Source of the DNA: Candidatus Poribacteria bacterium
Lineage (GTDB): Bacteria > Poribacteria > WGA-4E > JAJDTR01
Assembly: GCA_028820655.1 (NCBI GenBank)
Contig: JAPPIK010000050.1
Coordinates: 1-45,198, forward strand
DNA length: 45,198 nucleotides
Direction of reading: 5' to 3'
Shown here: in pieces, positions 1 through 45,198 of the stretch
Layout of the letters: each line of letters starts with the position of its first letter
Numbering within the stretch: the first letter of the stretch is position 1
Made by a program: the position numbers and the translations under genes
The notes under the pieces: generated by a model
Told to the model about the DNA's origin: nothing
Database searches by the model: none
What the model saw: only the letters and a program-made list of their open reading frames with translations

Positions 1-18
1 TTCATTACTTAAATCTTG

Positions 19-183
19 TCATTTACTGTCTAAAGGATGGGGGTAAGTTATAGGATCACGAATAAATCCTACTAATTTATTATCGCATAGCTCTAATAGC
101 TTATTTTTGTTGAGAGTTAGCTCAGATATTTCTTTTTCGATTCTGTCGATTATATCAAGTAGTTTTTGGGACGTTACGCACAT
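19..183 (-). CDS. Small hypothetical protein, 54 aa
   Basis: An open frame of 54 codons starts with ATG at 183 and ends with TGA at 19-21. A purine-rich ribosome-binding site (GAGGA) lies about 5 nt upstream of the ATG. The product begins MCVTSQKLLDII and continues as a charged amphipathic helix (about residues 6-36, heptad-like I/L spacing with K/E/R), consistent with a short coiled coil, then a Pro/His-rich end (ITYPHPLDSK). No signal peptide or known domain is recognisable. The base composition is more A/T-rich than the rest of the window, so it could be acquired DNA or a remnant of a larger locus beyond the left edge. The function is unknown. Confidence 0.42.
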   Translation of the reverse strand: MCVTSQKLLDIIDRIEKEISELTLNKNKLLELCDNKLVGFIRDPITYPHPLDSK

Positions 184-327
184 TATCTTCCTCTACGTTG
201 ATCGTATGTATAGTGGGGATACATAACAGAGAGTTTGGATTGACAGTCAAGGTCTCTCTACCATGTACATCTATCCTTGTGATAGATTGGAGTTAATGGG
301 ATAAACCCTTCCCCACTTCCTGTGAAA

Positions 328-447
328 TATAGACGGCGGAAAGCAATATAGGCAGTAGACTAGGTTAGCGGTTTAACCTTTTTTGTGCCTATATTGATTC
401 TCTTTTTCAAGGATGAATGATGGCTAGTCACCCACCCGCCGTCTATA
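328..447. repeat. Nested inverted-repeat element (MITE-like)
   Basis: Three stems are nested in 120 bp. The outer arms are perfect 12-mers (TATAGACGGCGG at 328-339, its complement at 436-447). The inner arms are perfect 11-mers (CAATATAGGCA at 344-354, complement at 386-396). A small GGTTA/TAACC hairpin sits in the centre. No protein is encoded. The layout suits a non-autonomous mobile element or a structured RNA. No clear target-site duplication was found. Confidence 0.5.
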
Positions 448-464
448 TGCTACTCAATCAGTTT

Positions 465-788
465 TTAAGTTGACAAGAAAACCGGCCATAAACGCCTTGC
501 CCCAGGCCACATCATTTCTAATACCCACAGTATGATTGAGCCAACAATAAAGAGCGATATTGCCGTTAGCAAAATCATAACCAACCACGTTAAGGGTTTG
601 AAGCCGTCATAATCTTTATAGATTTCGATCGCCCTTAACCCTGTACTGATAATCAGTGAATAGCCCGTAGGTTGGGTTGAGGAAGGCGAAACCCAACACT
701 TGTAGAAGCGATCTCCGAATCGCGACTGTCCCGAGTTATGTGTATGGAACGAATATCTGCGTTCCATACAATCTTCACAAATACACAT
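465..788 (-). CDS. Hypothetical membrane peptide, possibly a gene remnant
   Basis: The 107-codon frame has two unlike halves. Codons 1-45 run through dispersed repeats (an 11-bp inverted repeat at 741-770, and the repeats at 667-726) and are probably not native protein. The second half reads like real protein: a charged stretch (AIEIYKDYDGFK) and one strong transmembrane helix (WLVMILLTAISLFIVG and on), ending WPVFLST. The natural product could start inside the frame (TTG or ATG codons before the helix), or this may be the 3' end of a gene whose 5' part was replaced by repeats. No family is recognised. Confidence 0.28.
   Translation of the reverse strand: MCICEDCMERRYSFHTHNSGQSRFGDRFYKCWVSPSSTQPTGYSLIISTGLRAIEIYKDYDGFKPLTWLVMILLTAISLFIVGSIILWVLEMMWPGARRLWPVFLST
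667..770. repeat. Cluster of three short palindromic repeats
   Basis: Three dispersed repeat types lie side by side. 667-698 is a GTTGGGTT/AACCCAAC palindrome of the type also seen near 6230, 6574, 12561 and 19733. 702-726 is a copy of the AGCGATCTCCGAATCGCGAC repeat found in many spacers here. 741-770 is a perfect 11-bp inverted repeat (TGTATGGAACG with its complement) around an 8-nt loop. None is coding. Confidence 0.6.
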
Positions 789-873
789 ATTCCGCTCCGC
801 TGGAGCCCAAGATATGACCGTCGCATGGCGATAGGCATAGCGGCATTTTGAAGCGATTATAGCTGAGGTTGAA

Positions 874-1848
874 ATGAGTCTAACGAAAGAGGAAGTAGAT
901 CAGTTTGAACGCGAAGGCTGGGTGATGAAGCGCAAGGTATTCTCACGGGGTGACATGGAGCCCATCCAAGACGCCCTGACCGAGATTGTGCACAGAGAAG
1001 CCCTAGCCCTGAAAGAGAAGGGGATGCTGGATGAGATTTACGAGGATAAACCCTTCGAAACCCGCCTTGCGCATATTCGCTACGCGGACGAAGAATCGTG
1101 CCGGGTCATTTATCGAAGAATCATGGGAAAGGCAGGCGGCGGCTTTAGCGGAGAGTCGATGTTCCACTTCATCAGGCATCGCCCGCTGCTTTCCTGTATC
1201 GAAAGCCTTCTGGGGCCCGACATCATCGGCGCCTCGATCTATCGCGTGCGTCCCAAGCTGCCGGAGTGGGCGCACGGGGAGGTGCCGTGGCATCAGGATT
1301 CCGGTTACTTCATGCCGCATTGCGACAGATTCCTCATATTGACCTGCTGGATCCCCCTGGTGGACGCGACTCTCGAAAACGGCTGCCTTTTTGTGTTGCC
1401 GGGATTGCACACTCGGGGAGTGAAACGCCATTACACCGGAGGACATTCGGGCTATCTTGAAGTACCGGGGGATTTGCTCGGGAAGGTAAAACCGATACCG
1501 GTTGAAATGGAGGCGGGGAGCGTTCTTTTCCTGACAAACCTGACTCCGCACGCCTCCTTCGAGAACCACAGCGGTGTGGTACGGTGGAGTTTGGACCTCA
1601 GGTATCAGAGTATGGAGCCGCCGAACAATGTGGATGAGGAGCCGGAGTCGTATACGCGCGAGCGAGAGCCGGTGACGATGGCTTGCGCTCCGACGGAAGC
1701 GGATTTTGTTATCCGAGACACGAAGAACCCGCACCGCGAGGTGGCTACGCCGGAGCAGTTTCACCAACTTCGAGAGAAGTACGAGCAGGCGCGTCCCTAT
1801 CACCCGGGCCGCGGGTGGACTCCGATGTCCGAGCGATCGACCGACTGA
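874..1848 (+). CDS. Phytanoyl-CoA dioxygenase (PhyH) family protein
   Basis: A 324-residue Fe(II)/2-oxoglutarate-dependent dioxygenase of the PhyH family, cytoplasmic, with no signal peptide. The metal triad is visible: H140 and D142 in WHQDSGYF, and the distal H226 in NLTPHASF. R237, eleven residues after the distal His, is the expected 2-oxoglutarate ligand. The Pro/Gly-rich LENGCLFVLPGLH segment before the distal His is also typical. Such enzymes hydroxylate varied small substrates, so the substrate cannot be told from sequence. A GAGGT site precedes the ATG. The last codons (SERSTD) run into a dispersed repeat starting near 1832, so the native C-terminus may have been altered by repeat insertion. 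Confidence 0.93.
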   Translation: MSLTKEEVDQFEREGWVMKRKVFSRGDMEPIQDALTEIVHREALALKEKGMLDEIYEDKPFETRLAHIRYADEESCRVIYRRIMGKAGGGFSGESMFHFIRHRPLLSCIESLLGPDIIGASIYRVRPKLPEWAHGEVPWHQDSGYFMPHCDRFLILTCWIPLVDATLENGCLFVLPGLHTRGVKRHYTGGHSGYLEVPGDLLGKVKPIPVEMEAGSVLFLTNLTPHASFENHSGVVRWSLDLRYQSMEPPNNVDEEPESYTREREPVTMACAPTEADFVIRDTKNPHREVATPEQFHQLREKYEQARPYHPGRGWTPMSERSTD

Positions 1849-1890
1849 ACAAGGAGCGCGATAGGAAATTCCGTGGGATAGAGAGCATTG
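1832..1890. repeat. Dispersed repeat overlapping the end of the PhyH gene
   Basis: This is the reverse-orientation form of the repeat described at 13530-14151: GACTGAACAAGGAGCGCGAT followed by a GGAAATTCC-type end. It supplies the last codons and the stop of the upstream gene. The rest of the spacer to 2122 shows no gene. Confidence 0.5.
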
Positions 1891-2122
1891 ATTGAGATCC
1901 CTTCCGATTCCCGACATTTGTCACGGTTTAAGGAAGCGGGACGGCACGGACGGTCATAAAGTCAAAATCTCGGATTATTGAGATCTCTTTTGATCGCCGA
2001 AACAGACAGTGACTGGGTTAGCGTATCCCGTTCCCTAATCGGTCACCTGATTGTCTACAAGTGCGATTTGGATGTGGAAAGGAGAACGGGTTAAAGGTCT
2101 GTAGGTTAAACGGGTGGGGGAA

Positions 2123-2524
2123 CTAGGGACGGGAATCGGGGACAAACACCGTTGGCTTTTGTAAAGAATTCAAGCATTCCACGAGCGCTGTTTCTGCCTC
2201 ATAACTATCTTCAATACAAGAGTAAGCTAAACCTCGTTCCTTTTTTGCATGGTTGTTTCGCGGGTTAATTTTTAGAACCATATTGTAATCATCTATGGAA
2301 TCTTCATAGTTTTTGGAATAGAAATTCATCGTGGCTCTAATAAAATACACTTCTTCCATAAGGTCCGACTCATTTCCTTTTTGAGCTTCGATTATGTCGT
2401 TTATTGCACTTTCAAAAGAACGTAGGTCCCTATCCTTCAGGAATTCTTGTTTCGCCACTTCATAAAATTTGCAGGTTCTTTCGTAATCTGAGAGTTTACC
2501 TCTCATCCAAGCATGAAATTCCAT
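2123..2524 (-). CDS. Small TPR-repeat protein
   Basis: A 133-residue helical protein. The segment FYSKNYEDSIDDYNMVLKIN followed by PRNNHAKKERGLAY matches a tetratricopeptide repeat (Y/A/P positions). The preceding helix pair (SAINDIIEAQK ... EVYFIRATMN) looks like a second, weaker repeat. No signal peptide, so probably a cytoplasmic protein-protein interaction module. ATG at 2524 is preferred over TTG at 2530 because AGAGAGG lies 7 nt upstream of it. It stands alone between repeat-rich spacers. The partner is unknown. Confidence 0.75.
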   Translation of the reverse strand: MEFHAWMRGKLSDYERTCKFYEVAKQEFLKDRDLRSFESAINDIIEAQKGNESDLMEEVYFIRATMNFYSKNYEDSIDDYNMVLKINPRNNHAKKERGLAYSCIEDSYEAETALVECLNSLQKPTVFVPDSRP

Positions 2525-2896
2525 TTTCAAACCTCTCTCTGTCTGTAGTCATCCCAATAGCGTTTTGCTCGATTAGGGAAGTCGCGACCGGGAGATCGCT
2601 CCTACCAGAATCTAAAACCGCCGCCCCGCTGAGGCTTTAGTGTGAAGTGATTCCGTGTTGCTATACACCTGTCGCCCTTCCAGGGCTTATACCATTTCTC
2701 TAAAATGACAGTGCATAACTAGGAAATGGATGAATTGAAGTCGCGATTCGGAGATTGCTCCTATAGAAGACATTCAATGTTAGCCGCTTGATTGGTCGCG
2801 ACCGGGAGGTCGCTCCTACAAAGATCGGCGTGTAGGATCCATTCTACCATTCAAGGCAATCGCGACCGGGAGGTCGGCCCTACAGAAGACACTTAG
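2525..2896. repeat. Repeat-rich spacer with four copies of one dispersed repeat
   Basis: No gene is seen. Four copies of a 25-bp repeat (TCGCGACCGGGAGGTCGCTC-type and TCGCGATTCGGAGATCGCTC-type, each ending CTACA or close) occur at 2581-2605, 2741-2765, 2796-2820 and 2860-2884. At 2689-2720 lies a sequence beginning ATACCATTTCTCTAAAATG, which matches the terminal inverted repeat of the insertion at 41828-42040, so it may be a solo end of that element. Confidence 0.65.
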
Positions 2897-4456
2897 CTAT
2901 TCAGGCGCTTGATTTGCATTCAACTGGAGGAGCTTGACCCGGCGAGAGGTGTGGATCAGATTGTACCTGTCCATGTACTTCTCCATGTCCTTGTCCTTAT
3001 TGTCCCCGGGATCGTGCCATATCAGGATGTAATCGGCATTGTCTCTGTCTTCTTGGGAGGGACGGGATTTCCAGTTCACGGGGAAGTAATGAATCCCCGC
3101 TTCGTAGTTATTGAGGTAGACGACGTCTTTCGCGGCCAATGCGTAGTAGCAGGGTGAGTGGTGGAACGGGTTGACGTATTTCACGTCTCCCAAGGGTTCG
3201 GACAATCCCGATCCATCGCCGAGGAAGAAGGTGGAATGCGGTTTGATGAGTTTGGTCGCGGCTACCTGCTCGGAAATCTCGGATTGGAGGGCACCATACT
3301 CGTAGTAGTATCTGCCGATGTGTATCAGGGAGAGGACTACCAAGGCTGTTCCGAAAATGTACCGCAGCGATTTATGGAACATTGCGAACCACGCCGCCAA
3401 GAAGGGGAAGATGAAGATGTAAATCCTTTGATTGACCCAGCTTCCGCCGGACTGGTTGCTCGGCGAGGTGAAGAACAGCACGGTGAAGACTACGGCTAAC
3501 AACAGGAACACATCGCGCTCGCTGAACCATTGGCGTTTCCATATCCGGTGCACGATTGACGCAATCCCGGCGGCGATGAGCGCCCCCAATATGGGCCGCG
3601 TGACATACACGTGCCAGTCCGTGTACGACACCAGGATGAGCATATTCCAGAAGTATCTCGTTGTCCACTCAATCTCCGGCACCGATTCATTGAACGGTTG
3701 GAGCGTGCGCAGAAAGTATACCAGCCCGAGCGTATGCGCCATTAGCATGTAGCCGGCGTATATCCCCAGCGGTTTCAGTTGGGACAATATACCCCGCCAA
3801 ACGCCGGACGCAGTGAATCCCGCCGGTTTCAGTCCCCAGAGGGTTTTGACCGACCCCGAGACGAAGTCGAATAGAGCGACTATCGCCATCGCCGTCAGGA
3901 GAAGCGCATAGGAGCCGAAATGTGTCACGTAAGTGAGAGCCAACAACACATTGAGGACGACGATTTGGCGGACATGGATGCCGCCCCTGTGTTTCCACCA
4001 ATAGCCTAACGTGAACAGGGCTAGGGAAACGCTGAGCGAGAAGTTGTAAAACCCCATGTGAAGCATGTTGTTGTGGGAAAAGATGAAACCGACCAGGCTG
4101 AATAGCACATATCTTCGATCTATTGCCCCCAGCAGGTAGCACAACGACAATGGCAGCAGGGCGACGGTCACGGTGAGGAATATCTTTTCCGCGATAATCG
4201 GGGGCACGACGTACATCAGCGCCGTCATCGAGGCGTGCGATGTCCAGTTCGGGAAAAGCCTGAGATTTAGCCGGTAAGCCTCTCGAATCTCATGATTGTC
4301 GGTATCATGATAGTCCTTAAGCACCTTTGAGTTGTAGACGTGGGCGGGTCCGTCTTGGGAGGGAAAATAGGGGAAGATCCATATCGGAAGCATGTGAATC
4401 ACGAGCAGCGCGATGAATAGGTTCTTCCAGGTACAATATCGAAGTAGCTGGTTCAT
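2897..4456 (-). CDS. Polytopic membrane protein, GT-C glycosyltransferase-like
   Basis: A 519-residue integral membrane protein. The first transmembrane helix spans about residues 12-31. It is followed by an acidic loop motif, PSQDGPAH (D35). Eight to ten further hydrophobic segments run to about residue 390, and a soluble C-terminal part of about 130 residues ends the protein. A helix followed by an acidic periplasmic motif, many helices and a soluble tail is the layout of GT-C glycosyltransferases that use lipid-phosphate sugars. I infer that class from topology only; no family signature proves it. ATG 4456 is chosen over ATG 4486 because AAAGGA lies 7 nt upstream and because the promoter at 4499-4507 leaves almost no leader for 4486. 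It lacks the WGxLK tail found on the exported proteins. Confidence 0.85.
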   Translation of the reverse strand: MNQLLRYCTWKNLFIALLVIHMLPIWIFPYFPSQDGPAHVYNSKVLKDYHDTDNHEIREAYRLNLRLFPNWTSHASMTALMYVVPPIIAEKIFLTVTVALLPLSLCYLLGAIDRRYVLFSLVGFIFSHNNMLHMGFYNFSLSVSLALFTLGYWWKHRGGIHVRQIVVLNVLLALTYVTHFGSYALLLTAMAIVALFDFVSGSVKTLWGLKPAGFTASGVWRGILSQLKPLGIYAGYMLMAHTLGLVYFLRTLQPFNESVPEIEWTTRYFWNMLILVSYTDWHVYVTRPILGALIAAGIASIVHRIWKRQWFSERDVFLLLAVVFTVLFFTSPSNQSGGSWVNQRIYIFIFPFLAAWFAMFHKSLRYIFGTALVVLSLIHIGRYYYEYGALQSEISEQVAATKLIKPHSTFFLGDGSGLSEPLGDVKYVNPFHHSPCYYALAAKDVVYLNNYEAGIHYFPVNWKSRPSQEDRDNADYILIWHDPGDNKDKDMEKYMDRYNLIHTSRRVKLLQLNANQAPE

Positions 4457-4498
4457 GAGGTTGTCCTTTCCGCGCTCGCTCCACATAGCACGCTATTA

Positions 4499-4507
4499 AT
4501 TATAGCA
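4499..4507 (-). promoter_or_regulatory. Extended -10 promoter of the polytopic membrane protein gene
   Basis: The minus strand reads TGCTATAAT, a perfect extended -10 box. Initiation would fall near 4492, giving a leader of about 36 nt before ATG 4456. No good -35 box is present. The -35 region is occupied by a GCACTCC/GGAGTG palindrome at 4511-4526. Confidence 0.45.
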
Positions 4508-4800
4508 GTAGCACTCCTCCGGAGTGTGGATCACGGGAGATGGATTACTATCGCCTCTCTATGTCAGGTGATTGCACCTACAAGGAATGGCGGGCAGGGG
4601 ATTTGCTTTCGCGGAGGGAGATCTATCGCTCAGGATTTACTATCGCCCTCACTATTCGTTCGGTTGAATCTATCCGGTCGGTTGATCGCTCGTTGTTCGC
4701 TCACTTGATCCATTCGTTCGATTGAATCTATTCAGCCACTTGAGCGATCCACTCGCTTGATTCCACTCTACAAACTTACTACGGATGTACAGCGTTGGCG
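4508..4800. repeat. Spacer filled with dispersed repeats
   Basis: No gene is seen. 4511-4526 is a GCACTCC-type palindrome. From about 4604 to 4775 there are several degenerate units of a repeat built from CTATCGC and CACTCGCTTGATT, for example near 4624, 4660, 4710 and 4750. Confidence 0.5.
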
Positions 4801-5625
4801 TTAACGCGATGCCTTGAGCATGCCCCACGTGATTGCGAGTTTTGAGTCGGGTTGGACGGCTAAACCCGACCACGCGTTGATGTTTTGCTCTAGCTCATTT
4901 TGCGAAAGCGCTTTGTCGTAGACGCGGATTAGGGCGAATGAACCGTTGAAGTTGCGGTTTTTCTCGCCGGGAGAAAAAGATCCGATCGTGATTACCCGAA
5001 GCGGAATCTTCTTGTCAAAGTCGACCCCCGCCTGTTGGCTGACCCTCTTGCCGTTCTGGTACACCAAAATCTCCTTCTTGTCCTCGCCGGTGAGGGCTAC
5101 CCAGTTCCATACGCCCTCCTCGAGTCTCACGTTTGAGGCGATCCCCATATCTGCGTTTCCATGATAAATCCCGATTCCAAGTGTGTCCCCGCCTCGAATG
5201 CCTAACCGGAATCCCTGCCGCCCTTCCGGCAACGTGTTGATACCTAGGAGTTGGTGCTCTTCTCGGAACAGGTCCCCGTTACGCCGCACGAGGAACTCGA
5301 TCGTCCAGTCGTCGAGACTCAGCGGCGGATTCCAGGCTTGGGTGCCGTACATCTCGGCGCTCTTGCGCGACGTGTAATACTTCGTTTTGCGCTCGTTAAA
5401 GCCGATGTCCGGGATTTTGATAGGTCCCTCTTCAAGCGCGGGCTTGAGCGCCATGGGCGGTATCGATCCGCCATCTTCGGCAAGGTTCGTCCAGGCGTCG
5501 GGATGTGTCGGGTTGTCTCGGGCGTCGAGGTAGAACACGGCGCCGGGGACGATGTCGGCGTGTGCCGCTAAGCATATTGTCACTAGGAAGAACGTCGTGC
5601 CGAGGATGGATATTGTTTTTCTCAT
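4801..5625 (-). CDS. Exported LamG-domain protein with WGxLK tail
   Basis: A 274-residue secreted protein. The signal peptide MRKTISILGTTFFLVTICLA is predicted to be cut after AHA (residue 23). Residues about 24-255 form a concanavalin-A/LamG-like jellyroll: FYLDARDN near the start, LSLDDWTIEFLVRRNGD, WNWVALTG, LVYQNGKRV, and GSFALIRVYDKALSQNELEQ near the end. Such domains bind carbohydrate or protein; no ligand is evident. The C-terminus is SKLAITWGMLKASR, the tail shared with the BNR and PD40 proteins of this window. ATG 5625 is chosen because GGAGGA lies just upstream and the signal peptide begins there; the longer open frame to 5721 is not supported. Confidence 0.88.
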   Translation of the reverse strand: MRKTISILGTTFFLVTICLAAHADIVPGAVFYLDARDNPTHPDAWTNLAEDGGSIPPMALKPALEEGPIKIPDIGFNERKTKYYTSRKSAEMYGTQAWNPPLSLDDWTIEFLVRRNGDLFREEHQLLGINTLPEGRQGFRLGIRGGDTLGIGIYHGNADMGIASNVRLEEGVWNWVALTGEDKKEILVYQNGKRVSQQAGVDFDKKIPLRVITIGSFSPGEKNRNFNGSFALIRVYDKALSQNELEQNINAWSGLAVQPDSKLAITWGMLKASR

Positions 5626-6672
5626 TTTCTTTTCCTCCGTGATTTCTTGGGCGCTTTCGGGCGCCATAGCATCGAATCTCATTGTAGACCCGTTAGCAAC
5701 AGCGGGTGGGATTTTGGGCACTATTCTCTAGTTCCGCTATTTTACTACTCTTTGCGGTTTTTGTCTATCGGTTTCGATAGGGTGCAGGACGGATGGAGTA
5801 AGGGAAGGGAAAACTTTCTGAACGGGATCTGTATCGATGAATTGAGTGGATAGCGAAGACGGTAGCAGGTCCTACTCCTGTTCTGTCACTTTATCTCCGC
5901 CGATGACCGCCGATCACAAGCGGTTTTGCCGTGAGTGTAATGAAATCGTAACAGTATCGTAAGGCGATTTTCACATAATCGTCATCTGTTTGTAACAAGC
6001 CCCGGTTATCATCCATGGCGTTGAAAATGCAGGAACGTCGCCGTAATTGGGAATCCTGCCGAGCGAGTGGCACGTCGGGAAGCGGAGTTGACGGGTTTTG
6101 ATGTGATCATGCCGGCCTACGGGCTCGGGAATGACGTGAATTGAGGTCGCGATTCGGAGATCGCTCCTACAGGGGTGTTCCAGAATTTAGGGAAGACCCC
6201 AAGCGAGTGGGAGGTCGGGAAGGGGAGTTGTTGGGTTTCGCTGTGCTCAACCCAACCTGCGGATTCTCAAAGGCTGGTGCGCGGGATCTCTATCGCACTC
6301 GCTATCCACTCGGTTGATTGCACCCTACAGTTTTCTCGATTGAAATCAATCGTCAGGTGATGGTCTGGATTTGGCAATCCAGACCGAGCGAGAGGAAGTT
6401 CGAGATGTGGAGTTGCCGGGTTTCGCTGTGCGCAACCTTGCGAGCTTGGCGCGGATAGAGAAAGCGGAGAACGGGAGGTGGGTGTTCTCAAAGGCTGGTG
6501 CGCAGCGCGCACCCTACAGATTTCAATTGGATTTGGCAGTCCGGACCAAGCGAGTGGTGGGTCGGGAAGGGGAGTTGTGGGGTTTCGTCGTGCTTAACCC
6601 AACCTGCGGACTAGTTTGAGGGATCTCTATGGGATTTCTATCGCGGTCATTATCCATTCCCTTGATCACTCG
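5626..6672. repeat. Long spacer with diverged direct repeats
   Basis: No convincing gene in about 1 kb. Four related segments (GAGCGAGTGG or AAGCGAGTGG, then GTCGGGAAG, GGAGTTG and GGGTTTCG) start near 6059, 6201, 6386 and 6549. The second and fourth close with the AACCCAACCTGCGG palindrome arm, suggesting amplification of a block of roughly 150-190 bp. A TCGCGATTCGGAGATCGCTC-type repeat lies at 6147-6171, and CACTCG/CTTGATT-type repeats at about 6281-6335 and 6615-6695. At 5942-5995 is an A/T-rich stretch with direct ATCGTAA repeats and no assigned role. Confidence 0.5.
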
Positions 6673-7278
6673 CTATCCACTCACTTGATGGTCGAGTGCG
6701 TCGGTCGGAGGGAACTCTACTTTCGCATAAATCTCGCGCAGGGACAGTTCGCAGTCTATTGAAGTCAGGCGAACAACATCATCGGGCCTGCCAGATTCTG
6801 TCAGAATCCACTGTTCGTTATGTCGGAGGTAGTGCTCGACGCGCATAGAATCCTGTGAGACGAGGGTATATTCTTGGATGGTGTCAAGTTGGCGATAGTA
6901 CCCAAATTTCGCGCCTCGGTCGTACGCCTCCGTACTCGGCGAGAGGACTTCGAAAAGGGCGGTGGGATTCAAGAGTGTGTCAACACTGCCGTCCTCAAAT
7001 CGTGGTTCATCGCAGACAACAACGATATCAGCGTACGTATATAGTCCTGCCGCGCTGACCTTTAGGCGCATGTCATTGCTATAGATTTCACAAGATCGTT
7101 CCCGCAACTGCAAATACAGAGCAACGAAGATATTTCCGCTGATGATATTATGCTCCCGACTTGCACCGGACATCGCATACATTTTTCCATTTAAGTATTC
7201 GCTTTTGATCGTGGCTTTGCGTTCCAGAGCGAGGTACTCTTCGGGTGTCATGTGAGATTGTACGGCAGCGGATGACAT
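6673..7278 (-). CDS. Uma2 family (DUF820) endonuclease-like protein
   Basis: A 201-residue protein of the Uma2/DUF820 group, a PD-(D/E)XK nuclease fold that is common, and of unclear role, in cyanobacteria and related phyla. Family motifs are in order: TPEEYLALER (11-20), SEYLNGKMYAMSGAS with H43 (26-43), DMRLKV (69-74), YADIVVVCDEP with D84 (82-92), and LFEVLSPSTEAYDRGAKFGYY with E110 and K124. ATG 7278 has AGAGGA 5-6 nt upstream and a promoter at 7347-7375. The last residues (DHQVSG) and the stop lie in a CACTCACTTGATG-type dispersed repeat, so the original C-terminus may have been replaced. No toxin, methylase or transposase partner is adjacent. Confidence 0.88.
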   Translation of the reverse strand: MSSAAVQSHMTPEEYLALERKATIKSEYLNGKMYAMSGASREHNIISGNIFVALYLQLRERSCEIYSNDMRLKVSAAGLYTYADIVVVCDEPRFEDGSVDTLLNPTALFEVLSPSTEAYDRGAKFGYYRQLDTIQEYTLVSQDSMRVEHYLRHNEQWILTESGRPDDVVRLTSIDCELSLREIYAKVEFPPTDALDHQVSG

Positions 7279-7346
7279 CGTTTTCCTCTTGTTTTTCCTA
7301 AACAAGGTCCCGACACAGTCTTGCAGCAGGTTCGTCCTACTTTCCA

Positions 7347-7375
7347 ATTATACCACACGTGCTCGGGGGCGTCAT
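7347..7375 (-). promoter_or_regulatory. Promoter of the Uma2 gene
   Basis: On the minus strand a -35-like ATGACG (7370-7375) is followed after 17 nt by TATAAT (7347-7352), which carries the TGG of an extended -10. Initiation would be near 7340, about 60 nt before ATG 7278. The apparent upstream start codon at 7347 therefore lies inside the promoter. Confidence 0.5.
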
Positions 7376-7722
7376 GCACTTTTTGGATTCTGTACAGGTG
7401 AAAAGCTGCTGAAGTGTTGTGCACGAATAGCCGGCATCGCAAAGGGAGAATGCGGCTGACATGAACACCATCTTGCGAGTGGCGAGAGTGCGTTTGAAAT
7501 CCAACCACCAATTTCGTTCTTCACGCGTTTGTTTGCGGGACAGATTATCCCCCTTTCCGGAATGCGAGTGCATCAATTGTTTGGATCTAGCAAAAGAACG
7601 TTTGTGGCGGGGAATCGCAACCTGGAGATCCAGGGATTTCTATGGGAACTCTATCGCGTTCGTTATCCACTCACTTGATCACTCGCTATCCACTCGCTTG
7701 ATCCTACAGGGGCCGGTTGATC
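7376..7722. other. Spacer with no gene seen, repeats at its right end
   Basis: Short open frames occur on both strands but none has a ribosome-binding site or recognisable protein. From about 7637 to 7712 lies a dispersed repeat with two CACTCRCTTGATC units ending in CCTACAGG. Confidence 0.4.
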
Positions 7723-8736
7723 TCATTTGATCCCCTGTTTCAGGCTCGCCCAAGTCGTGACCGCCTTCCCATGCGGTTGCAACCTGTCAATTGCGGCAGA
7801 ATAGAGACCGTCATCCGCGCCGGCGTACAGTGAGGATTTGTAGGATAGGAGCGCATAAACCCAACGCCCGTCCAGACCGACGGAACCCCAAGTGTCGGTC
7901 CGTGCATCAAAGACGTAAATGCCATGGCCTTTCAGTCCGGCATAGAGACGACCGCCATGAACAGCCAGACTCAACACCGATGGCGGGTCATCCGAATCGT
8001 GCCCGCTCCCGTTTGGTAGACCTTTCATCGGGTACTCCCAATCTTGCGTTTTCTCATTCCATCGTCCAACGCCGTTACCCCCGGCGATGTACAGGCGATT
8101 ATTAAGTATTGCCCAATCTATAACATGGCCGGTTTCGTACCGGCGCAGGCTTTCCCACGTTCGTCCGTTGTCAGACGAACGCGCCATCGAACTAATGGAA
8201 ATCGCGCACCACAGATAACCGTCAAACTGCTGTATGGAATGGATACTGTCGCCTCGTTCCCATTCCCTTGATAGGTCAAGCCATGTCTCGCCGCGATCGT
8301 TTGATGCATACGTGCCCTTGTGGTACATCACATTGATAATCTCGTCGAACATGACTAGGATTCGACGAACTTCTCCGAAACTACCACTCTTATAAGTCTG
8401 CAATCCGTCCCGGATCGGCTTCCAGGTTACCCCGGCATCATCGGACCGGAATACGCCTTGGGTTCGCGTGCCCGCATACACCGTATCCCCATCGGCTGCA
8501 ATAGCGGTAACTGTGTCTTTGAACGCGACGGTATACCAGGAGTACCCGTCATTTTGAGAGATGTATATTCTCTCGGATGTCCCAGCGTAGAGTCGGTTCT
8601 CACCCGCTTCAAGCACACTCACCCATTCCCTGTTCATTCCCTCGAAACGTTTGATCCATGACTCGGCATCCCCATTCGATTCCCGTGCCATCGCAGTCAA
8701 CGATACTAAGAGAATGAAAGCGGTTCGCATATTCAC
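7723..8736 (-). CDS. Exported BNR/Asp-box beta-propeller, third gene of operon
   Basis: A 337-residue secreted propeller. Four Asp-boxes (S-x-D-x-G-x-T-W type) are visible: SQNDGYSW, SDDAGVTW, SNDRGETW and SSDNGRTW, spaced as in sortilin/sialidase-type propellers. Later blades carry the LNNRLYIAGG and GGRLYAGLKGHGIYVFD patterns. A signal peptide precedes (MRTAFILLVSLTAMA). It ends GKAVTTWASLKQGIK, a variant of the window's shared tail with Ala for Gly. The GTG start at 8736 overlaps the upstream gene's TGA as GTGA and has GGAG 6 nt upstream. ATG 8730 is the alternative, with poorer spacing. No sialidase catalytic residues are evident, so a binding role is more likely than hydrolysis. Confidence 0.85.
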   Translation of the reverse strand: MNMRTAFILLVSLTAMARESNGDAESWIKRFEGMNREWVSVLEAGENRLYAGTSERIYISQNDGYSWYTVAFKDTVTAIAADGDTVYAGTRTQGVFRSDDAGVTWKPIRDGLQTYKSGSFGEVRRILVMFDEIINVMYHKGTYASNDRGETWLDLSREWERGDSIHSIQQFDGYLWCAISISSMARSSDNGRTWESLRRYETGHVIDWAILNNRLYIAGGNGVGRWNEKTQDWEYPMKGLPNGSGHDSDDPPSVLSLAVHGGRLYAGLKGHGIYVFDARTDTWGSVGLDGRWVYALLSYKSSLYAGADDGLYSAAIDRLQPHGKAVTTWASLKQGIK

Positions 8737-9923
8737 TGTTTTCTCCTTCCAAATTTTCGGGCGAGACCATGTTTCACGCGCCCCCAGATGGCGGCGGCTT
8801 TGCCGTTGGGCTGTACCCGCGGGGTCATTACGCCCTCGTAGATGCCCGCGGGATGCCACGGCGGACTGTCCGCAGCGGGCTTTTCGACCACCGCATACAG
8901 ACGCGATCCGTGGGACAAGAGGGAAGTAACGCGGAACCCATGAAGGCCCACGGGTATGGAGGTGTCGGTGGTCTCGTCAAACATGTACACGCCTTCGCTA
9001 TTCACCGCAAAGAGAATGTTGCGATGAACGGCTAGGGTAGTTATCGGTAGAGTAATTTTTACCACTTCTCCGTCCGGCAACCCGTCCGGCAGAACGTCGT
9101 ACCGGCCGTAGATGATGTTGTCCCACGGTTGACTGAACCGGGTCAGCCCGTGAGAACCACCGATGTATAATCGATTATTAAGTACAGCCCAGTCGTTAGG
9201 CCGGTTGAAGTGAAGGAAGCTGTATTCCCATGTGGCGCCGTTGTCGCGTGACAGATAAAAACTGTTGCCAGTTTTGTGTGCCAACAGATCGCCGTCAAAT
9301 TCTATCATCCAGTCGAGAGAGACCATCGGGATTTGGATTCCGCGCGGTTGCTTGTTCTCGTTACGGAATGTCTGGGGTGGGATCGCGACCCATTCGTCTA
9401 TGACGCTGTGCCACGTCTCGCCCCGGTCGGTCGATGTCCAACTGCCTTTGCCGAGGCCCAATGCGATGACGGTACCGGATCTCATGACGAAGATGTGTCT
9501 GATTATCGGATATCTGCGCCCGCCGCCATCCCGAACCTCTACGGGGATTCCGTTGTTGATAGGTTTCCAGGTGGCGCCGCGATCATCTGAGCGAAACATG
9601 CCGCTGCTATACGTTACGGCGTACACGTGATTTTGGTCGATTGTGATTGTGTCGATCCTTACCGGCGAATCGGTTAAACGCCAGGTGTGACTTCGCCCGT
9701 CTTCGTCCGAGACGTAAAGCCCGTTGCGCGTTACGGCATAGAGGCGTTGACCGTCGGTGTGAAGCTCTTTGACGATCCCCATGGATGTCGAGTCGTCGAT
9801 CGGAAACCACTCGACGCGAGTGCCCGCATCGGCGTTGGGTGCACAACTACCGAGGGCGATCACAAGGAAAACGGCAGCAACCATAAGGCTTAACAAGCTG
9901 AGGATGAAGATTAGGTATTTCAT
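8733..9923 (-). CDS. Exported BNR/Asp-box beta-propeller, possible lipoprotein, second gene of operon
   Basis: A 396-residue paralogue of its two neighbours. Asp-boxes include SDDRGATW, STDRGETW and SRDNGATW, plus a degenerate one (SDEDGRSHTW). The N-terminus is a long hydrophobic signal ending ALGSC; C27 could be a lipobox cysteine, although Gly at -2 is not ideal. The tail GKAAAIWGRVKHGLARKFG continues to GRRKQ, because the frame runs over the ribosome-binding site of the next gene. The ATG at 9921-9923 overlaps the previous stop as ATGA, and no strong ribosome-binding site is seen, pointing to translational coupling. The function is probably surface or periplasmic binding; the ligand is unknown. 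Confidence 0.85.
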   Translation of the reverse strand: MKYLIFILSLLSLMVAAVFLVIALGSCAPNADAGTRVEWFPIDDSTSMGIVKELHTDGQRLYAVTRNGLYVSDEDGRSHTWRLTDSPVRIDTITIDQNHVYAVTYSSGMFRSDDRGATWKPINNGIPVEVRDGGGRRYPIIRHIFVMRSGTVIALGLGKGSWTSTDRGETWHSVIDEWVAIPPQTFRNENKQPRGIQIPMVSLDWMIEFDGDLLAHKTGNSFYLSRDNGATWEYSFLHFNRPNDWAVLNNRLYIGGSHGLTRFSQPWDNIIYGRYDVLPDGLPDGEVVKITLPITTLAVHRNILFAVNSEGVYMFDETTDTSIPVGLHGFRVTSLLSHGSRLYAVVEKPAADSPPWHPAGIYEGVMTPRVQPNGKAAAIWGRVKHGLARKFGRRKQ

Positions 9924-11050
9924 TGTCGTTTTACGGCGCCCCAGGTGGCGGCGGCTTTGCCGTGGGGTTGCACGACCGGGATCGACGCACGGTAGATGCC
10001 CTCTCCCGTTGCCGCGTATAGGTTGGATTGATGGGATACGATCGAGGTAACGGTCAACCCGTCCAGGCCTGCGGGGATCCACCTTTCGGAGCGCTCATCA
10101 AACATATACACGCCGCGGCGATTAAGTCCGGCAAAGAGGCGGCCGCGATTAACGGCCAGGCTTTCTATATTGGTAAGGTGGGTACGAAGCACCATCGGCA
10201 CGCCGTAGAATTCAGTCGTTTCGACGTCGTGCGGCGGAAGCCCTTGGTTGAGTACCTCCCAATGGAGTGCTCCCCCGTAGCGTGCAAAAAAGCCTTTATC
10301 CGATCTGTTTCGTGAAGAATAGTGTTTTTCGGCGGCGATATATAATCGATTATTGAGCACCGCCCAGTCGGTCGCCCAAACGAACCCTTCGTTGCGGGTG
10401 CCTGCGTATTCCCATGTTTTGCCGTTGTCGGGGGACCGTAATATCTGGGACCAAGCGGCGACCCAGAGATAGCCGTCAAACTCCGCCATCAAGTCGATAT
10501 CGCGGCCGAATATCCAATCGGGCGCTTCCCATTGGCGCACCTTCCACTCTTCCGATACGTCCTGCCATGTCTCGCCTCGGTCTGCCGATGTATAGGTGTG
10601 GGGCCGCACGGTAGTAATGACTGTGCCGTCACCGATCGCGAGAATTTGCTTGATATTTCCGTATGAGGATTCCCCTTCACGCCAATCGAATTTGCGGAAT
10701 CCGTTGTTTATGGGCTTCCATGTGACCCCGTGATTTTCGGAGCGAAACACGCCGTCGTAATATGTTCCGGCATACACGGTATTCTGATGGCTGGTAATTG
10801 CTATACAGTGCTCAACGTCGAGAGTTAAACGCCAGGTGTAACCGTCATCGTCCGAGATGTGGAGTCCTTCCTTTGTCCCGGCGTAGAGGCGGCGTCCATC
10901 GGTTTCGAGTTCGGTCACGCGCCGCATTGCCTCGGTATCATAGATCCGAATCCAGTCGGTCCGGATGTCGGCATTGGATTCGTAGGTTGGTGCGGTCATC
11001 GTTACAAAAAAAATGAAAGCGGTTCGCATTAAACGTCGAGTCCATATCAT
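9920..11050 (-). CDS. Exported BNR/Asp-box beta-propeller, first gene of operon
   Basis: A 376-residue secreted propeller leading the three-gene operon. Asp-boxes: SDDDGYTW, SENHGVTW, SADRGETW and SPDNGKTW. The LNNRLYIAAEK and RLFAGLNRRGVYMFDE patterns of later blades match its paralogues. The signal peptide has an RR-containing n-region (MIWTRRLMRTAFIFF) but lacks the full twin-arginine consensus. ATG 11050 is preferred because GGGGAG lies 8 nt upstream; ATG 11029 is the alternative. It ends QPHGKAAATWGAVKRQ, the shared tail. Its TGA overlaps the next ATG. Confidence 0.87.
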   Translation of the reverse strand: MIWTRRLMRTAFIFFVTMTAPTYESNADIRTDWIRIYDTEAMRRVTELETDGRRLYAGTKEGLHISDDDGYTWRLTLDVEHCIAITSHQNTVYAGTYYDGVFRSENHGVTWKPINNGFRKFDWREGESSYGNIKQILAIGDGTVITTVRPHTYTSADRGETWQDVSEEWKVRQWEAPDWIFGRDIDLMAEFDGYLWVAAWSQILRSPDNGKTWEYAGTRNEGFVWATDWAVLNNRLYIAAEKHYSSRNRSDKGFFARYGGALHWEVLNQGLPPHDVETTEFYGVPMVLRTHLTNIESLAVNRGRLFAGLNRRGVYMFDERSERWIPAGLDGLTVTSIVSHQSNLYAATGEGIYRASIPVVQPHGKAAATWGAVKRQ

Positions 11051-11625
11051 TGGATCGGCTCCCCTGGACCTGATGGCGATCGGATTGACTGCGTTAGTAA
11101 AGCGTGAGCAAGACCTGTGCCACGCCCTCAAGCAGCCCGGACTTGGCGCTATCCACGAATTTCATCGGCGTTGTCCGCCGATGTGTCATGGAAACGCCAT
11201 GGCATTTCGCCCTTTTGTATCTAAAAGATGAACGCCATTGTCCAATTTCTGCGCAAGGGGAGTATTGGCAGTTCTCGCAACAGTGCCTGTGTTTTGCAAA
11301 TCTGGTAGAGCATCTGTGTTTACCTACCTTTTCATCACACGCGCCTGCACCATTTCGTTCAAGTGATTAGACATCATCGGCCATCCCCCGGATGGGGATC
11401 TAACGCTACTGCCATGACCGCAGATTTGCACGTTGCCTTGTCTAACTCATAAAATCAAGTCGCTGCTTGCCCCGGTGATTTAGTTTTTGGCTTGTGCTCC
11501 TGTACGATGGAAGATTGGCAGGATTTTTGCGTGGCGATGTTCTTTAGTTAGTTTGATCGACTTCTAGCGGCACATGGCTTTAATGTGAACTTCTCGCGGC
11601 ATCAGTTGAGATGCGGAGATTCGAA
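11051..11625. other. Spacer between the BNR operon and the LamG pair, no gene seen
   Basis: The two flanking units are divergent, so promoters for both should lie here, but no box pair with acceptable spacing was found. A TTGATC at 11553 and a TTTAAT at 11579 are 20 nt apart, too far for a confident call. No dispersed repeat of the types seen elsewhere was recognised. Confidence 0.3.
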
Positions 11626-12561
11626 ATGCAAAGAATCAAACCCAAAAACTCTCGATTATCGAGCGCTATCGCATTCGGCACAGACATTTTATCCGGTATT
11701 CTAACTTCAATTGTGTGGCTGATTCTCGCTCAACATGCATACGCCAGACCCGAGAAGGTGCCGCGCGACGTGTTGAAACTGCGCGCGGACGGTTATGTCT
11801 ACGCCGATTATCCCGGCGTATTCGATGACGCAGAAGGGGAGGGTATCACCATCGAGGCATGGATATATTTGACAGAGCCTCCACAAGATGGAGACTATCA
11901 CGATTCCGAGAGACGGTGGATAATCTTTGCCAAGCCCTTTAGCTATTTCGCTACGATCGCCGGAAGGGATTTAGGCTCTGACCTGGACCGGCGTGACCCG
12001 GAAGGTACCGTATATATCAGATTTGGAGTGCAGCAGCGCCGGCGCGCCGGCGGCTTGAGTACCGCAAGTTCGGGATGGTCGATTCTACCACACGAATTCG
12101 AATTGAAGCGTTGGGTGCATGTTGCCTATCAGATCGCCGTGAAAGAAAATCATACGGATACGATATCGTATTACGATGGCGACAGGGGAGGCCATGGCTT
12201 TGGTAGCGCGATGCGCCGCACCGATGCGCCGCTGCTAATTGGCGGCACCAAACGAATCGGGCGGTTTTGGGGAACGGAATATGGATCCATGAAGGGCTAT
12301 ATTGACGACGTTCGGGTTTCCAAAGGGTTCCGTTACAGCAGAGAGCCGGGGAATAGAATCCGTCCGAAACGGCGGCTGCAGGCGGATGAGCGGACGATAG
12401 CACTGTGGCGCCTTGAGGAAGGTCCCGGCGCAACTCGTTATGGAGATTCCTCGGGCAACGGGTATACACTCCGTGCGGGCGGTTCGCTCGCCGTTGAGGC
12501 GGGTGGTAAGTTGGCTACCAGTTGGGGAAGTCTTAAACGCCGTGCTCTGGAAGGCAAATAG
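11626..12561 (+). CDS. Exported LamG-domain protein with WGxLK tail
   Basis: A 311-residue secreted protein with a LamG/concanavalin-A-like fold. A long signal peptide (positive n-region, hydrophobic core near residues 22-36) is predicted to be cut after AYA at residue 40. Domain marks: ITIEAWIYLTEPP, RWIIFAKPFSYF, WVHVAYQIAV, GYIDDVRVSKGFRY and ERTIALWRLEEGPG followed by DSSGNGYTL. It ends GKLATSWGSLKRRALEGK. ATG 11626 has GGAG 8 nt upstream; the in-frame ATG 11611 has none. The next gene is a close paralogue in the same direction. Confidence 0.88.
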   Translation: MQRIKPKNSRLSSAIAFGTDILSGILTSIVWLILAQHAYARPEKVPRDVLKLRADGYVYADYPGVFDDAEGEGITIEAWIYLTEPPQDGDYHDSERRWIIFAKPFSYFATIAGRDLGSDLDRRDPEGTVYIRFGVQQRRRAGGLSTASSGWSILPHEFELKRWVHVAYQIAVKENHTDTISYYDGDRGGHGFGSAMRRTDAPLLIGGTKRIGRFWGTEYGSMKGYIDDVRVSKGFRYSREPGNRIRPKRRLQADERTIALWRLEEGPGATRYGDSSGNGYTLRAGGSLAVEAGGKLATSWGSLKRRALEGK

Positions 12562-12592
12562 TTGGGTTTCACGGTGTTCAACCCAACCTACG
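12561..12592. repeat. GTTGGGTT...AACCCAAC palindromic repeat
   Basis: A dispersed palindrome occupying most of the 56-bp gap between the two LamG genes. Its first bases overlap the last stop-codon base of the upstream gene. Related copies lie at 667, 6230, 6574 and, split by an insertion, at 19733-19833. Confidence 0.55.
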
Positions 12593-12617
12593 AACTGAAA
12601 AGTTAGGAGGTGTCACC

Positions 12618-13529
12618 ATGAAGGGCATGTACGTATCAGCCATCTGCTGGCTGTTCATAGTTCATTACGGGTTCGCCGTACCGGAAGACATACCCCCCGA
12701 TGTGATTCAAACGCAGCGGGACCGCTATTTCTACGCGGATTACCCGGGTGTCTTCGATGACCCTGAAAGCGAGGGCATCACGGTTGAAGCGTGGATTTAT
12801 TTGACGGATCAACCAAAAGATGGGAATTATCGCGACACAAAGGAGGGGCGTTGGATAGTCCTCGCCAAACCTGGCAGTTATCATGTTACTATCACGGGAA
12901 GAGATCTGGGTTCACCCGCTCGACGGGATGACCAGGAGGGGTTAACATACATGTGGTTTTCGATTGAGCGAGCGGTCGGCAATTCTTGGGGTGCCGCGGG
13001 CAGTGGCGTTCCGATCGCCCCAGAAGAATTCCCGTTGCGGCGTTGGGTACATGTTGCACATCAGATTGTGGTGCAACATGACGAGGTCCACAATATTCAA
13101 TTTTACGGCTCAGTTCCATGCTATGACCGCAAATGCCGGGAGGGCACTCGGAGGCGCTTCATGGGGCGCGAAAATACCCCTCTAGTGATTGGCGGTCCCG
13201 CACCTGTGACACTCAATGACATTTGGGAATGGGACAAGCGCTTCGAATCCATGGAGGGCTACATTGACGAAGTCCGCGTTTCCAAGGGCGCCCGTTACGG
13301 CGAAGAAATTGGCGAGGAAATTCGTCCAAGACGCCGGTTGCGAGCGGATGAGCGGACGTTAGCGTTATGGCGCTTTGACGAAGGTCCCGGCTCACGCACT
13401 TATCAGGATTCTTCCGGCAACGGCTATACGCTGTTCGCGGGCGGTTCGCTCGCGACCGCCGTTGATTCACGCGGCAAGCTGGCGACGACCTGGGGAAGTC
13501 TGAAGCAACGTGCGCAGGACATTAAATAA
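12618..13529 (+). CDS. Exported LamG-domain protein with WGxLK tail
   Basis: A 303-residue paralogue of the preceding gene. The best ribosome-binding site in the window (AGGAGGT) stands 6 nt before ATG 12618. The signal peptide is short (MKGMYVSAICWLFIVHYGFA, cut after residue 20). The jellyroll signatures recur: ITVEAWIYLTDQP, RWIVLAKPGSY, WVHVAHQIVV, GYIDEVRVSKGARY and ERTLALWRFDEGPG with DSSGNGYTLFAGG. It ends GKLATTWGSLKQRAQDIK. The two genes probably arose by tandem duplication and may be co-transcribed. Confidence 0.9.
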   Translation: MKGMYVSAICWLFIVHYGFAVPEDIPPDVIQTQRDRYFYADYPGVFDDPESEGITVEAWIYLTDQPKDGNYRDTKEGRWIVLAKPGSYHVTITGRDLGSPARRDDQEGLTYMWFSIERAVGNSWGAAGSGVPIAPEEFPLRRWVHVAHQIVVQHDEVHNIQFYGSVPCYDRKCREGTRRRFMGRENTPLVIGGPAPVTLNDIWEWDKRFESMEGYIDEVRVSKGARYGEEIGEEIRPRRRLRADERTLALWRFDEGPGSRTYQDSSGNGYTLFAGGSLATAVDSRGKLATTWGSLKQRAQDIK

Positions 13530-14151
13530 TCGGGTTCATGGTGTTCTCTACTCACCATCCGCATAATAAACTTGTGTAATCTAGAATTTTTACATCCTAG
13601 ATTTTAGGGCATATCTCCTCGAACGAGCAAAAATCACCTAGACACTACCGCGAGAATCTATTGACATGGCCGGGATCTCGATCGCGTTCCACATTCAGTC
13701 ACTTGATCACTCGCTATCCACTCGCTTGCTGGAGTTCTATCGCGGTCATTATCCATTCCCTTGATCAGTCATCATTCATTCCTTTGACCTCCTACAGGTC
13801 AAAAGGTCGGTTGGCCGAGTGCGATGAAGCAATCGGGGAACACCAAGCTAATCGGGATTGGATACCGTACCGTGTGATTCACATAGCACTCCGCTGGAGT
13901 GCAAGAATTGAGGCTTCTCCTTTCTATTGACATTGCACTCCTCCGGAGTGCGGACACCAGTGTCGCCCCGCTGGGGCTTAGGTGTGAGGAGGTTTCGGTG
14001 TATCTATACACCTTTAAGATTCCTATGGGGTTTCTATCGCGTTCGCTGTCCACTCGCTTGATTCCACCCTACAACTACGGAGAAAGAAAAAACTCAGTTT
14101 CTCGGCTTGGATTCGTGAATTCAGGCCGGTCGGTTATCGATTGCCTCGGTG
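13530..14151. repeat. Spacer with several dispersed repeat types
   Basis: No gene is seen. 13578-13603 is a 7-bp AATCTAG/CTAGATT stem followed by TTTA, a weak terminator candidate for the LamG pair. 13670-13795 and 14029-14070 hold the CTATCGCG...CACTCGCTTGAT repeat, here in its clearest form. 13886-13902 and 13935-13951 are perfect palindromes GCACTCC-N3-GGAGTGC with different loops (GCT and TCC). Confidence 0.55.
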
Positions 14152-16960
14152 CTACTTCAGGATAACCATTTTTCGCGTAGCCGTCGATTCGGGGGTTATC
14201 AACCGGTAGAAGTACGTTCCAGATACCACTCGTTCGCCATCGTCGTTGCAACCGTCCCAGTACGCGGCGCGTGATCTGCCAATGTAGAATCCGGCGTCTC
14301 GGAAGCCGAGTTCAACATTCCGAACAAGCCTTCCCGACGGGGTGAAGATGCGGATGGCGGCGTTGGTGCCAATCGCCAACTGGTAGGGCATCCAGGTCTC
14401 GGGATTGAACGGGTTCGGATAGTTCGGGAGCAGCGAGGTGGTTTTCGGCATCATGTCGTCCGGCGTGATCCGCAACTCGGTGAAGGCGCGGCGCATGTCC
14501 GCCGCCCGCGTTGTAGATTTCGACAATCAAAACATCGCCAACTGCGGCAATTGTTTGTCGGTTCATGTCCGCCCAGACAACGTGCGATTTGCCTGCCTCA
14601 ATCACCTCGATCTCTCCGGTGCGACCGTTGTGTACGGTCAGCGATATGCCGTCAAGCCCGTCGATCCGCGCGTGAAGCACCAATGCCCAGACCGTATGAG
14701 ACCGGGGCGGAGCGGGTGCCGCCATCGCCGGTGCGTTGTGCCATGCGTGACCGGTGAATGAAGCAACCTTCGATTCGGTCACGTTGACGATGTAGCCCTT
14801 ACCGCCCTCAATCGGGAAGCCGCCTCCGGGAGAATTTGCGGTGAATCCGATGAATTTGGCGGCGGATAGGTTGTACTCAATGATGATCGTCGCGCCTAGC
14901 TTTTCCATGAAGGACCGGGCGGTGTGCGGTTCGTCCGGCATCAAGGGCAGGCTAATCATGTTCAGTCCCGCGGCGAGTCGCGTCTCAAATGTGTTCGCGG
15001 CGCCCGACGAATGGGCCAGGCTGTCTACCCGGAGCGCGAGGTTCTGAATGCGTTCATCGCTTTCGGGATCGACATCGGGGACGGAATACGGCGTTTCCGA
15101 GAAGTTCGCGGCAAGGTATTCGGCGAAGGCATCCTGCTCTCTGCCGGGAGCGGAAAAATCGGCTTTCCCGCCGGATTGTTCCTCCGTCATTACGTCGGGC
15201 AGGTCGACGCGGTCGGTATCGGGGTAATCCGGGAAGGGGTAATCGTCGCCGCCGTCGGCAAGGAAATCGCGCGTGACGATGCGGAAGGTTCGCTCCCCAT
15301 CGCCGACGACCACCCCGTTTTGCGCGACGATATCCGTCGGATTCCCGTCGGTATCAATGATGACAAGCGATTCGACCCGCCCGCCGGCGGGCCCCGACAG
15401 GTCAAGACTGAAGGCTAGTCCGCCAACCTGAGGAAACTGACCTGTGCTCACGCCGGGCTGCGCTTCGGCGACGGCGTGTTCGACCACTTCCAAGAGTTGC
15501 GGCGCCGTCAGTGTCAATAGACTCAGCCCGCTGTTGAACCGTAGCGAATTTTCAATGTCGAGCTACGAGATTTCGCCCTCGGCTTTTCCCACGAGCGGGT
15601 TCGCGGGAGGCGGAAGATCCCGCGCACCAACGTTGACACCGATAGAGGCTCGCGTGCCGCCGCCATTTTTGATAGAGGCAACCACATTCGGATCGACGCG
15701 ACGCGCGGCGTCCAAGTTGGCATCGGCGGTCAGATCACCGAGGTTGGTTTCCTCCGTGCGCACCGCGCCGCGCCTTCCTTCCAAGTAGACGCTCGTTCTC
15801 CCGAAAGTTACCCCGTCTTTTGCAAGCACGACATCCCGAATGGCTTCGGTAATGGCAGCAACTTGGGGTGCCGGGGCGGCGTCACCGGCATTCAGGACGC
15901 CGGCTTCGTCCGTGGCGAAGGCTCCACTCAACTCGGCATTGATGGATTCCGGTATCAGAACGCCTGTCTCGTCGAAATCGACCACCAACCGACCGACATA
16001 TTTGTAATTGCCGTCCGTGCTAACGATGGCGACGGGTTCCTCCCCCGCGGAGGTCCCCAGAATGGGATAGTCTCCGTCGGCGGTGTCGCCGTCGCGCAGA
16101 CGGTCGGTGTTGTCCGCGAGCAGGGCGTTCGAACCGCCGGAAATGATGATGTCAACGCCGTCCAACAGGCCCGCCAACGTCTCGTCGATGGAGAATCGCT
16201 GAAGGTGACCGGCGAGGATAATCACCTTCACCCCGCTTGATTTCAATTCATCAACGGATTCCTGGATAATTGCCGCCAGAGCCGGGACGTCGTTCCGGTT
16301 TTCGGGATAAACTCGGACATCGCCCGGTATCGATATTTTTGGGAGCCAAGGCGTGGTAGCGCCGACGACTCCGATATTTTCACCCGAAGGGACGGTGATA
16401 ACCGCACTCTTGCTGATTCGGTTGGGGATCGATTTCGCCTCTAGCCCGGCCCCGACGACGAGAGGGGCGAGGTTGTTATCAAGACTGAAATCCAAGTTTG
16501 CGCTCAGGAACGGGAACTCCGCCCCGACGTAGCCCCTGCCATCATCGGCGATCAGACTTGCGAGTGTGCCGGTGCCCAAGTCAAATTCGTGGTTGCCGAG
16601 CGCCGACGCCATGAAACCCATCGCATTGAGCATCAGAATGTCGGCGCGGCCGGAACCCTCTCGCCCCAGCACACCGCGTAGACTCGGATCGTTGCCCGCC
16701 GCGAAAAACGCGCCGGGGATATAGGTGTCACCGGCTCCGATGATAATCGTGTTCGGTTCTTCGGCTTTGAGCGCGTTCAGCACGGAGGAGAATCGGGGGG
16801 CATTGTCGAGCGCTTCGACGCCGCCTTCGAGGTCGGATGCGTGGAGGAGTTGGAGCGTAAAGCGGGCGGGGGTATCTTGGGAAGAGGCGGGGGAGACAGT
16901 GATTAGGGATGAAAGAGCGACAAAAGCAAGGATTGTAATTTTTGGCCACTTGGCAGGCAC
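14152..16960 (-). pseudogene. Exported 5'-nucleotidase/cyclic phosphodiesterase-type gene, broken by TAG and frameshift
   Basis: The three frames together encode one protein. The N-terminus (GTG 16960, AGGAG 10 nt upstream) has a signal peptide and a metallophosphatase domain with D43, D78 (GAGDTY) and GNHEFD (122-127). A 5'-nucleotidase C-terminal domain follows (TSVYLEGRR, RTEETNLGDLTADA, IKNGGGTRASIG). At 15563-15565 an in-frame TAG interrupts this domain (EGEIS-stop-LDIENSLRFNSG); the frame is otherwise continuous, and CAG to TAG would explain it. A +1-type frameshift near 14498-14510, in a GGCGGCGG run, separates the last part, a FlgD-like tail (LPNYPNPFNPETWMPYQLA ... YFYRL). TAG ends many intact genes here, so recoding is unlikely. 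Two independent lesions suggest a decaying gene, unless they are assembly errors. Confidence 0.82.
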
Positions 16961-17651
16961 TTTGGAAATTCTCCTTAGGTTTTAAGGTAACTGTAATAAT
17001 TCTCTAAAACGACGGCGCATTGATGTCGGGAGTTTAAGTCGCGATTCGGAGATCGCTCCTACAGGAACTGTAAGATGGGATAAAGGGTAACATGGAGGTT
17101 GCGTTTCTGCAACATACACAGAAATTCAAGACGGCTGTTATAAGGGATCGTGGCTATCATCGGTTTTATGCCAATGGAAAGGTGAAAAACAGTGGATGTC
17201 ATCCGCCATGGGAGCTCCATCTCTCCGGGATTACTATTGCAATCGCTTTTCGCACATCTGATCGTTCCTTATTCAGTCACATGATCAATCCGTTCGGTTA
17301 ATCTATCCGTTCAATTGTTGGTCAGTGGTTAGTTTGGGAGGAGGAAAGGAAAATCGGGAAGAGAGGGAATTCTAAAGATTGCAAACAGGTGTCGACAAAA
17401 TATGAATGCAGTTGTGATATAATTGCTATCGGTTTGATGATGATATTTAATAGTGATTGTGGTTGCCTCAAGTCTGCGGCTCGAAACTCCCGGAAATACA
17501 ATGAGATCAAACTCAAAATCGCTTCAACTAAGATAGCGATCCATGGCTGCCAACGTTGTGATCGGAAACGAAAGGGCTGCACGATTGCAGTACACAGACC
17601 TTTTTCTGTTGTCGAGTCTATACGATGACAGTAAGGAAAGTAGGGAATACA
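16961..17651. other. Spacer between the broken nucleotidase and the anchored protein gene
   Basis: No gene is convincing. 17039-17063 is a TCGCGATTCGGAGATCGCTC-type repeat, and 17215-17315 holds degenerate CTATCGC/CTTGATC-type repeats. 17415-17423 reads TGATATAAT, an extended -10 that could serve the gene at 17652, but it lies about 230 nt upstream and lacks a -35 box. Confidence 0.35.
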
Positions 17652-18428
17652 ATGAAGCTCGTATTCGAGGTGCTCCGTCATCCATTGGTTCTCGGTGCAC
17701 TGGCATTAAGCATTCTCATTGTGGTTGGCGCGTATTTCGGCAGTCGCTGGTATTATAGCAGCGATGTTGAACCTATTGATATACCAGACAACTCAACGCT
17801 CACGCCAAGACTACCTGAAGCGGACCAAGTCGCTAAAGTCAACTTAGAAGGAGTAAAAACCGAATCCGAGAAAACGCCAATTGAGTCGGCGGCGACTCCG
17901 GTTACCGGCGTAGCGAGCGAGTCGGTAGATGATGTGTTGGCGGCGTTGTCGGATGAGGAGTTGGAACTGTTGATGGCTGAAGTGGAGGAGGATCAACCGA
18001 CCTCGCCCTTTGGTTTTGGTCCATTTCCCGATGTGCCGTCAGACTTCCCCGACACTCCCATTTGGGAAGAAGATCACTATCCTGAAGGCGATAACGTGTT
18101 CGGCAGCGATTTTATGCGGGAACTGGAATTATTAGAGCGCGTGTTAATCAAACTCTGGTCTCAGGGGCATAGGGTCAGTTCCGGGTCAACGCACAAGGGG
18201 CTCGTCTTGCCGCATTACCCCAATACGGTATATGTCGAATGGAGTTACCTCGCGGAGCCGGATGGGACTATGACCCGATATGTCTCCGGAGTTACGAGCG
18301 GTCCGGACGTGCCAGTTAGTGTTCATGATTCTATAATGGATGAAGAGATCATTCCGTCCGGCATTACGGTACTCGATCCCGACTCAGACGGAATTGATCC
18401 TTACACTTTTCTGAATCTCAACCCATAA
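17652..18428 (+). CDS. Membrane-anchored acidic protein of unknown function
   Basis: A 258-residue protein. One N-terminal transmembrane helix (about residues 13-30, LGALALSILIVVGAYFGS) is followed by an acidic, Pro-rich linker with DELLMAEVEEDQ-like character (about 95-150) and a more structured C-terminal part (ELELLERVLIKLWSQGH, YVEWSYLAEPDGTMTRYVSG). It ends PYTFLNLNP and lacks the WGxLK tail. Probably anchored in the inner membrane with the bulk outside. ATG 17652 is preferred over 17625 because AGGGA lies just upstream. No family is recognised and its neighbours give no clue. Confidence 0.72.
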   Translation: MKLVFEVLRHPLVLGALALSILIVVGAYFGSRWYYSSDVEPIDIPDNSTLTPRLPEADQVAKVNLEGVKTESEKTPIESAATPVTGVASESVDDVLAALSDEELELLMAEVEEDQPTSPFGFGPFPDVPSDFPDTPIWEEDHYPEGDNVFGSDFMRELELLERVLIKLWSQGHRVSSGSTHKGLVLPHYPNTVYVEWSYLAEPDGTMTRYVSGVTSGPDVPVSVHDSIMDEEIIPSGITVLDPDSDGIDPYTFLNLNP

Positions 18429-18602
18429 GGAGAAGAAAATCCGTAACATTTTGCGGTTGCTCCGATTCACCGTTTCTTTGCGACTTTTCCATTCTATCTC
18501 TCTTTAACACACGAAAATACAAGTGAAACCCAACACGTATTACTACCATGAGACCTACTCCGTAATTAGATGCCATTGCCCTGTTGGCGTGGGGTTTAGG
18601 TG

Positions 18603-18631
18603 TTGGCAGTGTGACGGGATTGGTGTATAAT
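18603..18631 (+). promoter_or_regulatory. Promoter of prpB
   Basis: TTGGCA (18603-18608, one mismatch to TTGACA) is followed after exactly 17 nt by a perfect TATAAT (18626-18631). Initiation would be near 18638. The open frame's first ATG (18630-18632) overlaps the -10 box, so it cannot be on the transcript and the real start must be downstream. Confidence 0.7.
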
Positions 18632-18677
18632 GGGGCTGTCGTGGGAGCGAGGTGAATTTGCGGTGGAGGATGGCGGT

Positions 18678-19550
18678 TTGATTGTCGAGGTTTGTTCTCC
18701 CGGTAGGCGTTTTCGTGATGCGGTTTCGGCAGAATGCCCGTTGCAGGTGGTAGGCGTTATCAACGCGTATGCCGCGATCATGGCGGAACGCGTGGGATTT
18801 CGAGCCATCTATCTCTCCGGGTCGGGGGTGGCGAGCGCGTCATACGGTCTGCCGGATTTGGGCATGACCACGTTAAATGAGGTGCTTGAGGATGTGCGCC
18901 GGATTACGAACGCGACCGAACTTCCGTTGCTCGTGGATGCGGATACGGGTTGGGGCAACGCGTTTATGATTGCGAAAACGGTTCGGCAGATGATCCGGGC
19001 TGGCGCCGGCGCGATGCATATTGAAGATCAGGTCAGCGCCAAACGCTGCGGTCACCGCCCAAACAAGGAGGTCGTCAGCCCGGACGAGATGGTAGACCGA
19101 ATCAAAGCCGCCGCGGATGCGAGGACGGATTCCGACTTCGTTCTCATGGCGCGGACGGATGCGCTCGCCATCGAAGGGCTTGATGCCGCTATCGGACGTG
19201 CGTGCCGGTACAGAGATGCCGGCGCGGATATGATTTTTGCGGAAGCCGTTACCGAATTGGAGCAGTACCGGAAGTTTGCCGACGCGGTTGGCGTACCGAT
19301 TCTGGCGAATATCACGGAATTCGGCAAAACGAATCTCTATACAACGGAGGAACTCAGGGGCGCCGGAGTGAGTATGGCGCTTTATCCGTTGTCGGCGTTT
19401 CGCGCGATGAATGCCGCCGCGCTCGATGTGTTTCGGACGTTGCGGGAGGAGGGGACGCAGAAGCGGGCGGTTGACGGGATGCAGACGCGGGAGGAATTGT
19501 ACGAGTTTCTCGATTATCATGAGTACGAGCGGAAGATTGATGGGATGTAG
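18678..19550 (+). CDS. prpB: 2-methylisocitrate lyase
   Basis: Cleaves 2-methylisocitrate to pyruvate and succinate, the last step of the 2-methylcitrate cycle for propionyl-CoA. A 290-residue TIM-barrel enzyme of the isocitrate lyase/PEP mutase superfamily, cytoplasmic. The Mg2+ site is DADTGWG (D87, D89). The catalytic loop is KRCGH (K122-H126, C124), almost the same numbering as E. coli PrpB (C123). LMARTDA and ANITEFGKT follow. The start is TTG 18678, with GGAGG 8 nt upstream; GTG 18663 is the alternative. ATG 18630 falls inside the -10 box of the promoter at 18603-18631. prpC follows 386 bp downstream in the same direction. Related carboxyphosphonoenolpyruvate mutase-like enzymes are the main alternative, but context favours PrpB. 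Confidence 0.92.
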
Positions 19551-19936
19551 GGGAGGACGGAAAATCGAGGGATTGACAATTGCCGATCCCAAATTACAAT
19601 AGTGCTTGATTGTGATAAGTGATGCGTAATGCGTAGTACGTAAAAGTGGGCTGGCGGGCGGGGTGACCCCGCCGCTACGAAGGCGTACCGGAAGGATTTC
19701 TGCCGTTTGATTGCACATTACGAATGGAGTTGGGTTTCACTCAAGGTTGGGAGACATCAAGCAAAACGAACGATACCGCGCTGATTCAAATTATCGGCCT
19801 TATTGGTTGTTTCCGTTCAACCCAACCTACGGCGCCTTTCGGATTAGAGGAATGGTGGGCAGTGCCCACCTACAATAGCGCTGAATCCCGGTTTCAGGGA
19901 ATGAGTTATAGGGCTTATTGCCGGATGAGGAAAATG
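19551..19936. repeat. Spacer between prpB and prpC with palindromic repeats
   Basis: No gene is seen. 19657-19673 is a 7-bp stem GGCGGGG/CCCCGCC with loop TGA. 19854-19870 is an 8-bp stem GGTGGGCA/TGCCCACC. Between them a GTTGGGTT arm at 19733 and an AACCCAACC arm near 19820 are separated by about 70 bp, which looks like a palindromic repeat split by an insertion. The open frame running into prpC across this stretch is repeat-derived. Confidence 0.5.
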
Positions 19937-21058
19937 ATGCAAAGTAAAAAGGCAGGTGGTTTGGCAGGTGTTGTCGCCGGTGAAACGGCTATATGCACGG
20001 TGGGTACCGAGGGAGTCGGGTTGACTTACCGCGGCTACGGGATACACGATTTGGCAGAGCACGCGGATTTTGAGGAGATCGCTTACCTCCTCATTCGCGG
20101 GAAGCTGCCCTCGCAGTCGGAATTGGATGGTTTTCGCGAAAAACTCATCGGTGCGCGGGGTTTGCCCGACGCGTTGAAAATCGTACTTGAACAGTTGCCC
20201 GGAGACGCGCACCCGATGGATGTGCTGCGCACAGGGTGTTCGGTGCTGGGGACGATTGAGCAGGAAACGGAAAACACGAACCCTTCCGATATCGCCGACC
20301 GACTGGTGGCGGTTCTGCCGTCAATGCTGCTCTATTGGCACCATTTTCATGAGAGCGGCCGACGTATCGAGGTGGAAACGGATGACGACACCACGGCGGG
20401 GCATTTTCTGCATCTGCTGCATGGACGGAAGGCGGATGAATTGCAGCGCCGGACGGTTGACGTGTCTCTGATTCTTTACGCGGAGCACGAGTTCAACGCC
20501 TCGACGTTCACGGCGCGCGTCGCCGCCGCCACCCTCACCGATTTCTATTCGGCGGTTTCGGGCGCCATCGGCACGCTCAGGGGACCGCTGCACGGCGGCG
20601 CCAACGAAGCGGCGATGGCGCTGATCGAGCGATTCGATACGCCGGACGAGGCCGAGGCTGCCGTCTTGGAGATGCTGGCGACGAAGCAACTCATCATGGG
20701 ATTCGGGCACCGGGTGTACACCGTGTCGGATCCGCGGTCGGATATCATCAAGGGTTGGTCGCGGCGACTCTCCCAAGCGAGCGGCGACATGACGTTGTTT
20801 GAGGTGTCGGAACGGGTTGAAGAGGTGATGTGGCGCGAGAAGAGGTTGTTCCCGAATCTCGATTTCTTTATGGCGTCCGCGTATCATCTTTGCGGGATTC
20901 CAACGCCGATGTTCACGCCGATTTTCGTCATGGGCAGAATTGCTGGCTGGGCGGCGCATATCTTCGAGCAGCGTAGCGATAATCGTCTGATTCGGCCGGG
21001 GGCGGAGTACATCGGCCCGGAGCCGACGGATTACGTCCCCATTGGGGAAAGAGGATAA
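19937..21058 (+). CDS. prpC: 2-methylcitrate synthase / citrate synthase family
   Basis: Condenses propionyl-CoA with oxaloacetate to 2-methylcitrate. A 373-residue citrate-synthase-fold enzyme of the short type. The N-terminal AGGLAGVVAGETAICTVG and LTYRGYGIHDLA are characteristic of PrpC and related synthases. Active-site residues: H184 (YAEHEFNAS), H219 (GPLHGGANE), H258 (GFGHRVY) and D309 (PNLDFFMASAY). The C-terminal RPGAEYIGP is also typical. The ATG at 19937 has GAGG 6 nt upstream; the longer frame back to 19724 is made of repeats. Sequence alone cannot exclude plain citrate synthase activity, but adjacency to prpB supports methylcitrate. prpD and the aconitase step are not in the window. 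Confidence 0.9.
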   Translation: MQSKKAGGLAGVVAGETAICTVGTEGVGLTYRGYGIHDLAEHADFEEIAYLLIRGKLPSQSELDGFREKLIGARGLPDALKIVLEQLPGDAHPMDVLRTGCSVLGTIEQETENTNPSDIADRLVAVLPSMLLYWHHFHESGRRIEVETDDDTTAGHFLHLLHGRKADELQRRTVDVSLILYAEHEFNASTFTARVAAATLTDFYSAVSGAIGTLRGPLHGGANEAAMALIERFDTPDEAEAAVLEMLATKQLIMGFGHRVYTVSDPRSDIIKGWSRRLSQASGDMTLFEVSERVEEVMWREKRLFPNLDFFMASAYHLCGIPTPMFTPIFVMGRIAGWAAHIFEQRSDNRLIRPGAEYIGPEPTDYVPIGERG

Positions 21059-21163
21059 GTAGTGGCAAGTGGACAGTGGCCAGTGACCAGGGGCCTGTGG
21101 GTAATCGGGATGAGGTGGAAGGGAGGAAGATTGGAAGAGCGGTGGATTGGTGAGTAGAGGGGA

Positions 21164-21194
21164 GGAACCGAGATTTGAGGAAAATCTCGGTTCC
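21164..21194. terminator. Bidirectional terminator-like hairpin between convergent genes
   Basis: A perfect 13-bp stem (GGAACCGAGATTT at 21164-21176, its complement at 21182-21194) encloses a 5-nt loop, midway between the convergent prpC and mmsA stops. The T-run after the stem is short on both strands, so it may act as a transcript-end stabiliser rather than a classical intrinsic terminator. Confidence 0.5.
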
Positions 21195-21195
21195 T

Positions 21196-21220
21196 TCGCG
21201 ACCGGGAGGTCGCTTCTACA
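21196..21220. repeat. TCGCGACCGGGAGGTCGCTT-type dispersed repeat
   Basis: One copy of the 25-bp repeat family, directly abutting the hairpin on its left. It ends CTACA as other copies do. Confidence 0.5.
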
Positions 21221-21256
21221 GTCGAGGCGCAGTAGTTTCAGATATATTGGCAGCGG

Positions 21257-22714
21257 CTAGAACCAGCGTTCGACGACGACTTTCTTTTGCGTGAAGAAAT
21301 CGATTGCGTCGCCCGCCTGACCGTGAAGGTCGCCGAAGAAACTCTCCTTCCACCCGCTGAACGGGAAGAACGCCATGGGCGCCGCGACGCCGACGTTTAT
21401 GCCGATATTCCCGATTTGCGCTTCATAACGGAATTTGCGAGCGGCAGCCCCACTGCTAGTGAAGAGGCACGCCATATTCCCGTATTTTCCGCTGTTTATC
21501 AACCGGATCGCATCGTCCACGGTGTCGGTGTGGATAAGCCCTAACACGGGGCCGAATATCTCGGTGGAGGCTATGTCGCCCGCCGGATTCAGGTTCTGCA
21601 AAACCGTCGGACGCACAAAATTGCCGTTCTCGAAGCCCGAGATGAGTGGATGGCGCCCGTCTACCAACACATCGGCGCCTTCGTCGGCGCCCTGCTGAAT
21701 CAACCCTTCAATCCGCGTTTTGCTTTCTCCCGTTATCACCGGTCCCATCTCAACTCCCTCGTCCAACCCGTACCCTACGGGGCGCGATGCGGCCGCATCG
21801 GCAATGGATTTCGAAAACCACCCCTTCGCCCCGCCGACCGTGACGACGAGTGACGCCGCCAAACACCGTTGACCCGCACACCCGAACGCACTCTCGCCCA
21901 CGGCGTGGATGACCTCCTCCTCGTCGGCATCCGGAAGCACGAGAATCGGATTCTTCGCCCCGCCTTGGCATTGAGCGCGCTTGCCGTTCGCCGTCGCCCG
22001 AGCGTACACGTATTTGGCGGTGGCCGTCGCCCCCACGAAACTGATGGCTCGTATGGTCGGGTGGTCGATGATGGCATTGACGGTGTCTGCGGCGCCGTTC
22101 ACCAGATTCACCACGCCCTTCGGCAAGCCGGTCTGTTCGAGCAAGCGAAAGACTTTCTGCATGGTGATGGGTACTTTTTCGGAAGGTTTAACGATGTAGG
22201 TGTTGCCGCAGGCGATGGCATACGGCAAAAACCAGAAGGTTATCATGCCGGGAAAGTTGAACGGCGCAATTGCGGCACAGACTCCGACCGGCTGCCGAAT
22301 CATGAACTCGTCAATCCCCGATGCGATGTCCTCCAAATTCGTGCCCTGCATCATTGTGGGAATACCGCAGGCGACCTCCACGTTTTCGATTGCACGGCGC
22401 ATCTCGCCTTTGGCTTCGGTCAGCGTCTTCCCGCTTTCCATGGTGATGGTGCGCGAGATGTCGTCAAGGTTGTCTTCAAGCAACTGCTTTAGCTTGAAGA
22501 GATATTGGATGCGCTCGGTGGGAGGGGTGTGCCGCCAGTCGTCAAGCGCAGACGCGGCTGCACCGGCGGCGATGTCTACCTCCGCCGCAGGCGAAAGCGG
22601 CACTCTGGCCAAAACGCCGGTGGTCGCGGGGTTTGTGACTTCCAGAGATTCATCATTGTCGGGTGTTATCCACTCGTTATTTATATAGTTTTGAAGCATT
22701 ATTTCTGCTGACAT
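21257..22714 (-). CDS. mmsA: Methylmalonate-semialdehyde dehydrogenase (CoA-acylating)
   Basis: Oxidises (methyl)malonate semialdehyde with NAD+ and CoA to propionyl-CoA or acetyl-CoA plus CO2, in valine, beta-alanine or inositol breakdown. A 485-residue ALDH-superfamily protein with MMSDH hallmarks: [43 protein letters not shown], catalytic C284 in GCAGQRCLA, and [20 protein letters not shown] near the end. ATG 22714 has GAGGAG 7 nt upstream; the frame to 22729 is longer but unsupported. The gene begins 21 bp after the stop of the dehydratase gene, so the two form an operon. Its product, propionyl-CoA, is the substrate of the convergent prpC. Confidence 0.94.
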
Positions 22715-22735
22715 GGGTAATCTCCTCAAACGGTG

Positions 22736-23692
22736 TCATTTCAGAATCGACTTCAGGGTTTCGGTATCAAGGTTTGCTCCGGTCATCACCATCACCACAT
22801 TCTCGCTCGAAAGATCGCTTTTCAGTTTGCGGGCGGCGGAAAGCGAAGCCGCGGCGGCGGCTTCAACCAAATTGTGTGTATATCGGAGCATCATTCGAAG
22901 CGCCGCCCGTATCTCGTCCTCACCGACCAATACGATTTGACTGATTCCATCCCTGAGAATCGAAAACGGGAAATCCGAGGGTACGCGCGTCGCCAATCCG
23001 TCGGCAACGGTTTGGCAAGAGTCCGTCTGAACCTTCCTCCCCGCTTTCCATGAGAGGTAAACCGCGGGCGCGTTTTCCGCTTGCACTCCGATGACCTTTA
23101 CGTCCGGGTTGATGGCGCGGGCGACGGTAATCGCCCCGCAGGCGCCCGATCCGCCGCCAATCGGCACAATGATCGTACTCACATCCGGGAGTTGCTCGAA
23201 GATTTCGAGGGAGTATGTGCCCACGCCATGAAAGAGCGCCGGCTCGTTGAGCGGATCGACATAATAGAGTTCCCGTTTGACGCGCAGTCGCTCACACAAC
23301 TCGCGGGCTTCGTCAAAATCGGCGCCGCCCTCGACCAACTCTGCGCCGAGGGCGGACATCGCGCTGTTTTTCTCCGGATTGTTACCGTTCGGCACCACAA
23401 CGGTTGCATGCACGCCGAACCGTTTCGCCGCATACGCGATGGATTGCCCGTTGTTTCCGCTGGTAACGGTTATCACGCCTCGCCGTTTTTGCGGCTCCGG
23501 AAGCCGGCTCATGAAATTTAACCCGCCTCGAACCTTGAAACTTCCGGTCGGCTGATGGTTCTCGTGTTTGATGTAGGCGTTAAAACCGAGCAGGTCGGAC
23601 AACTCCGGGTAACGGATTAAAGGGGTCGGTTGAAGGAAGCGGGAAACGACCCGACGCGCACCAACGATGTCGTGAAATGTGATAGAACTCAA
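22736..23692 (-). CDS. Threonine/serine dehydratase-like PLP enzyme
   Basis: A 318-residue fold-type II PLP enzyme. The Schiff-base lysine is K53 in PTGSFKVRGG, SGNNGQSIAYAAK corresponds to the substrate-binding loop (SAGNHAQG in many homologues), and the phosphate-binding GGGSG is at 179-183. There is no C-terminal ACT regulatory domain, as in catabolic threonine dehydratases and serine racemases. With threonine it would give 2-oxobutyrate, a propionyl-CoA precursor, fitting the operon partner mmsA and the facing prpB/prpC. Serine racemase-like activity is the alternative. The start is TTG at 23692 behind GAGGAG; the next in-frame ATG is 60 codons in, past the catalytic lysine. Confidence 0.86.
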   Translation of the reverse strand: MSSITFHDIVGARRVVSRFLQPTPLIRYPELSDLLGFNAYIKHENHQPTGSFKVRGGLNFMSRLPEPQKRRGVITVTSGNNGQSIAYAAKRFGVHATVVVPNGNNPEKNSAMSALGAELVEGGADFDEARELCERLRVKRELYYVDPLNEPALFHGVGTYSLEIFEQLPDVSTIIVPIGGGSGACGAITVARAINPDVKVIGVQAENAPAVYLSWKAGRKVQTDSCQTVADGLATRVPSDFPFSILRDGISQIVLVGEDEIRAALRMMLRYTHNLVEAAAAASLSAARKLKSDLSSENVVMVMTGANLDTETLKSILK

Positions 23693-23755
23693 CTAACTCC
23701 TCGTGACCAGCGGCGGTAATGGTTGATGATGGTTGTGTGTCTGTCGGTACGATTC

Positions 23756-23784
23756 TTGTAGGAATAGTCGAAATCTGATACAAT
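23756..23784 (+). promoter_or_regulatory. Possible promoter of the first array gene
   Basis: TTGTAG (23756-23761) and TACAAT (23779-23784) are separated by 17 nt, in the divergent gap between the PLP-enzyme operon and the propeller array. The -10 has five of six consensus bases; the -35 has three. The leader before ATG 23893 would be about 100 nt. Confidence 0.3.
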
Positions 23785-23892
23785 AGTAGCAATAATCGAA
23801 AACGGTGTCAAACGAATTGGTTGCCCCGGAACGTAAGAGTTGGAGTGTTGGTTCCAACGGGATTTTGTCGGATTCGGGCGAAGGCTAGAAGA

Positions 23893-24876
23893 ATGCAATC
23901 CAGACTGAGACCAAAATGTCTACTGTTTGCGGCGCTGTGCATCTGTCTGACGAGGGAAGAACTGTGGTTAAAAAGCTCACTCGCCGAACACCACAAAACA
24001 CAGATTATATTTTGGTCTACCAGAGATCGGAATAACCAAATTTATGTGATGGATAGTGACGGCACAAACCGTAGAAGATTAGCAGCAAATCAAGCCGAGA
24101 ACTTCCGTCCGGCGTGGTCTCCCGACGGGACGAAGATTGCGTTCGTTTCCCGCCGAAATGGCGGGTTCGATCACATCTACCTAATGGATGCCGATGGAAA
24201 AAATCTGATTAGACTCACAGACACCGTCAAGGACGATTATCCGGCGTGGTCTCCCGACGGGAAAAAGATCGCATTCTCCTCTAGCACAGATGGCAAAAAG
24301 ATAATTCATATCGCCGTGATGGATGCTGATGGAAATAATCGTGTGAAACTTGAACACCACGCTATGCAGCCGTCATGGTCTCCGGACGGGAAAGAGATTG
24401 CGTATGTATCCTTGACAGATGGGGTGGAAGAAGTTTACGTGATAGGCGCGAACAAACGGGGTCGCAGAAGGTTGACGCACGATTTACGGGTTAAAGGCAG
24501 GCCATCATGGTCTCCCGACGGGGGACGGATTGTATACTGGTGCATAGACGAAGAGTCTCTTTATTTTCAAATCTATGTGATGAGGGCGGATGGCAAAAAA
24601 CGGGTGATGCTTACGCACGGTACACAGAATAATTGGCTGCCCGCGTGGTCTCCTGATGGACGTACGATCGCCTATGCGTCGGCACGTGATAATCGCCTCA
24701 TAGGAACGATTCACTTGATGACCGCCGATGGACAATATATTAAGCAACTTAGCGATGCCCACAATGGTGGGGATTATGACCCCCACTTCCGCCCCACAGG
24801 ACTAGCTGTGTCCCCCACTTCCAACAAAAGCACAACTTGGGGTAAGCTGAAGAATGTCGAGCTAAGCCGCCGGTAG
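23893..24876 (+). CDS. Exported TolB/PD40-type propeller, array copy 1 (subtype A)
   Basis: A 327-residue secreted propeller, the first of 17 paralogues. After a signal-like N-terminus (MQSRLRPKCLLFAALCICL) come six repeats of about 45 residues, each with an IYVMDADG-type strand, an RLT element and a P-x-WSPDGxKIAF strand. Five intact WSPDG motifs are present, and the sixth is degenerate (DPHFRPTGLAVSP). This is the PD40/WD40-like repeat of TolB. It probably folds as a six-bladed propeller that binds protein or glycan; no Tol-Pal genes are nearby. Blade 4 is atypical (VYVIGANKRGRRRLTHD). It ends NKSTTWGKLKNVELSRR. ATG 23893 aligns with the paralogues' starts; the open frame back to 23821 is not conserved. 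Confidence 0.88.
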   Translation: MQSRLRPKCLLFAALCICLTREELWLKSSLAEHHKTQIIFWSTRDRNNQIYVMDSDGTNRRRLAANQAENFRPAWSPDGTKIAFVSRRNGGFDHIYLMDADGKNLIRLTDTVKDDYPAWSPDGKKIAFSSSTDGKKIIHIAVMDADGNNRVKLEHHAMQPSWSPDGKEIAYVSLTDGVEEVYVIGANKRGRRRLTHDLRVKGRPSWSPDGGRIVYWCIDEESLYFQIYVMRADGKKRVMLTHGTQNNWLPAWSPDGRTIAYASARDNRLIGTIHLMTADGQYIKQLSDAHNGGDYDPHFRPTGLAVSPTSNKSTTWGKLKNVELSRR

Positions 24877-25061
24877 TGTGCGCGATTGCCTTTTGAGCTA
24901 CGAATCCTGACAACGAGGGCAATACGGCGGTGTAGGTCATCGACATCTTTGCCAGCGTCAAGAATTTCGGCAAGTGGTCGCAACGCATCGGAACGGTATG
25001 CGTGCACCCGCTCAGATCGAGTTACTTTACTTCTCATGGTACCCACAACTGAGGAGGGAAA

Positions 25062-26033
25062 ATGCGGCTCAAACTGGTGCCTAGTTGTCTACTCTTAATC
25101 GGGTTGTGCATCTGTCTAATGAGTGAAGAGTCACGGTTGAGAAACGCACTCGCCTCAAACACAGGTCAAATTGTTTTTGAATCAAGGAGAGATGGCAACA
25201 CTGAAATCTATAAGATGGATGCCGATGGAGGAAACCAAGAAAGATTGACAAACCATCCATGGGCTGACATCCATCCGGATTGGTCTCCCGACGGAACGAA
25301 GATCGCATTCGCATCCAGAAGAGACACCGGCCGTTATCAAATCCACGTAATGGATCCCGATGGAAAGAACGTGATTAGACTCACAGAGGGACTGGGGCAG
25401 AAGGGGCATCCGGACTGGTCTCCCGATGGGCGAAAGATTGCGTTCACCGTCGACAATAGGGGAAAATATCATATTGCCGTGTTGGACGTCGATGAAAATA
25501 ATCGTAAAAAGCTTATAGACCAGGCGGCCGTTCCAGCATGGTCTCCGGATGGGGCAGAGATTGCATTCGTTTCTTGGAGAGATGGAGGCCATGACATCTA
25601 CCTGGTAGGCGCTGACGGACAGGGGCTTAAAAGAGTGACGCACGATTTAACGCGCAAATGGGCCCCATCGTTTTCTCCCGATGGACGGCGGATAGCATAC
25701 GTGGTGCATAAGCACCTCACACTCGGTCAGATCTATGTGGTGGGTGTGGATGGTAAAAAGCCGGTGAGGCTTACGCCCAATGATAAGAATTATTGGGGCC
25801 CCGCATGGTCTCCCGATGGACAGATGATTGCATATAATGTTTACGAGGACGGGGATTCTGGCACGATTCACTTGATGGCTTCCGATGGAAGATATATCAG
25901 GCAACTTAGCGATGGCCGTAATGCGCGCGATTCCGAGCCCGACATTAACCCGCTGGGATTAGCTGTATTTCCGGCTTCCAACGAAAGCACAACTTGGGGC
26001 AAGCTGAAGATAATCGAGCTTAACCGCCGTTAG
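25062..26033 (+). CDS. Exported PD40-type propeller, array copy 2 (subtype A)
   Basis: 323 residues. GAGGAGG lies 5 nt before the ATG. The N-terminus MRLKLVPSCLLLIGLCICL is signal-like and the mature part probably begins near ASNTGQIVF. Six repeats carry five [WF]SPDG motifs; blade 4 ends in a FSPDG variant (PSFSPDGRRIAY) shared with copies 3, 9, 12, 13, 15, 16 and 17. The last blade reads GTIHLMASDGRYIRQLSDG. The tail is NESTTWGKLKIIELNRR. The conserved Cys-x-Cys in the hydrophobic core is not a lipobox by the usual rule. Confidence 0.88.
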   Translation: MRLKLVPSCLLLIGLCICLMSEESRLRNALASNTGQIVFESRRDGNTEIYKMDADGGNQERLTNHPWADIHPDWSPDGTKIAFASRRDTGRYQIHVMDPDGKNVIRLTEGLGQKGHPDWSPDGRKIAFTVDNRGKYHIAVLDVDENNRKKLIDQAAVPAWSPDGAEIAFVSWRDGGHDIYLVGADGQGLKRVTHDLTRKWAPSFSPDGRRIAYVVHKHLTLGQIYVVGVDGKKPVRLTPNDKNYWGPAWSPDGQMIAYNVYEDGDSGTIHLMASDGRYIRQLSDGRNARDSEPDINPLGLAVFPASNESTTWGKLKIIELNRR

Positions 26034-26340
26034 ATTGCGCGATTATCTTTTGAACGCCGAATTGTGATAGCGAGGACAATACAGCGCTGCTTTTGGTTTT
26101 TGTAGGGAATAACGATCGTTATTCCCTACGCCGATATTTGCGAATTAAACGGAATTGACATACAAGAATCAGTTTCAAGGAAACGGAGTTGTTGGAAATA
26201 GGTTTTCAAACCGGCTCTGAAAACTCCGCCAGCGTTGACGGCGTCACAAAACGGTTGGCGGCGTGTCCCATAATCACCCGTACTTGCGCCTAAAGCGAGT
26301 TCTTTCATTTCTCATTTTTCCACGACTATGGAAGACAAAA
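26034..26340. repeat. Spacer with a perfect 28-bp palindrome and a subtype A leader
   Basis: 26102-26129 is a perfect palindrome, half-site GTAGGGAATAACGA, centred on CGATCG. From about 26224 to 26340 the spacer matches the leader found before most subtype A genes (AAAGCGAGTT, then CTCAT, then a ribosome-binding site). No gene is seen. Confidence 0.6.
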
Positions 26341-27303
26341 ATGCGATCCAGACTGAGAGCTAATTGTCTACTGTTTGCGGTGCTGTGCATCTGTCTGGTG
26401 AGTGAGGAACTGTGGTTGAGAAACGTGCTCGCCTCCAACGCTGGCCGAATTGCCTTTACATCCTTAAGAGATGGCAATCCTGAAATCTACGTAATGGATG
26501 GCGATGGAGGGAACCAAGAAAACCTGACAAACCATCCAGCGTACGACCTCGACCCGGATTGGTCTCCCGACGGGACGAAGATTGCGTTCACTTCCGATAG
26601 AGACGGCGACCATTTTCAAATCCACGTTATGGACGCCGATGGAAACAACCCGATTAGACTCACAGATGGACCGGGGGAGAAGCGGCATCCAGACTGGTCT
26701 CCCGATGGGGGTAAGATTGCGTTCACCGTCGACGATACGGTAGACAGTATCGCCGTGATAGATGTCGATGGTAGAAATCGTGAGATGCTTGAATTCCATG
26801 CGTGGAAACCATCATGGTCTCCGGATGGAAAACAGATTGCATTCGTGTCTTGGAGAGACGGGGTCGGGGAGATTTACGTGATAGGAGTTGGCGGACAGGG
26901 GCGCAAAAGGGTGACGCACGATTTCGCGCCTAAACATCACCCATCGTTTTCTCCCGATGGGCGGCGGATAGCATACGAGGCGGAGCACGAAGGATTCTCT
27001 CACATCTTTGTGGTGGGGGTGGATGGTAAAAATAGGGCGAGGCTAACGCACAATGAAGAGAATCATTGGGGCCCCGCATGGTCGCCGGATGGGGGAGTGA
27101 TCGCGTATTTTGTCTGGCACGGCGGCTGGGCCCACCGCACGATTCACTTGATGGCTTCCAATGGAAGATATATCAGGCAACTTAGCGAAGGCGGTGATGC
27201 GTTCGATTACGAGCCCGACATTAGCCCGATGGGATTGGCCGTGTTCCCCGCTTCCAAAACAGGCACAACTTGGGGTAGGCTCAAAATCCCGTTTGAAAAT
27301 TAG
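26341..27303 (+). CDS. Exported PD40-type propeller, array copy 3 (subtype A)
   Basis: 320 residues. ATG 26341 is chosen by homology (MRSRLRANCLLFAVLCICL) and a GGAAGA site; the frame to 26263 is leader sequence. Five SPDG motifs are seen in six repeats. Blade 4 carries IYVIGVGGQGRKRVTHD, shared in kind with copies 9 and 17. The tail is TTWGRLKIPFEN, an unusual end shared only with copy 13, and the DNA after both stops is also similar, so this gene marks the left edge of a duplicated block. Confidence 0.88.
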   Translation: MRSRLRANCLLFAVLCICLVSEELWLRNVLASNAGRIAFTSLRDGNPEIYVMDGDGGNQENLTNHPAYDLDPDWSPDGTKIAFTSDRDGDHFQIHVMDADGNNPIRLTDGPGEKRHPDWSPDGGKIAFTVDDTVDSIAVIDVDGRNREMLEFHAWKPSWSPDGKQIAFVSWRDGVGEIYVIGVGGQGRKRVTHDFAPKHHPSFSPDGRRIAYEAEHEGFSHIFVVGVDGKNRARLTHNEENHWGPAWSPDGGVIAYFVWHGGWAHRTIHLMASNGRYIRQLSEGGDAFDYEPDISPMGLAVFPASKTGTTWGRLKIPFEN

Positions 27304-27625
27304 AAGATAAGGACGTTATTTGGCATTTGGAGTCCAATTTTCTGCGGGAGATCAATCGATCAAGAAAAGGCTGGTGCGCAGAAGATTAGCTATGGAGCTC
27401 TACCGCACTCGCTATCCACTCGCTTGCTGGATTTCTATGGGATTTCTATCGCCTTCGCTGTTCGCTCAGTTGATCACTCGTTATTCACTCGCTTGATTGC
27501 ACCCTACGAGCTTACTATTGCGCTTAGTACCCACTCGCTTGATTGCACCCTACATGAATTTCAGTCATAGCGAGAATGTAAAGAGACTCTAGAATTAGAG
27601 AACCCGATAAAGGAGAATATGTCCG
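27304..27625. repeat. Repeat-rich spacer before the first subtype B gene
   Basis: Holds an AAAGGCTGGTGCGCAGAAGA segment and three to four CTATCGC...CACTCGCTTGAT units (about 27393-27555). The same order of elements recurs at 39264-39654 before the fourth subtype B gene. No gene is seen. Confidence 0.55.
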
Positions 27626-28609
27626 ATGAATAGCGTCAGCCCGATTTTGAGAAGATGCCTGTTTCTACCGATTTTGGCGTTAATGGTTGCGTCCGACAGC
27701 GCGGCGCAGGAATTGGACTTGAGAATCGTCTTTTCATCGAACCGCGGCGGCAACTGGGACATATACTCCATGGACATGCACGGAAACAACCTCCTCCAAC
27801 TCTCTGACGACCCGGTATCCGATGAATATCCCGCGTGCTCGCCGGATGGGAGACGGATTGCGTTCAATTCAAATCGCGGCCTTACACCCGAACTGTATGT
27901 GATGAACAGCAATGGCAAGAACGCGATCAGACTTACCCATGACAGTTTTCAAAAGGGGCGTCCAAGTTGGTCGCCGGATGGAAAGAGGATTGTTTTTGCA
28001 TCATTTCGTTTGCCCGCTGCCAACTGGGAAATCTACGCAATAGGCGCCGATGGAGAAAATGAGATAAATTTGACACAACACAAAGAGCCTGATTTGTCAC
28101 CGAGTTGGTCGCCGGATGGAAACGAGATTGCGTTTGTCTCCATGTTTGACGGCGGCGCGTTCGGTTCTCATCATATTTTCGTGATGAACGCAAACGGAAA
28201 GGGAAGGCGCAATCTCACCGGTGACACCGGCCTGGTAAACAGTTTCGATCCTACTTGGTCGCCGGATGGAAGGAAGATTGCATTCAGGTCGCTGTTCAAC
28301 TTGGAGAGTTATGAAATTTACGTGATGAACGCCGAGGGGAAAGAGTTAGAGCGGCTTACGGAAGAGAGTAACAGCAGCATGCCAGCCTTTTCACCGGATG
28401 GGAGTAAAATTGCGTTTGTGTCAATGCGTGAAGGAGGTACCGATATTTATTTGATGGACGCCAACGGGATGAACGCCGTCAATCTCACGAGAAGTCCGCC
28501 CGGAACCGCGAGCACGTCTCCTTCCTGGCTGCCCCGTGCATTGGCAGTCAACCCGAAAGGAAAGTTGCCGATATCTTGGGGAGTACTCAAACGGACCGGG
28601 CACCCGTGA
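27626..28609 (+). CDS. Exported PD40-type propeller, array copy 4 (subtype B)
   Basis: 327 residues. Subtype B has a cleaner signal peptide (MNSVSPILRRCLFLPILALM, cut near AAQ) and a different tail context: ALAVNPKGKLPISWGVLKRT then GHP. Six repeats begin with NWDIYSMDMHGNNLLQLSD, and the first SPDG strand is ACSPDG, with Cys where Trp is usual. ATG 27626 is 10 nt after AGGAG. An overlapping four-codon frame (ATG at 27619) lies between the two. Confidence 0.88.
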   Translation: MNSVSPILRRCLFLPILALMVASDSAAQELDLRIVFSSNRGGNWDIYSMDMHGNNLLQLSDDPVSDEYPACSPDGRRIAFNSNRGLTPELYVMNSNGKNAIRLTHDSFQKGRPSWSPDGKRIVFASFRLPAANWEIYAIGADGENEINLTQHKEPDLSPSWSPDGNEIAFVSMFDGGAFGSHHIFVMNANGKGRRNLTGDTGLVNSFDPTWSPDGRKIAFRSLFNLESYEIYVMNAEGKELERLTEESNSSMPAFSPDGSKIAFVSMREGGTDIYLMDANGMNAVNLTRSPPGTASTSPSWLPRALAVNPKGKLPISWGVLKRTGHP

Positions 28610-28821
28610 TGTCAACGAACTCGGTGCTGACGCTTAAACACGGCATTGGCAAGATATAGAGAGTACTCAATAGTCATTCCAATTGAGAATTACACATTTA
28701 GGACTAGACTGTTCGATATGTAGAATCGTAGTTACTGCGCATCTTTTTTGGCAGCAGATTTTGCTCGCGATATGAGGTCGCACCTACAGGTATAGAACCC
28801 GACAAAAGGAGAGAATGACGG

Positions 28822-29811
28822 ATGAATAACGTCAGCCCGCTTTTGAGGAGATGCCTATTGCTGCTACTATTGGCGTTAATGGTTGCGTCCGACAGCGCGG
28901 CGCAGGGATTGGACTCGAGAATCGTCTTTGCATCGAACCGCAACGGAGATTGGGACATTTACTCTATGGACGTGAACGGAGAAAACCTCCTCCAACTCAC
29001 CAACCACCGGACTTCTGACGAATATCCCGCTTGGTCGCCGGACGGGAAAAGGATTGCGTTCAATTCCAATCGCGGCCTGTCACCTGATCTGTATGTGATG
29101 GACAGCGACGGCAAAAACGCGATCAGGCTCACCCGTGACGGTCGTTCAAAAAGCCGCCCGAGTTGGTCGCCGGATGGCGCGAGGATTGCCTATTCATCTT
29201 TCCGTTTGGAGATTGGCAACTATGAAATCTACGTGATGGACGCCGATGGGAACAACGAGATAAACTTGACAAACCACAAGTGGAACGATGTTAATCCGAG
29301 CTGGTCGCCGGATGGAAGAGAGATGGCGTTTGAGTCCTTCCGTACCGGCGGCTTTAATGATCCCACTCATATCTTCGTGATGAATGCGGACGGAACGGAA
29401 AGGCGTAATCTCACCGCCGACACCCACCTAAGGTTCAATTCCGCTCCCAGTTGGTCGCCGGATGGACACAAGATTGTTTTCAGTTCGAAGTTCAACTTAG
29501 CGGGTCATGACCTTTTCGTGATCACCGCTGACGGGAAGGAGTTAGAACAGCTTACGGACGGACCGCGTAGCAGCTGGTCACCGGTCTATTCGCCGGATGG
29601 GAGAAAAATTGCCTTTGTGTCAACGCGTGACGGAGATAGAGATATTTATTTGATGGACGCCAACGGGAGGAACTCGGTCAATCTCACAGAAAGTGCGCCC
29701 GGTACCGGGAACACATCTCCTTCCTGGCTGCCCCGTGCCTTGGCAGTCAACCCGAAAGGAAAGTTGCCGATATCTTGGGGCGTTCTCAAACGAACCGGGA
29801 ACCCGCGATGA
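28822..29811 (+). CDS. Exported PD40-type propeller, array copy 5 (subtype B)
   Basis: 329 residues with signal peptide MNNVSPLLRRCLLLLLLALM, six PD40 repeats, and WSPDG motifs in blades 1-4 with a YSPDG in blade 5. The segment 28966-29211 is identical in DNA to 30280-30525 of copy 6, while the rest of the two genes differs, suggesting recent conversion or duplication. The tail is GKLPISWGVLKRTGNPR. The upstream gap (28610-28821) holds a diverged CTACAG-ending repeat. Confidence 0.88.
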   Translation: MNNVSPLLRRCLLLLLLALMVASDSAAQGLDSRIVFASNRNGDWDIYSMDVNGENLLQLTNHRTSDEYPAWSPDGKRIAFNSNRGLSPDLYVMDSDGKNAIRLTRDGRSKSRPSWSPDGARIAYSSFRLEIGNYEIYVMDADGNNEINLTNHKWNDVNPSWSPDGREMAFESFRTGGFNDPTHIFVMNADGTERRNLTADTHLRFNSAPSWSPDGHKIVFSSKFNLAGHDLFVITADGKELEQLTDGPRSSWSPVYSPDGRKIAFVSTRDGDRDIYLMDANGRNSVNLTESAPGTGNTSPSWLPRALAVNPKGKLPISWGVLKRTGNPR

Positions 29812-30135
29812 TGGCATGAAAGCGATAGGCGCCCACTCATTATGGAGATTTCAAAGGACGAATTTCCGGACATTTAAGTCATCGCCAGGAATTACAGAAT
29901 CAAAGTTGCCGCCTGCAAAATCTTAGTCATACGCCACCGTTAGTTTTCTTAAGAATAAAATATTAATCGCGCGGATTTCCCGGAAGTCAAGCGTCTGAAT
30001 AAGGAGTGCGATAGAACGTTTCGCTGTCAATTTACGCATTGCAAACACAATCTAACAGATTGTGCTACAAGGGTGCCAACCTAGGTTTGAAAATTCTCTA
30101 GAAGTGAAGAACCCGACAGAAGGAGAATATGACCG
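29812..30135. repeat. Spacer between copies 5 and 6
   Basis: No gene is seen. 29993-30016 is a reverse-orientation dispersed repeat (GTCTGAATAAGGAGTGCGAT). 30046-30064 is an 8-bp stem CACAATCT/AGATTGTG with a 3-nt loop, followed by CTACAAG. Confidence 0.45.
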
Positions 30136-31125
30136 ATGAATCACGTAAGCCCGCCTTTGAGGAGAAGCTTGTTTTTACTGATTTTTGCGTTAACGGTCGC
30201 GTCGGACAGCGCGGCGCAGGGATTGGACTCGAGAATCGTCTTTGCATCGAACCGCGACGGAGATTGGGACATTTACTCCATGGACGTGAACGGAGAAAAC
30301 CTCCTCCAACTCACCAACCACCGGACTTCTGACGAATATCCCGCTTGGTCGCCGGACGGGAAAAGGATTGCGTTCAATTCCAATCGCGGCCTGTCACCTG
30401 ATCTGTATGTGATGGACAGCGACGGCAAAAACGCGATCAGGCTCACCCGTGACGGTCGTTCAAAAAGCCGCCCGAGTTGGTCGCCGGATGGCGCGAGGAT
30501 TGCCTATTCATCTTTCCGTTTGGAGGTTGGCAACTCGGAAATCTACGTGATGGACGCCGATGGCAATAACGAGACAAACTTGACAAACCACAGGTGGAAC
30601 GACAATAAGCCGAGTTGGTCGCCAGATGGAAACAAGATGGCGTTTGAATCCTCCCGTACCGGCCTCTTTAATGATCCTAGGCACATCTTCGTGATGAATG
30701 CGGATGGAACGGAGAGGCGCAATCTCACCGACGACACCCACCTGAGGTTCAATTCCGCTCCCAGTTGGTCGCCGGATGGACGCAAGATTGCTTTCAGCTC
30801 GAGGTTCAACATAGCGGGTGATGACCTTTTCGTGATCACCGCCGACGGGAAGGAGTTGGAGCAGCTTACGGACGGGCCGGGTACCAGCAGATTACCAGTC
30901 TATTCGCCGGATGGGAGAAAAATCGCCTTTGTGTCCGGTCGTAGAGAAGATTCCAATATTTATTTGATGGACGCCAACGGGACGAACGCGGTCAAACTTA
31001 CGAAACGCGCGCCCGGTACCGGGAACACATCTCCCTCCTGGCTGCCCGGTGCATTGGCAGTCAACCCGAAAGGAAAGTTGCCCATATCTTGGGGTATGGT
31101 CAAATGGACCGGGAACCCGCGATGA
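30136..31125 (+). CDS. Exported PD40-type propeller, array copy 6 (subtype B)
   Basis: 329 residues, closest to copy 5. Signal peptide MNHVSPPLRRSLFLLIFALT. Six repeats; in blade 5 the usual Trp/Ser before YSPDG is replaced (SRLPVYSPDG). The tail is GKLPISWGMVKWTGNPR, with Met-Val in place of Val-Leu inside the motif, one of the more divergent tails. AAGGAG lies 10 nt upstream of the ATG. Confidence 0.88.
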   Translation: MNHVSPPLRRSLFLLIFALTVASDSAAQGLDSRIVFASNRDGDWDIYSMDVNGENLLQLTNHRTSDEYPAWSPDGKRIAFNSNRGLSPDLYVMDSDGKNAIRLTRDGRSKSRPSWSPDGARIAYSSFRLEVGNSEIYVMDADGNNETNLTNHRWNDNKPSWSPDGNKMAFESSRTGLFNDPRHIFVMNADGTERRNLTDDTHLRFNSAPSWSPDGRKIAFSSRFNIAGDDLFVITADGKELEQLTDGPGTSRLPVYSPDGRKIAFVSGRREDSNIYLMDANGTNAVKLTKRAPGTGNTSPSWLPGALAVNPKGKLPISWGMVKWTGNPR

Positions 31126-31335
31126 TGTCTATGAACTCGGCGGCGAGACCTAAGCACATTCCATAGCATTGTGCTTTGAGAGCCGGATCGTATTATGTGA
31201 TGTCGTTACGCGCCAATGCGAAGACGATTGACTTAATAAATATCTAAATGTGGAGCAGACGGGCCGCTCCAAGGCATTTGCCCGGGTTGCCTTGTAGCGG
31301 TCATCTTGGTAGGGCACCCATTGAAGGAGAAAAGC

Positions 31336-32343
31336 ATGAGATTCAAACCGGTCGATAGACTCTTGCGTCTGATGGTACTATCCAATCTCTTGGTGATCGG
31401 GGCGCTGTTGGAGTTAACCGGACATGCCGCGCACCACAAACCGCAGATTGCGTTCACTTCCGGGAGAGACGGAAATTCCGAAATCTATGTGATGGATGCG
31501 GATGGCAAAAATCAGAGAAACCTAACGAATCATCCTGCCGGCGACTCTCAGCCGTCATGGTCTCCGGACGGCAAAAAGATTGCATTCATATCCAATAGAA
31601 ATGGCGGCAATATTCAGATTTTCGTGATGGATAGCGACGGACAAAACCCGGCAAGATTAACTGACGAAGTGTGGGACATGAATCCTGCATGGTCTCCTGA
31701 CGGTCGAAAGATTGCATTTACCGGCTACAAAGATGCGGGGCTTGGGGATGGAACATGGAACACCGATATCTACGTCATGAACCCGGACGGAACGAGTCGC
31801 AAGCGGCTAACCCGCGTTCCCGGGAATAACTCCTATCCATCTTGGTCGCCGGACAGTCAAAAGATTGCATTCGTGAGCTCCGGAAACGGCGCTTCTGAAA
31901 TCTACGTGATGAACGCGAATGGCACAAAACAGAAAAGACTAACCCACGATGGCGTTCGCGAGAACAAGCGTGAACCCTCGTGGTCTCCGGACGGTCAAAG
32001 CATCGCTTTCGTGTACAACGATTTGCGCTCGATTCAAATTTATGCAATGGATACGGAAGGTGAGAATCAGCGAAAGTTGACGGACGGCGAGTACGACTGG
32101 AGCCCGGCGTGGTCCCCTGACGGCGGGATGATCGCATACGAGTCTTGGAGAGCGCCCGACCGCATAAGCGAAATCCACCTGATGACGGCCGATGGCAAGT
32201 ACCTCAAACAACTCAGCGGCTTGCACGAACGCGGCGATTGGGACCCGGACTGGCTTGATCCTTCATCGCTTAATGTTGCCGCTGAAGGAAACAGAATCAC
32301 AATTTGGGGCAGGCTGAAGAAACTCGCGCCCAACATTCGGTAG
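31336..32343 (+). CDS. Exported PD40-type propeller, array copy 7 (divergent subtype A)
   Basis: 335 residues. It is the most regular repeat protein of the array: every blade fits S-x-x-D/N-G, IYVMDADG and P-x-WSPDG closely, and one motif is WSPDS. The signal peptide (LMVLSNLLVIGALLELTGHA) differs from those of the other copies, and the leader is also different, so this gene may be an old or independent member. ATG 31336 has AAGGAG about 7 nt upstream. The tail is GNRITIWGRLKKLAPNIR. Confidence 0.88.
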   Translation: MRFKPVDRLLRLMVLSNLLVIGALLELTGHAAHHKPQIAFTSGRDGNSEIYVMDADGKNQRNLTNHPAGDSQPSWSPDGKKIAFISNRNGGNIQIFVMDSDGQNPARLTDEVWDMNPAWSPDGRKIAFTGYKDAGLGDGTWNTDIYVMNPDGTSRKRLTRVPGNNSYPSWSPDSQKIAFVSSGNGASEIYVMNANGTKQKRLTHDGVRENKREPSWSPDGQSIAFVYNDLRSIQIYAMDTEGENQRKLTDGEYDWSPAWSPDGGMIAYESWRAPDRISEIHLMTADGKYLKQLSGLHERGDWDPDWLDPSSLNVAAEGNRITIWGRLKKLAPNIR

Positions 32344-32645
32344 GCGATGCGAGTATTGGTCCGGAGTCAATTGAACAGTCAACCGTAGGAGCGATCTCCG
32401 GCTCAAGGCCGCGATTCGGAGATCGCTCCTACAAAAGAGGTGGAATAGATTGCAGGACTACGATCCCGATTCCGCGAGTCCGATCCGTGTAAATCTGTAG
32501 TTGAATCGACCATAATGGTCGGTAGCGCGTCCAAACAGTAACCGTGCAGCCGATCAATTGATCCTACCGGGTCGGCCGATCAGGTTTATTGTGCCAGCCC
32601 CGTGAGTCTTAAAGATGTGGCGAGACGACAACTGAGGAGGACAAA
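32344..32645. repeat. Spacer with a full inverted repeat of the CGATCTCCG family
   Basis: 32385-32400 and 32417-32432 are perfect 16-bp inverted arms (GTAGGAGCGATCTCCG and its complement) around a 16-nt loop. This is the complete hairpin form of the 25-bp repeat found singly elsewhere in the window. The part from about 32505 is a partial subtype A leader. No gene is seen. Confidence 0.6.
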
Positions 32646-33635
32646 ATGCGAATCAAACTGGCAGCCAGATTTCTACTGTTTGCGGTGTTGTGCGCACCTC
32701 TGACGAGTGTAGACGTATTGTTGAGAGAAGGATTCGCCGCGCAGAACTCACGGATTGTCTTTTCAACCACGAGACACCACCGCACCGAGATTTATGTGAT
32801 GGACGCCGACGGGGGCAACCAAGAACGACTAACTGACAATCGAGCGTATGACAGTTATCCGACATGGTCTCCCGACCGGGAGAATATTGCGTTTGTGTCC
32901 GACCGAGCCGGTGGCTGGCCTCAAATCTACGTGATGGACGCCCGAGGAAAGCGCGCGATTAAACTGACAGATACACCGGGAGGAAAGGGGGATACGGACT
33001 GGTCTCCCGACGGGGAGAAATTAGCATTCACCTCATGGGATGGAGAGGATAGGCAGACTTCCCGTATCACCGTAATGGATGCAGACGGAAAAAACGCCTT
33101 CAAACTGACCGAGGGGCAGGAACCGTCATGGTCGCCCAGTGGTCGAAGGATCGCATTCACGTCCGGGAGAGAATTTGACGATCAGATTTTCGTGATAGGC
33201 GTTAACGGTGGAAAACGAGAAAGAGTGACAAAATCTAAGGCGATCAAGGGTACGCCGGCATGGTCTCCCGACGGGAAACGAATTGCATACATGGCTCTGA
33301 CTTTGGAAGATGGATTCTATCAAATCTATGTAATTGGGGAGGATGGGAAAGACCGGGTGAGGCTTACGCACAATCTGGAACATCATATGGATCCCACATG
33401 GTCTCCGGATGGACGGCAGATAGCGTATGTGTGGGGGCCTAATATTTTCGTGAACCCCCCGGCAAAGATTCGCTTGATGACCGCCGATGGGAAATATATC
33501 AAGCAACTTAGCGGTGACCACAACGGGAACGAATATTACCCCGACTTTGGCCCGGTTAGCCTAGCTGTGTCCCCGGCATCCAACAAAGCCATAACTTGGG
33601 GGAAATTGAAGAAACGGGCGCCCGAAATCCGATAA
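32646..33635 (+). CDS. Exported PD40-type propeller, array copy 8 (subtype A)
   Basis: 329 residues. Forms a subgroup with copies 10 and 11: all begin with a RIVFSTTRHHRTEIYVMDAD-like blade, have WSPDR instead of WSPDG in blade 1 (TWSPDRENIAF), and share YVWGPNI before the last blade. One further motif is WSPSG. GAGGAGG-type site before the ATG; signal-like N-terminus MRIKLAARFLLFAVLCAPL. The tail is NKAITWGKLKKRAPEIR. Confidence 0.88.
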   Translation: MRIKLAARFLLFAVLCAPLTSVDVLLREGFAAQNSRIVFSTTRHHRTEIYVMDADGGNQERLTDNRAYDSYPTWSPDRENIAFVSDRAGGWPQIYVMDARGKRAIKLTDTPGGKGDTDWSPDGEKLAFTSWDGEDRQTSRITVMDADGKNAFKLTEGQEPSWSPSGRRIAFTSGREFDDQIFVIGVNGGKRERVTKSKAIKGTPAWSPDGKRIAYMALTLEDGFYQIYVIGEDGKDRVRLTHNLEHHMDPTWSPDGRQIAYVWGPNIFVNPPAKIRLMTADGKYIKQLSGDHNGNEYYPDFGPVSLAVSPASNKAITWGKLKKRAPEIR

Positions 33636-33789
33636 GCGATGCGAATTTCGAATTTACAGGCGATTGGAATCCTCGCCGGCGTCGAGGCCGCCATAAAACA
33701 GTTGGGAGTTCGTCCAAACAGCACCCGCGCGCCCGCGCTCAAAGCAAGTTTCTGTAATGCTCATTCGCCCCAAAACTAAGGAGGACAAT
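33636..33789. repeat. Subtype A leader repeat (type example)
   Basis: This spacer recurs before most subtype A genes: 24877-25061, 26224-26340, 32505-32645 (partial), 34740-34893, 35887-36032, 37047-37171, 38147-38297, 40645-40801, 42041-42199, 43208-43391, and without a gene at 44358-44530. Shared marks in order: GGCGTCGAGG, GGTTGGGAGT, GTCCAAACAG, AAAGCAAGTT, GCTCAT and AGGAGGACAA just before the ATG. The gene plus its leader is therefore the unit of duplication. The leader may hold the promoter, but no confident -35/-10 pair was found. Confidence 0.6.
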
Positions 33790-34739
33790 ATGCAATTCAA
33801 ACTGGCGGTTAGATTTCTCCTGTTTGCAGGACTGTGCGTCAGTCTGACTACCGGAAAACCGGTGTCGAAACTCGCGCTCGCCTCCAATACCGGTCGAATT
33901 GTCTTTACATCCTTGAGGGACGGCAACGCTGAAATCTATGTCATGGATGCCGATGGAGGAAACCAGGAAAACCTGACAAACCATCTAGCGTATGACGTTG
34001 ATCCGGATTGGTCGCCCGACGGAACAAAGATTGCATTCGAGTCTTGGAGAGACGGGACCGGTGACATTTACGTAATGGACGCCGATGGAAAGAACGTGAT
34101 TAGACTCACGGATGGACCTGGGACGAAGAGTCATCCAGACTGGTCTCCCGATGGGAAAAAGATTGCGTTCTCCGTCGACGATTTGTTAGATCATATCGAC
34201 GTGATCGATGCCGACGGTAGAAATCGCGAGAAGCTTGCAGACCGGGCGAGGTATCCATCATGGTCTCCGGATGGTAAGCAGATTGCCTTCGTGAACGGTG
34301 AGATTTACGTGATAGGCGATGGCGGACAGGGGCGTAAAAGGGTGACGGACGATTTAGGAGGTAAATCGAGCCCATCGTTTTCTCCCGACGGGAGGCGGAT
34401 AGCATACGATGTGGAGCACGAAGGAATCGGTCACATCTTTGTGGTGGGGGCGGATGGTAGAAATCGGGTGAGGCTTACGCACAATGAAGAACATCATTGG
34501 GGCCCCGCATGGTCTCCTGATGGACAAGTGATCGCATACCATGTTTGGGACGGCCTTTGGGGCCCAGCAAGATTCACTTGATGGCCTCCAATGGCAGATA
34601 TATTAGGCAACTTAGCCATGGCGACAATGCGCGCGACCTGGGGCCCGACATCAGCCCGTTGGGATTAGCAGTGTCACCCGCTTCCAACAAAAGCACAATT
34701 TGGGGCAGGCTAAAGACTCGCACTTCCGACCTCCCGTAA
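33790..34739 (+). pseudogene. PD40-type propeller, array copy 9 (subtype A), frameshifted near its end
   Basis: ATG 33790 behind GAGGACA opens a normal subtype A protein (MQFKLAVRFLLFAGLCVSL, six-repeat body). Near 34565-34575 one base is missing relative to the paralogues, so the frame stops at 34581 after WGPARFT. The correct continuation, KIHLMASNGRYIRQL through NKSTIWGRLKTRTSDLP, lies in another frame up to the TAA at 34737-34739. The lesion removes the last blade and the WGxLK tail. Blade 4 lacks the SWRDG-like turn (FVNGEIYVIG), a deletion shared with copy 17. A sequencing error cannot be excluded. Confidence 0.8.
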
Positions 34740-34893
34740 TTTGTGCGATTATTTCATGAATCTTGAAAATGTGGGAAATACGGCGGTGTAGGTCATTAAT
34801 ATTCGCATCAGCGTCGAGGGCGTTGATTTATCGCCGCTGGCGCTAAAATCCTGTTAGTTTGCTTTTCGTTTTTTCACAACCAAGGAGGACAAA

Positions 34894-35886
34894 ATGCGGT
34901 TTAAACTGGCAGCCAGATTTCTACTGTTTTCGGTGCTGTGCGCACCTCTGACGAGTGTAGACGTATTGTTGAAAGAAGGATTCGGCGCTCAGAACTCGCG
35001 GATTGTCTTTTCAACCGCGCGACACCACCGCACAGAAATTTATATAATGGACGCCGACGGGGGCAACCAAGAACGACTAACTGACAATCGAGCGTATGAC
35101 GATCAGCCGACATGGTCTCCCGACCGGGAGAATATTGCGTTTGTTTCCGATCGAAACGGCGGTGTGCGTCAAATTTACGTAATGGACGCCCGCGGCAAGC
35201 GCGCCATCAAACTGACAGATACAGCCGAGGAAAAGGGGGATCCGGACTGGTCTCCCGACGGCGAGAGAATAGCATTCACTTCTTGGGATGGACAGGATTG
35301 GTGGAGCCGTGAGAATCCACGCATCTCCGTGATGGATGCAGACGGAAAAAACGCCTTCAAACTGACCGACGGGGAGCACCCGTCATGGTCGCCCGACGGT
35401 CGGAGGATTGCATTCACGTCCGGGTACGATCGGGATGATCACATTTACGTGATAGACGCTAACGGAGGCAGACGAAAACGAGTGACGAAATCCAGGGCGG
35501 TCAAGAGCATGCCGGCATGGTCTCCCGACGGGAAACGAATTGCTTACATGGCTACGGACGATGGAACTCTTCACATCTTTGTGATTGGGGCGGATGGAAA
35601 AAATCGGGTGAGGCTGACGCACAATCCAGAGCACCATATGGACCCCACATGGTCTCCGGATGGTCGGCTGATAGCGTATGTGTGGGGACCCGATATTCTC
35701 CTAAACCCCCCGGCAAAGATTCGCTTGATGACCGCCGATGGGAATTACATCAAACAACTTAGCGGTGAGCACAACGGGAACGAATATTACCCCGACTTCG
35801 GCCCGGTTAGCCTAGCTGTGTCCCCGGCATCCAACAAAGCCATAACTTGGGGGAAATTGAAGAAACGGGCGCCCAATCTCCGATAA
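34894..35886 (+). CDS. Exported PD40-type propeller, array copy 10 (subtype A)
   Basis: 330 residues, nearest to copy 8, with which it shares long DNA stretches in the first 250 bp and at the 3' end (KAITWGKLKKRAP). Blade 3 has an insertion (DGQDWWSRENPRISVMDADG) shared in kind with copy 11 but shorter in copy 8. CAAGGAGGACAA precedes the ATG. Its stop TAA sits in a CGATAAGCGATG context, a useful reference for the lost stop of copy 11. Confidence 0.88.
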   Translation: MRFKLAARFLLFSVLCAPLTSVDVLLKEGFGAQNSRIVFSTARHHRTEIYIMDADGGNQERLTDNRAYDDQPTWSPDRENIAFVSDRNGGVRQIYVMDARGKRAIKLTDTAEEKGDPDWSPDGERIAFTSWDGQDWWSRENPRISVMDADGKNAFKLTDGEHPSWSPDGRRIAFTSGYDRDDHIYVIDANGGRRKRVTKSRAVKSMPAWSPDGKRIAYMATDDGTLHIFVIGADGKNRVRLTHNPEHHMDPTWSPDGRLIAYVWGPDILLNPPAKIRLMTADGNYIKQLSGEHNGNEYYPDFGPVSLAVSPASNKAITWGKLKKRAPNLR

Positions 35887-36032
35887 GCGATGCGAATACC
35901 GCATGAACTCGGGATTGGAAACCGCTTCGGCGTCGGGGCCGGCACGTCATGGGTGGGATCGCGTCCAAACAGCGCCGAGGAACAAAGCGTGTTAATGTAA
36001 TGCTCATTTGACCCAAAACCAAGGAGGGAAGA

Positions 36033-37046
36033 ATGCGATTCAGACCGGTTGCTGGATTTCTACAGTTTGCAGGGTTGTGCGTCATTCTGACGAGTGTGAA
36101 CATGTCCTTGAGAGAGGGACATTCCGCGCCGAACTCACGAATTGTTTTTACATCCACGAGACATCACAGCGCCGACATTTTTGTCATGGATGCCGATGGG
36201 GGCAATCAAGAAAGATTGACAATCAAGAGCGCGCGCGACGCCCATCCGTCATGGTCGCCCGACCGGATGAAGATTGCGTATGTTTCCAACATAGGCGGCG
36301 GGGGGCATCAAATCTACGTCATGGATGCCAGCGGCAAGGGTGCGGTTAAACTGACAGACGGACCGCGGGGGAAAGGGGATCTAGACTGGTCTCCCGACGG
36401 GGAGAAAATAGCATTCACCTCATGGGAAGGTCAGCACCGGCCGACATGGGAGAATCCCCGCATCTCCGTGATGGATGCGGACGGAAACAATCCCTTCAAA
36501 CTTACAGACGGGCAGGATCCTTCATGGTCGCCCGATGGTCAAAGGATCGCATTCGCCTCCGGGAGGAATATTGACGATCAGATTTTCGTGATTGGCGTTG
36601 ATGGACGCAAACGAGAAAGTGTGACAAAAGATTGGGCGATCAAGGGTACGCCGGCATGGTCTCCCGACGGGAAACGCATTGCATACATGGCTCTAAAAGA
36701 TGAATTCTCTCATATCTATGTGATAGGGGCGGATGGTAGAAATCGGGTGAAGCTTACGCACAAGGACGAGTATCACATGGACCCCACATGGTCTCCCGAT
36801 GGACGGCTGATAGCCTACGTGTGGGGACCTCATATTCACGTAAACCGCCCGGCGAAGATTCGCTTGATGACCGCCGATGGGAAATATATCAAGCAACTTA
36901 GCGGTGAGCACAACGGGAACGAATATCACCCCGACTTTGGCCCGGTTAGCCTAGCTGTGTCTCCCACTGCCAAAACAAGCACAACTTGGGGGAGATTGAA
37001 GAAACTGGCGCCCACGCTTCGACAAGCGATGCAAATATCGTATTGA
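36033..37046 (+). CDS. Exported PD40-type propeller, array copy 11 (subtype A), extended C-terminus
   Basis: 337 residues. The body matches copies 8 and 10 (RIVFTSTRHHSADIFVMDAD, SWSPDRMKIAY, YVWGPHI). The tail TTWGRLKKLAPTLR is followed by seven extra residues, QAMQISY. At the position where copies 8 and 10 have CGATAAGCGATG this gene has CGACAAGCGATG, so TAA became CAA and translation runs to the next TGA. It is the only subtype A copy whose tail is extended in this way. Confidence 0.88.
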   Translation: MRFRPVAGFLQFAGLCVILTSVNMSLREGHSAPNSRIVFTSTRHHSADIFVMDADGGNQERLTIKSARDAHPSWSPDRMKIAYVSNIGGGGHQIYVMDASGKGAVKLTDGPRGKGDLDWSPDGEKIAFTSWEGQHRPTWENPRISVMDADGNNPFKLTDGQDPSWSPDGQRIAFASGRNIDDQIFVIGVDGRKRESVTKDWAIKGTPAWSPDGKRIAYMALKDEFSHIYVIGADGRNRVKLTHKDEYHMDPTWSPDGRLIAYVWGPHIHVNRPAKIRLMTADGKYIKQLSGEHNGNEYHPDFGPVSLAVSPTAKTSTTWGRLKKLAPTLRQAMQISY

Positions 37047-37171
37047 CGGGTGATTGGAATCCTCGCCGGCGTCGAGGCCGTCACGCCATGGGTGGGAGCG
37101 CGTCCAAAGGGCACTCGCGCGCAAAACACGTTAATGTACTGCTCATTTGACCCGCGACAGAGGAGGAAAAC

Positions 37172-38146
37172 ATGCGATTCGGACGCACACTCGTATGGTT
37201 TATCGGGTTAACCGTGATTCTGTTAAGTGGGGGCTTGTGGCTAAAAACCGGACTTGCTTTCAACACAAATCGAATTGCTTTTACATTCTATTCGCAACCT
37301 GACTTCTCTGACGTCTATGTCATGGACGCCGATGGAGGAAACCGGGAAAACCTGACAAATAATCCAGCGTATGACTACGATCCGGATTGGTCTCCCGACG
37401 GGACGAAGATTGCATTCACTTCCACCAGAAACGGCGGATCTCAAATCTTCGTCATGGACGCAGATGGAAAGAACCAGATTGAATTGACAGATGGACCGCG
37501 GTATAAGTCAACCCCGGACTGGTCTCCCGATGGGACGAAGATTGCATTCACCGTTGACGATAGGGAAGATTATATCGCCGTTATGGATGCCGATGGAGAG
37601 AATCGCGAGAGGCTGATAGACCAGGCGAGAGAGCCATCATGGTCTCCCGATGGGAGTGAGATTGCATTCATGTCCCGGAGAGCTGGCGGGCAATCGTATC
37701 ATATCTACGTGATAGACGCTGACGGACAGGGACTTAGAAGGGTGACGCATCATTTATCGGGTGCGGAAAGACCGGCGTTTTCTCCTGACGGAAAACGGAT
37801 TGCCTACCAAGCCAAGGACGAATCGTTCTCTCACATTTTTATGGTGAACGCTGATGGTACCGATCCCAAGAGGCTGACGCAGAATCAACAGAATCATGGA
37901 GACCCTGCATGGTCTCCCGGCGGAAAGAGGATCGCATATACGTTCTTCCGGGATCCTAACCGTGATGGCGCTTCAACGATACACTTGATGACCGCCGATG
38001 GACAATATCTTGAGCTACTTAGCGCTGTCGATGATGCGTACGATTCTCAGCCCGACTTTCTGCCCGTCGGATTAGCTGTGTCCCCCACTTCCAAGGCAGC
38101 CGCAACCTGGGGCAGGTTGAAGAAACTCGCGCCCGAGCTTCCATAA
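37172..38146 (+). CDS. Exported PD40-type propeller, array copy 12 (subtype A)
   Basis: 324 residues. The signal region MRFGRTLVWFIGLTVILLSG differs from most copies but nearly equals that of copy 15, although the propeller bodies of the two are not closest relatives. Six repeats, with one WSPGG in blade 5 where Asp is lost. The last blade has a longer turn (FRDPNRDGASTIHLMTADG). The tail is KAAATWGRLKKLAPELP. GAGGAGGA precedes the ATG. Confidence 0.88.
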   Translation: MRFGRTLVWFIGLTVILLSGGLWLKTGLAFNTNRIAFTFYSQPDFSDVYVMDADGGNRENLTNNPAYDYDPDWSPDGTKIAFTSTRNGGSQIFVMDADGKNQIELTDGPRYKSTPDWSPDGTKIAFTVDDREDYIAVMDADGENRERLIDQAREPSWSPDGSEIAFMSRRAGGQSYHIYVIDADGQGLRRVTHHLSGAERPAFSPDGKRIAYQAKDESFSHIFMVNADGTDPKRLTQNQQNHGDPAWSPGGKRIAYTFFRDPNRDGASTIHLMTADGQYLELLSAVDDAYDSQPDFLPVGLAVSPTSKAAATWGRLKKLAPELP

Positions 38147-38297
38147 TCTGCGCGAATTTCGTATGAATGGACTAGGTCATCGGAATCCTCGCCGGCGTCG
38201 AGGGCGCCACGTCATGGGTGGGAGTGCTCCAAAACGGCACTCGCGTGCAAAGCACGTTAATGGAATTCTCATTTCACCCACAACCAAGGAGGACAAA

Positions 38298-39263
38298 ATG
38301 CGATTCAGACGGATAGCAAGGTGTCTCCTGATTGCAGGACTGTGCGTCTATCTTGTTAGCGGGGAGTTGTGGTCAAGACATGGACTCGCCTCACAGATGC
38401 CACGGATTGTATTTTCGCACCTGGGATTTGACAACTTTGAAATCTATGTAATGGACGCCGATGGAGGAAACCGGGAAAATTTGTCGAACCATCCAGTGGA
38501 CGACATGGATCCGGATTGGGCGCCCGACGGGACGAAGATCGCGTTCGTTTCCAACCGACACGAAGGCGTTGACCAAATCCATGTGATGGACGCCGACGGT
38601 AAGAACCAGATTAGGCTGACATACGGACCGCGGGAGAAGCGGTTTCCGGACTGGTCGCCCGATGGGGGTAAGATTGCGTTCACCGTCCGCGATGCGGAAC
38701 CCCATATCGCCGTAATGGATGCCAACGGAAACAATCGTGTGAGATTTGAAGACCACGCAACGGAGCCATCATGGTCTCCGGATGGGGGACAGATTGCATT
38801 CCTATCTTGGAGAGATGGGAACCATGAAATTTACGTGAAAGACGTTGACGGAGGGGGACTTGAAAAGGTGACAAACGGGCACAGCCCATCGTTTTCTCCC
38901 GACGGACGGGGAATTGCATACTATGAGGGGCACGAAGGATTCAGACACGTCTACGTGATGGAGGCGAATGGAAAAAATCAAAACAGGCTCGCGCAAAATC
39001 AAGGGCATCATTCGCACCCCGCGTGGTCTCCGGATGGAGAGACGATTGCGTATGCGGTCTACAAAGATGTTTTTTTTCGTGACGCCAAGATTCACTTGAT
39101 GACCTCAGACGGAGAATATATTATGCAACTCAGCGACAACCACCATGGGATCGATTACCAGCCCGACTTTGGCCCGGTAGGAGTAGCCGTTTCGTCCACA
39201 GCGGTGTCTCCCGCATCCAAAAAAACCACAGTTTGGGGTAGGCTCAAAATCCCGTTTGAATAA
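38298..39263 (+). CDS. Exported PD40-type propeller, array copy 13 (subtype A)
   Basis: 321 residues. ATG 38298 follows AAGGAGGACAA; the open frame back to 38163 is leader. The body groups with copies 15 and 16 (FDNFEIYVMDADGGNRENLS, RLTYGPREK, VYKDVFFRDAKIHLM), but the end (TTVWGRLKIPFE) matches copy 3. Blade 1 has WAPDG. Blade 4 uses IYVKDVDGGGLEKVTN, a divergent turn. An insertion (VSSTAVSPAS) doubles the VSPxS segment before the tail, also seen in copies 15 and 16. Confidence 0.88.
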   Translation: MRFRRIARCLLIAGLCVYLVSGELWSRHGLASQMPRIVFSHLGFDNFEIYVMDADGGNRENLSNHPVDDMDPDWAPDGTKIAFVSNRHEGVDQIHVMDADGKNQIRLTYGPREKRFPDWSPDGGKIAFTVRDAEPHIAVMDANGNNRVRFEDHATEPSWSPDGGQIAFLSWRDGNHEIYVKDVDGGGLEKVTNGHSPSFSPDGRGIAYYEGHEGFRHVYVMEANGKNQNRLAQNQGHHSHPAWSPDGETIAYAVYKDVFFRDAKIHLMTSDGEYIMQLSDNHHGIDYQPDFGPVGVAVSSTAVSPASKKTTVWGRLKIPFE

Positions 39264-39654
39264 TGGAAGATAAAGACACTATTTGGCATTTGGAGTCCTG
39301 TTTTTTGCCGGAGTTCTGTCGCACGGGATATGCTTTCGCGCGAGTCAGAAAAGGCTGGTGCGCAGAAGATCAGCTATGGGACCTCTACCGCACTTGCTAT
39401 CCACTCGCTTGCTGGATCTCTATCGCGTTCCCTGTCCAGTCACTTGATCACTTGCTATCCACTCGCTTGATTGCACCCTACGTAAAATTCAGTTGATCAT
39501 TGTTCGTCCCGTTGGCCGCACCCTACACTCCTGTGTTTCAATCAGCCTGTAAGGCGATTTCTTTATGTCTGAAGAATTGCCGCGTCTGACAGCTAATAGC
39601 GAGAACGTAGTGAGACTCTAGAAGTGATGAACCCGAAAAAGGAGAATGTGAGCG
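39264..39654. repeat. Repeat-rich spacer before the fourth subtype B gene
   Basis: From its first base this resembles the spacer after copy 3: a GAAGATAAAGACACTATTTG-like opening, the AAAGGCTGGTGCGCAGAAGA segment, CACTCGCTTGAT repeats (about 39383-39525) and a GAGACTCTAGAA stretch before the ribosome-binding site. No gene is seen. Confidence 0.55.
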
Positions 39655-40644
39655 GTGAATAAAGTCAGTCTATTCTTGAGAAGATGCCTATCTCTACTGC
39701 TGTTGACGTTTACGATTACGTCACACGGCATAGCGCAGCGGTTCGAACCGAGAATCGTCTTTGCATCAAACCATGATGGCAACTGGAATGGCAACTGGGA
39801 CATCTACTCCATGGACGTAAACGGGGACAATCTCGTCCAACTCACCGACCATCCGGGATCCGATAATCATCCTTCCGGTTCGCCGGATGGCAAAAGGATA
39901 ACGTTCACGTCGCGACGCGGCCTCACGCCCGATCTGTATGTGATGGACAGCGACGGCAATGACGTGATCAGACTTACCCAAGACAATTTTGGCGAAGCCC
40001 GCTCCAGTTGGTCGCCGGATAGCAGGAAGATTGCCTTCGCGTCATTCTGCAAACTCAACTGCGACATCTTCACCGTGGACGCCAACGGAGCAAATCGGAC
40101 AAGGGTGGCAGAACACGAGATGCAGGATGTCGAACCGGCTTGGTCGCCCGATGGAAGCAAGATTGCGTTTGTCTCCGCTCCCAACTTCGGCGCGCTGGAT
40201 CCTCGGCATATTTTCGTGATGAACGCGGATGGAACGGAAAGGCGCAATCTCACCGGCGACACCAACCTAAAATACAATCACAATCCCTCTTGGTCGCCCG
40301 ATGGACGCAAGATTGTTTTCCAATCGCAGCGCCCCTTCGAGGGTTATGACATTTACGTCATCACTGCCGAAGGAAAGAATTTAAAGCAGCTTACGCAAGA
40401 GGGCAATAACAGAATGCCGGCCTATTCCCCGGATGGCAGAAAAATCGCCTTTGCGTCAAGCCGCGAAGGAGATTTTAATATTTACCTGATGGATACCAAC
40501 GGAAGGAACGCAGTCAAACTCACGGCAACCCCTCCCGGCACCGAGAGCATATCTCCTTCCTGGTTGCCTAGCCCATTGGCAGTGTTCCCAAACGGAAAGT
40601 TGCCGACATCTTGGGGAGTTCTCAAGCGGAGCGGTAACCCGTGA
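39655..40644 (+). CDS. Exported PD40-type propeller, array copy 14 (subtype B)
   Basis: 329 residues, separated from the other three subtype B genes by about 9 kb. It starts with GTG at the position where the others have ATG. Signal peptide MNKVSLFLRRCLSLLLLTF. The first repeat contains a small duplication (HDGNWNGNWDIYSMDVNG). Motif variants: GSPDG, WSPDS and WSPDG. The tail is FPNGKLPTSWGVLKRSGNP. It travels with a copy-3-like 3' end and spacer, indicating a block duplication. Confidence 0.87.
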   Translation: MNKVSLFLRRCLSLLLLTFTITSHGIAQRFEPRIVFASNHDGNWNGNWDIYSMDVNGDNLVQLTDHPGSDNHPSGSPDGKRITFTSRRGLTPDLYVMDSDGNDVIRLTQDNFGEARSSWSPDSRKIAFASFCKLNCDIFTVDANGANRTRVAEHEMQDVEPAWSPDGSKIAFVSAPNFGALDPRHIFVMNADGTERRNLTGDTNLKYNHNPSWSPDGRKIVFQSQRPFEGYDIYVITAEGKNLKQLTQEGNNRMPAYSPDGRKIAFASSREGDFNIYLMDTNGRNAVKLTATPPGTESISPSWLPSPLAVFPNGKLPTSWGVLKRSGNP

Positions 40645-40801
40645 TGATGTTTATGGCGCTAGGCGACCGGGCAGGTCATTGAAAATCTAGCCAGCGCCGA
40701 GTGCGTCGGTTAATGGTTGGGGGCGCGTTCAAACAGTACCCCCGCACGACCTCGAAACCGGTTCTTTACTGTACATCTTACGCGCAGCTAAGAAGGGGAA
40801 A

Positions 40802-41803
40802 ATGCGATTCGGACGCACACTTGTGTCGTTTATCGGGTTAACCGCGATGCTGATAAGCGGGGGATTGTGGTCGAGAAATGCGTTCGCCGTTCAGATGCCA
40901 CGGATTGTTTTTTCAGCCCTGAGATTCGACAACTGGGAAATCTATGTAATGGACGACGATGGCGGAAACCGGGAAAACCTGACAAACCATCCTGTGGACG
41001 ACATGGATCCGGATTGGTCGCCTGACGGGACAAAGATTGCGTTCGTTTCCAACCGAAACGACGCCATATTTCAGGTCTATGTTATGGACGCCGATGGAAC
41101 GAACCAGATTAGACTGACGTATGGACCGCGGCGGAAGCAAGATCCGGACTGGTCTCCCGATGGGGGTAAGATTGCGTTCACCGTCTACCCGGATCGCTTC
41201 GAAGATGAAGAGCGGGATCCTCATATCGCCGTGATGGATGCTAATGGAAATAATCGCAAAAGGTTTGAAGGCCAGGCGAGCGAACCATCTTGGTCTCCGG
41301 ATGGGGGTGAGATTGCATTCGTTTCGTGGAGGGATGATAACCATGGAATTTACATGATGGGCGCTGACGGACAGGGGTTTAAACAGGTCACGCCCGAATT
41401 ATCGGGTGGACACAACCCATCGTTTTCACCCGACGGAGAACGAATTGCATACTACGGGTCGCACGACGAATTGAGGCACATCTATGTGGTGGGGACGGAT
41501 GGTAAGAACCTCAAGAGACTTACGCGCAATCAGGCGCATCATTCGCACCCCACGTGGTCTCCGGACGGAGGAACGATTGCGTATGCGGCCTATGAGGATC
41601 TTTTTTTCCGCGACGCAAGAATTCACTTGATGACCGCGGACGGGAAATATCTCAAGCAACTTAGCGATGACCATAACGGCCTCGATTTTCAACCCGACTT
41701 TAGCACGAAAGGACTAGCCGTGTCCCCCACCGCCGTGTCTCCCGCATCCAAGACAGCCACGCTATGGGGCAGGCTGAAGAATCTTGAACTTAACCGCCGT
41801 TAG
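40802..41803 (+). CDS. Exported PD40-type propeller, array copy 15 (subtype A)
   Basis: 333 residues and apparently a mosaic. The first 25 codons (MRFGRTLVSFIGLTAMLISG) match copy 12, while everything from QMPRIVFSALRFDNWEIYVM onward groups with copies 13 and 16. Blade 3 carries a longer acidic turn (PDRFEDEERDPHIAVMD). The segment LAVSPTAVSPASKTATLWGR precedes LKNLELNRR. The ribosome-binding site is weaker (AAGAAGGGGAA). Confidence 0.88.
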   Translation: MRFGRTLVSFIGLTAMLISGGLWSRNAFAVQMPRIVFSALRFDNWEIYVMDDDGGNRENLTNHPVDDMDPDWSPDGTKIAFVSNRNDAIFQVYVMDADGTNQIRLTYGPRRKQDPDWSPDGGKIAFTVYPDRFEDEERDPHIAVMDANGNNRKRFEGQASEPSWSPDGGEIAFVSWRDDNHGIYMMGADGQGFKQVTPELSGGHNPSFSPDGERIAYYGSHDELRHIYVVGTDGKNLKRLTRNQAHHSHPTWSPDGGTIAYAAYEDLFFRDARIHLMTADGKYLKQLSDDHNGLDFQPDFSTKGLAVSPTAVSPASKTATLWGRLKNLELNRR

Positions 41804-42199
41804 TTTGCGCGCATAGCTAATGCACTTATACCATTTCGCTTGAATAAAAGTGCATTTGATGCCTTAACCATATCGTTTCCTTATTCCGTAGGCGGGAATC
41901 AAAGGAGTGGATAACGACCGCGATAGAGATCCCCTTGCCCCGCTGAATTTGCGCAGAAGGCGACTTCTTATTCTGCTTCACGCGGGTTTCTTTTACCTGA
42001 TTCACGCGATTAATGCACAAGCATTTTAAAGAAATGGTATTAGGTTTCCGATGATGCGGAAGGCCAATTACGGGATGGGTCATTGAAAGCTTTCCCGCTT
42101 CAAGGTCTTCATTAAATGGTTGGAAGTGCGGCTAAACAGCGCCCGCGCGTAAAGCAAGTTACTGCAATTCTCATCTGACCTACAGCCAAGGGGGAGAAA
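41804..42199. repeat. Spacer before copy 16, interrupted by an insertion
   Basis: Compared with the spacer between copies 16 and 17, this one carries extra DNA at about 41828-42040. The flanks (TTTGCGCG...GCACTT and TTTCCGATGATGCGGAAGGC) rejoin in the homologous spacer. From about 42041 the subtype A leader resumes. No gene is seen. Confidence 0.6.
41828..42040. mobile_element. MITE-like insertion with 10-bp terminal inverted repeats
   Basis: 213 bp bounded by perfect 10-bp inverted repeats, ATACCATTTC and GAAATGGTAT. It carries no transposase. The right terminal 30 bp, read in reverse, closely match a solo sequence at 2689-2720 (ATACCATTTCTCTAAAATG and on to GTGCATAA), so this end is repeated in the genome. 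A TA target-site duplication is possible because the ends read TATA/TATTA, but it is not certain. Confidence 0.55.
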
Positions 42200-43207
42200 A
42201 TGCGTTTCAAGTTGATACCTAGGTTTCTGCTATTGGCGGGGTTATGCGCCCCTCTGGCGAGCATCGAGCTGTGGTTAACACGAGGACTCGCCGCACAGAA
42301 GCCGCGGATTGTGTTCTCAACCCTACGATTCGACAACTATGAAATCCATGTAATGGACGACGATGGAGGAAACCGGGAAAACTTGACAAACCATCCTGTG
42401 GACGACAGGGATCCGGATTGGTCGCCTGACCGGACAAAGATTGTGTTCGTTTCCAACCGAAACCTGGGCGTTGACCAAATCTATGTGATGGACGCCGACG
42501 GTCAGAACCAGATTAAACTGACGTATGGACCGCGGCGAAAGCGGGATCCGGACTGGTCTCCCGATGGGGGTAAGATTGCGTTCACCGTCCATGCAGATTG
42601 GAAAGACGATTTGTTTCCTCATATCGCCGTCATGGATGCCGGCGGACAGAATCGTGAGCGGTTTGAAGACCATGCGATGCAGCCGTCATGGTCTCCCGAT
42701 GGGAAGAAGATTGCATTCGTGTCTTGGAGAGGTGGGCACAACGAAATTTACACGATAGGCGCTGACGGACAGGGGGTTGAAAGGATGACACACCATTTGG
42801 AAGGTAAATGGAGCCCAACGTTTTCTCCCGATGGACGACAGATTGCATACATGGCGAAGCACGAAGGATTCCTCCACATCTATGTTGTGGGGGCGGATGG
42901 CAAAAATCCCATGAGACTTACGCATAATCAAGAGTACCATTATCACCCCACATGGTCTCCTGATGGAAAGAGGATTGCATACGCGAGTTCCGATAATAAT
43001 CAAAATTTTTTCCACAACGCAAAGATACACTCGATGACCGCTGACGGAAAACATCTCGAGCAACTTAGCGATGAGCATGACGGGCTCGATTTTCAACCCG
43101 ACTTTAGCCCGGTAGGCCTAGCCGCGCCTCCCACCGCTGTGTCTCCCGCTTTCAAGACAGCCACGCTATGGGGCAGGCTGAAGAAACTCGAGTTAAATCG
43201 CCGTTAG
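42200..43207 (+). CDS. Exported PD40-type propeller, array copy 16 (subtype A)
   Basis: 335 residues. The body belongs with copies 13 and 15 (FDNYEIHVMDDDGGNRENLT, QIKLTYGPRRK), but the signal region MRFKLIPRFLLLAGLCAPLA is nearly that of copy 17. Blade 1 has WSPDR. Blade 6 has an extra Asn-rich turn (SSDNNQNFFHNAKIHSMTAD). The tail is KTATLWGRLKKLELNRR, preceded by LAAPPTAVSPAF. AAGGGGGAG lies just before the ATG. Confidence 0.88.
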   Translation: MRFKLIPRFLLLAGLCAPLASIELWLTRGLAAQKPRIVFSTLRFDNYEIHVMDDDGGNRENLTNHPVDDRDPDWSPDRTKIVFVSNRNLGVDQIYVMDADGQNQIKLTYGPRRKRDPDWSPDGGKIAFTVHADWKDDLFPHIAVMDAGGQNRERFEDHAMQPSWSPDGKKIAFVSWRGGHNEIYTIGADGQGVERMTHHLEGKWSPTFSPDGRQIAYMAKHEGFLHIYVVGADGKNPMRLTHNQEYHYHPTWSPDGKRIAYASSDNNQNFFHNAKIHSMTADGKHLEQLSDEHDGLDFQPDFSPVGLAAPPTAVSPAFKTATLWGRLKKLELNRR

Positions 43208-43391
43208 ATTGCGCGAATAGCCTATGAACTTCGTTTTCTTGATGATGGGGGAGGCAAATTACGGGATGGGTCATTGAAAGCCTCCCCGGCGTCGAGGTCG
43301 TCACAAAATGGTTGGAAGTGCGGCCAAACAGCGCCCGCGTGCAATGCAAGTTACTGTATTTCTCATCTGACCTACAACTGAGGAGGAGAAA

Positions 43392-44357
43392 ATGCTATTC
43401 AAGTTGGTACTTAGATTTCTGCTATTGGCGGGGCTATGCGCACCTCTGGCGAGCGGGGAACTGTGGTTGAGAAACGCGCTCGCCGCAAACTCGGGTCGAA
43501 TTGTTTTTACATCAAGGAGAGATGGCAACAATGAAATCTATGTTATGGATGCCGATGGAGGAAACCAAGAAAATTTGACAAACCATCCGGCGTACGACGG
43601 GGATCCGGATTGGTCTCCCGACGGAACAAAGATTGCGTTCGTTTCCGGTAGAGACGGAAACAGGCGGGCACAAATTTACGTAATGGACGCCGATGGAAGG
43701 AACGTGATTAGGCTCACGGATGGACGAGGCGGCAAGGGGGATCCGGACTGGTCTCCCGATGGGAGAAAGATTGCGTTCTCCGTCAGCGATGGGGAAGATT
43801 ATATCGCCGTGATGGATGCCAATGGTAGAAAGCGTGAGAAGCTTGAAGGCGACGCGATGTGTCCATCATGGTCTCCGGATGGAAAACAGATTGCATTCGT
43901 GTACGGTGAAATTTACGTGGTAGGCGTTGGCGGACGGGGGCGCAAAAGGGTAACGCACGATTCGGCACGTAAATGGAGCCCATCGATTTCTCCCGATGGG
44001 CGGCGGATCGCATACATGGCGGAGCACAAGGGATTCTATCACATCTATGTCGCGGACTCTGACGGCAAGAATCTCAAGAGGCTTACACACAATGAAGAGA
44101 ATCATTGGGGCCCCGCATGGTCTCCCGATGGACGCAAAATGGCATATTGGATCTGGGACGGTATCTTGGAGGGAAAACTCCACGGCACGATTCACTTGAT
44201 GGACGCCGATGGTAGGTATATCAAGCAATTTAGCGATGACCGCAATGCGCGCGATTATCAGCCAGACATTAGCCCGCTTGGATTAGCCGTGTCCCCCGCT
44301 TCCGGGACGACCACAACATGGGGCAGGCTGAAGACACTCAAGCCAAATCCCCGTTAG
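43392..44357 (+). CDS. Exported PD40-type propeller, array copy 17 (subtype A)
   Basis: 321 residues, the last gene of the array. The signal region MLFKLVLRFLLLAGLCAPLA matches copy 16, but the propeller groups with copies 3 and 9 (RIVFTSRRDGNNEIYVMDAD, NQENLTNHPAYDGDPDWSPD). It shares with copy 9 the short blade 4 (FVYGEIYVVG without the SWRDG turn). Blade 4 closes with ISPDG in place of FSPDG. The tail is GTTTTWGRLKTLKPNPR. GAGGAGGAG precedes the ATG. Confidence 0.88.
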   Translation: MLFKLVLRFLLLAGLCAPLASGELWLRNALAANSGRIVFTSRRDGNNEIYVMDADGGNQENLTNHPAYDGDPDWSPDGTKIAFVSGRDGNRRAQIYVMDADGRNVIRLTDGRGGKGDPDWSPDGRKIAFSVSDGEDYIAVMDANGRKREKLEGDAMCPSWSPDGKQIAFVYGEIYVVGVGGRGRKRVTHDSARKWSPSISPDGRRIAYMAEHKGFYHIYVADSDGKNLKRLTHNEENHWGPAWSPDGRKMAYWIWDGILEGKLHGTIHLMDADGRYIKQFSDDRNARDYQPDISPLGLAVSPASGTTTTWGRLKTLKPNPR

Positions 44358-44530
44358 ATTGCGCGAATAGCTTGTGCACGTCGATTTCCGATGATGGGGA
44401 GGGCGCTACGGGATGGCTCATTGAAAACCTCCCCTGCGCCGAGGTCGTCATTAAATGGTTGGGAGTTTGTCCAAACTGTACCCGTGCAGCCGCTTAAAGC
44501 GAGTTGCTTCATTTTTCATTGTGCCACAAC
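44358..44530. repeat. Orphan subtype A leader without a gene
   Basis: This follows the spacer between copies 16 and 17 step by step (ATTGCGCGAATAGC, GATGGGGAGGGC, GGCTCATTGAAAACCTCCCC, GAGGTCGTCA, TGGTTGGGAGT, GTCCAAACTG, AAAGCGAGTT, CCACAAC). It stops exactly where the ribosome-binding site and ATG should be. No propeller gene follows. Confidence 0.65.
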
Positions 44531-45198
44531 GAAGTGGTTCTCTCGGTAGCGCGCCATTATCCTATCGGGATAATTCATTCTGCAAGTAACACCGGTTTTT
44601 TCGCTCAATGACTAGCCGTGAAGAGTGTTCCTTCGTGGTTTGGTTTTTACTCCAGAGGATCAAGCGACTGAATAAGGAGCGCGATAGTAAATCCTGTGAG
44701 ATGTCAATAGAGCATGAATCCTCCCCGCGTCTGCACTCCAGCGGACTGCAATGTCGAGTGTTTCTTGAGAGCGCGCCATTATCTCTGTCGGAATAATTCT
44801 TTCAGCAGGTAACACCGGTTTTCACACCTTGGTTAGCTTTGAAAAAGCGTTCCATGTTAGATATTTCCCGTGTCTCGCACTCCAGAGGAGTGCTATGTCA
44901 ATAGAATCATGATGCGTCCAATCGCCGCACTCCAGCGGAGTGCAATGTGGAGTGTTTCTTGGTAGCGCGCCATTATCCCTGTCGGAATAATTCTTTCAGC
45001 AGGTAACACCGGTTTTCACACCTTGGTTAGCTTTGAAAAAGCGTTCCATGTTAGATATTTCCCGTGTCTCGCACTCCAGAGGAGTGCTATGTCAATAGAA
45101 TCATGATGCGTCCAATCGCCGCGCTCCAGCGGAGCGCAATGTCGAGTGTTTCTTGGTAGCGCGCCATTATCCCTGTCGGAATAATTCTTTCAGCAGGT
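44531..45198. repeat. 194-bp tandem repeat with palindromes, running off the window
   Basis: Two full copies (44761-44954 and 44955-45148) and a partial third (45149-45198) are nearly identical. A diverged copy from about 44538 is interrupted by a dispersed repeat (ATCAAGCGACTGAATAAGGA region near 44658). Each unit contains two perfect palindromes: GCACTCCAGAGGAGTGC (44877, 45071) and GCACTCCAGCGGAGTGC (44927), which in the next unit is GCGCTCCAGCGGAGCGC (45121). It also contains an imperfect TTATCC...GGAATAA. No open frame of note is present. The array continues beyond the right edge. Confidence 0.75.

Follow-up and report, generated by a model that had tools for sequence, protein, structure and literature searches.

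The paired arm changes in the short palindromes described here are real, and the palindromes are members of a family of small DNA hairpins found throughout the genome in a Poribacteria lineage. These palindromes are most probably REPs that are recognized as folded single-stranded DNA hairpins by a HUH/Y1 transposase of TnpA-Y1 subclass 1.2. The best reading is a REP/transposase system parallel to GTAG-REP/RAYT, in which cleavage and movement would be due to this enzyme: it would bind and cut the hairpins, thereby spreading them, and paired arm changes would be retained because recognition acts on the folded hairpin. Their apparent partners are single-stranded DNA transposases of a group that was thought to lack such repeats.

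Palindromes at the contig end and elsewhere in the window

The window, i.e. the whole stretch of 45198 nucleotides that was analyzed, is an entire contig (C7) that ends at 45198 within a tandem array (44733–45198, plus strand) cut by the contig end. An earlier note on this DNA had described a 194-bp repeat with nearly identical units, and both points hold: Tandem Repeats Finder reports a period of 194, 97% matches and 2.4 copies (the part held by the contig only), and 3 of 128 aligned bases differ between units 1 and 2, the comparison covering the 128 bases of unit 2 present on the contig. Likeness to other copies in the genome from which the window comes (own genome) starts near 44541. On the plus strand, unit 1 bears PAL1 at 44877–44893 (GCACTCC-AGA-GGAGTGC, GCACTCCAGAGGAGTGC) with the tag T-ATGTCAATAGAA on its 3′ side (44894–44906; seen from the opposite strand, CTATTGACAT-A precedes the hairpin) and PAL2 at 44927–44943 (GCACTCC-AGC-GGAGTGC, GCACTCCAGCGGAGTGC), followed by A-ATGT. 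Unit 2, on the same strand, repeats PAL1 with its AGA loop (45071–45087) and the tag T-ATGTCAATAGAA (45088–45100), followed by a compensated PAL2 at 45121–45137 (GCGCTCC-AGC-GGAGCGC, GCGCTCCAGCGGAGCGC), again with A-ATGT. A degenerate PAL2 of an earlier, diverged unit with one unpaired arm base lies at 44733–44749 (plus strand, GCACTCCAGCGGACTGC).

The arms of PAL2 at 44927 and 45121 have thus changed jointly, as had been claimed. Two of the three differences between the units are these paired arm bases (44929/45123 and 44941/45135) and the third, 44949/45143, is located 8 bases beyond the arm. Since all three cluster within 21 bp (chance ∼0.06), this pair of units alone proves little; a single change, a patch from another repeat copy, could fit equally well as two point mutations. 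The exact unit-2 sequence GCGC...GCGC-AATGTCGAGTG is present in no other copy in 64 stretches of the own genome, which hold 7 oriented GCGC palindromes including that of unit 2. In the window, the palindrome pattern has 9 matches at ≤2 mismatches, compared with a mean of 0.64 and a largest value of 2 in shuffles.

A second pair is found on the minus strand, with PAL1 at 13935–13951 (GCACTCC-GGA-GGAGTGC; tag AATGTCAATAGAA at 13922–13934) and PAL2 at 13886–13902 (GCACTCC-AGC-GGAGTGC, then T-ATGT). Of the further loops named in the earlier note, AGA at 44877 is read from the plus strand; GCT at 13886 and TCC at 13935 correspond to AGC and GGA on the opposite strand and do not represent new loops. 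Beside the second pair there is a hairpin of a second REP type (GCCCC core, TCGCCCCGCTGGGGCTT; 13963–13979, no strand assigned) without a full tag. A solitary hairpin resembling this second type occurs at 2672–2688 on the minus strand (tag AGGTGTATAG at 2660–2671), and another, GCACTCC-TCC-GGAGTGT at 4511–4527 (no strand assigned), forms 6 of 7 pairs and has no tag. The region of a same-genus genome orthologous to intergenic positions 13547–14152 measures ∼170 bp vs 606 bp and is without hairpins; in this comparison no clean insertion edge was found, because flank identity is 71–86%, at which edges are not placeable and gain is not told from loss.

Several other repeats were observed around the hairpins. 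A ∼37-bp repeat (ATCAAGCGAGTGGATAGCGAGCGCGATAGAGATC) is joined to, or interrupts, hairpins of both types at one point, just past the first 3′ stem bases, and looks like an element targeting hairpins; it occurs in the own genome (L165, L166, L175, L197 and L204), in a relative (L035, ∼3990–4480) and in the window at 7660–7703 and 13690–14060. A 60-bp element with the ends AGTGTTACTTG and CAAGTAACACT and an inner ATTATCC-N5-GGAATAAT is part of the linker between hairpin pairs of the own genome (e.g. L167, L166). The window also contains, at 25062–44357, ∼16 tandem ORFs of ∼330 aa each, of which the three that were checked are PD40 beta-propellers. Contigs C4, C13, C14, C19, C25 and C27 of the own genome, as well as the window at 45198, start or end in or near hairpin repeats. 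Array lengths are unreliable because the assembly breaks at these repeats, and hairpin repeats matter when such assemblies are read, since several contigs begin or end there.

The hairpin family and the pairing of its arms

The hairpins make up a REP family in Candidatus Poribacteria, a sponge-symbiont lineage. Each element consists of a 7-3-7 stem-loop followed by N-ATGT-NN-ATAG, elements stand in direct pairs 49–50 bp apart, and the repeat unit is the hairpin plus about 33 nt. The tag reads hairpin-N-ATGTNNATAG or, on the opposite strand, CTATNNACAT-N-hairpin, and the latter reading puts it 5′ of the hairpin, like in known REPs. The exact sequence GCACTCCAGCGGAGTGC was found in at least 99 stretches of species genomes; among the matches listed, 93 are from Candidatus Poribacteria or uncultured Poribacteria. 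The pattern CYCCN3GGRGN4ATGTNNATAG yields 2262 matches in 84 genomes of the phylum and its backward control 0 in all of them. In the own genome (5.88 Mb), GCRCTCCN3GGAGYGC has 186 sites (backward control 0) and the second type (GCCCC, AGGT tag) 47 sites at ≤1 mismatch (control 0).

In the 64 own-genome stretches we counted 166 tagged CTCC hairpins. They avoid ORFs of at least 120 aa (35 of 166 lie inside, vs 58.9% of random positions); 64 are situated between co-directional ORFs, 22 between convergent and 9 between divergent ones, and 36 at stretch edges. Neighbouring hairpins within 600 bp are direct in 97 cases and inverted in 0, mostly at 49–50 bp. Hairpin orientation did not correlate with GC skew (30 of 56 stretches, mostly of ∼4 kb, a length that makes the test weak), and a lagging-strand preference is accordingly not supported. 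A GTAG-tagged REP-like string (GTAGGAGCGAYCTCCAGGTCGCGATTCC) adjoins CCGCTCC hairpins at L182, L191, L194 and L202 of the own genome.

At stem position 3, the 95 oriented GCRCTCC palindromes in these stretches carry A-T in 86 cases and G-C in 7, and 2 are changed on one side. For a set that is blind to pairing, sites were chosen by the 3′ flank ATGTCAATAGAA (≤1 mismatch) and the preceding 17 bases were inspected. This gave 133 sites, 132 after one with an N was dropped, and 103 after exclusion of 29 without a recognizable 5′ arm, in which unrelated sequence, often a junction with another short repeat, takes the place of the arm. All seven pairs are present in 71 of the 103 sites, six in 26 and five in 6. 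The outer arms fall into the classes GCA/TGC (29), TCA/TGA (24), CCG/CGG (19) and CCA/TGG (7); the main unpaired class, TCA/TGC, comprises 14 sites with the same T/C outer pair. The 40 distinct palindromes among these sites are 90.4% paired, whereas with shuffled arms pairing averaged 75.6% and never exceeded 82.5% in 5000 rounds. A covariation score of 0.310 was obtained vs 0.137 for shuffled arms (reached in 0 of 500 shuffles) and 0.010–0.061 for slid structures; two of the five covariation measures were weaker (two-sided-change pairs 35/500, further pair types 36/500). Given the flank-anchored pairing and the covariation score, arm changes are usually paired genome-wide, the opposite of the outcome that the earlier note had regarded as speaking against its claim, and the genome-wide collection of sites it proposed supports maintenance of the hairpin. 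Of its two explanations, selection on the hairpin is supported; copying through the hairpin may contribute, but an A.G mismatch kept clade-wide (see below) speaks against it as the sole cause.

Transposase genes bracketed by hairpins

All 16 genomes behind hairpin-bearing loci contain PF01797 genes, several of which are bracketed by the same hairpins. A query with one bracketed protein gave matches in 60 of the 84 phylum genomes and a query with a Saprospirales protein gave them in 30 of 60 genomes from this order. From each search the top-scoring matches (up to 30) were taken as loci, which are thus not a random draw. We applied a tag-blind rule that asks for inverted pairs of similar hairpins ≤450 bp from the gene on both sides. 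Under this rule, 32 of 35 subclass-1.2 loci in Poribacteria are bracketed (31 of 34 if L236/L287, one locus left in twice in the 35-locus counts, is counted once) and shuffles yield ∼0, while the other Y1 types of the phylum reach 0 of 7 (class 1.1) and 3 of 13 (class 2; Fisher p = 1.5e-8 for 32/35 vs 3/20). The 3 unbracketed subclass-1.2 loci also have hairpins, either one-sided or below the similarity cut. With tags taken into account, 29 of the 35 loci show inward tags on both sides vs 0 of 20 in the other Poribacteria classes, and bracketing tags are inward in 112 and outward in 16 cases. Bacteroidota subclass-1.2 loci have an inverted hairpin pair in 8 of 30 and inward tags on both sides in 2 of 32. 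The bracket counts omit the duplicates L261, L264, L267, L269, L270, L281 and L291 and the unclassified L115, L244, L319 and L320; L283 is counted as 1.2 despite its motif-rule label of 1.1, having been found by a 1.2 query at E 1e-76. With REP hairpins on either side that are also found at other places of the genome, these Y1 genes have the layout of a REPtron, as does the broken gene of the own genome with its second hairpin type (see below). The REP-type tyrosine transposase suggested earlier was therefore found in the form of HUH/Y1 genes bracketed by hairpins, but it is not a classic RAYT.

Tagged hairpins have a median of 27 in 42 genomes with a subclass-1.2 gene vs 3 in 42 without (p = 4e-6). 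Five genomes in which no full gene was detected nevertheless contain 35–64 hairpins, so that hairpin presence is not tightly coupled to the gene. Six genomes have the gene but <5 hairpins; at least two of these (G045 and G048) carry the AGGT type, and their counts are low because the pattern misses it.

The bracketed proteins carry the subclass-1.2 signature, namely a HuH motif DH[IV]H (DHIH here), WQ and Y---Q--HH. D54, H55, H57, W95, Q96, Y115, Q119 and H123 are invariant in an alignment of 45 proteins and H122 is present in at least 90%. A C-terminal extension is also seen: the Pfam core ends at residue 119 of 154–165 and the tail TFREEYL..F.V.YD.KYVF is conserved. NCBIfam scores are 71–78 bits for the IS200/IS605 family (cut-off 55) and 32.6–41.1 bits for REP_Tyr_transpos, under its cut-off of 80, and profile searches against the PDB matched ISDra2, IS608 and related TnpA. 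Subclass-1.2 proteins are predicted to have a HUH fold: the model of L221 (mean pLDDT 84.8, pTM 0.79) matches ISDra2 and IS608 TnpA with E 1e-9 to 1e-7 (best ISDra2, E 1.2e-9); its match to the E. coli REP transposase 4er8 has E 8e-6.

In a tree built by a quick method with SH-aLRT support only, hairpin core and tag follow the transposase clade. GCCCC with the A.G mismatch and AGGT form one group, ACCCC with ATGT another and GCTCC with ATGT others. L221, L223 and L273 form a clade; the hairpins of L221 and L223 are GCTCC with ATGT, the general type of the window, and those of L273 mostly GCCCC with ATGT. The 7 class 1.1 proteins occupy their own branch (100*), with which the subclass-1.2 genes do not cluster. 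Nevertheless, the 1.2 label needs 2 changes on the tree because five diverged Bacteroidota rows sit near 1.1; judged from these sequences, class 1.2 falls in two groups, and a single origin is not supported.

The single subclass-1.2 gene of the own genome (C4:202352–202809) is broken into two pieces that lie in different reading frames; seven consecutive G stand near the break, and the frameshift may be genuine or due to a slip in sequencing. The gene is bracketed on each side by two GCCCC-type hairpins with AGGT tags, the second hairpin type of this genome. Folding of the DNA left of this broken copy was no better than that of shuffles (z −0.16, stems of 5 bp), which is evidence against strong folding in its GCCCC type. 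No intact gene with the CTCC/ATGT hairpin type of the window was found in the own genome (95% complete): none of its 7 PF01797 matches, the candidates for such a gene, has that type beside it. L116–L118 of this genome resemble RAYTs, and L116 and L118, the two compared with NCBIfam, score as REP_Tyr_transpos. The nearest gene to the window's type is the intact L221 of the same-genus genome, with CCGCTCC hairpins (tag ATGTTGATAG vs ATGTCAATAG). On a plain reading, either the enzyme has been lost while the hairpins of the window persisted, or the assembly lacks its gene.

Alternative explanations and relation to known systems

Perfect short palindromes are prone to quasi-palindrome correction, a strand switching in replication that copies one arm from the other and needs neither selection nor a transposase. 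Such correction would change both arms together, and the third difference between units 1 and 2, 8 bases past the arm, would also suit it. However, it leaves unexplained the conserved adjoining tag and the inward bracketing of one transposase subclass, and under it neither the A.G mismatch held at the same stem position of the GCCCC type across a clade nor the identical unpaired T/C outer pair retained by 14 of 103 sites would be expected, which makes it quite unlikely as the explanation. The hairpins might instead be MITE or tandem-recombination cargo, spread by DDE transposases and homologous recombination with the hairpin being incidental. In relatives, one of three MITE ends is found ≤250 bp from up to 56 of 90 hairpin clusters, compared with 10 hits in 465 random windows (six non-Poribacteria loci of 99 are left out of this count), copies of two MITE families in relatives differ by exactly one 48–50-bp hairpin unit, and the array in the window's own genome is tandem with a 60-bp TIR-like linker. 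Another transposase has therefore probably spread some copies, since many hairpins of relatives ride in MITEs with unrelated TIRs. Yet one hairpin module is found in three MITE families, whose unrelated ends suggest that it entered them separately, and cargo status accounts for neither arm covariation nor tnpA bracketing; we consider it unlikely as the general account.

A function at the RNA level, with hairpins selected for pairing as terminators, attenuators or mRNA stabilizers, would be compatible with the mostly intergenic sites, and the 22 convergent vs 9 divergent sites would suit 3′ ends. No U-tract follows the palindromes, however, a terminator scan gave a single site at 44614 and none at the palindromes, Rfam had no match, neighbouring hairpins are all in one orientation and tnpA bracketing would be left unexplained, so we regard this function as very improbable. 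Inverted-repeat operators for a DNA-binding regulator seem more improbable still: perfect 7-3-7 palindromes within intergenic DNA would fit them, but the arms vary by whole classes within one genome, the pairs keep a fixed 49–50 bp and a single orientation, and the palindromes bracket transposase genes.

The MITE families that carry the same hairpin modules in relatives have the ends TACTATAGTTTGGACA (L043, L050, L067, L076, L251), TAACGCAAGTTGCCAC (L048, L053, L087) and AACGTGAGTTTGATAA (L024, L049, L092, L250). The recurrent strings GGCAACTTGCGTTA and GTCCAAACTATAGT beside hairpins, considered as promoters, are both MITE ends.

For the preferred reading, recognition of REP hairpins by the subclass-1.2 transposase, the autonomous form would be [pair]-tnpA-[inverted pair], and the window would contain non-autonomous pairs, both on their own and in a tandem array. 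As in IS200/IS605 and RAYT systems, TnpA would recognize the folded hairpin together with the tag. A change in only one arm would either disappear or be compensated, variants that are still paired would remain substrates, and direct hairpin pairs would allow gain or loss of one 50-bp unit and arrays such as that of the window. That the A.G mismatch of the GCCCC type is conserved speaks for specific recognition and not just for correction of one arm by the other.

Single-strand hairpin recognition, an adjoining short guide and tyrosine cleavage are established for IS200/IS605 and RAYT enzymes (Quentin et al. 2018, PMC6006769). Its passages on subclass 1.2 give the motifs DH[IV]H, WQ and Y---Q--HH, a length of ∼150 aa, a C-terminal tail and an occurrence in Bacteroidetes; the Poribacteria proteins share motifs, length and tail. 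The same passages list REP as ‘no’ for 1.2 and IS200-type terminal structures as generally absent, whereas 32 of 35 loci are bracketed in the Poribacteria members. This ‘no’ is a description of absence and not a defining trait, and it is the protein motifs that place the genes in 1.2. No report of REPs for subclass 1.2 was found in the searched literature, whose scope excluded preprints and most subscription journals. REP stems with alternative complementary residues are reported by Di Nocera 2013 (PMC3733652); Nunvar 2010 (PMC2817692) and Corneloup 2021 (PMC8266576) are further sources.

The Poribacteria system resembles GTAG-REP/RAYT (class 2; E. coli, Pseudomonas, Stenotrophomonas) in its high-copy, intergenic, tagged hairpins that bracket a HUH/Y1 gene, in its compensated arm variation and in that hairpin type and protein appear to coevolve. 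It differs in the protein, which has Y---Q--HH where RAYT has Y---NP and scores under the REP_Tyr_transpos cut-off, and in the tag: ATGT or AGGT on the 3′ side (ACAT or ACCT on the 5′ side of the other strand) instead of GTAG or CGTC, with no GT[AG]G at the hairpin foot. Fold, catalytic motifs and hairpins near both ends are shared with IS200/IS605 subclass 1.1 (IS608, ISDra2). In contrast to IS200/IS605, the Poribacteria loci carry two tagged hairpins per side, inverted across the gene, many hairpins are solitary, and gene-bearing genomes have 1–6 matching genes, most of which differ in sequence between genomes.

We lean towards a separate REP/transposase system from the IS200-like side of the Y1 family, composed of subclass 1.2 TnpA and a REP superfamily particular to it (direct pairs of 7-3-7 hairpins with the tag CTATNNAC[AC]T) in Poribacteria and Bacteroidota. 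If so, REPs arose or were domesticated at least twice, and the direct-pair layout implies movement unlike that of REPINs. Subclass 1.2 has so far had no assigned DNA partner; if the hairpins are its substrate, they provide a second, independent test case for REP spread and host retention of the enzyme, and the natural hairpin classes (CTCC, CCCC and GCCCC with the fixed A.G mismatch; ATGT and AGGT tags) already map onto protein clades. On a Bernardetia plasmid (L321, NZ_CP147018.1, 2867–3620), a subclass-1.2 tnpA is preceded by two ATATTTGTAG tags and followed by one in inverted orientation; the rule used finds no 7-3-7 hairpin there, the tags standing beside GCAGC/GCTGC strings instead, and this arrangement is possibly a further variant. 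Persicobacter (L322) carries hairpins of other kinds.
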